DNA of 33,954 nt, taken from positions 1 through 33,954 of the forward strand of contig CAIMUX010000015.1 in NCBI GenBank assembly GCA_903844735.1, given 5' to 3'. The notes under the pieces were generated by a model, which did not search any database, was not told the origin of the DNA, and saw nothing but the letters and a program-made list of their open reading frames with translations. Below are positions 1 to 33,954 of this stretch, one piece after another. Made by a program: the position numbers and the translations under genes. Every line of letters starts with the position of its first letter. Position 1 is the stretch's first letter. This DNA is from Candidatus Eiseniibacteriota bacterium. GTDB lineage: Bacteria; Eisenbacteria; RBG-16-71-46; CAIMUX01.

Positions 1-66
1 CTGCTGCCCGAGAGCTGGGCGGCCACCCAGGTGGCAGAGTCCACGGAAGCGGCCCCGGTCAGCTAA
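1..66 (+). CDS. Possible C-terminal tail of an off-window gene (partial)
   Basis: Reading frame 1 of the plus strand is open from the window edge to a TAA at 64-66 and would encode a 21-residue tail ending in EAAPVS. Its Ala/Glu/Ser-rich composition fits the disordered end of a protein, but 21 codons cannot identify anything. The only support is the open frame and the absence of any competing feature. The window edge prevents a better decision. Confidence 0.2.
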
Positions 67-299
67 TCCCCCCTACCACTTGCCGCCATCCACAACGCCG
101 GCCTCATACCGGCCGGGGGATGGGATCCCCGAGTGGATACGAAGATCATGCGATCCAAGCACTCTTCCTTAAGACTCCTCATGAACCGCTCCAAATGGGA
201 ATTCAAATTGGGCGAACGAGCGGGTAGGCGGACCGCTTTCACACCGGCGCCTTCGAGGATGGTTAGGAGGAGGTGCCAGGGCTGGAGGACGAAGTTCAT
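63..299 (-). pseudogene. Transposase remnant (integrase-core / rve C-terminal part)
   Basis: The 78-codon minus-strand frame contains [16 protein letters not shown] followed by [17 protein letters not shown]. This is the characteristic stretch before and around the last catalytic Glu of DDE integrase-core transposases, which usually reads '[27 protein letters not shown]'. The piece covers roughly positions 100-270. The N-terminal helix-turn-helix and the first two catalytic Asp residues are absent, and the usual C-terminal 'HYHxxRxHQGL' segment is replaced by unrelated sequence. It is therefore a decayed fragment and not an active element. I see no flanking inverted repeats. A second remnant of the same broad family lies at 13336-13480. 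Confidence 0.75.
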
Positions 300-474
300 G
301 GTTGGTCCGATGCCCGAAGGGCAAATTGGAGAGCATCGGACACAGGAATCGAGACGTCAATCGGCCGAAACTGCTGTCGGTCGCTGGGCCGCAACCGATT
401 CCGAGATCGAGAGTTGTAGTTCGGCTGAGTTTCTTGCCCATACGCGATCGCGGTGGAAAGCAGAAACAAGCACC

Positions 475-509
475 AGCCCCGGGACGACGGTTCTGTGGGT
501 CCCAGGGCT
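475..509 (-). terminator. Probable intrinsic terminator after the nifJ operon
   Basis: On the minus strand, AGCCCUGGGAC and GUCCCGGGGCU form an 11-bp stem containing one G-U wobble, around a 13-base loop. The stem is followed by a moderately U-rich stretch (GGUGCUUGUUUCUGCUUU). The one imperfect pair is a wobble only in the minus-strand RNA (it is a C-A mismatch on the other strand), which supports function in the direction of the genes ending at 563. The U-tract is interrupted, so strength is uncertain. Confidence 0.55.
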
Positions 510-562
510 GGTCAGCGTTTCGTCCGCTCGCGACGCCTGTCGCTCCCGAACGTCGTCGGCTC

Positions 563-1552
563 CTACCGGTAGCTGGTCAGCACCTTCATATAGTTGGCGC
601 GGGCGTAGGACGCCGGGTCGGCGACGTTACGTTGGCTCATGGAGCCCTTCATCTGCTTCACCGACTCGTACTCGTGGGCCGCCATCCACTCCCGCATCGC
701 CTTCTCGATCTCGGCGAGACGCTTTGGCCCATGGGTGAGAATCGCCGAGCAGATCTGCACGATATCCGCCCCGGACATGATGAGCTTCACCGCGTCCTCG
801 TGGGTGTGCACGCCGCCGGTCGCGGCCAGGCCGGCCTTCACCTTGCCGCAGAGGACTCCGATCCAGCGCATCGCGAAACGGCTTTCCCAAGACGTGGAGA
901 GCACGAGGTTCGGCGTGACCTCCAACGTCTCGAGATCGAAATCCGGCTGATAGAAGCGGTTGAAGAGGACGAGACCGTCGGCCCCCGCCTCGTCCAGACG
1001 CCGCGCCATGTTGGCGATGGAGGTGAACTGAGAACTGAGCTTCACAGCCACCGGGATCTTCACCTGCGCCTTGACCGCACGGACGATTTCCAGATAGCGG
1101 CTCTCGACCTGCGCACTCCCCTCCGCCGGATCGGCGGCCATAAAGTAGATGTTGAGTTCCAGGGCATCGGCCCCCGCACTCTCCATCTTCTTCGCGTAGC
1201 TCGTCCAGCCGCCGGGGGTGACCCCGTTCAGACTGGCGATGACGGGGATGTGCAGCGCGCGCTTCAGCGTTGTGATGTGATGCAGGTACTGTTCGGTGCC
1301 GAGGCGGTACTCCGACGGCTCAGGGAAGTACGAGAGCGCCTCGGCGAAGCTGTCGGCCCCGGCCTCGGTGCGCATCACCAACTCACGCTCCTCGGCGCGG
1401 ATCTGCTCCTCGAAAAGCGAGTGCAGGACGACAGCCCCCGCACCCGCATCCTCCAGCGCTTGCAGGCTCTCCACCTTTTCCGCGTAGGGACCGGCGGAGG
1501 GAACGAGCGGGCTGCGCAGGGCCAACCCCATATAGGTCGTGCTGAGATCCAT
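563..1552 (-). CDS. Dihydroorotate dehydrogenase-like flavoprotein
   Basis: This is a 329-residue TIM-barrel protein of the dihydroorotate dehydrogenase family. It starts MDLSTTYMGLALRSPLVPSAG, the usual 'substrate-free' N-terminal strand of PyrD relatives. Later it shows IPVIASLNG, ALELNIY (equivalent to the ELNISCPN region), IPVAVKLSS, and TGGVHTHEDAVKLIMSGADIVQICSAIL, the FMN-phosphate-binding end of the barrel. The ELN motif lacks the NxS/C-P-N continuation of true PyrD, so pyrimidine synthesis is not assured. Relatives annotated only as DHOD-like commonly sit beside nifJ, as here (21 bases downstream of the nifJ stop), which suggests a redox role linked to pyruvate or ferredoxin metabolism. 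The start ATG is preceded by a modest GGAAAGGA ribosome site. Its substrate is not determinable from sequence. Confidence 0.88.
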   Translation of the reverse strand: MDLSTTYMGLALRSPLVPSAGPYAEKVESLQALEDAGAGAVVLHSLFEEQIRAEERELVMRTEAGADSFAEALSYFPEPSEYRLGTEQYLHHITTLKRALHIPVIASLNGVTPGGWTSYAKKMESAGADALELNIYFMAADPAEGSAQVESRYLEIVRAVKAQVKIPVAVKLSSQFTSIANMARRLDEAGADGLVLFNRFYQPDFDLETLEVTPNLVLSTSWESRFAMRWIGVLCGKVKAGLAATGGVHTHEDAVKLIMSGADIVQICSAILTHGPKRLAEIEKAMREWMAAHEYESVKQMKGSMSQRNVADPASYARANYMKVLTSYR

Positions 1553-1573
1553 GGTTCTCGTTTCCTTTCCGGC

Positions 1574-4500
1574 TTACTCCGCCTTCTCGGCGGTACCCGC
1601 AGCCTCTGCGCCATCGACCTTGCCGTAGTGCAGTTTCGCCATCTGCTCGTAGAACTGCCAGCGCGACCGGACATCTTCCTGCGCCAGGACGAGCAGCCGT
1701 GCTGCCTCCTCCGGCTTACTCTTGGTCAGCATCTTGTACCGGGTCTCCCGGTATGCGTAGTCCTTGAGTGAGATCTTAGGCGCCGGAGAGTCGAGCTTGA
1801 GCGGGTTCTCACCTCTCATGGCCGATTCGGGGTTGTAGCGCATCAGCACCCAGTAGCCGCTATCCACGGCCGCCTTCTGGTTCTGCATGCCGGTGGTCAT
1901 GTCGATCCCATGGGCGATGCAGTGCGAGTAGGCGATGATGATCGACGGCCCTTCGTAGGCATCGGCCTCAAGGAACGCGGTCAGCGTCTGCTGGTCCCGT
2001 GCCCCCATGGCTACGCGCGCCACGTAGACCGATCCGTAGCTCATGGCCTGCAAAGCGAGATCCTTCTTGGCCAGGGGCTTCCCGCTGGCCGCGAACTTGG
2101 CGACCGCCCCGCGCGGTGTCGACTTGGAAGCCTGTCCCCCCGTGTTGGAATAGACCTCGGTGTCGAGCACCAGCAGGTTGACGTTGCGTCCGCTGGCGAT
2201 GACATGATCGAGCCCGCCGTAGCCGATATCGTACGCCCAACCGTCACCGCCCACGATCCAGACGCTCTTCTTCACCAGGTAGTCGGCAAGCGAGGCTAGG
2301 TGGTTCGTCTCCCAGCCGGTCATCCCTTCAAGCCGCTTGCGCAGCGTCACCACCCGATCCCGCTGCTGTGCGATCCCCGATTCCGTCTTCTGGTCGGCGG
2401 TCACGAGGGCGGTCACGAGATCGTCGCCGATCTTCCCGGCCAGCCGGTGCAGCAGCTCGACGGCGTACTCGTGGTGCTTGTCGATCGTGAGGCGGAAACC
2501 GAACCCGAACTCGGCGTTGTCCTCGAAGAGAGAGTTGGACCAGGCCGGTCCGCGCCCGTCCGCATTAACGGCGTAGGGCGTCGTCGGCAGGTTCGCTCCG
2601 TAGATCGAAGAGCAGCCGGTCGCGTTGGCGATGATGGCGCGATCACCGAAGAGCTGGGTGAGCAGTTTGACATACGGCGTCTCGCCGCAACCGGCACAGG
2701 CGCCCGAGTACTCGAAGAGCGGCCGCAGGAGCTGCGAGCCCTTCACCTGATCGATCCGCACCTGCCCCCGGTCCATGTCCGCAAGCCCTAAGAAGAAAGC
2801 ATAGTTGGCGCGCTCGGCGACACGCAGCGGTGACTGCTCCTCCATGTTGATCGCCTTGTGCTTGACCTCGCTCTTGCTCCGCGCAGGGCAGACGTCCACG
2901 CACAGGCCGCACCCGGTGCAGTCCTCCGGGGCCACCTGGTAGGTCAGTGACATGCCCGGATATTCCTTGCCCTTGTACGCCGTGTGCTTGAAGGTCGGCG
3001 GCGCCTTCTCCAACAACTTCGGATCGTAGATCTTCGGCCGGATGGAAGCGTGTGGGCAGACCAGCGAGCACTTGCCGCATTGGATGCAGATCTCCGGATC
3101 CCAGACCGGGATCTCCAGGGCGATGTTCCGCTTCTCCCACTGCGCGGTGGCGGTCGGGAAGGTCCCGTCCACCGGAAACGCGCTCACGGGCAGCGAGTCA
3201 CCGCGGCCGCCGAGAATGGGAGCGATGACGTTCTGTACGAACTCGGGCGCCTCCGCCGGGACCAGCGGAGGTCGGGTGAGGGTGCTGGTAACACGTTCCG
3301 GGACCTTCACCTCGTGCAGATTGGCCAGAGTCTGGTCGATCGCCGAAAAGTTCTGGCGCACGACCTCCTCGCCCTTATTTCCGTACGTCTTCTTCACCGC
3401 GTACTTGATCGCGGCGATCGCCTCATCGCGGGGCAGCACGCCGGAGATGGCAAAGAAGCAGGTCTGCATGATGGTGTTGATGCGCACGCCCATACCGGTC
3501 TGCCGGCCCACCTCAAAAGCGTCGATGGTGTACAGCTTCATCTTCTTGTCGATGAGTTGCTGCTGCGTCTCCCGTGGCAGGTGGTCCCACAGCTCGCCCG
3601 GGCCGTAGACCGCGTTGACCAGGAAGATAGCGCCGGGCATGGCGTTGGCCAGCATGTCGTAGCGCTCGTGGAAGACCCACTGGTGGCAGGCGATGAAGCT
3701 GGCCTGATTGATCAGGTAAGTGGAGCGGATCGGCTTTGGTCCGAAGCGCAGGTGGCTGACCGTGACGGCCCCCGCCTTCTTGGAATCGTAGACGAAGTAC
3801 CCCTGCGCCCAATTCGGTGTGTCCTCGCCGATGATCTTGATCGAGTTCTTGTTGGCACCGACGGTGCCGTCGGAACCGAGTCCGTAAAAGAGGGCCCGCA
3901 CGACGTTGTCCGGCTCGGTGGAGAATTCCGGTGCGTACGGGAGGCTCGTGTGAGACACATCATCGTTGATGCCGATGGTGAAATGGTTCTTCGGCAGTTC
4001 CCGGGCCAGCTCGTCGAAGACCCCCTTGACCATGGCGGAGTTGAACTCCTTCGAGGAAAGACCGTAGCGGCCGCCGATGACCCGCGGCTCGACCGCGAAC
4101 GGCCAGTTCCCGGAAACACGGGCCTCGGCCAGCGACGTCACCACATCCTGGTACAGCGGCTCGCCGGAGGCTCCCGGCTCCTTGTGCCGGTCGAGAACAG
4201 CGATCCTCTTCACGGTGGCCGGGAGCGCCCGGAGCAGGGCCGCCGCGTCGAAGGGACGGTAGAGCCGCACCTTCAGCACGCCGACCTTCTCGCCGCGAGC
4301 ATTCAGGTACTCGACCGTCTCGTGGGCCGTCTCCCCGCCCGAGCCCATCAGAATGATCACCCGTTCGGCGTCCGGGGCACCCTCGTAGTCGAAGAGGTGA
4401 TACTGGCGACCGGTGATCTTCGCGAATTTGTCCATCGCGGCCTGGACGTGGCCGGGACACGCAGCGTAATAGGGGCTCAGCCGCTCCCTGGCCTGGAAGA

Positions 4501-5176
4501 AAACGTCGGGGTTCTGCGCCGTGCCGCGCAACATCGGGCGATCGGGCGAGAGGGCCCGCTCACGGTGGGCCCGGATGTGCTCCTCGTCCATCATGGCGCG
4601 GAGATCCTCGTCAGCCAGCTCCTCGATCTTCTGCACTTCGTGCGAGGTGCGAAAGCCGTCGAAGAAATGGAGAAACGGCACCCGCGAAGCCAGCGAGGCG
4701 GCCTGCGCGATGACGGCGCAGTCATGCACTTCCTGAACCGAATTGCTGGCCAACATGGCAAAGCCGGTGGGGCGCGCTGCCATCACGTCGGAGTGATCGC
4801 CGAAGATGGAGAGCGCGTGCGTGGCCACGCTGCGGGCCGTGACGTGGAAGACCGTCGAGGTCAATTCCCCGGCGATCTTGAACATGTTCGGGATCATGAG
4901 CAACAGGCCCTGGGACGCCGTGAAGGTCGTCGTCAACGCCCCGGTCGTCAGGGCCCCGTGCACGGCGCCGGACGCCCCGCCCTCGCTCTGCAATTCGACC
5001 ACCGAGGGGACCGTTCCCCAGATGTTGACCCGCCCCTCGGCGGACCACTGGTCGGCCCACTCCCCCATGTTCGAGGACGGCGTGATCGGGTAGATCGCGC
5101 ACACTTCGTTGATGCGATGGGCGGTCGAGGCGGCTGCCTCGTTGCCGTCAATCGTCACCATCTTGCGCTCTGACAT
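1574..5176 (-). CDS. nifJ: Pyruvate:ferredoxin (flavodoxin) oxidoreductase
   Basis: This 1200-residue homodimer-type enzyme oxidatively decarboxylates pyruvate with CoA to acetyl-CoA, CO2 and reduced ferredoxin or flavodoxin in the cytoplasm. The N-terminus has GNEAAASTAHRINEVCAIYPITPSS (pyruvate/TPP domain I). Two [4Fe-4S] motifs, CIQCGKCSLVCP and CTGCGLCVDVCP, lie near residues 695-770. The proximal-cluster motif CAGCGETPYVK follows, then ATGCSSIYGANLP, and the TPP-binding GGDGWAYDIGYGG with VYSNTGGQASKSTP lies near residues 975-1015. Length is as expected for the fused single-chain form. I start it at the ATG at 5176 because GGAGG sits seven bases upstream; a GTG eight codons earlier would place that ribosome site inside the gene. 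The protein implies anaerobic or facultative metabolism. The DHOD-like gene follows in the same transcript. Confidence 0.97.
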   Translation of the reverse strand: MSERKMVTIDGNEAAASTAHRINEVCAIYPITPSSNMGEWADQWSAEGRVNIWGTVPSVVELQSEGGASGAVHGALTTGALTTTFTASQGLLLMIPNMFKIAGELTSTVFHVTARSVATHALSIFGDHSDVMAARPTGFAMLASNSVQEVHDCAVIAQAASLASRVPFLHFFDGFRTSHEVQKIEELADEDLRAMMDEEHIRAHRERALSPDRPMLRGTAQNPDVFFQARERLSPYYAACPGHVQAAMDKFAKITGRQYHLFDYEGAPDAERVIILMGSGGETAHETVEYLNARGEKVGVLKVRLYRPFDAAALLRALPATVKRIAVLDRHKEPGASGEPLYQDVVTSLAEARVSGNWPFAVEPRVIGGRYGLSSKEFNSAMVKGVFDELARELPKNHFTIGINDDVSHTSLPYAPEFSTEPDNVVRALFYGLGSDGTVGANKNSIKIIGEDTPNWAQGYFVYDSKKAGAVTVSHLRFGPKPIRSTYLINQASFIACHQWVFHERYDMLANAMPGAIFLVNAVYGPGELWDHLPRETQQQLIDKKMKLYTIDAFEVGRQTGMGVRINTIMQTCFFAISGVLPRDEAIAAIKYAVKKTYGNKGEEVVRQNFSAIDQTLANLHEVKVPERVTSTLTRPPLVPAEAPEFVQNVIAPILGGRGDSLPVSAFPVDGTFPTATAQWEKRNIALEIPVWDPEICIQCGKCSLVCPHASIRPKIYDPKLLEKAPPTFKHTAYKGKEYPGMSLTYQVAPEDCTGCGLCVDVCPARSKSEVKHKAINMEEQSPLRVAERANYAFFLGLADMDRGQVRIDQVKGSQLLRPLFEYSGACAGCGETPYVKLLTQLFGDRAIIANATGCSSIYGANLPTTPYAVNADGRGPAWSNSLFEDNAEFGFGFRLTIDKHHEYAVELLHRLAGKIGDDLVTALVTADQKTESGIAQQRDRVVTLRKRLEGMTGWETNHLASLADYLVKKSVWIVGGDGWAYDIGYGGLDHVIASGRNVNLLVLDTEVYSNTGGQASKSTPRGAVAKFAASGKPLAKKDLALQAMSYGSVYVARVAMGARDQQTLTAFLEADAYEGPSIIIAYSHCIAHGIDMTTGMQNQKAAVDSGYWVLMRYNPESAMRGENPLKLDSPAPKISLKDYAYRETRYKMLTKSKPEEAARLLVLAQEDVRSRWQFYEQMAKLHYGKVDGAEAAGTAEKAE

Positions 5177-5429
5177 ACAACTGCCTCCGTAGGAAGACAC
5201 ACAGCGGGATCAGCCTCCGCGGCCACCCCTCCCGGCCGCCACCTGGACGGTCCACACGGCACGCCGTGCTCCGCAGGACGCTACGCCCTGGCGAGGCATA
5301 AGGGCAAGGGGTCATTCGTTTGCTGAAAGTGGGGGAAAGAAGCCAAGGACAGGGCTTGCGCCTGACGCCGTTCAACCCGGGCCTGGATTGGGACGGCCTC
5401 CACACCCGCGCGGTGATCCTCGTCTATCG
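5177..5429. other. Intergenic region upstream of nifJ
   Basis: These 253 bases contain the ribosome site for nifJ (GGAGG at 5183-5187) and should contain its promoter. I could not find a convincing -35/-10 pair: TTGCCC near 5309 on the minus strand has no good partner. The sequence also separates nifJ from the end of the Mo-hydroxylase operon, and I see no clear terminator hairpin for that operon. No coding potential stands out on either strand. Confidence 0.4.
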
Positions 5430-5942
5430 TTACTCGGCCAAGAACCGGCTCAGCCAGGCGGCAACCGCCCGTGGCGAGCGGAGCCGATCATGGGGCCGGC
5501 CCTCGAGTTCCACCTCGTAGGTGCGCCGCCGCGCTCGATCGGTGGTAATGGCCCACCAAAGCAGAGACTTGCGAGAGAGAAACGTCTCATGGAGCGACTC
5601 GCGGTTCCCGTTGCAGATAGTCTCACGCGTAAAGACTCGGGAGAGGCAGCGCCGAATGAGGCGCAGCAGACACAGAGACAGCGGCAGATCGAGCCAGATC
5701 ACGCGGTCGGCCCGCGAAAGGAACGGCTGGCGCACGAGTTGGTAGTTGCCCTCGACGACCCAGGAGGCTTCGGCCGTGGCGGCATCGACCGCTTCGTGAA
5801 ACTCGAAGGGATCAGAAACTTGCCAGCCGGGGCGCCAGAAGAGTTCGTCCAGATGCACGACCGGGCAGGAGAGGCGCGCGCGCAGGATGTCCGCGATGGT
5901 CGACTTGCCGGAGCCGGGTGGACCGACGATCCAGATCTTCAT
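5430..5942 (-). CDS. P-loop nucleotide kinase-like protein (adenylate-kinase / topology-modulation type)
   Basis: This 170-residue protein starts MKIWIVGPPGSGKSTIAD, a Walker A motif directly at the N-terminus. It continues with HLDELFWRPGW, VVEGNY and VIWLDLPLSLCLLRLIRR, the order seen in small kinases annotated as adenylate-kinase-like or 'DNA topology modulation' (FlaR-type) proteins. Its ATG overlaps the YqeC stop codon (ATGA at 5939-5942), so the two are probably translationally coupled. An upstream ATG at 5981 would lie within YqeC. The substrate is unknown. The coupling suggests a role beside YqeC in cofactor handling, but this is inference; such kinases are found in many unrelated contexts. 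Confidence 0.8.
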   Translation of the reverse strand: MKIWIVGPPGSGKSTIADILRARLSCPVVHLDELFWRPGWQVSDPFEFHEAVDAATAEASWVVEGNYQLVRQPFLSRADRVIWLDLPLSLCLLRLIRRCLSRVFTRETICNGNRESLHETFLSRKSLLWWAITTDRARRRTYEVELEGRPHDRLRSPRAVAAWLSRFLAE

Positions 5943-6793
5943 GCCGCACCCGGTGGGCCGTCGCTCTGCGCTTCCGGCCATGCCTGCACCTCGGACGGCC
6001 GGTTCGGGAGCTGCCCCCGAATGGAGGCCGCGTCTCTCGCGTCCCCGATCCCGATGGCAAAAACGCGATGCGCCTGATCCCGCCTCTTCAGGGCCTCCGC
6101 CACCCCCCGAGCCTGCCCCTCCGTCACCGGAGTCCCCACCTTGTTGAGAAACACGGCGACGGCTGAATCGCGTCCGACTCGCTTCAAGTAGCCCTCGGGG
6201 TGGAACACAATAGCCGCGATATCCTCGGCCGTGATAAGAGACCCGGGCAAACGCCCCAGCCGTTCGCGGAACAGTTCGGCGCGGTGCACATAACGATCGC
6301 TCATGGGCCGGCCGACACAGTCGACGCCAATGACGACGATCACCAGATCCGCACGGTCCGAAAGAACAGGCTCATGGTCCAAGTGCGTCTTGAGAGATCG
6401 CCCGGCTGCGCCATCCGCCTCGACCAGCAGATAGTCGGCTACGCGGGTATCGGCGAGCGCGTCCAACTCGGCGGAGGCAAACCCGCACAGTTTCTGTTCT
6501 TCATGCAGAAGCGACGGCGCCACCGTGAGGTGCCGCCGGCCCACCAGTTCAACTCGCAGGCGCTCAATCAGGCCCGCATCGAGAGGGGCGACCACGACCC
6601 GGTCCGACTCACCGGACCCCGGGTAGCGAATCCGCGTACTCGTGGTGGTAAGCACGGAACAGCCCGCGGAGCCAAGCACGCGAGCTAGCGTGAACATCAG
6701 AGACGTCTTGCCGCCGCCACCGATCAGGTAGACGTAACGGTTTCTCTCTAGGGCAAACGCCTCAAGAAGTCGGCTTGGATTTCGCGCGAACAT
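5939..6793 (-). CDS. yqeC: YqeC-like selenium cofactor biosynthesis protein
   Basis: This 284-residue protein has an N-terminal nucleotide-binding loop, YVYLIGGGGKTSLMFTLARVL, and the family motif LLVEADGAAGRSLKTH near residues 125-145. A HRAELFRERLG segment and FLNKVGTP follow. YqeC is a putative P-loop protein tied by phylogenetic profile to selenium-dependent molybdenum hydroxylases, where it is thought to help build a labile selenium cofactor; its reaction is not established. I place the start at the ATG at 6793 (MFARNPSRLLEAFALERN), which overlaps the end of YqeB by 32 bases. An in-frame start 30 codons earlier would extend far into YqeB and adds residues unlike the family. The kinase gene downstream overlaps its stop. 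Confidence 0.88.
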   Translation of the reverse strand: MFARNPSRLLEAFALERNRYVYLIGGGGKTSLMFTLARVLGSAGCSVLTTTSTRIRYPGSGESDRVVVAPLDAGLIERLRVELVGRRHLTVAPSLLHEEQKLCGFASAELDALADTRVADYLLVEADGAAGRSLKTHLDHEPVLSDRADLVIVVIGVDCVGRPMSDRYVHRAELFRERLGRLPGSLITAEDIAAIVFHPEGYLKRVGRDSAVAVFLNKVGTPVTEGQARGVAEALKRRDQAHRVFAIGIGDARDAASIRGQLPNRPSEVQAWPEAQSDGPPGAA

Positions 6794-7763
6794 GACGGAC
6801 CACAATTTCCAAGACGCTCCCGCTGATCGTCCTCCCCTTGTCCGACAGGGTATGACAGAAGGTCGGATCACCGCGGGGGTCAATGTCGCCGAGTTTCTGG
6901 CGGGCGACGACGTCTGAGCCGGGAACCAGAAGGCCGCGAATCACGCCGGAGATCCCGGCCGTGATCACGCCCGAGATCCCGCTCACGATTCCGCCCGATG
7001 TCCCGGCCGGGGTCCAAGCCGAATCCAGGGCCGAAGTCCCAGTCGAACTCCCGGCCGAAGTCTCGGTCGAGCTCCCGACCGGAGTCCCAGCCGAAAGGTT
7101 CTCTCCAACGACCTCTCCGATGATGTCACCGGCCCGGACCGGGTGGCCGATGGCCTGCTGACTCTCGAACACCCCGGCGCGCGGCGCTGTAAGAACCCGC
7201 TCATGGGTATAGCCCCCGATCTCGCCGGGACGGCCCGTATTGCCGGCCGCTGTGCCTCTCGCAATGATCCGGCCCAGATGATGGCCTCGGTGCGTCTCGA
7301 CCACATAGTGGACATCCCGGCCCGCATCGAGCCCCGGCCCCAGGCCGATCACAAGGTCTGCGTCCCCGCACGCGTTGTCGAGGTTCAACTTCAGGAGGCG
7401 AGCATCGATGATCACTTCGGGCTTCCAGATGGCCCGAAGCCGACACGTCGGATCGACAAAGACCGGGATGTGACTCCAGTCGAACTCATCGAGGACCTCG
7501 GCCTGCGCGAGCTCATACCCGACGCCACGGACGCCCTCGACGTCGATCTCCTGGCTGCAGAGCGCCGAACAGAACGACACGGCTCTGCGGACGCACGTCG
7601 GCCGAGCAAGATCCGTCATGACGACACGAAAGCCGCATTGGAAGAGTCGGTGGGCCGTCGCGGAGGCCTGTTCCCCGGCGCCCTTGACGAGTACCTTCAC
7701 AGGCTCGGACGTCTCACGGCTCAACACAAGTCCACATCTCGACGGGCCTTCGCGTCGCGGCAT
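6762..7763 (-). CDS. yqeB: YqeB-like selenium-dependent Mo hydroxylase system protein with tetrapeptide-repeat insert
   Basis: This 333-residue relative of YqeB (EF2563 family) is an accessory of selenium-dependent molybdenum hydroxylases. Family landmarks are VLVKGAGEQASATAHRLFQ with FRVVMTDLARP (Rossmann-like start), VIGLGPGLDAGRDVHYVVET, HRGHHLGRIIARGTA, and near the C-terminus GDIDPRGDP followed by CHTLSDKGRTISGSVLEIV. Between GDIIGEVVGEN and SGVIRGLLVPG, where relatives have a short loop, lies about 52 residues of Ser/Thr/Gly-rich tetrapeptide repeats (DNA 6940-7095). The reading frame is intact through the insert. The start at 7763 lies four bases after the amidohydrolase stop, with a weak AGGGG upstream; a longer start at 7901 would overlap that gene heavily and is unlikely. 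Its exact biochemical role is unproven in any organism I know of. Confidence 0.88.
   Translation of the reverse strand: MPRREGPSRCGLVLSRETSEPVKVLVKGAGEQASATAHRLFQCGFRVVMTDLARPTCVRRAVSFCSALCSQEIDVEGVRGVGYELAQAEVLDEFDWSHIPVFVDPTCRLRAIWKPEVIIDARLLKLNLDNACGDADLVIGLGPGLDAGRDVHYVVETHRGHHLGRIIARGTAAGNTGRPGEIGGYTHERVLTAPRAGVFESQQAIGHPVRAGDIIGEVVGENLSAGTPVGSSTETSAGSSTGTSALDSAWTPAGTSGGIVSGISGVITAGISGVIRGLLVPGSDVVARQKLGDIDPRGDPTFCHTLSDKGRTISGSVLEIVVRHVRAKSKPTS
6940..7095. repeat. Degenerate 12-bp tandem repeat, about 13 units, inside yqeB
   Basis: Read on the plus strand in blocks of 12, the sequence runs ATCACGCCGGAG, ATCCCGGCCGTG, ATCACGCCCGAG, ATCCCGCTCACG, ATTCCGCCCGAT, GTCCCGGCCGGG and so on to GTCCCAGCCGAA. 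Most units differ from each other at 2-5 positions. Because 12 is a multiple of three, the tract adds four residues per unit on the coding strand, of the form TSAG, TPVG, SSTG, TPAG, and never breaks the gene. Confidence 0.85.
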
Positions 7764-7767
7764 CGAC

Positions 7768-9294
7768 TCACTGGTGGACCCCTGTGCCTCGAAGTTCGGG
7801 TGCGGTTCGGCGGTAGTCGGCAAACAGTTCGGACAGCCGCTGCGTGGAAGCCATGATCTGTTCCGGCGTGATCCCGTCGCGGAACGGCAGGATACGTCCA
7901 CCGTCCTTCAGGATCCGTCCGCGCGCGACCACCGTGACGACTTCGCTGCCGTCGGCCGCCCAGATGAGATTCTCCATCAGATTGTCGAGCCGCGTGGGGA
8001 TCAGATTGGGCCTGTCGAGGGCGAGCAGAATCCAGTCCGCCCGACGGCCCGGCGCCAACTCGCCCTGGTTCTGCCGTAGGATTCCCGCCGGCACGCTCGT
8101 GATCATCTCGAGCAGTTGTTGCGACGGGAGGAGCGTCGCATCCTGGTGCCTCGCTTTCTGGTATTGGGCCGCCAGCCGCGCAGCCGCCAGGATATTCTGA
8201 TTGTCGGCCGAACCGGATCCGTCGGTCGAGATAGCGACCGGAACGCCCGCCGCGATCATCTCCATGATCGGCGGCATCCCTGAACCCAGGATCGTGTTCG
8301 CCAGCGGATTGTGGACGATCTTCGCACCCGTGCGGGCGAGGATCCGGACATCGCGCGGCCCGCAGTTGACCTGGTGGGCGAGCACGGTACCGCCGTCGAG
8401 GATGCCGATCGACTCGGCGAACTCAACCTCGCTCAAGCCCGGCTCGATCGCTTCGCTGAACCATCGTGTCGTTCGTGGCTCTTCCGCGCTGTGGATGTGA
8501 AAGAGAGTGTCGTGCTCCCTGGCCCAGGCCTTGAGCGGAATCAGCATGTCGCGGCTGTTGGAGAAGACCTGATCGGGACCGGGGCAGAAGCTGGTGCGTT
8601 CCAGACCCGGAATGCCGATGGCGGTGCGGAGACGTTCCAGCGCGTCTTGCGGCCGATCGAGCACCTCCTTGACGTAGTGCCGGTCCTGACCGCCGATGGC
8701 CACGATCATCGTCGTGCCCGCGGCCTCGTTGGCCGCGGCAATTTCCCGGCAGTGGTATTTGTTGTAGGTGCAGTGATGGACCATGCTCGTGGTGATGCCG
8801 TAGTGTATGTCACAGAGCCGGGCCATGCGATAGGTAATCGAACGGGGCGAATCGCCGAGCTCACGCGCAAGCTCATCATGATGGTGGTTGATGAATCCGG
8901 CAAACGGGTTGACCGCGTGGTCGAGCCAGGCGGTCAGCGGTTCGTCCTTGGCGATGCCGATGATCGGCTGTTCGTGATCGTGGCCGTGCGCCTTGACGAA
9001 AGCGGGCAAAAGGACCGCGTGGAGGCGGGGAATGGCATCGCCGGACGGACGCTCTCCCACGCCCGCCTGGAGGCGAGAAGCATCTCCGTCGGGTTGGAAT
9101 CGGCCCATAATGCACAGCGACGCGCCATACGTCCCGATGAGCCGCTCACCGATCGCCGATGTGTACCGACCGGCCTCCTTGATGGTCTCGCCCTCGGACA
9201 GGACGTAACCGTCATGGATCCGCTCGCCCCGATTCGGCCCGGCAAGCGGCAGTAGAAACTGCGCGCGACAGACCATGACCCCCGGCGCCGTCAT
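7768..9294 (-). CDS. SsnA-like amidohydrolase (metal-dependent, chlorohydrolase/deaminase type)
   Basis: This 508-residue cytosolic amidohydrolase resembles the SsnA/atrazine-chlorohydrolase branch. Metal-ligand motifs are visible: HGHDH at residues 103-107 (HxH at 103/105), FHIHSAEE with His268, LAHQVN with His307, and STDGS with Asp358. Relatives deaminate or hydrolyse heterocyclic nitrogen compounds; the substrate here is unknown. In E. coli, ssnA lies beside ygfM and xdhD, the same partners as here, which suggests action on the substrate or product of the Mo hydroxylase. Its ATG overlaps the stop of the hydroxylase (ATGA at 9291-9294). Residues about 67-98, just before the HGH motif, contain two copies of a 16-residue unit (a 48-bp repeat), making the N-terminal domain slightly longer than expected. 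Confidence 0.88.
   Translation of the reverse strand: MTAPGVMVCRAQFLLPLAGPNRGERIHDGYVLSEGETIKEAGRYTSAIGERLIGTYGASLCIMGRFQPDGDASRLQAGVGERPSGDAIPRLHAVLLPAFVKAHGHDHEQPIIGIAKDEPLTAWLDHAVNPFAGFINHHHDELARELGDSPRSITYRMARLCDIHYGITTSMVHHCTYNKYHCREIAAANEAAGTTMIVAIGGQDRHYVKEVLDRPQDALERLRTAIGIPGLERTSFCPGPDQVFSNSRDMLIPLKAWAREHDTLFHIHSAEEPRTTRWFSEAIEPGLSEVEFAESIGILDGGTVLAHQVNCGPRDVRILARTGAKIVHNPLANTILGSGMPPIMEMIAAGVPVAISTDGSGSADNQNILAAARLAAQYQKARHQDATLLPSQQLLEMITSVPAGILRQNQGELAPGRRADWILLALDRPNLIPTRLDNLMENLIWAADGSEVVTVVARGRILKDGGRILPFRDGITPEQIMASTQRLSELFADYRRTAPELRGTGVHQ
9020..9115. repeat. Imperfect 48-bp direct repeat in the amidohydrolase gene
   Basis: TGGAGGCG occurs at 9020 and again at 9068, and each copy is followed by a related run (GCATCGCCGGACGG versus GCATCTCCGTCGGG). 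The period is 48 bases, or 16 codons. In the protein this gives GDASRLQAG and GDAIPRLHA in tandem. The second copy runs into the conserved strand leading to the metal-binding HGH, so it is probably the ancestral one. Confidence 0.5.
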
Positions 9295-12185
9295 CGGTCG
9301 TTCCGGCCCGGGATCGTGCCCAGGGCGGTCAGAACCTTTTCAGCCGTGAACGGCCAACTGCGCATCCACACGCCGACAGCATCGTGAATGGCCGCGGCGA
9401 TGGCCGGGGAGGCGCCGTTGCAGCTTATTTCGGAGACCGACTTGGCTCCGTACGGCCCGAACGGATCGTTCGTCTCCACAAGTACCGCGCGAAAGTCCTC
9501 GGGCACGTCGTGGATCATCGGAACCCGGTAGCTCAGCAGGTCCGCGTTCAGGCATCGACCCTGTTTGTCCAGAACCATCTCTTCGAAGAGAGAATGGCCG
9601 ATGGTCTTGAGCACGCCGCCATAGATCTGGCCCAGTGCGAGCTCGGGGTTGATCGGAGTGCCACAATCCTGGAGCGCATAGTATTTCCGGACCTTGACCG
9701 CCCCGGTGCGCGTGTTCACCGCCACCTGGCAGAAGTGGGCGCCATAGGGGAAGGCTGCCTTGTCCGTGGTGAAGCATGCCGTGCTGGAAAGTGGTCCGCT
9801 TCCGGTTCCGGACTGGGTGAAGCGGGCCACTTCGGCATAGGTCACCGAGACGGTCCGGCCCTTGACCGTGGAGGGGAACGCAATCTCCAGATCCTCTTCC
9901 GGTTCACCCAGCATCTTCGATGCAGCCTCGATGATCTTCGCCCTCAACCCCTGAGCCGCCTGCAGGGCGGCGGTTCCGGAGAAAAAAGTCCCGCTCGAGG
10001 CGTAGGCCCCGTCATCATAGGGCGTCACGTCAGTGTCCGCGGCTATCAGCGCCACGTCGCTCATGGCCGCGCACAGGCACTCCGCAACCATCTTCGTGGT
10101 CATGGTGTCCAGCCCCGTCCCCATGTCGGTACCACCGCTCAGGAGCATGAAGGTGCCGTCGCCGAGCAGGGTGACGCTGGCGTTGGCGGAGTCGATTCCC
10201 GGCAGTCCCGAGGCCTGCTGAATGATCGCGACGCCCTTGCCGATCCGGACATCCGGGTCATCGCTCTCCTCTTTGACGCCCCAGCGGATCATCTCGGATC
10301 CCTGCGCGAGTGCCGGCCCCAAACCGCAGCTCGATACGGCCTGGGGCGTGCCCTCGCGTCCCTCACCGAGGCAACGCAGAATCTCGAGCATACTGCCGTC
10401 ATGCACCCTGTTCTTCTGTAGAAAAGCCAGGTGGTCCATGCCGAGCTCCCGGGCCATCTCGGCACTCGCAAGCTGGAGAGCATACGATCCCTGCGGCGCG
10501 CCGTAACCCTGATACGCTCCGCAGGGCGGGATGTTCGAGTAGTAGGTGGTGACGACAAACCGGACATTCTCACAGAGCAGCAGCGGCAAGCTCTTGGAAC
10601 AGGCGTTCATAGGGACGGTCAGAGCGTGCGCTCCGTACGGGCCGGTGTTGGCTGTCAGGTCCATCTTGATCGCCGTCAGCTTGCCGTCTTTCTTCGCACC
10701 CAGCGTGACCTTGATCTTCATCGGATGGCGCGTGCGCGAGGCGACGAACTCCTCTTCGCGAGTGAACTTGTAGAGAACCGGCCGGCCGGTCACCCAAGTG
10801 GCGTAGGCCGCGACCTCCTCGAGCACGATGTCCTGCTTCGCTCCGAATCCGCCGCCCACGCGCTCCTTGATCACACGGACCTGGTTTTCGCTGATGCCAA
10901 GAATCCTGGATACGATCCGGCGGATGTGCCACGGCACCTGGGTCGAGGCATGAATCACCAGGCGATCGCCATCCATCCTGGTGTACACGATGTGCGGCTC
11001 CAGCGGCGTGCACTGCACCTGCGAGGTCTCGTAGTCGCGTTCGATCACAACCTCGGCCTCGCGTAGCCCTTGGTCGATGTCGCCGATCCCGCCCGTCACG
11101 GCCGCCGCAATATTCCGGCGCGGGTCGGCGTGAATCGGGAACTGGTAGATGATCTTGCCGTCGCGGGGATCGGCCGTGCTGTTGTCGAGGCCCGCCGGTG
11201 TGCCGACAACGTATTCGAACACGCCGTTGTGAAGAACCGGTGCGCCGGAAGCCGCCGCCGCCTCGATGGAAAGCACGGGCTGGAGCACTTCGTACTGAAC
11301 CTTGATCTTTAGAATCGCCTCTCGCGCGATGGCAGGGGTTTCGGCCACGACCGCAGCCACGCGGTCACCGATATGCCGAACCTTCTGCCCGAACATCTTG
11401 CGGTCATAGGGAGAGGGCTCGGGAAACCCCTGCCCGGCCTGATTGTAATAGACGTCCGGGCAGTTCCGGTGGGTCAGGACCAAGACGACGCCCGGGGTCG
11501 CCTCGGCCGCGGTCGTGTCGATCTTCTTGATGTACGCGTGGGCATGCGGCGAACCCAGCATTTTGAGATAGCAGGAGCCCGCCTGCACCATGTCTTCGAC
11601 GAACGCCTTGTCCCCACGAACCAGGCGAGGACCATCGACCTTCGGCTTGACCTTGCCGATCACGCGGAGATCGTCCCTGAACTCAGGCGTCGTTCCAGGC
11701 GTCGTTCCCGCAGCCTGCGTGGGGCTCTTGACACGCTTTGCCGCGAGCCCGACCGCCAAGAACAGTTGCTCATAACCTGTACAGCGGCAGAAGATGCCGG
11801 AGAAGGCGTCCGCAATCTGCTCACGGGAAGGCTGTTCCTCTCTCGTCAGCAATTCCTCAGCGGCCAGAAGCATGGCCGGCGTGCAGTACCCGCACTGGAC
11901 AACACCCGCCTCGACAAACGCCGTCTGGATCGCCGACAGATCCCGAGTCTTGGCCAGATGCTCGACGGTCCGGATCTCCTTGCCGTCGATCTGCGGCGCC
12001 AGCAGCAAGCAGGAATTGACCGTGCGACCCTCCAGGAGGATGGAGCAAGCGCCACAACTGCCCTGACCATCGCAACCGTTTCGGACGGACAGGAGGCCTC
12101 TCTGTCGCAGGAGATCGCGCACGCGCTCGTCCGGCTCGACGTCGAGTTCGCAAGTTGTCCCGTTGATGGTGACCTTGATCTTCAT
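9291..12185 (-). CDS. Molybdenum hydroxylase, fused [2Fe-2S] and Mo-pterin subunits (xanthine dehydrogenase family, XdhD-like)
   Basis: This 964-residue enzyme fuses the iron-sulfur and molybdopterin subunits of the xanthine dehydrogenase/aldehyde oxidase family. The N-terminal plant-ferredoxin motif NGCDGQGSCGACSILLEG gives Cys38, 44, 47 and 59. The second [2Fe-2S] domain has CGYCTPAML (Cys98, 101) and FCRCTGYEQL (Cys133, 135). The Mo domain contains RVGGGFGAKQD and, near the end, GPYGAKSVSE, whose Glu corresponds to the catalytic glutamate of the family. Residues about 155-168 form the hinge between the halves and hold a duplicated GTTP. The start at 12185 is chosen because its ATG overlaps the FAD-subunit stop (ATGA) and AAGGGGG precedes it; a start 38 codons upstream adds unrelated sequence. 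A purine or other N-heterocycle is the likely substrate. The YqeB/YqeC neighbours imply the selenium-dependent subtype. Confidence 0.93.
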   Translation of the reverse strand: MKIKVTINGTTCELDVEPDERVRDLLRQRGLLSVRNGCDGQGSCGACSILLEGRTVNSCLLLAPQIDGKEIRTVEHLAKTRDLSAIQTAFVEAGVVQCGYCTPAMLLAAEELLTREEQPSREQIADAFSGIFCRCTGYEQLFLAVGLAAKRVKSPTQAAGTTPGTTPEFRDDLRVIGKVKPKVDGPRLVRGDKAFVEDMVQAGSCYLKMLGSPHAHAYIKKIDTTAAEATPGVVLVLTHRNCPDVYYNQAGQGFPEPSPYDRKMFGQKVRHIGDRVAAVVAETPAIAREAILKIKVQYEVLQPVLSIEAAAASGAPVLHNGVFEYVVGTPAGLDNSTADPRDGKIIYQFPIHADPRRNIAAAVTGGIGDIDQGLREAEVVIERDYETSQVQCTPLEPHIVYTRMDGDRLVIHASTQVPWHIRRIVSRILGISENQVRVIKERVGGGFGAKQDIVLEEVAAYATWVTGRPVLYKFTREEEFVASRTRHPMKIKVTLGAKKDGKLTAIKMDLTANTGPYGAHALTVPMNACSKSLPLLLCENVRFVVTTYYSNIPPCGAYQGYGAPQGSYALQLASAEMARELGMDHLAFLQKNRVHDGSMLEILRCLGEGREGTPQAVSSCGLGPALAQGSEMIRWGVKEESDDPDVRIGKGVAIIQQASGLPGIDSANASVTLLGDGTFMLLSGGTDMGTGLDTMTTKMVAECLCAAMSDVALIAADTDVTPYDDGAYASSGTFFSGTAALQAAQGLRAKIIEAASKMLGEPEEDLEIAFPSTVKGRTVSVTYAEVARFTQSGTGSGPLSSTACFTTDKAAFPYGAHFCQVAVNTRTGAVKVRKYYALQDCGTPINPELALGQIYGGVLKTIGHSLFEEMVLDKQGRCLNADLLSYRVPMIHDVPEDFRAVLVETNDPFGPYGAKSVSEISCNGASPAIAAAIHDAVGVWMRSWPFTAEKVLTALGTIPGRNDR
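11685..11708. repeat. Perfect 12-bp tandem duplication in the hydroxylase hinge
   Basis: AGGCGTCGTTCC occurs twice with no gap (11685-11696 and 11697-11708). It encodes GTTPGTTP on the minus strand, exactly in the linker between the iron-sulfur and molybdenum halves. The two copies are identical, unlike the diverged repeats elsewhere, so this looks like a recent event. Confidence 0.9.
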
Positions 12186-13135
12186 CCCCGGCCCCCTTTC
12201 GGCCGCAGCGCCTTCTGGAAGGCCGAGGACACGACCGCGCCGGCCTGATGCTTTACGTACGCCGCACTTGCGAACGGTGTCGAGGTCGGTCGCACGCACC
12301 GGCTGATCATCGCCGCGAGTTTGCCGGTCGGGGGTAAAGGCTTCCCGTCCAGAGCCCTCTCGGCGGACGTCAATCGCACGACATGCGGACCAACACCACC
12401 CACCGCGATGATCGGGTCATGGATGTCGAAGTCCGTCAGCGTCAGCGAGACCGCCACGCTCAGAAGCGATCGGGCGTTGGCCGATTCTCGGACGTTGCCG
12501 CACGCTGCCACACGATTTCGATCGGAGCGAGGAACGATGATCCTGGTGATCAGGCGGTTCGAACCGGACGTAGGTGCTGAGGAAACCCCTGAGGCACATG
12601 CCGAAGTGCATCCTGGGGCGCATGCCGAGGTGCATCGTGACATGACTCCGGACTTGGTTGCGGACCTCACTCGCATGGTGCTTCCAGACGTGGCTCCAGT
12701 GGTGATGTAGTCCATGACGGAGACCCTCTTGGCCACCCGCAGGCCCGGCAGCTCGACCTCGGCATCGAGAGCGATCAACATGGGGATCAGGTCGCTGTAC
12801 GGCAGGTTGGCGGCCACATGCCCCCCGATGGTCGCCATGTTGCGAACATTTCGACTCACGATCTGGGCAGCGGCGGCACGGAGAGGCTCAGGGGTTCTGG
12901 GGTCCTCAATCAGCCGCTGAAGCGGGCAGAGAGCCCCGATGATGAGACCGCCGTGTTTCAGGTCGATGCGATCGAGCTTCAGTCCTGCGAGACTGATCCA
13001 GTGCTCAGGGTGCAGGCGTGAGTCTTTGGCGTTGGCGAGGGTCCCGCCGGCGAGAAACGCGGCCCGGCCCTGGAATCGTCGCTTCAGGCTGAGCGCGTCT
13101 TGGATCGTGGCGGGCCGGTGAAACTGTTCGACCAT
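12182..13135 (-). CDS. FAD-binding subunit of the molybdenum hydroxylase (YgfM/CoxM-like)
   Basis: This 317-residue protein belongs to the FAD-binding subunit family of xanthine dehydrogenases and carries electrons from the iron-sulfur clusters to NAD or another acceptor. It shows FLAGGTLANAKDS near residues 27-39, corresponding to the 'AGGTdL' FAD loop. NVRNMATIGGHVAANLPYSDL near residues 95-115 corresponds to the 'RN-ATIGGN' flavin loop. A C-terminal domain ends with the family's usual A-Y-VKHQAG helix. Between DYITT and LITRIIVPRSDR, where relatives have a short turn, lies a repeat-rich segment of about 44 residues (units such as TSGS, TSAC, APGC, ASGV). It is the first gene of the operon, and its stop overlaps the hydroxylase start. 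No promoter upstream could be defined; the preceding region carries a transposase remnant. Confidence 0.88.
   Translation of the reverse strand: MVEQFHRPATIQDALSLKRRFQGRAAFLAGGTLANAKDSRLHPEHWISLAGLKLDRIDLKHGGLIIGALCPLQRLIEDPRTPEPLRAAAAQIVSRNVRNMATIGGHVAANLPYSDLIPMLIALDAEVELPGLRVAKRVSVMDYITTGATSGSTMRVRSATKSGVMSRCTSACAPGCTSACASGVSSAPTSGSNRLITRIIVPRSDRNRVAACGNVRESANARSLLSVAVSLTLTDFDIHDPIIAVGGVGPHVVRLTSAERALDGKPLPPTGKLAAMISRCVRPTSTPFASAAYVKHQAGAVVSSAFQKALRPKGGRG
12567..12698. repeat. Degenerate 12-bp tandem repeat, about 11 units, inside the FAD-subunit gene
   Basis: In blocks of 12 on the plus strand the sequence reads GACGTAGGTGCT, GAGGAAACCCCT, GAGGCACATGCC, GAAGTGCATCCT, GGGGCGCATGCC, GAGGTGCATCGT, GACATGACTCCG, GACTTGGTTGCG, GACCTCACTCGC, ATGGTGCTTCCA, GACGTGGCTCCA. 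Nearly every unit starts GAS or GAR. On the coding strand this gives tetrapeptides such as TSAC, APGC and ASGV, close in form to the TSAG-like units in yqeB. Confidence 0.8.
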
Positions 13136-13639
13136 GGGCGGATCCTCTCGGGGCCGAAGAAGGAAGCTCGTAGTCGGCTATCTTACAGAATCGCTCTCTC
13201 CGCGAGAACAGGGATTCTTACCCTCGCATTTCCCCCGAGAAGGCATGGCCCCCTGCCAGGAACGGTGCGGGCGGATCGTCGGCGCCCGGAATGAACCCGC
13301 GGTCTTGGCGATCACTCCGCGGGCCCTGCCTCTCCAGGCAGACGGAGATCGTGGTCAACAACCGGCATCTCAGGCGGATCCTCGCTGACTACATCATCTA
13401 CTACCACTTTGCGCGCAAGTCGGTGCCCTGTCGACCGGGGCAGACCTGACCGCGTTCCGAGCCATCCCGTCCCGGCTCCCACGTCTGCAACGGACCGAAA
13501 CGGGCACTCATCGAGCCTCTCATTCGCCGGAAAGTGCGACGTTCGGATATTCCCACGCGGGAGACACGGCGACAATGACTGCACCAAGACATCCGCATCC
13601 GCTTCGCGGACAACGGGCGCGTTCGGTCACGAAGTGTCA
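13136..13639. other. 504-base region without an intact gene; relic DNA
   Basis: No complete gene is supported here. The left part should hold the promoter of the Mo-hydroxylase operon (its first ATG is at 13133-13135), but I see no clear -35/-10. The middle contains a plus-strand transposase fragment, listed separately. The right part (13480-13639) shows no recognisable protein on either strand. The region marks the boundary between the G+C-rich operon and the AT-richer methyltransferase. Confidence 0.6.
13336..13480 (+). pseudogene. Transposase remnant (C-terminal end, with frameshift)
   Basis: From about 13336 the plus strand encodes RQTEIVVNNRHLRRILADYI followed by IYYHFAR. This matches the C-terminal part of integrase-core transposases, which usually reads like 'IVLNEAHLRRVLADYxDYYHxxR'. 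After HFAR the frame ends, but the +1 frame continues with RCPVDRGRPDRVPSHPV, resembling the following 'THLSLxKDxPxxRPV' section, so a frameshift near 13410 is likely. The catalytic residues are missing. It is a relic in the opposite orientation to the neighbouring genes. Confidence 0.6.
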
Positions 13640-14386
13640 TCAGATATCCCGGCCTCTATAGTAGTTGGTTTCCAGGTGACTCTTGTCGAGCCACGCAATG
13701 AACTCTCCGTTGTATTCTCTCGTCTTTCTTATCAGGAAGAATATCGAGAAGGCAAGCGAGGGGAACATTGCGGACAGTGACCGAGCCGCCACCTTGGGGA
13801 AAGGATAGAATTGCGATCCACTGAATTGATCGACAGTCAGAACGTCTCCGGCGACTTGTCTGTAGAAGTTCATTGTGTCATGTCTTGAAAACACCCTCAC
13901 GTGGGCAGATATCAACTTCGCGCATGTCGGATGTACGCCACAGAGCCCCAAGATCCGATTGTGGGCAGAAAGGACATTTGGAACACCCAAGTATAGACAC
14001 CCGCCAACCCTCAACACCCTGAAGATTTCATGATTGATCCAGTAGATTTCTTTCACATGCTCCATGACTTGATTTGCTATGACAAGATCCACGGACTCGC
14101 CACTGAATGGAAGTGGTTGGCTTTCAATATTCACGGAGATCGATTCGATGCCTCTCTCGGCCAACAACCCGCTGTCCAGACCGCTGACATCTATTCCGGT
14201 ACATCTTGCTTTCACATTTCGCTCTTTGACGAGAAGCAAGTCATCACCACTGCCACATCCCAAGTCCACACAGCGTGAGACATTCATATTTCTCAGAGCC
14301 GCCCTTAGGATGTGTCTCCCGTATGTCTCATCGTGATCCACAATGGTGAGACGACTTGCCGTGCCCGGTGTCACTCTTCTGAACAT
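13640..14386 (-). CDS. Class I SAM-dependent methyltransferase, probably horizontally acquired
   Basis: This 248-residue protein has VDLGCGSGDDLLLVKE (SAM motif I, near residues 39-54), CTGIDVSG (acidic loop), SVDLVIANQVMEHV (motif II and the M-E-H-V helix) and FRVLRVGGCLYLGVPN (motif III). These are the features of methyltransferase_11-type enzymes that modify sugars, lipids or small molecules. The C-terminal third (FPSLAFSIFFLIRK) is hydrophobic and may touch the membrane. Its base composition differs sharply from its neighbours: I counted 26 of 60 G+C at 14041-14100 against 42 of 60 at 15061-15120. With a transposase relic next to it, recent transfer is likely. GGAGG lies ten bases before the ATG. 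The substrate is unknown; such genes are common in surface-polysaccharide loci. Confidence 0.85.
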   Translation of the reverse strand: MFRRVTPGTASRLTIVDHDETYGRHILRAALRNMNVSRCVDLGCGSGDDLLLVKERNVKARCTGIDVSGLDSGLLAERGIESISVNIESQPLPFSGESVDLVIANQVMEHVKEIYWINHEIFRVLRVGGCLYLGVPNVLSAHNRILGLCGVHPTCAKLISAHVRVFSRHDTMNFYRQVAGDVLTVDQFSGSQFYPFPKVAARSLSAMFPSLAFSIFFLIRKTREYNGEFIAWLDKSHLETNYYRGRDI

Positions 14387-14492
14387 CTGATCAGAACCTC
14401 CGCTCTACCTGGGGATGAAGCCGACCATCCGCGACGCTTTCGCCGCCCGGGAGCATCATGTCGATCGCCGCCCTCCGTCTCACCGAAACGCA

Positions 14493-15134
14493 TCAAGCCT
14501 TGACACTCACGGCTATGCCGTCGCCGATCGGCAGCCAGATCGTGTGCAGCTGCGAACGACTCTTCAATCCCTGATTGTACCGATCGATCGCGCGCGCCCA
14601 TCCCATGGCGCTCACGGGAAGATTCATCACTGGGAATAGCACATCATCCGAAATGAGACATCCTGCCGGTTCAAGCAGCTCGATCAACCGGTCCAGCATC
14701 GGCAGGTAATCGTCCTTGTGACCATCCTGCAGGATCAGCCCGAAGCGACCGTCCAGTTCACGGATGGCCGCCTTGGCGTCGGCTACCAGAATCTCTACCG
14801 TATCCGCGAGGCCCGCCGCGGCGATGTTCTCCCGGGCGACTCGCGCGATCCGCTCGTCGACCTCGATCGAGAGCACCCGCCCCCCTTGGGGCCGCGCGGC
14901 ACGGCCCAGCACGCAGGCAGAGTAGCCCATGGACGTGCCGATATCGAGGATGCGGGTCGTCCGGCCGCAGCGAACGAGCAGATCGACCAGACCGGCGGCG
15001 ATCATGCCGATCGTCGGCTGAATCCGGATCGTCTTATCGGGGATCTCCTCGACAACCAGGCGGTCGGGCGCTCGCTGGAGCGATTCGATGTACGCCAGCG
15101 CCCTCGGCATGTCGTAGGCGAGCGGGTCGGCCAT
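14493..15134 (-). CDS. SAM-dependent O-methyltransferase (class I, methyltransferase_3/24-like)
   Basis: This 213-residue protein opens with a helical segment (YDMPRALAYIESLQRAPD) and then IQPTIGMIAAGLVDLLVRCG. These precede ILDIGTSMGYSACVLGRA (SAM motif I), VLSIEVDERIARVARENIAAAGL (acidic strand and helix) and FGLILQDGHKDDYLPML with LLEPAGCLISDDVLFP. This order is typical of catechol/caffeoyl-CoA O-methyltransferase-like enzymes; the DGHKDDY segment matches their metal-binding 'DA-K-Y' region. The start at 15134 is chosen because GGGGGAG lies eight bases upstream; a start 75 codons earlier adds low-complexity sequence. It stands 149 bases downstream of the TPR gene and may have its own promoter. 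The substrate cannot be deduced. Confidence 0.85.
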   Translation of the reverse strand: MADPLAYDMPRALAYIESLQRAPDRLVVEEIPDKTIRIQPTIGMIAAGLVDLLVRCGRTTRILDIGTSMGYSACVLGRAARPQGGRVLSIEVDERIARVARENIAAAGLADTVEILVADAKAAIRELDGRFGLILQDGHKDDYLPMLDRLIELLEPAGCLISDDVLFPVMNLPVSAMGWARAIDRYNQGLKSRSQLHTIWLPIGDGIAVSVKA

Positions 15135-15283
15135 CGTGTCACTCCCCCGTGGAACGCCTCGTCCCGGTTGTCTGTGCGGGCCGCTAGGGGTTGATGGAGA
15201 GCAAGTCGCCCGGATCATCCGGAGTCCTCTTGGCATGCGTAACCTGTAGTCGATGAAGACGGTCGAGCTCCCAACTACATCCA

Positions 15284-15847
15284 TCAATGATGCGGCTTCG
15301 CCAGCGTCTCCCGGAGTCTCTGCTCCCAGACCGGCTCCACCTCGGCAAGCTCCCGGCAAATCGAATCCACGGCTGCGGTGCGACCCTGGTGTTTCATCTC
15401 AGAGGCAAGATTATAGTAAGCGATCCCTTCCTGAAAGCGCGGATCGACCCGGATCGCGGCGCGCCAGGCCTCTTCGGCTTCGCGACCGCGCTTCATCTTC
15501 AGATAGGCCACGCCGAGGGTGCAGTAGGTCTTCGCGGCATCCGGCTTGATCTGTATCGCCCTCAGATACATCTTCTCGGCTCCCGTGAAGTCGGCCGCCA
15601 TGTGCAGCGCCTCGCCTGCCCGGTGCAGGACTTGGTAGTTTGTGGAGTCCCTCCCAGCGGCGTATAGGAACTCCTCCGCGGCCTGTGGGTACTGTTCCTG
15701 CGCAAAAAGCGCTCGACCGGCCCAGTCATAGATCTCGGAAAGCGAGGCATCTTCCTCGGCTCGAACAACCGTTCCCACAAGGCTGCCCAGGAACATCCCT
15801 GTCGCCAATACGGCGGTCGCCCATCCGTCGATGTCGGTTCGCTTCAT
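15284..15847 (-). CDS. Secreted/periplasmic TPR protein
   Basis: This 187-residue protein has a signal-peptide-like N-terminus (MKRTDIDGW then ATAVLATGMFLGSLVGTVVRA, cleavage near the A-E-E). Four or so tetratricopeptide repeats follow: ALFAQEQYPQAAEEFLYAAG, ALHMAADFTGAEKMYLRAIQ, TYCTLGVAYLKMKRGREAEE, and an Ala/Tyr-rich helix pair. A charged C-terminus ends the protein. TPRs mediate protein contacts; no enzymatic motif is present. It follows the small Cys-Cys membrane protein by 26 bases and is likely co-transcribed with it and the VKOR fusion, so it may scaffold a periplasmic redox process (inference). GGAGAGGA precedes the ATG. Confidence 0.8.
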   Translation of the reverse strand: MKRTDIDGWATAVLATGMFLGSLVGTVVRAEEDASLSEIYDWAGRALFAQEQYPQAAEEFLYAAGRDSTNYQVLHRAGEALHMAADFTGAEKMYLRAIQIKPDAAKTYCTLGVAYLKMKRGREAEEAWRAAIRVDPRFQEGIAYYNLASEMKHQGRTAAVDSICRELAEVEPVWEQRLRETLAKPHH

Positions 15848-15873
15848 CCCGTCCTCTCCGTTCCTTCCGCGAC

Positions 15874-16266
15874 CTAGCGCAGGTAGGCGCGAATGAACGC
15901 CTCCTTCTTCTCGACGCTCAAAGCCTCCCAGTCCGCCTTGCTGGGCCCGCAGCAGTGCCCGATGGTATACCCCTTGTACACAGAGGTGATGCCAGGCACC
16001 ACAGGCTTGCCGCTCGTTGGGTCGGATGCGTTCATGGGAGTCGAAGTCGTGAGCGTGGAACGGGGCAACGAGCCGACCTGGTTGCTCTTCCCGCGCGGAA
16101 GGATGAACACCACGACCAGGACCAAACCGACTACGGCCAGGACGAGCGCGATCCGGCCCCTACTTCCACCGAAGCGACGCATCCGCGCGTCCCTATGCCT
16201 GTCCCGCTTGCCGGCGCGCCTGTCGGCGCCGTCCACGCCACCACCATGGGCATTCGTGTTCTTCAC
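15874..16266 (-). CDS. Small membrane-anchored protein with a Cys-Cys motif
   Basis: This 130-residue protein starts with GTG; AGGAGA lies six bases upstream. A very basic N-terminus (residues 1-37) precedes one hydrophobic segment, IALVLAVVGLVLVVVFIL (about 38-57), so a single-pass N-in anchor is likely. The outer part has a flexible Ser/Thr/Pro stretch and then GYTIGHCCGPSKADWEALS, followed by VEKKEAFIRAYLR. The paired cysteines and following helix recall YHS-like metal- or redox-related segments ('FCCxxC'), but the match is too short for a family call. It lies nine bases from the VKOR-thioredoxin gene, which suggests the cysteines may be substrates or partners of that disulfide system. Confidence 0.7.
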   Translation of the reverse strand: MKNTNAHGGGVDGADRRAGKRDRHRDARMRRFGGSRGRIALVLAVVGLVLVVVFILPRGKSNQVGSLPRSTLTTSTPMNASDPTSGKPVVPGITSVYKGYTIGHCCGPSKADWEALSVEKKEAFIRAYLR

Positions 16267-16275
16267 GGTCTTCTC

Positions 16276-18321
16276 CTATGGCCTTCCCGCCGCTTCGATA
16301 ACCCGCAAGACAACGTTTTCCTCATCCCGTATCGTTCGCATGATCCACCTGCCGTTGACGAACACCATAGGCACGGCACTCAACCCGACTTGCTGGGCAG
16401 CCCGCGAGTCATCGAGGATTGCCGCGGTGACTTCCGGTTTCCCCATCTCGGTGAACAGCGCATTAGGGTCCAGCCCCATCTTCGGCGCCGCGGCGCGAAG
16501 AGACTCATCGCTGAACGATTTCAGATTCCTCATGAGCCAGTCATGCATCTTCCAATAGCCTTGGGCACCACCCAGACTTCCCGCGGCTTCGACGGCCTGG
16601 GCGGCTCGGCCGGCCAGCGGGTGCACAGCCTCGGGCCGGACGTTGGGGGGAAGCGTGGTGTTGATCTTCGGGTCGATGGGAAAGTGCCGGAATGTGTACC
16701 GGACGTTGGGCTGCGATTTCATCAGGTTCCGAACCGCGATGTCCATGGAAGCGGTATACGGCTCCTGGTAATCCCCGAACAGGACCACGTCGACGAACCG
16801 GGACCCGGCCGGAGCCGCGCTCGCGTTCTTTGCCCCGGTGGACCAGGATCGTGTGTCAGGGGGCATCGTGCGGGCCGGCTGGTCGCGCCAGTCCTGGACG
16901 TCTTTCGTACCGGCGAGCGCCGGCCGGTCGGCCATCGCTGTGAGCAGAGGCGGACTCTTGGCCGCAACCTCGTCGATGGTGCGTCGCAGAGCACCGGCAA
17001 CCTGCCAGCCCTTGAACTCGACGCCATTGACGAAGATCATCGGAGTGAAGTAGAGCCCGAGAGCGCTTCCTTCATCACAGTCTGCTTGAACCCGACGCAG
17101 GGTCTCGTCTCCTTTCATGACCGCCAGGAACGCCTCAGGGCTGTGGCCCAGATCGCGCAGACCGGCCTGAAGGTCGGCGTCGGTAAAGTTGCCTTTCTTG
17201 GAGAAGAGCCACCGGTGCATCTCGAAAAATCCCTGGTCCCCTTTCAGGATGCCGGCTGCCTCAGCCGCCCTGGCCGCCCAGCACGCGTTGGCGTGCATCG
17301 TCTGCTTCAGGTACTTGTTGCATGGCACCCCGGGAACCGCCTCCGCGCAGAACGGATAGTGCTTGATCGAGAGGGAGATGTCGCTCCTGGAGGCCATGAT
17401 CTCCTCGATCTCACCTTCGACCCTCTGGCAGTCGACGCATTGATAGTCGGTCAACATGACGACCCGGATGGGACTGGCCTCGGGACCACGGCGGTAACGG
17501 CCCGTAAAGCCGGCCTTTCCCCACATGTCCACAGACGGGCCGGAAGCGGAGCCCGACACGGCTTGCCCCTGGGACAAGGCCCGGGTCTGGGTCGCAGCCT
17601 GCGCCAGGATCTTCTCTGTTGCTGCGCGCCGATCGGACTCCGCACTGATGCCTTCCTTTTGTTGCAGGCGGGCGTTCGCAACGCCAAGAACCAAGGAAAC
17701 CACCAGGAAAGAACCGAGCGCGGTACCCGCGAGCCTTCGCAGCAGGACCCATGACATGGATTCACCTCCTGAGAGTGATAGGCGGGCCGTCCGCCATGTC
17801 TCTCGTTCGACCACAAACAGAGTGCATAAGTTGGCTGCGTGAATTCCGACGCAGTAAGGACACAACTTGCGGTAGGCCAGCATGACTCCGATGAACAGGA
17901 GCGACGCGGCGCCACCGACCCGCAGAAGCCACCGGGCCGCCGCGGGCACCTCCCGCTCCATCACCATCCACGCGATGAGCAACGAGAAAAAGTAGGCGAA
18001 GCCCATAAACGAGACCGGCCACCTGATCCCGGGCACCATGCCCCAGGGCGTCTTCTCCAAGGATTCGCAACCGCTGGTGGGACCGCAGCCGGGGAGTCCT
18101 CCTCCGAAGTGCTTCGAGATCAGAAACGCGGACAACACCACGGCGGCCCCGAGCAGTGTCGCAACGCCCCAGTAGACGGCGTTGGAGATCCGGTATGCTC
18201 TCAGAAGTCCGACGCATCCGCCCTTGCGGACCCCTGCGCCTTCCACCTTTGTCACTCCATCCCCTCCATTTCGGTTTGCCTCACGAAGCGCGGGCTCGCC
18301 CCGGGCAGCCGCGTCGGACAT
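16276..18321 (-). CDS. VKOR - thioredoxin - thioredoxin-like fusion (disulfide-bond formation)
   Basis: This 681-residue membrane protein has an N-terminal vitamin K epoxide reductase domain (about residues 40-175) with four or five membrane segments, loop cysteines 79 and 85, and the active CPYC at 154-157. One further membrane segment near 192-214 leads to a periplasmic DsbA/thioredoxin-4 domain with DYQCVDCQ (Cys295, 298) and cis-Pro region FTPMIF. A second domain of the same fold (about 505-681) has DYQEPYTA in the same place and SAVPMVF, so both catalytic cysteines are replaced. VKOR enzymes reoxidise DsbA-like partners with quinones; fusion keeps the pair together. Start at 18321 is supported by GGGAG upstream. 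It lies 48 bases after the repressor gene, in the same direction, with which it may be co-transcribed. Confidence 0.9.
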   Translation of the reverse strand: MSDAAARGEPALREANRNGGDGVTKVEGAGVRKGGCVGLLRAYRISNAVYWGVATLLGAAVVLSAFLISKHFGGGLPGCGPTSGCESLEKTPWGMVPGIRWPVSFMGFAYFFSLLIAWMVMEREVPAAARWLLRVGGAASLLFIGVMLAYRKLCPYCVGIHAANLCTLFVVERETWRTARLSLSGGESMSWVLLRRLAGTALGSFLVVSLVLGVANARLQQKEGISAESDRRAATEKILAQAATQTRALSQGQAVSGSASGPSVDMWGKAGFTGRYRRGPEASPIRVVMLTDYQCVDCQRVEGEIEEIMASRSDISLSIKHYPFCAEAVPGVPCNKYLKQTMHANACWAARAAEAAGILKGDQGFFEMHRWLFSKKGNFTDADLQAGLRDLGHSPEAFLAVMKGDETLRRVQADCDEGSALGLYFTPMIFVNGVEFKGWQVAGALRRTIDEVAAKSPPLLTAMADRPALAGTKDVQDWRDQPARTMPPDTRSWSTGAKNASAAPAGSRFVDVVLFGDYQEPYTASMDIAVRNLMKSQPNVRYTFRHFPIDPKINTTLPPNVRPEAVHPLAGRAAQAVEAAGSLGGAQGYWKMHDWLMRNLKSFSDESLRAAAPKMGLDPNALFTEMGKPEVTAAILDDSRAAQQVGLSAVPMVFVNGRWIMRTIRDEENVVLRVIEAAGRP

Positions 18322-18369
18322 CGACGAAGCTCCCGACGGACACCGACAGATACACCGCAACCACGGTCG

Positions 18370-18648
18370 CTACTTCAGATAGGACCCGAGTAGGTTGATC
18401 AACTCCTCGGCAGCCTCGGTCTGCTGAGGGGTGATCTTCCGGTGCGGATCCAGAACGTGGAAACGGACATGTCCCGCGAGAATCTCGACCATCAGGCCGT
18501 TCATGGCTCCCCGGCAGGCGGCGATCGTTTGCAGGACCCGCGAGCTGTCTTCCTCCTCGTTCAGCAGCCGTTCAATCGCCTCCAACTGGCCCCGGATGCG
18601 GCGGACTCGTTGGAGCAGCTTCGGCCTGTCTCTCAAGGTGTGAGACAT
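18370..18648 (-). CDS. RcnR/CsoR-family metal-sensing repressor lacking the conserved Cys35
   Basis: This 92-residue DUF156 (CsoR/RcnR/FrmR) protein is all-helical, binds DNA as a tetramer and releases it on metal or aldehyde binding. It starts MSHTLRD, as E. coli RcnR does (MSHTIRD). It keeps His3, His60 and His64 (AGHVRFHV), the Ni/Co-type ligands, and RRIRGQLEAIERLL with AACRGAMNGLM. The family's key cysteine, at residue 35 of RcnR, is Ser here (EEEDSSRVLQ); the codon at 18544-18546 is AGC. A different cysteine is at position 45. Ligand geometry may therefore be altered. A matching operator lies just upstream. The neighbours are a divergent His-tailed transporter and a downstream disulfide-forming fusion. 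Ni/Co or a related metal is the best guess for its inducer. Confidence 0.92.
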   Translation of the reverse strand: MSHTLRDRPKLLQRVRRIRGQLEAIERLLNEEEDSSRVLQTIAACRGAMNGLMVEILAGHVRFHVLDPHRKITPQQTEAAEELINLLGSYLK

Positions 18649-18808
18649 TCAGGAATTCCCCCTTCCGCAACGCCTGTATGCCCTACAATACTATACCCGG
18701 GTAGGGTATCGCCAACTCCAACGCGAGAGGAGAGAACAAAGTCGCCACAGGGCTTGGGCCGCCCCGGGGTGGCTCGGCGCCACCGTCCTGCGGTGAACTC
18801 ATGAAACG
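18649..18808. promoter_or_regulatory. Divergent control region between repressor and DMT transporter
   Basis: This 160-base spacer separates two divergent genes. Its only AT-rich stretch, 18684-18695, offers -10-like hexamers on both strands: TACAAT (18684-18689) or TACTAT (18689-18694) on plus, and TATAGT (18690-18695) on minus. I find no good -35 at normal spacing for either. An operator palindrome overlaps this core. The rest (18710-18808) is G+C-rich and untranslated, ending in a three-codon ORF, ATG AAA CGA TGA at 18801-18812, whose stop overlaps the transporter ATG. Confidence 0.5.
18693..18709. promoter_or_regulatory. Probable RcnR/CsoR-type operator, ATACCC-N5-GGGTAT
   Basis: ATACCC and GGGTAT form a perfect inverted repeat around GGGTA. 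Operators of the CsoR/RcnR family are short G/C tracts flanked by T-A-rich ends of this kind (TACCCC...GGGGTA). Its position directly over the AT-rich promoter core, next to a gene for such a repressor, supports autoregulation and control of the divergent transporter. Confidence 0.72.
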
Positions 18809-19903
18809 ATGAGTAAGTTCCGGTTACCGGCGCAGATGCACGGGGAGATCCGCCGGGGGCAGATCGAGGTCATCGCCGCGGCGTTCGCTTTCGCGGCGAG
18901 CGTGCCCGCCACTAAGATCCTGCTGGCGGATACCTCCCCACTTGCTCTTTCGGGCGTGCTCTACCTGTCCGCAGGGGTTCTATGTTCCCTCCTTGTGGCG
19001 ATCTCGCGCTGGACGAAAGCGACCGCCGCGGGCGGGAGCATCCGCGGCACCGAGTGGCTTTGGCTCGGAGGCGCCGCACTCGCGGGCGCCGTGATCGCGC
19101 CGTTCCTCCTCTTTCTGGGCCTGCGACAGGTGAGCGGCCACATCACCGGGCTCTTGCTCAACTTCGAAGCCGTTTTCACGGTCGGTTTGGGTGTGGTCTT
19201 CTCCGGTGAACGCCTTGGCCGGCGCGGCTGGCTGGGAGCACTCGCCGTGCTGGCGGGCGCCGTAGTCCTGTCGCTCCCCGGAGAAGGGGCAGCACCAGGC
19301 GCGACTCGGTGGACCGGGATCGCCTTGGTCGTGGGCGCCTGTGCCCTCTGGGGTCTCGACAACAACCTGGTCCAGCGCGTGAGTCTGCGGGACGCCCGGC
19401 AGATCACCGCGGTCAAGGGGCTTTCCGGCGGCGTGTTGAGTCTCTTGCTTGCCCAGGCTTTCGGTGGGTTCGGCCGGTGGAACGGCGGTCGGCTCTCTGT
19501 CGCGATGGCCATCGGAGCCGTCTCGTTCGGATTCTCTATCGTGCTCTTCGTGCGGGGACTACGCCGCCTCGGCGTGATGCAGACCGGGATGCTCTTCGCG
19601 CTCGCTCCGGGCTTCGCCGCGATCCTTTCCTGGACGATCTTGCGCGAACAGGTCGCCGCGCGGGGCCTGGCGGCGCTTCTGGTCATGACCGCGGGCGCCC
19701 TGTTCCTGGTGCTCGACCGGCACGAGCACTGGCACGAACACGAAGCCACGGTCCACGCGCACGAGCACACGCACGATGGCCACCATCAGCACCTGCACGA
19801 CGCCGGGCAGGCCGCGGAACCTCTTGCCCACGAACATCACCATGATGCGACAAAGCACGCGCACGGACACCTGCATGATGTCCACCACCGCCACCGGCAT
19901 TGA
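18809..19903 (+). CDS. DMT/EamA-family transporter with His-rich cytoplasmic or periplasmic tail (candidate metal exporter)
   Basis: This 364-residue inner-membrane protein has two EamA repeats, about ten hydrophobic segments between residues 15 and 300. Typical motifs are AAAFAFAASVPATKILL at the start and TGLLLNFEAVFTVGLGVVF with LGRRGWLGALAVLAGAVVL in the first half. The second half contains CALWGLDNNLVQR and LAALLVMTAGALFLVLDR. The last 62 residues contain 24 histidines (HEHWHEHE, HAHEHTHDGHH, HEHHHDATKHAHGHLH). DMT carriers export many metabolites, but a His-rich tail together with a divergent RcnR-like repressor points to metal, most plausibly Ni or Co, analogous to the His-rich region of RcnA or NreB. 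The start ATG overlaps the stop of a three-codon leader ORF; an ATG at 18836 is an alternative. It is the only clear plus-strand gene of the window and ends six bases from the convergent Omp85 gene. Confidence 0.87.
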   Translation: MSKFRLPAQMHGEIRRGQIEVIAAAFAFAASVPATKILLADTSPLALSGVLYLSAGVLCSLLVAISRWTKATAAGGSIRGTEWLWLGGAALAGAVIAPFLLFLGLRQVSGHITGLLLNFEAVFTVGLGVVFSGERLGRRGWLGALAVLAGAVVLSLPGEGAAPGATRWTGIALVVGACALWGLDNNLVQRVSLRDARQITAVKGLSGGVLSLLLAQAFGGFGRWNGGRLSVAMAIGAVSFGFSIVLFVRGLRRLGVMQTGMLFALAPGFAAILSWTILREQVAARGLAALLVMTAGALFLVLDRHEHWHEHEATVHAHEHTHDGHHQHLHDAGQAAEPLAHEHHHDATKHAHGHLHDVHHRHRH

Positions 19904-19909
19904 AGGGCG

Positions 19910-21622
19910 TCAGAACCTCCGCTCCACCTGCGCATGCACCCGCCCATCCGCGATGCTCCCGCCACGCGGGATCGCGACATCGATAACCACGCGCCGTCCC
20001 TCCGCTTCCTGGGCCAGGCCGATGCCGAAGCCAAGAACGTCGCGGTCGCGCTCCGCACGCCCGGGCGGGCGCCACGCCGCCGCATCAAGGAACAGATACG
20101 CGCGCGCCTCCGGCCACGCCGGCCCCACCTCTAGTTGCCCCGCGGCGTAGCGCCGCGCCGCAAGGCTCTCGTCGGCGAACCCGCGAAGGTTCTTCGTTCC
20201 GCCGAAGCGCAACGCCTCCGACGGCGGCAACGAATCGGCCCGCGAGACCGCTGCCGCACGTAGCCCCATCCGCACCACAAGCCCGTCGCGACCGACGAAG
20301 CGCTCGGTGAGCAACTCCGCGCGGTCGAGGCGGAGACTCGCCTCCGGCCCGCCCCCGGCTGGCCGGACCCGCGTGCGGCCGGAGCGGTAGGTGGTCTCCA
20401 GGCGGCCACCGGACCACGCTCCCGGACGCTCGGTATCCCAACGTCCTCCGAACACGCTGGAGACTCGCCGGTCCCGCTCCGCAGGCTCGTGACCCAGAAC
20501 CGACCGCCGCCACTCCGCGCCGGCGAGCGCGGTGAAATCACTCCCCAGCGCGGTCTCCCCCAAGAGCTCCAGCACCGCCGTGGTGTAGGTCGAGTCGCGC
20601 ACCTCCTGCTCCACGGAGAGTCGCAACCCCACCGGAAGCGGCCCCAACAGAGGGTCGCGCGCCTCAAGTCGCAATCGCGACTGCTCCTTGCGCGCCCGCT
20701 CCCAACGCACCGTAAATCGCCTCCCGGTGCCCAGGACGTTGCCGAGCTGGAGGTCGAGGAGCCCGGTCACCGCCCGCGTCCGCCCGGAGTAGCCGACGGC
20801 CCCCTCTACCCTGTTGTGCTTCGCCTCCTCCACGGGCAGCACCACGCGGACACCGCCCACCGGGCGCAACTCCACACGCGGCTCCCCGGCGGAAGAGAAC
20901 AGGCCCACCTGCTCCAGCCGGCGCCGCGCCGCTTTCCAGTCCGATTCGTGAAACGGCATCCCGGCGTGAAACCCGACGAGCCGGTGCAGGAACGACTCAC
21001 GCGTCACGGTCCGCCCGGGAAAGCTGACCTCCTCGACCCGGCAGTAGGGGCCGGCATCGAGGCGCACACCCGCGCGCACGCGCCCACCGCTGACCGCCAG
21101 GCTCTCGATCCGCGCCACGGCAAACGGATGGCCGCGCTCGGTCGTCGCATCGACCCACGCCCGCAGCGTCCGCTCGATGCGGCCGGCGTCAAACCGCGCA
21201 CCGGGACCCGGGTGCAGCGGGAACAAAGAGGGGCCGGTAGTCGACGCCGCGAGGCTGTCCCAACGCGCCACCGGCCCATCGTCCACCGTGAGGATGCCGG
21301 TCCCCGCCGAGTCAACCATGAGCCCGAGCTTCGACTCGAAACACCCAGCATCAACAAGGACTCTGCCCAACCCGGCCAGTCCGTCCTCAAGGCGGGACCG
21401 AGCAATGCCGCCACCGTCCAGACCGATCGGCAGCCACACCCGCACCGTGCGAGCCGAGAGAATGCTCCCGCCGCGCACCAACACCGGTCCGGAAAAGCGC
21501 ACAGAGTCGGGTGGATCGTCTGGCACAGCCAGCGCGATCCCGCCGGCGACGAACGGCGCCATCACGAGAATCAGGAGTGCGCGTCGGATCGCTATCGTCG
21601 TCGTCGGCCGGCGCAAGGCCAT
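19910..21622 (-). CDS. Omp85-family outer-membrane protein (POTRA + BamA/TamA-like barrel)
   Basis: This protein is about 570 residues. A basic signal peptide (MALRRPTTTIAIRR then ALLILVMAPFVAGGIALA) is followed by POTRA-like segments: RVEEVSFPGRTVTRESFLHR, then GMPFHESDWKAARRRLEQVGLF. The C-terminal half is a 16-strand-type barrel with GGTKNLRGF, the conserved L6 'G-x-RGF' loop of Omp85 proteins. It ends RVHAQVERRF with the terminal Phe used as an assembly signal. Such proteins insert or translocate proteins at the outer membrane. With one or two POTRAs it is shorter than BamA, so it is more like a TamA or patatin-type relative. I prefer the ATG at 21622; a TTG at 21688 overlapping the upstream stop (TTGA) would add 22 residues made from repeat DNA. 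It is the last gene of the envelope operon. Confidence 0.82.
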   Translation of the reverse strand: MALRRPTTTIAIRRALLILVMAPFVAGGIALAVPDDPPDSVRFSGPVLVRGGSILSARTVRVWLPIGLDGGGIARSRLEDGLAGLGRVLVDAGCFESKLGLMVDSAGTGILTVDDGPVARWDSLAASTTGPSLFPLHPGPGARFDAGRIERTLRAWVDATTERGHPFAVARIESLAVSGGRVRAGVRLDAGPYCRVEEVSFPGRTVTRESFLHRLVGFHAGMPFHESDWKAARRRLEQVGLFSSAGEPRVELRPVGGVRVVLPVEEAKHNRVEGAVGYSGRTRAVTGLLDLQLGNVLGTGRRFTVRWERARKEQSRLRLEARDPLLGPLPVGLRLSVEQEVRDSTYTTAVLELLGETALGSDFTALAGAEWRRSVLGHEPAERDRRVSSVFGGRWDTERPGAWSGGRLETTYRSGRTRVRPAGGGPEASLRLDRAELLTERFVGRDGLVVRMGLRAAAVSRADSLPPSEALRFGGTKNLRGFADESLAARRYAAGQLEVGPAWPEARAYLFLDAAAWRPPGRAERDRDVLGFGIGLAQEAEGRRVVIDVAIPRGGSIADGRVHAQVERRF

Positions 21623-21683
21623 CCCGGTCATCATCGCCCTCGGCCCGAACGCCGTCATCCCGGTTATCGTCGTCTTCGGCCGG
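21576..21683. repeat. 36-bp direct repeat, three copies, at the SprA-like/Omp85 junction
   Basis: Copies are at 21576-21611, 21612-21647 and 21648-21683. On the minus strand each begins CSGGCCGANG and most contain GATGACCGGGATG or a close variant; the third copy is the most diverged. Translated in the Omp85 frame they give RPKTTITGMTAF, GPRAMMTGMALR and RPTTTIAIRRAL. The repeat therefore creates several in-frame ATG codons just upstream of the signal peptide. Confidence 0.7.
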
Positions 21684-21684
21684 G

Positions 21685-24600
21685 TCAAAACGAAGCCCGC
21701 AATTCCATCCGTCCCTCACGGTCCTGTATCCCTCGATCGGGGCGCCGGTCGCGGTACCAAGCAGAGAGGTCCAGCTCTTCGCGCAGCCGCACCGCGGCTA
21801 CGAGGCGCAGATTCCAGCCGGGAATCTCGAGAAGCTGACTCGACCTTCCCTCGCCACCCTGGCGGTCCACCGTGGTCCGCGTCACCCGCAGCTCGATACG
21901 GCTGCGCAGACGCGGGGTCCAAACGACATAGGGCGTGGCCTCGGCCACCCGCGCCGTCTCATGGGCGCCTGCCCGATTGCGCCGTCGTCCCCAGGCCTCG
22001 AGCCCGGCCGAAAGGGAGGTGCGCAGCCTCATCTGCGGTTCCACCCGCAGCCGCACAGAGCGCCAGCCGTCGAGACCGGTGTCAATCCCGGAATCGGCGG
22101 TCCGTCGGATGGCTGTTCGCTGCACGGCTGACTCGAAGTCCCCCTCCGTGTCGACGGTGACGCGATCGCCCGGGCGCGACCGGATCCGCAGCGCCCAGGT
22201 CGACTCGTTCCCGCTCTCCGTAGCATTGAGGAGCAGGGCCCGCTGCGAGCGGCGCCGATCCCAGCGCAATCGCGGAGAGATCCAGCGGGCTTCCGGGAAG
22301 GCGCTCCCCTCCGAGGTCATACGCACCTCCGCAAACGGGACCTCTCGTTCGCCGGCCAGCACCGGCAGGAGGCGCGGCCAAAACCAGGCGGCGCTCCGCT
22401 TCGTCTCGATCCCCGCTGTCCACACGTGAACAAGACGCAACCCGCGACGAAAGCGTGCCCAATCTCCCATCGCCGCCGACGTCTCGCCGCTCAGTGCACT
22501 GCGTCCCGGGTCGTATTCGTGGCGCAACGAGAAGTCCATCCGATTGACCTGCGCGCTGTCGCCGCGATCACGGTAGAAGACCTCGTAATCGCCGACGCCG
22601 GCATACGTCCCCAGAGAGTCGTAGCGCCCGGCACCGGCACCGATGAAACGGACCTCCTTGTCGCTTCCGCCGCGCGTCGTGGTGGTGAGCTCCCACCGTC
22701 CCTCCTGAAGAAGGGCATCGCCGGCGGCCCGCTCCGACCAGCGCACTCTTCCGACTCGGCTGGACTGTCGCGCCCCCCCCCGGACGCGCAGTTCCCGAGC
22801 CGCCAGGTCGGCGGCCAACAGTCGCCCCCCCGTCCCCGTCCACTGTGCCTCCAACTGACCCGTGTCGCCCGTGTCGAGTTCATTGGTGACCGCCCCGAGC
22901 AACGAGAAGCTCACCCGGCGGGTGAACTCGGCAGATGTCCGCAGTGCCTCGAACCCTGAGCCGGTGCCCAGTCGCACCGACCCCTCGCGAAAAAAGGCGC
23001 CGGTGCGTGCCGAAGCCGCACCCTGCTCGCTCCGCTCGCGGGCGTAGCGCGCGGAGGCGGAGAGGATCCCGCCCGACCAGCCTAGAGACGCCCGGTCCGC
23101 CTCGCGCGCGCCGCGGCTCGTCCCAGCCGCTCCGCGATCGCGGGTGCGCACACGCACCACCCGCGCGTCACCGCGCAGTCCGCCGAACCGCACCCCGGTG
23201 GACAGCGTGCCGCGCTCTCCGTGGTAGTCGTGCAGGTTGTCAAGATCCTCGCCGGTGACGGTCATCGTGCCGTTTCCCGTCGAAATCGTGGCCTCGGCAA
23301 GCCTCCGACGGTCACCTGTTGCCAGGCGCGCCGTAGCAATGTTCCAATCACGCGCGAAGAAGGCCGGATCGAGCCGGTCGAACGGCCGAAATCGCGCCTC
23401 CGTCGCTCGCAGGATGCTGCGCAGGGAAAGCGCCACCGGTCCCGCAGGGAAGGGGCCCGCGCCGGCATCGAGGAGCCAGGCCGCGCCGCGATTGTCACCG
23501 TCATCGCGCGTCGAAAGGGTGTTGGAGTCGAACTCGGAGACGGCAGCCTCCCCCCGCAAACGGAACCGGTCGCCCAGCCGGGGCGCCGCCGCCAACGAAA
23601 CCAGCGTAGTTGTCCGAGGGCGAGGCACCTCGGTCCCCGGCAGGAACGCGCCCCGCTGTTTTCCGGTGTAGACGAAGAGCGTGTCCCCACCGGCATCGGT
23701 GGTGTCGCGGTAGTCGCCCTTGCCGTCTCCAACCTCGTCGAAGCGGACCAGGTACGAGCCCCGCCCCGGTCCCGTCCAGAGGAAGAACGAGACGGCGAGT
23801 GTGTCGTTGCGCACACGATCGTACTCGCCCTCCCCGGGGCCCACGAAGCTGACGCCGGAGGAGATCTCCGCGGTGACCGCGTCCCCGGCGGCACGCAACG
23901 CATCGCGCTGCCCGCCGGTCAGAGGAAACAGAGGACGGCTGGAATCGTCCCCCTCTCTGATCATCGCCACGCGAACGCGCCCCGCCTTTAGCCGCGAACC
24001 GAACGGCATCACCGGCTCCTCGAACGAGCCGCCGGCGGCGTTACCGGAGCCGTCCGAAGAGAGGCCGCTCCCCGATCCGTTTCCAGACGCCCCCGGGCGG
24101 CTTCTCGTGGGACCGCCGGCCGGGCCCAGACTCCACTCCCCGCCCCCGCCGTAGACGGAACGGCGGTACCGGTCGAGGGCCACCTGGTACTCCACGGTGA
24201 TTTCCGAATACGCGGTAACAGGGTGCTTGCCGGTGAACGCGAGCGTTCCACCGGCGTAATCGATCAGATAGTCCTCCGACTCCCCGCGGCGCAAAGCCGC
24301 GCCATCGAGCCAGACGCGCTCACTACCGGGGACGACGCCACCGACCGACCCTGCCGTGTCGGGCGGAGCCAACGCGTACGGTCCCTGTTTCCCCTCCTGG
24401 CCGAGAAACTCCCGTGTGAGGTATGTACCCGGGGCCGTCGCGCCGAGAACAAAGGCGGAGAAACGTCCCGGCGTCGCCTCGGCCTGGGCCCCCTGCAGCC
24501 GCCGGTCGAAGCGCAGAAACTCGCTCGGCGGGGCGGCGAACCGCAGGTCGCCGAGGACCATCTTCGCCATCGGGCCCTCGACTTCCACGCGCACACGATC

Positions 24601-25233
24601 GAGATCGCCGAGCCGGGAACTCGTGCCGTCGGCTTCCAGCGGCGTGCGTCGATCGGTCAAGACAGCTCGCACCCGCGTGTCCCGCCCCAGGCGTCCGTCC
24701 ACGGTGAGGTCGAGCGACTGCCGCAGCGCCAGGTCACGACGCGTCCCAACCTCCACAGCGAAGGTCTTGCTCCCGCGGATGTCGAGGCGCACCGCGTTTT
24801 CGTCCGGTGGCACACCCGCGGGCGCCGACCCCGTCGACGCACTACCCGACGACGCCTCCCCCGCCCGGACGACAGGGCGGCGGGCATATTCCGGCAAGAC
24901 CGGCAGCGGGAACCTGCGGTAGTCGGCATGGAGTTCGGTTCCGCGAGGAAAGGCACGGAGCAGGCGCACCGTCCCTCTCCGCGGATCAAGAAGATAGTCG
25001 ACGCCGCGCGTCAGTAGCGTGTCGCCGCGGGCGAGTCGAAAGGACTCGACCCGAATCCAGCCCGAGGGGAGCTGCAGCCGCAGCGACTCGGGCTCGGCCC
25101 GCAACACCGCGGTGGCGCGGTCGGCTTCCCAAACGAACCGACGGGCCTGGCCCAGCGCCGTCGCCGGCGCACAAAGGACGATGCCCGCTGCGAGGAGCGC
25201 AGCCGCGTCAGCGCGGAAGGCGTGTCTTTGCAT
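21685..25233 (-). CDS. Large SprA-like outer-membrane barrel protein
   Basis: This protein of about 1182 residues starts with a signal peptide (MQRHAFRADAAALLAAG then IVLCAPATALGQA). Residues about 150-230 read GSKTFAVEVGTRRDLALRQS, then LDLTVDGRLGRDTRVRAVLT, RTPLEADGTSSRLGDLDRVRVEVEGP and MVLGDLRF. This 'G-K-F-V-G---DL-L-QSL---G-L--D--V-A-L-D--TPI---G-----L-DLD-V-V---GP----LGDF' pattern is the N-terminal signature of SprA, the type IX translocon barrel, and its relatives in FCB bacteria. The remainder is alternating amphipathic strands rich in Arg, Gly and Tyr, ending in ELRASF with terminal Phe, as in outer-membrane barrels. It is about half the length of Bacteroidetes SprA. It overlaps the propeller gene by 26 bases. 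The export role is inference from family resemblance and neighbours; it could also be a generic envelope barrel. Confidence 0.72.
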   Translation of the reverse strand: MQRHAFRADAAALLAAGIVLCAPATALGQARRFVWEADRATAVLRAEPESLRLQLPSGWIRVESFRLARGDTLLTRGVDYLLDPRRGTVRLLRAFPRGTELHADYRRFPLPVLPEYARRPVVRAGEASSGSASTGSAPAGVPPDENAVRLDIRGSKTFAVEVGTRRDLALRQSLDLTVDGRLGRDTRVRAVLTDRRTPLEADGTSSRLGDLDRVRVEVEGPMAKMVLGDLRFAAPPSEFLRFDRRLQGAQAEATPGRFSAFVLGATAPGTYLTREFLGQEGKQGPYALAPPDTAGSVGGVVPGSERVWLDGAALRRGESEDYLIDYAGGTLAFTGKHPVTAYSEITVEYQVALDRYRRSVYGGGGEWSLGPAGGPTRSRPGASGNGSGSGLSSDGSGNAAGGSFEEPVMPFGSRLKAGRVRVAMIREGDDSSRPLFPLTGGQRDALRAAGDAVTAEISSGVSFVGPGEGEYDRVRNDTLAVSFFLWTGPGRGSYLVRFDEVGDGKGDYRDTTDAGGDTLFVYTGKQRGAFLPGTEVPRPRTTTLVSLAAAPRLGDRFRLRGEAAVSEFDSNTLSTRDDGDNRGAAWLLDAGAGPFPAGPVALSLRSILRATEARFRPFDRLDPAFFARDWNIATARLATGDRRRLAEATISTGNGTMTVTGEDLDNLHDYHGERGTLSTGVRFGGLRGDARVVRVRTRDRGAAGTSRGAREADRASLGWSGGILSASARYARERSEQGAASARTGAFFREGSVRLGTGSGFEALRTSAEFTRRVSFSLLGAVTNELDTGDTGQLEAQWTGTGGRLLAADLAARELRVRGGARQSSRVGRVRWSERAAGDALLQEGRWELTTTTRGGSDKEVRFIGAGAGRYDSLGTYAGVGDYEVFYRDRGDSAQVNRMDFSLRHEYDPGRSALSGETSAAMGDWARFRRGLRLVHVWTAGIETKRSAAWFWPRLLPVLAGEREVPFAEVRMTSEGSAFPEARWISPRLRWDRRRSQRALLLNATESGNESTWALRIRSRPGDRVTVDTEGDFESAVQRTAIRRTADSGIDTGLDGWRSVRLRVEPQMRLRTSLSAGLEAWGRRRNRAGAHETARVAEATPYVVWTPRLRSRIELRVTRTTVDRQGGEGRSSQLLEIPGWNLRLVAAVRLREELDLSAWYRDRRPDRGIQDREGRMELRASF

Positions 25234-26425
25234 GATCCAAAGCGCTGATCCGACGGCGCAAGACCTCGCCCCCACCGGGTGAGGTGAGGAGCAGCAGCGT
25301 ATCGCCCACAGCCTCCACATCGGAGAGGGGGCTGCGTGGCGCCGGGGAGAGCAGATCCTCGGCCAGGAGCCGCCCGGCAGCATCACGCACCCAAACCCGC
25401 CCCTGGCCCCGCGACACGAGCACGACGCGCCCGCCGCCGATGACGGCGAGCAGCCCCGGCGGTTCGGCTTGGGTCTCGCCCGGCTCCAACCCGGCCCAGT
25501 CGCCCAGCAGCACTCCTTCGCGCGAGAAGCGGCGGACCCGGCAACCGGCCGTGTCGAGAACGAAGATGGCGCCGTCGTCGGTCACCGCCAGTCGTGCCGG
25601 CGTGCGCGGGCGCCCGGGCCCCGCCAGCCCAGCGAAGAGATCCGTGACAAAGCGACCTTCGCGATCGAAGAGGAGCAGCCGCCCGCCGATCCGGTCGAGA
25701 ATATACAGATCTCCCGATGATGAGAGAGCGAAGTCGGCAGCGCGACCCGGTGCCAGCCCCGCGTCTCGCAGCCCCTCGGCATAAACGACCGTGGCTCGCA
25801 AGCGACCATCAAGATCGAAGCGATAGAGCGTTCCCTCCGTGTCGTCGATGGCGTAGAGGTCCGGCCCGCCCCGCGCAAAGATCCCGGTCAGGATCGGCGA
25901 GCGGCCGGCCACCTGGTCGGCAGCGCCGAACGCAGTGATGGCGCCACCGGGATCGAACCGGACAATGCGTCCGGCGCCGCGGTCGAGAACAAAGACATGG
26001 CCAAAGACATCGACCGCGACCGCCTCGGGAACGAACGGCCCGAGGCGACCCGGGGTGATGAGCGGCGGCAGGGAACGCTCCGGAGCAGTGGTGGCGGAAG
26101 CAACTGTGAAGGCGGACAGAGCCTGGACCGCGGCAGAGTCACCCGAGACAAGCCGGTCGAAAGTATCAGTCGACTCGCCCGAAACAGGCAGATCAAGAGT
26201 TTCGGCCGCCTCGCCCCCGAGAGGCTTCGCAGAGATTGCGGCCGCATCGCCCGAAAGCGACTCGCCAGGGGTGCGGGCCGCTTGGCTCACGTCCGCCCGG
26301 GACGGAACGGCTGCCACGGCCGCGGTGGACCCGATGACCGCCGGAAAGAGCATGAACCGGATCGCGGCCCACCCGCGCCGCCGCCCCTCGCATGAGCATG
26401 ACCGCGTCCGCACCCATCCCGGCAT
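25208..26425 (-). CDS. Secreted six-bladed beta-propeller (NHL-type) protein with repeat-derived linker
   Basis: This 405-residue protein has an N-terminal signal sequence (RGWAAIRF then MLFPAVIGSTAAVAAVPSRA). From about residue 125 it has five or six propeller units of the form 'A-D-G-VFVLD-G-GRI-RFD-G': VFVLDRGAGRIVRFDPGG, LYAIDDTEGTLYRFDLDG, LYILDRIGGRLLLFDREG, IFVLDTAGCRVRRFSREG, and VVLVSRGQGRVWVRDAAG. These match NHL or SMP-30-like propellers, which usually bind proteins or glycans. Residues 49-96, before the propeller, are four tandem 12-residue units (VSGESTDTFDRL, VSGDSAAVQALS). GGAGGAGG seven bases before the ATG supports the start. It lies between the DUF5683-like pair and the SprA-like barrel and probably acts in the periplasm beside them. 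Confidence 0.82.
   Translation of the reverse strand: MPGWVRTRSCSCEGRRRGWAAIRFMLFPAVIGSTAAVAAVPSRADVSQAARTPGESLSGDAAAISAKPLGGEAAETLDLPVSGESTDTFDRLVSGDSAAVQALSAFTVASATTAPERSLPPLITPGRLGPFVPEAVAVDVFGHVFVLDRGAGRIVRFDPGGAITAFGAADQVAGRSPILTGIFARGGPDLYAIDDTEGTLYRFDLDGRLRATVVYAEGLRDAGLAPGRAADFALSSSGDLYILDRIGGRLLLFDREGRFVTDLFAGLAGPGRPRTPARLAVTDDGAIFVLDTAGCRVRRFSREGVLLGDWAGLEPGETQAEPPGLLAVIGGGRVVLVSRGQGRVWVRDAAGRLLAEDLLSPAPRSPLSDVEAVGDTLLLLTSPGGGEVLRRRISALDHAKTRLPR
26139..26282. repeat. 36-bp tandem repeat, four units, in the propeller gene
   Basis: Units start at 26139, 26175, 26211 and 26247; each begins TCRCCC-GA on the plus strand (TCACCCGAGACA, TCGCCCGAAACA, TCGCCCCCGAGA, TCGCCCGAAAGC). The period of 36 is three times the 12-base period seen elsewhere. 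The units encode 12-residue blocks in the linker between signal peptide and propeller. Confidence 0.85.
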
Positions 26426-26445
26426 GGCCGCGCCTCCTCCCGGAG

Positions 26446-27159
26446 TCAGGGCAATCGAAGCGAGAGGCTCAGCAAGGCTGAGCCAGGCTCCGCGCCAGGC
26501 GCCATCTGCAGACGCAACCCGCTAACCTGCCTAGATCTGCCGGCCGACAAGGAGGCGTCCACCATCGCCACCACCCGATTCGCGACGGCCACACCGAGCA
26601 TCATCCGGGCGCTGCGATACGCATGCTGACTGTCGCTGCACTTGGCTCGGTATCGGTCCCAGTCGGTCTGGCTCTCCCAACGCCAGGCGCGGTCGGCCGG
26701 CGTGCGGTTCGCCTCGAAATAGGCGGCACGGCCCGCGAGGTCGTCCGGGTAGCGGTCGCGCGCATCGCGCCGCACCAACTGATCATAGGCATCGCTGGAG
26801 GACCAGTTCGTGAGCAGCCGGTAATAGGCTTCATCGCGTCCCCCGGCGTGCGCCACCCCGGCCTGCAGTTCCGCCATCTCGATGTAGGAGTGCCGGCGCT
26901 GCGAACCCTGGGCGCGGAAGACGACCCACGCCGTCCAGGTCGCGGCCTCCGTCACTAGGAAAGCGGCGGCGCGGCGGCCATCTCCCATCCGCAGTTGAGC
27001 CGCACCGGGCAGAAGCAACGAAAGGCCGATCCTCTTGGCCTTTTCACTGCGGTCCCGATTGGACCGTTCAGCGCCGGGAGACTGCGCCCGGGCCGAGCCA
27101 ACCCCCACGACCCTCGTCACCGCCAGAAGGAACAGCACAACTACCCAGCCCTTTCGCAT
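26446..27159 (-). CDS. DUF5683-like envelope protein, copy B
   Basis: This 237-residue protein has a signal peptide (MRKGWVVVLFLLAVTRVVGVG then SARAQ), a basic stretch, and GLSLLLPGAAQLRMGDGRRAA with AFLVTEAATWTAWVVF. This hydrophobic hairpin is typical of DUF5683-type proteins, usually 'LLPGxGQLYNGxxxxAxxxxxxEA'. A charged helical segment (about 90-195) and a short C-terminal strand region (LRLQMAPGAEPGSALLSLSL) follow. It is a clear paralogue of the gene before it. I start it at 27159, where GGAGG is about seven bases upstream; the ATG at 27174, in ATGA overlap with the upstream stop, is the alternative. Function unknown. Confidence 0.72.
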   Translation of the reverse strand: MRKGWVVVLFLLAVTRVVGVGSARAQSPGAERSNRDRSEKAKRIGLSLLLPGAAQLRMGDGRRAAAFLVTEAATWTAWVVFRAQGSQRRHSYIEMAELQAGVAHAGGRDEAYYRLLTNWSSSDAYDQLVRRDARDRYPDDLAGRAAYFEANRTPADRAWRWESQTDWDRYRAKCSDSQHAYRSARMMLGVAVANRVVAMVDASLSAGRSRQVSGLRLQMAPGAEPGSALLSLSLRLP

Positions 27160-27170
27160 ACCCCCTCCAC

Positions 27171-27878
27171 TCATGGCAGCACCTTCACGAGGGCCAGCGT
27201 AGCCTGCGGATGACTCCCGCCGCGGAAGCCGGACTCGAGCCGCAGCGACGACTCCGACCCACCCTCGGCACGCCCCCGAGCCGTGCGGAAGGCGTCCACG
27301 CCGCTGACCACGCGGTTCACCATCGCCGCGGCCAGGGCTAGGCGCGCGCGATCGAGCAGGTCGTTGCTCTGCTGCCGCATCTTCCGATAGTGCGCCCGGT
27401 TCGGCGAGAGGGCACGATCATTGGCGGGATCATAGGTGGCGGCCCAATCGTCCCACCCGGCCCGGAATTTGTCGTATTTGCCGATCTCTTCGTAGTACTG
27501 CTGCTGGTCGCGGAGGAGGAACTCACTGAGAAGCGTGTCGTCTTCCGCGTGGTAGTTGGCGCCCAGGCTATCTCGCTGGGTTCGATAAAGGTCGCGCGTC
27601 CAATGAACATCCGCGTACCGCTCGAACTCGCTCTCTTTCCTGTTGCCGGCGTCGAGGTAGGAGAGTCGCGCAAACCACGCCGCGGCCTCGATCCCGAGAT
27701 AGAGGTAGCCGCGGTCATCACCATTGTACAACTGCCCCGCCCCGGGCAGGATCGCGGAGAGAAGAAAGGAGACTCCAGGCTTACGTACCGGCTTCGCCCG
27801 CTCATCCGCCCGACAGGGCCCCACCGCCCAGGCCGCCGCCAGGAGCGCGGCCGCGATCATCAACGGCCTTGACCTCAT
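27171..27878 (-). CDS. DUF5683-like envelope protein, copy A
   Basis: This 235-residue protein has a signal peptide (MRSRPLMIAAALLAAAWAVGP then CRADE) and the motif FLLSAILPGAGQLYNGDDRGYLYLG with IEAAAWFARLSYLD, the best-preserved DUF5683-like hairpin of the two copies. A long charged helical region (KESEFERYADVHWTRDLYRT, FLLRDQQQYYEEIGKYDKF, YRKMRQQSNDLLDRARL) and VNRVVSGVDAF follow. Relatives sit in the envelopes of FCB bacteria without an assigned role. Its ATG overlaps the stop of the protease gene (ATGA at 27875-27878), which implies coupled translation. The tandem pair has diverged well beyond 50 percent at the protein level by eye. Confidence 0.76.
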   Translation of the reverse strand: MRSRPLMIAAALLAAAWAVGPCRADERAKPVRKPGVSFLLSAILPGAGQLYNGDDRGYLYLGIEAAAWFARLSYLDAGNRKESEFERYADVHWTRDLYRTQRDSLGANYHAEDDTLLSEFLLRDQQQYYEEIGKYDKFRAGWDDWAATYDPANDRALSPNRAHYRKMRQQSNDLLDRARLALAAAMVNRVVSGVDAFRTARGRAEGGSESSLRLESGFRGGSHPQATLALVKVLP

Positions 27879-30800
27879 CGCACCACCGCCACCTTTTCGA
27901 TCATGTCATCGCTCCAACCCTCGCCGAGGAATCGCACGCGCACCTGGTAGAGGCCGGATGACAACTGTCCCCAGTCCCAGGGGAGGTGATTACCGTCGGA
28001 CCCGAGTTGTCCCTCGGCGTCGAGTTCCGCCACCCGGTGCCCGGAGAGATCGTACGCCGTCAACCGCACCTGCGCAGGACGGTCGAGTGTGAAGAAGACC
28101 GTGAGTTGGTCACCACGCAACGGGTTCGGATAGAGCCGCAAGGAGGCCCGCGGGCCGTCCACCGGGATCACCACGGGATCGGGTACCAGCTCCGCCGGAT
28201 AGACGCGTGAGCGCGACGCATCGAACCCGGCCGAGGGAAACGCACCCGGCACGATCCCCCTCGCCTCGGGAACCACGCGGGTGATGCCGACGGCCGTGAA
28301 GGGGGCACCTGTGGAGTCCACACCGTAATCGCTGCCGTAACCGAGGCGTGGACCGCTGAGAGGACTCGCGGGGATCCACTCCGGCCCGAGGCGCGCATCC
28401 GCACCGAGCGCGCGCGGCCACCCGGGCACCTTCTCTCCGCGCCCATCGAGCGCCACGAGAAACCCGTCGGTGCGGTGCACGAGGATCTCCGGCCCGCCGA
28501 CCCCGTCGAGATCGAGGGCACGCACGCCGAGGATCTGGGCTGGCGGCTGCCGCTCGTCTTCCGACCAGAGGGACCGTGGCCAGCCAAGCTCATCCACGCC
28601 GTTCACGCCAAGGCAATGGACACGGCCTTGCTGGTCGGCAACCACCGTCTCCAGCACTCCATCGGCATCAGCGTCACAGGCGATCGAAGATCCTGCCGGT
28701 GCCGCGCCCAGGAAGGCGGGCCATCCCGGCAGCAGAGCGCCATCGGTGGCGCGCCACTCGATCGTTCCGTCGCTCCAAGCAAAGAGGATTCGAGCGGGCC
28801 TCCCGACTCCGGCTGGAATCGCCAGCACGCCTGCCGGCGTCACGCCGGGCCGGTTGTAATCTGCGTGGAAGAGAATGCGCGGATCCTGGCCGGGACCACG
28901 CCACGAGGCCGCCCCAAACTCGCCCCGGTCTGTCTCCCAGAAGCAGGTGTAGTCACCCTCGGGGCCTTCCGCGTCGAGCCAGCCTGCGCCCAGGACACGA
29001 ACCGCCCCGGACCCGACCGACAAACGGAGCACCGGATTCCCAGAGGAGTTCGGTCGCAGGACCCGGATCATGCCATCGCCGCAACCGACCCAGGCAAAGA
29101 GCGAGTCCAGCACCGGTGTCGCCGTAACTAGGGAATCGCCGGGCGAGGGGCCAGGCCAGATCCATGTTGTGCCCCAACTCGTCAGCAAGCGCAGCGTCCC
29201 GCCGGCAACCACCCCCACGGCATCCACCTGGCAAGAGTCCCCGGTATCGCACATCATGAGCATTTGCTTGGCGGCCAATCCCTGCTCCACCGGGAGGTCA
29301 AAGCTCGCCCACTCACCGCTGGGCGGGCCGCCCTCGCGCAAGGGCCGGCCGTCGGGACGCCAGCCGTAGAGGGAATCGCCCGAGGCCACAAATAGCGCAG
29401 GCGCCCCGCCCATCGTGGACCAACGCAACACCGCGATCTGCTCCTCCCGCGGAGCCCCCAACATCAGCACCGGCCAATCCGCCAGCCCGAGACCAATGTC
29501 AACCGAGACCCGCGCCGTGACCCCGATCGAGTCGAGTGCGCACATGGTGAGACCGGTGGGTGTGCCGTCGTTGGTGCGGCTGCTAGGCACGGTCCCCGGT
29601 CCCAGGCAGGTATAGCCGCCCTGGTACCAGGTGTCGTAGGGCCCTCCGGTATACTCATTTGAGGCCGTGCCGATATCGCGGATCCCGTCGGCCTCCATCA
29701 CCGCCACGCCCGGACGAGAGAAGAAGATGTTCACACCGCCGTAGGGGCGGGAGAAGCCGGTGTTGATTGCCAGGTTGTCGACGTGCCAGGCGATGATCCC
29801 CTGCGCTGGGAGTAGATAATCGTACTCGCGGTAGCCGAGATCGGTGGCGGGCGCCAGCGTGTCCGCTGGAACCGGCCCCAGGATTACCCCGGTCTCCTTG
29901 TCCGACTTGAGCGCGATCAGTGAGTCACCATTCAGATCCCAGACGCGGTTCTCGACGAGCAAATACTCCGACAGATTGAGCGGGAGGTACAGAATCCGGT
30001 TGCCGCCTTCGGAGAGAGGAAGCTGTGAAGAAGGAAGCGCGACCTCGAAGGAATCGCTATCCCCGGACACGAAATCTTCCGGCCCGACCAGATCGACGCC
30101 ATCCGGGAAGAAGCGAATCTTGTGCCAAGGATCGACGCTACCCGGCAAGGTCCCCCGCACCGGCAGAGTCTGGGTGGAATCCGCTGGATCCACAATGTTG
30201 CCGTAGAGGTTTTCCCCCGAGTCCATGAGGCTGAAAGCGCCCACCATCGAGATCCCGGTAGCCACGTCATAGAGATCGTCGAAGCCGACCTGGTGGCCGA
30301 ACTCGTGCGTCACGACACCGTTCAACGCGCCCCAGAAGCCGTCCTGATTTGCCGTCTCCGGCACAATCTGCACATAGTTGACCGAGACCGTGGAATCCTG
30401 GACCACAAACGGATCCTGCACGTAGAGGTTGAGGCTCGGGATGTCCCACGGCGTATCGCCGTTGATGTCGCCCTGCAGATCGGCCCCCGCGTGAAAGATG
30501 AGGATGCTTCTGTAGTAGGGTTCCAGGGCGGTTCCGGGGTCCGGGTTGAAATCGAGCGTGGTGTCGGCGTCGGCCGCGGCGAGGGCATCTCCCACCAGGT
30601 CGATGATGTGGACGAACACATCGGGGTTCGAGTTGCTCCAGACCCATGGTCCGTACTTGCGAGTGTCGGGCAGGTGATAGGCCGAGTCGTTCTCCGCCGG
30701 GTAGATGTCCCACTTGAGAACCAGCGAACCGCCTGACTGAACCCGGTAGTAGCGGGAAAGTGCTTCCATGTGCGCCGAAAAGTAGATCTTGTCGTGGGGT

Positions 30801-31399
30801 GGCGGATCGATAGGGATCGCCCGGCTCACCTCGTCCCGGCGCAGGTCGAAGCGACCGTCGCCGGTCGACTTGTGCCCGGGCGTGTCCTTCAGGAAGTCGA
30901 CCCGCAGCAAGAGGATGCGTAGAGTCTCGGGCGTGGCCGCCGCCTTGGCCGCACGGTAGGCACCCAGGAACTCCCGCGAGTCGTGGGCCTGTACCAGGGC
31001 CTCAGCGTTGGCTCGGCGCCGAGCCGAGAGAACGCTCGGGCCTATCGGCGAGAACGGATCCCAGGCGGCGTTGCCGGGAGGGAGTGACGCCCGCGGACGC
31101 CAGCCCTGCGGCGCAAACGTCGGATGCGAGCGCGGCCCGAAGGCAAACAGCCGATGAGGGAACGTGCGGATAGGGGCGGGTCCGGTTTCTCCGGCCGCCA
31201 CCGCCCGTAGTTGTAGGCGAGTACGCGGCCTCGGCGCACTCGCCCAGGCGTCCACCCGAGTTCCCCCGAGGACAGTCTCCCCCAGAACAACCCCCGTCAG
31301 CACTACCAGGATCAACGCGGCGAGTCCCACCGCGGCGGGAATGGAAAGGGGGAGTCGGAACCCTACTCCCCCCGCGCGATGCCGATGTCGAATGAGCAC
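27875..31399 (-). CDS. Secreted M6-like metalloprotease with C-terminal propeller-like and FlgD-like sorting domains
   Basis: This protein is about 1174 residues. A GTG start at 31399 is preferred because AGGAGA lies six bases upstream; an ATG at 31456 would overlap the PorV-like gene. A signal anchor (LPLSIPAAVGLAALILVVLTGV) is followed by a propeptide region. The catalytic domain has HEFGHQVGFDDLYD at residues 365-378, the HExxHxxGFxD zinc motif, and FSLMDSG as a likely Met-turn, like immune-inhibitor-A/M6 proteases. FLKDTPGHKS and ILIFHAGADL precede it. The middle (about 690-1060) has repeated 'W-DG----G-P' strands resembling FG-GAP or VCBS propellers. The last 85 residues (LRLYPNPLRG, VRLTAYDLSGHRVAEL, GLYQVRVRF) form an Ig-like FlgD/T9SS type A-like domain used for surface export in FCB bacteria. 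It probably exits through the neighbouring envelope proteins. Confidence 0.88.
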   Translation of the reverse strand: MLIRHRHRAGGVGFRLPLSIPAAVGLAALILVVLTGVVLGETVLGGTRVDAWASAPRPRTRLQLRAVAAGETGPAPIRTFPHRLFAFGPRSHPTFAPQGWRPRASLPPGNAAWDPFSPIGPSVLSARRRANAEALVQAHDSREFLGAYRAAKAAATPETLRILLLRVDFLKDTPGHKSTGDGRFDLRRDEVSRAIPIDPPPHDKIYFSAHMEALSRYYRVQSGGSLVLKWDIYPAENDSAYHLPDTRKYGPWVWSNSNPDVFVHIIDLVGDALAAADADTTLDFNPDPGTALEPYYRSILIFHAGADLQGDINGDTPWDIPSLNLYVQDPFVVQDSTVSVNYVQIVPETANQDGFWGALNGVVTHEFGHQVGFDDLYDVATGISMVGAFSLMDSGENLYGNIVDPADSTQTLPVRGTLPGSVDPWHKIRFFPDGVDLVGPEDFVSGDSDSFEVALPSSQLPLSEGGNRILYLPLNLSEYLLVENRVWDLNGDSLIALKSDKETGVILGPVPADTLAPATDLGYREYDYLLPAQGIIAWHVDNLAINTGFSRPYGGVNIFFSRPGVAVMEADGIRDIGTASNEYTGGPYDTWYQGGYTCLGPGTVPSSRTNDGTPTGLTMCALDSIGVTARVSVDIGLGLADWPVLMLGAPREEQIAVLRWSTMGGAPALFVASGDSLYGWRPDGRPLREGGPPSGEWASFDLPVEQGLAAKQMLMMCDTGDSCQVDAVGVVAGGTLRLLTSWGTTWIWPGPSPGDSLVTATPVLDSLFAWVGCGDGMIRVLRPNSSGNPVLRLSVGSGAVRVLGAGWLDAEGPEGDYTCFWETDRGEFGAASWRGPGQDPRILFHADYNRPGVTPAGVLAIPAGVGRPARILFAWSDGTIEWRATDGALLPGWPAFLGAAPAGSSIACDADADGVLETVVADQQGRVHCLGVNGVDELGWPRSLWSEDERQPPAQILGVRALDLDGVGGPEILVHRTDGFLVALDGRGEKVPGWPRALGADARLGPEWIPASPLSGPRLGYGSDYGVDSTGAPFTAVGITRVVPEARGIVPGAFPSAGFDASRSRVYPAELVPDPVVIPVDGPRASLRLYPNPLRGDQLTVFFTLDRPAQVRLTAYDLSGHRVAELDAEGQLGSDGNHLPWDWGQLSSGLYQVRVRFLGEGWSDDMIEKVAVVR

Positions 31400-31421
31400 G
31401 CGATGTCTCCTGGAACCCCCC

Positions 31422-32588
31422 TTAGAACCGGAAGGTGAGCGAGAACTTGTTGACACGGTCGAGGACCCGCGCCTGGGGCACGCTGGCGTAGTCGAAGGCG
31501 AGGTTGTTCACCCCCAGGGGAATAACAAAGCCGATTCCGAAGGTCGGATCCATGATGTCCCCCTGTTTGTCGTGGATGTAGCCGCCACGCAAGGACACGA
31601 ACTCCCCGTAGGTGATCTCCGCTCCGACATTGTGGATCGGCTTGTCGATGTTATAGAAGACGAACCAGGGCCCGAGGGTGTTGAATTCGTCGGCGAAGCG
31701 GAACATCGTGCCGACGAGCGACTGGTTGAAGTCGTATGCGAGGATACCCGTCACCTTCGGCAGATTGAGAACCTGGGCTGCTAGCCCGATCTTCAGGTTG
31801 CGGCCGATCGGATCGGACTGGGCCTGGTCGATGTAGGCGATGTTCGGGCCGATGTTCTGGACGTTGACGCCGAGAGTCACAGGCAGTGGCAGCGAGGGCA
31901 CCATATCCTGCAGGCGCGCGAGGATGCCGATGTCGGCGCCGAACGTGTCGCCGTTACCCGCCACGCCGTCCGGTGTCGCCCAACCCGGCGCTAGGTTCAC
32001 GTAGACGTACTTCAAAGAGAGCCCGACAGCCAACCCCCTCATCACTTCGGTGCCGATGTGGACCTGGGGGGAAACCTCGTTGCTCGTGAACTCGCCCTTC
32101 TCGAACCCGGTCTCATCGGTGGCCATACTCTTACCATAGCTGAGGTAGACCAGGCTGGCGCCGACGCCGCCCCAGCCGGGCAGGTGCATGGCGTAGCAGA
32201 GGTTCTCGTAGTAGACATCGTCAGCCAGGTCCGGCACGAGTTGGGCGTGCATAAGGCCGAACACCCGACCCTTCTCATACGCCAGGGCCGCCGGGTTCCA
32301 GAAATTGGCCGTCGCATCCGTCGGGAGTGCCACGAACGCCCGCCCCATCCCGTCGGCTCGGGCCCCCGGTGTGATGGTCAGCGAGGCGGCACCCGCGGTC
32401 TGGGCCAACGAGTTCCCGGCCGCCAGCATGAGTCCGAGGAGAACGAGAAGGGGCAGGGCGAACAGGCCAACACACATCTTGGCGGTTCGTGATCCGGCGG
32501 CCGCGGCATTGCCGACGAGTCGCTCGCCGGAACGACCCTCGCCCGTAACTCTCTCGCCCGCAAGTCTCTCGCCAGTACGTCGCTTCAT
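31422..32588 (-). CDS. PorV/PorQ-family outer-membrane protein
   Basis: This 388-residue protein resembles the PorV/UPF0164 family, FadL-like 14-strand barrels used in type IX secretion. Landmarks are LTITPGARADGMGRAFVALPTDATANFWNPAALAY (the 'GAR--GMG-A------D--A-FWNPA' signature near residues 70-105), GLSLKYVYVN, LPLPVTLGVNVQNIGPNIAY, and the C-terminal FGIGFVIPLGVNNLAFDYA with LDRVNKFSLTFRF ending in Phe. A signal segment (LFALPLLVLLGLMLAAGNSLA) follows an unusually long charged n-region: the first 26 residues are pentapeptide repeats (GERLA, GERVT, GEGRS, GERLV) made by a 15-bp tandem repeat. AGGAGG lies 12 bases before the ATG, slightly far. It opens the envelope operon, and the protease gene follows within 23 bases. 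Confidence 0.88.
   Translation of the reverse strand: MKRRTGERLAGERVTGEGRSGERLVGNAAAAGSRTAKMCVGLFALPLLVLLGLMLAAGNSLAQTAGAASLTITPGARADGMGRAFVALPTDATANFWNPAALAYEKGRVFGLMHAQLVPDLADDVYYENLCYAMHLPGWGGVGASLVYLSYGKSMATDETGFEKGEFTSNEVSPQVHIGTEVMRGLAVGLSLKYVYVNLAPGWATPDGVAGNGDTFGADIGILARLQDMVPSLPLPVTLGVNVQNIGPNIAYIDQAQSDPIGRNLKIGLAAQVLNLPKVTGILAYDFNQSLVGTMFRFADEFNTLGPWFVFYNIDKPIHNVGAEITYGEFVSLRGGYIHDKQGDIMDPTFGIGFVIPLGVNNLAFDYASVPQARVLDRVNKFSLTFRF
32514..32588. repeat. 15-bp tandem repeat, five units, forming the N-terminus of the PorV-like protein
   Basis: Units on the plus strand: GACGAGTCGCTCGCC, GGAACGACCCTCGCC, CGTAACTCTCTCGCC, CGCAAGTCTCTCGCC, and a diverged AGTACGTCGCTTCAT that includes the start codon. 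The shared end CTCGCC gives GER or GEG at the start of each pentapeptide. The repeat starts precisely at the initiator codon. Confidence 0.85.
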
Positions 32589-32699
32589 GGTGGAATCGAA
32601 CCTCCTGCAGTAATGATCGGCTTTCCCGAGCCCCGCATGAAACACGGACCCCAGGAACCGGTTCCAGCATGCCGGTCCCGAGCGAGCGGTGCAAGCCAC

Positions 32700-32735
32700 G
32701 AATCCGCCCCAGAGTCCGCCCCAGAACCCGTCCTT
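32700..32735. repeat. 12-bp tandem repeat, three units, in the intergenic spacer
   Basis: GAATCCGCCCCA, GAGTCCGCCCCA and GAACCCGTCCTT follow each other without gaps. The first two differ at one base. Period and GAR-start match the repeats in yqeB and the FAD-subunit gene, but here no protein is encoded. Confidence 0.75.
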
Positions 32736-32777
32736 AGAATCGGCTCCCGGCGCCGCCGGGATCAGCCCCGACCGCGC

Positions 32778-32796
32778 GCCGGGCGAACGGCCCGGC
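32778..32796 (-). terminator. Possible terminator hairpin after the DUF2723-like gene
   Basis: GCCGGGC-GAACG-GCCCGGC is a perfect 7-bp, all-G/C inverted repeat about 80 bases downstream of the stop at 32877. No U-tract follows on the minus strand, so it is at best a non-canonical or Rho-assisted terminator, or an mRNA structure in the leader of the PorV-like gene. Confidence 0.35.
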
Positions 32797-32876
32797 CGCC
32801 GGAGTCACCGGGAACCGCCGCGGCCGCTCCGGCATCGCGTTGTTGGTATCGGCCACCGGACCTACGCGGCTGACTC

Positions 32877-33954
32877 TCAATGCAGGATCCGCAGCGACTC
32901 CGCGTAGATGTCCCGGGCGGCACGCATCCGTTGGTCGTCGGGATGCTGTGCCACCCACTGGTCTAGAACCTTGACCGCACTAGCCCGGTCCTTCTTCGAC
33001 GTCCAGAGAAGCGAGAAGAGGCTCCGCATCGAATCAAAGAAACCGGGTGCGACGGCCAGGGAGCGCCGATAGGCGGCCTCGGCCTCGTCCAGCCTCCCCT
33101 GCCCCTCAAGAGCCCGCCCCAGCAGGAACGGCAACCGCGCGTCACGAACCCCCTGCGCATCGAGCCCGCGCAGCAAGGCCTCCGCCTCGTCCCAGCGCTC
33201 CTGGTCCATCCGAAGCATGACCAGCATGTAGGTGATCGAGGGCGACCCCGGCGACAACTCGCCCGCGAGAGCAATCATTGAATCGGCCTCGATCGGGCGA
33301 TTCCGGTCGACAAAGTCCTGGGCCGCCCCCAGCGCGGCTGCGGCGTAGTTCTGCACAAGGCGCAGTGCGTTTTCGTCCTTGTAAACTGCGGTGTCGAACT
33401 TGCGCCCGCTCTCGCGCTCGCCCGTGAGCAGCCCGCGGTATTGGAAGACCTCGGTCAGATTCCGGTAGGTCGTCTCGGCATCGATCCGCTCAGGCGCGTC
33501 GCCGGCAGCCTCCAACTCAAGAACGATCCCCCTTTGCACGAGGCGACGTTCCAGACCCATCTGCTCCGGCACGGTGAGGGCGATGTAGATCGGCCGCCTG
33601 CCGAACTCGCGCTCCACGATCCGGGCCACCGCCACGTCCTTCGCCAGAAGCGACTCTTTGAGACTCCGCACATACCGCCTGAGCTTGTAGTGATTGAGGA
33701 AACGCTCGAGACCATCCTGGTCGATGTACCCGACCCGGAAGGCGCTCATGAGGGTGGAAAACTCGGTCACCGCCAGCAACGTGTCGGTTTCGCCCTTGCG
33801 CCCCCACCCAAGGTCGATCTGCGGCGGGTTGTCCCGCAACTGCCTCATGTACCAGTCGGTGTTGAGCAGACTGAGGTTCGCCACCCGCACATCACGCCGG
33901 ATCCCCTCCACCTCCTGGAGATACCACAGAGGAAAGGTGTCGTTGTCCCCGTTC
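32877..33954 (-). CDS. C-terminal part of a DUF2723 / membrane glycosyltransferase-TPR protein (partial, 5' end off-window)
   Basis: The frame stays open to the window edge. Upstream of the first in-window GTG it still reads NGDNDTFPLWYLQEVEGIRR, then DVRVANLSLLNTDWYMRQL. This 'NGDNDTFPLWYxQEVEGxRxDVxVxNLSLLNTDWY' block is a hallmark of the soluble region of DUF2723 proteins, GT-C-type membrane proteins predicted to be protein-glycosyltransferases in FCB bacteria. The membrane part is therefore missing only because the window ends. The remaining residues contain PEQMGLERRLVQRGIVLEL and then TPR-like helix pairs to the C-terminus (DQERWDEAEALLRGL, EGQGRLDEAEAAYRRSLAVAPG, SAVKVLDQWVAQHPDDQ). 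About 359 residues are in view. It stops 288 bases before the PorV-like gene and may or may not share its transcript. Confidence 0.85.
   Translation of the reverse strand, partial: NGDNDTFPLWYLQEVEGIRRDVRVANLSLLNTDWYMRQLRDNPPQIDLGWGRKGETDTLLAVTEFSTLMSAFRVGYIDQDGLERFLNHYKLRRYVRSLKESLLAKDVAVARIVEREFGRRPIYIALTVPEQMGLERRLVQRGIVLELEAAGDAPERIDAETTYRNLTEVFQYRGLLTGERESGRKFDTAVYKDENALRLVQNYAAAALGAAQDFVDRNRPIEADSMIALAGELSPGSPSITYMLVMLRMDQERWDEAEALLRGLDAQGVRDARLPFLLGRALEGQGRLDEAEAAYRRSLAVAPGFFDSMRSLFSLLWTSKKDRASAVKVLDQWVAQHPDDQRMRAARDIYAESLRILH

Follow-up and report, generated by a model that had tools for sequence, protein, structure and literature searches.

A histidine-tailed DMT transporter of the CnrT family encoded opposite an RcnR-like DUF156 regulator

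Described nickel and cobalt exporters and the locus

CnrT, encoded in the cnrYXHCBAT operon of Cupriavidus and catalogued in AMRFinder as 'nickel diffusion facilitator CnrT', has been described as a DMT-family protein and an inner-membrane nickel exporter (PMC7019866, PMC11647595, PMC9045368); authors differ in how they classify the cnr transporter, which one genome paper tags as CDF. Few studies have dealt with CnrT as a metal exporter, and its relatives carry no more specific annotation than 'DMT family transporter'. In E. coli, the DUF156 repressor RcnR is encoded divergently from RcnA, an inner-membrane exporter of the NicO family (PF03824) with a His-rich part, and the two genes share a short operator region. 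In the DmeR-DmeF system, a DUF156 repressor controls a Ni/Co exporter that is a CDF protein, and NreB, an MFS protein of nickel efflux, has a His-rich C-terminus. NcrB of NcrA-NcrB is another nickel-responsive DUF156 repressor (PMC3046157).

The window, by which we mean the whole stretch of 33,954 nucleotides analysed here, carries a DMT transporter gene (Table 1) whose product has the DMT/EamA fold and the length of CnrT and shares with it a tail of 24 His residues at the same spacing as well as a WxxDNN motif. Unlike cnrT, which closes an RND operon that also encodes the sigma factor CnrH and CnrYX, the window gene is solitary and lies opposite a gene for a putative DUF156 repressor. In this divergent layout the locus resembles RcnR-RcnA, although its exporter is a DMT protein rather than a NicO protein; indeed, it matches EamA and not PF03824, and no NicO/RcnA gene was found in the genome. 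E. coli RcnR combines Cys35 with the operator TACT-G6-N-AGTA, whereas the window regulator has Ser35 and faces TACCC-N5-GGGTA. The likeness to DmeR-DmeF is extended by an Azospirillum locus (L036), in which DMT, DUF156 and dmeF genes are grouped, but the window regulator is RcnR-like and not of the type found there. The His-rich C-terminus recalls NreB, yet EamA is the only Pfam family matched by the window protein, and it is not an MFS protein.

Table 1. Positions of the transporter gene, its facing regulator gene and the elements within and between them
Feature	Position	Strand	Basis or remark
DUF156/RcnR-like repressor (putative), 92 aa; H3, H60 and H64 kept; Ser35	18370..18648	-	PF02583
Divergent intergenic region, 160 bp, expected to hold both promoters	18649..18808	.	
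Operator-like quasi-palindrome ATACTATACCCGGGTAGGGTAT	18688..18709	.	core TACCCGGGTAGGGTA at 18694-18708
CnrT-type DMT (EamA) exporter (putative), His-tailed, 364 aa, 10 TM	18809..19903	+	Pfam, alignment, tree, predicted fold
TM6 motif WGLDNNLV (W181, D184, N185, N186), family-specific	19349..19372	+	family alignment
His tail unit 1, residues 305-330, HxHxHxHx4HxHxHxHDxHHxHxH; predicted beta hairpin 305-311/314-320	19721..19798	+	
His tail unit 2, residues 339-364; predicted beta hairpin 339-345/348-354; Leu at 339	19823..19900	+	

Family membership and the histidine tail

Pfam analysis of the transporter revealed EamA (PF00892) twice (102.8 bits), and an AlphaFold2 model based on an alignment of 53 sequences (mean pLDDT 90.5) combined the two EamA repeats in a ten-helix DMT fold. 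None of the solved structures was matched by sequence. A structure search with an earlier model, built from 11 sequences, matched SLC35B1 at Z 26.7 and 5i20 at Z 18.6, and the best matches were DMT structures, at Z 13-27, whereas MFS proteins reached no more than about 7. Alignment with Cupriavidus CnrT (41% identity) extended to the last residue with the tail His in register. The preliminary description of this locus had counted 24 His in the last 62 residues, which we confirm, and had suggested that the combination of a DMT carrier with such a tail opposite an RcnR-like gene would be a new carrier type. The latter proposal has to be given up because CnrT, already described as a DMT-family nickel exporter, has the same tail in the same register, and the window protein is instead an unrecorded member of this already named family.

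The extent of the family was explored in several searches. Among 99 genomes, searched with a window query cut just past the start of the tail, ten intact homologues were found (30-73% identity), each of them His-tailed; the closest, with 73% and 69% identity, come from the same class as the window genome, which argues against a foreign contig in this draft assembly (completeness 95.8%, contamination 5.0%), where the window is the whole contig or nearly so. A search of plasmids returned relatives annotated as DMT family transporter and one AMRFinder CnrT beside cnrB and cnrA. Scanning public genomes with a single sequence and over-strict patterns gave no relatives, while an alignment-based scan detected at least 586 loci. 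In the best 80 of these, which according to their record titles belong to Pseudomonadota, Actinomycetota, Cyanobacteriota, Chloroflexota, Gemmatimonadota, Bacillota and archaea, each protein (80 of 80) has 22-27 His among its 75 C-terminal residues. The tail-plus-core signature thus defines the CnrT family at no fewer than 586 public-genome loci, whose genes could be re-annotated.

The core also sets the family apart when the tail is left out. With a core-only profile, 99 of 99 tailed proteins scored at least 264 bits and 13 ordinary EamA proteins at most 68 bits, the two tail-less proteins with intermediate scores being truncated, either at a contig end or by a masked stretch. In a tree of the family core, a single clade (support 0.89) comprised 98 of 98 tailed proteins, the window protein and CnrT among them, and set them apart from the EamA proteins that have no tail; the window protein and its nearest homologues (L003-L005) branch deeply within the family, far from CnrT. 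We also considered that the universal presence of the tail might be an artefact of a tail-bearing query. This was rejected, as a consensus-like core-only probe (six intact matches and one C-terminal fragment) gave the same result as the nearly tail-less window query, all intact matches above the gap being tailed. Taken together, the window protein is almost certainly of the CnrT type.

The tail consists of two 26-residue units in register at an offset of 34 residues, and only 1.1% of shuffled window tails equalled the observed His self-match at any tested offset. In 97 relatives, 23 His columns of the tail are conserved to at least 95%, compared to a mean of 62% for core columns, although divergent tails may be under-sampled because these relatives are mostly the best matches to the window. 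This conservation rules out a chance run of His or an accident of one genome; among the relatives compared, the tail is nearly invariant from archaea to bacteria. AlphaFold2 modelling on the 53-sequence alignment gave two beta hairpins in the tail (305-320 and 339-354), with mean pLDDT values of 89, 87, 91 and 74 for ten-residue blocks across the strands, and the first model, from 11 sequences, had identical hairpins at lower confidence. In the model, the alternating His would point to one face of each strand. Given the near-invariant His columns and the modelled hairpins, the tail appears to be a folded module and not a loose buffer of His, and the positive charges in the even loops predict that it is cytoplasmic. 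The window protein departs from its relatives at two near-invariant positions, with Val188 in place of the Thr found in 99% of relatives and Leu at residue 339 in place of His.

Eight polar core residues, Y52, N118, E120, W181, D184, N185, N186 and K203, are characteristic of the family and seldom occur in EamA proteins outside it, and the WGLDNNLV motif together with E120 may form an intramembrane metal or proton site. Organic solutes are the export substrates of most characterised EamA proteins, and the solved DMT relatives carry nucleotide sugars, choline and phosphorylated metabolites, from which it could be argued that the export substrate of the core is a metabolite or a small organic ligand of metal, comparable to metallophore export by EamA proteins, with the tail serving only to sense or buffer metal. 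Against this, the transmembrane residues N118, E120, D184, N185 and K203 are specific to the family and rare in ordinary EamA proteins, cnrT is the end of a nickel efflux operon, and no ligand-synthesis genes were found beside the window gene or as a common neighbour of its relatives. We consider an organic substrate very improbable; it is likely that the window protein exports a divalent metal, with nickel or cobalt as the probable substrate.

The DUF156 regulator and the shared intergenic region

The product of the facing gene belongs to DUF156 (PF02583, 72.8 bits against a cut-off of 22.8) and is encoded by the sole DUF156 gene of the 5.4-Mb genome. It shares 41% identity with E. coli RcnR over its length and 48% with the regulator of a Caballeronia arationis locus (L083), whereas a search of 46 other genomes of the class yielded no RcnR-like protein, the best matches being 28-30% identical. 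An RcnR-like gene opposite the transporter, as put forward in the preliminary description, is therefore in place, divergent across 160 bp. The NCBIfam RcnR equivalog model scored 74.7 bits, short of its 138-bit cut-off, the FrmR and RcnR models gave about equal scores, both far below cut-off, and position 35 of the RcnR ligand set (H3, C35, H60/H64) is Ser, for which reasons we name the protein RcnR-like and not RcnR. A Cys at position 35, or X, takes part in every known metal-sensing site of DUF156 proteins (PMC5016687), and the nickel ligands of RcnR include the N-terminal amine, Cys35, Glu63 and His64, to which His3 is added for cobalt (PMC7055735). Ser35 in place of Cys thus makes the inducer uncertain, and we give nickel or cobalt an even chance of filling this role. 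The Ser35 codon (AGC; 18544-18546, minus strand) is one base away from Cys (TGC) and is known from a single draft assembly, so an assembly error is possible.

The intergenic region contains a single operator-like site. Its core, TACCC-N5-GGGTA, is present in only one copy, whether the window or the entire 5.4-Mb genome is scanned; a looser pattern with N3-8 would be expected 0.02 times in the window, and the pattern written backward, used as control, has two sites in the genome. The operator described earlier as fitting thus stands as a unique inverted repeat, but not as the E. coli RcnR consensus, in place of which a related palindrome is found. The Caballeronia arationis locus repeats the divergent layout of the window, and its RcnR-like site, TACCCTAGGGGAGTA, resembles the one in E. 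coli, TACTGGGGGGGAGTA. No sigma-70 promoter was recognised in the 160-bp gap by consensus, a consensus that is not informative for this lineage. In an acidimicrobial relative (L070:9020-9075), strong palindromes, TACCCCCCCCGGGGTA and TACCCCCGGGGGTA, lie between the His-tailed DMT and DUF156 genes.

The pairing of DUF156 with His-tailed EamA genes, which had been suggested as a check, proved real but sporadic. DUF156 genes were found in the flanks of four of the 80 best loci (L039, L060, L070 and L083), in each case directly adjoining the DMT gene within about 350 bp and with no second DUF156 gene in the searched flanks, and further cases are the above Azospirillum locus and another one (L139). 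In the genomes of the window, L083 and L060, the sole DUF156 gene adjoins the DMT gene. The linked DMT proteins are scattered over the tree, suggesting that the pairing arose repeatedly or was often lost. In the Caballeronia arationis genome there are two His-tailed DMT genes (L128 and L140), with DUF156 beside only one.

These observations also bear on the possibility that the regulator senses formaldehyde or sulfane sulfur, or mainly serves a minus-strand VKOR-DsbA gene that directly follows it, the DMT gene being placed opposite by accident. The nearly equal FrmR and RcnR scores and that downstream gene speak for this reading, as do the nearest DMT homologues (L003-L005), which have no DUF156 gene within about 1.5 kb and whose genomes, in two of three cases, lack DUF156 altogether. 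However, formaldehyde sensing by FrmR uses Cys35, which is missing from the window regulator too, the shared gap holds the unique operator-like site, and the adjacency of DUF156 and His-tailed DMT genes recurs in unrelated lineages. We hold such an arrangement to be quite improbable; the DUF156 protein very likely represses the DMT gene. The downstream ORF (16276-18360, minus strand) encodes a VKOR-thioredoxin-DsbA fusion (PF07884, PF13462, PF01323) and could be co-transcribed with the DUF156 gene. A VKOR gene is also present near a Stanieria relative (L037).

Proposed function and genomic surroundings

We propose, with a probability of about 70% for the reading as a whole, that the window encodes a CnrT-type exporter of divalent metal, probably Ni/Co, under repression by the RcnR-like protein. 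At low metal, the repressor would occupy the shared operator and block both genes, and metal bound at its N-terminus, H3, H60 and H64 would release it and turn both genes on. The ten-helix DMT protein, acting as a secondary transporter, possibly with proton coupling, would then carry a divalent metal, Ni(II) and/or Co(II) being most likely, out of the cytoplasm into the periplasm, and the duplicated His module on the cytoplasmic side may bind the metal and then deliver it to the pore or gate it. Metal efflux under an RcnR-like repressor, as first suggested for this locus, is well supported by inference, while Ser35 weakens the case for nickel sensing in the manner of RcnR. The arrangement raises two questions, namely whether the tail folds into a module that binds metal and whether a DUF156 protein without the X-position Cys would still sense metal. 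That both hold, the CnrT tail being a folded, duplicated beta-hairpin metal domain paired in this lineage with a thiol-free DUF156 sensor, is a tentative and rather doubtful idea.

The same family and architecture might serve another metal, Zn(II)/Cd(II) or mainly Co(II), instead of nickel. Lacking Cys35, the repressor is left with the N-terminal amine, H3, H60 and H64, which might make it a sensor of Co/Zn with low affinity. FrmR E64H, with H60 and H64, reacts in cells to both Zn(II) and cobalt (PMC5016687), but retains Cys35. Chromate and P-type ATPase genes occur among the neighbours of the relatives and indicate a context of metal that is not specific to nickel. On the other side, CnrT has been described for nickel, and Ni/Co is indicated by the RcnR-like regulator of the Caballeronia arationis locus and by the neighbouring dmeF in Azospirillum. 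We consider this alternative unlikely.

The favoured reading, a CnrT-type Ni/Co exporter under RcnR-like repression, has to accommodate the absence of a nearby DUF156 gene in most family members, even the closest (58-73% identity). The window genome also encodes three CDF genes, which could perform the same job. Immediate neighbours of the relatives are heterogeneous and include no constant partner gene, and a search for riboswitches near the gene in ten diverse relatives gave none, the hits being tRNAs only.

Elsewhere in the window, further genes were noted on the minus strand. Large ORFs at 19910-21688, 21685-25386 and 27875-31456 (within 19910-25386 and 27875-32699) have no Pfam match and, together with a PorV-like protein at 31422-32699, likely encode envelope proteins. 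A molybdenum-hydroxylase-like cluster at 1574-13135 encodes pyruvate:ferredoxin oxidoreductase, YqeC, an amidohydrolase and a xanthine-dehydrogenase-type molybdenum hydroxylase with its FAD subunit.
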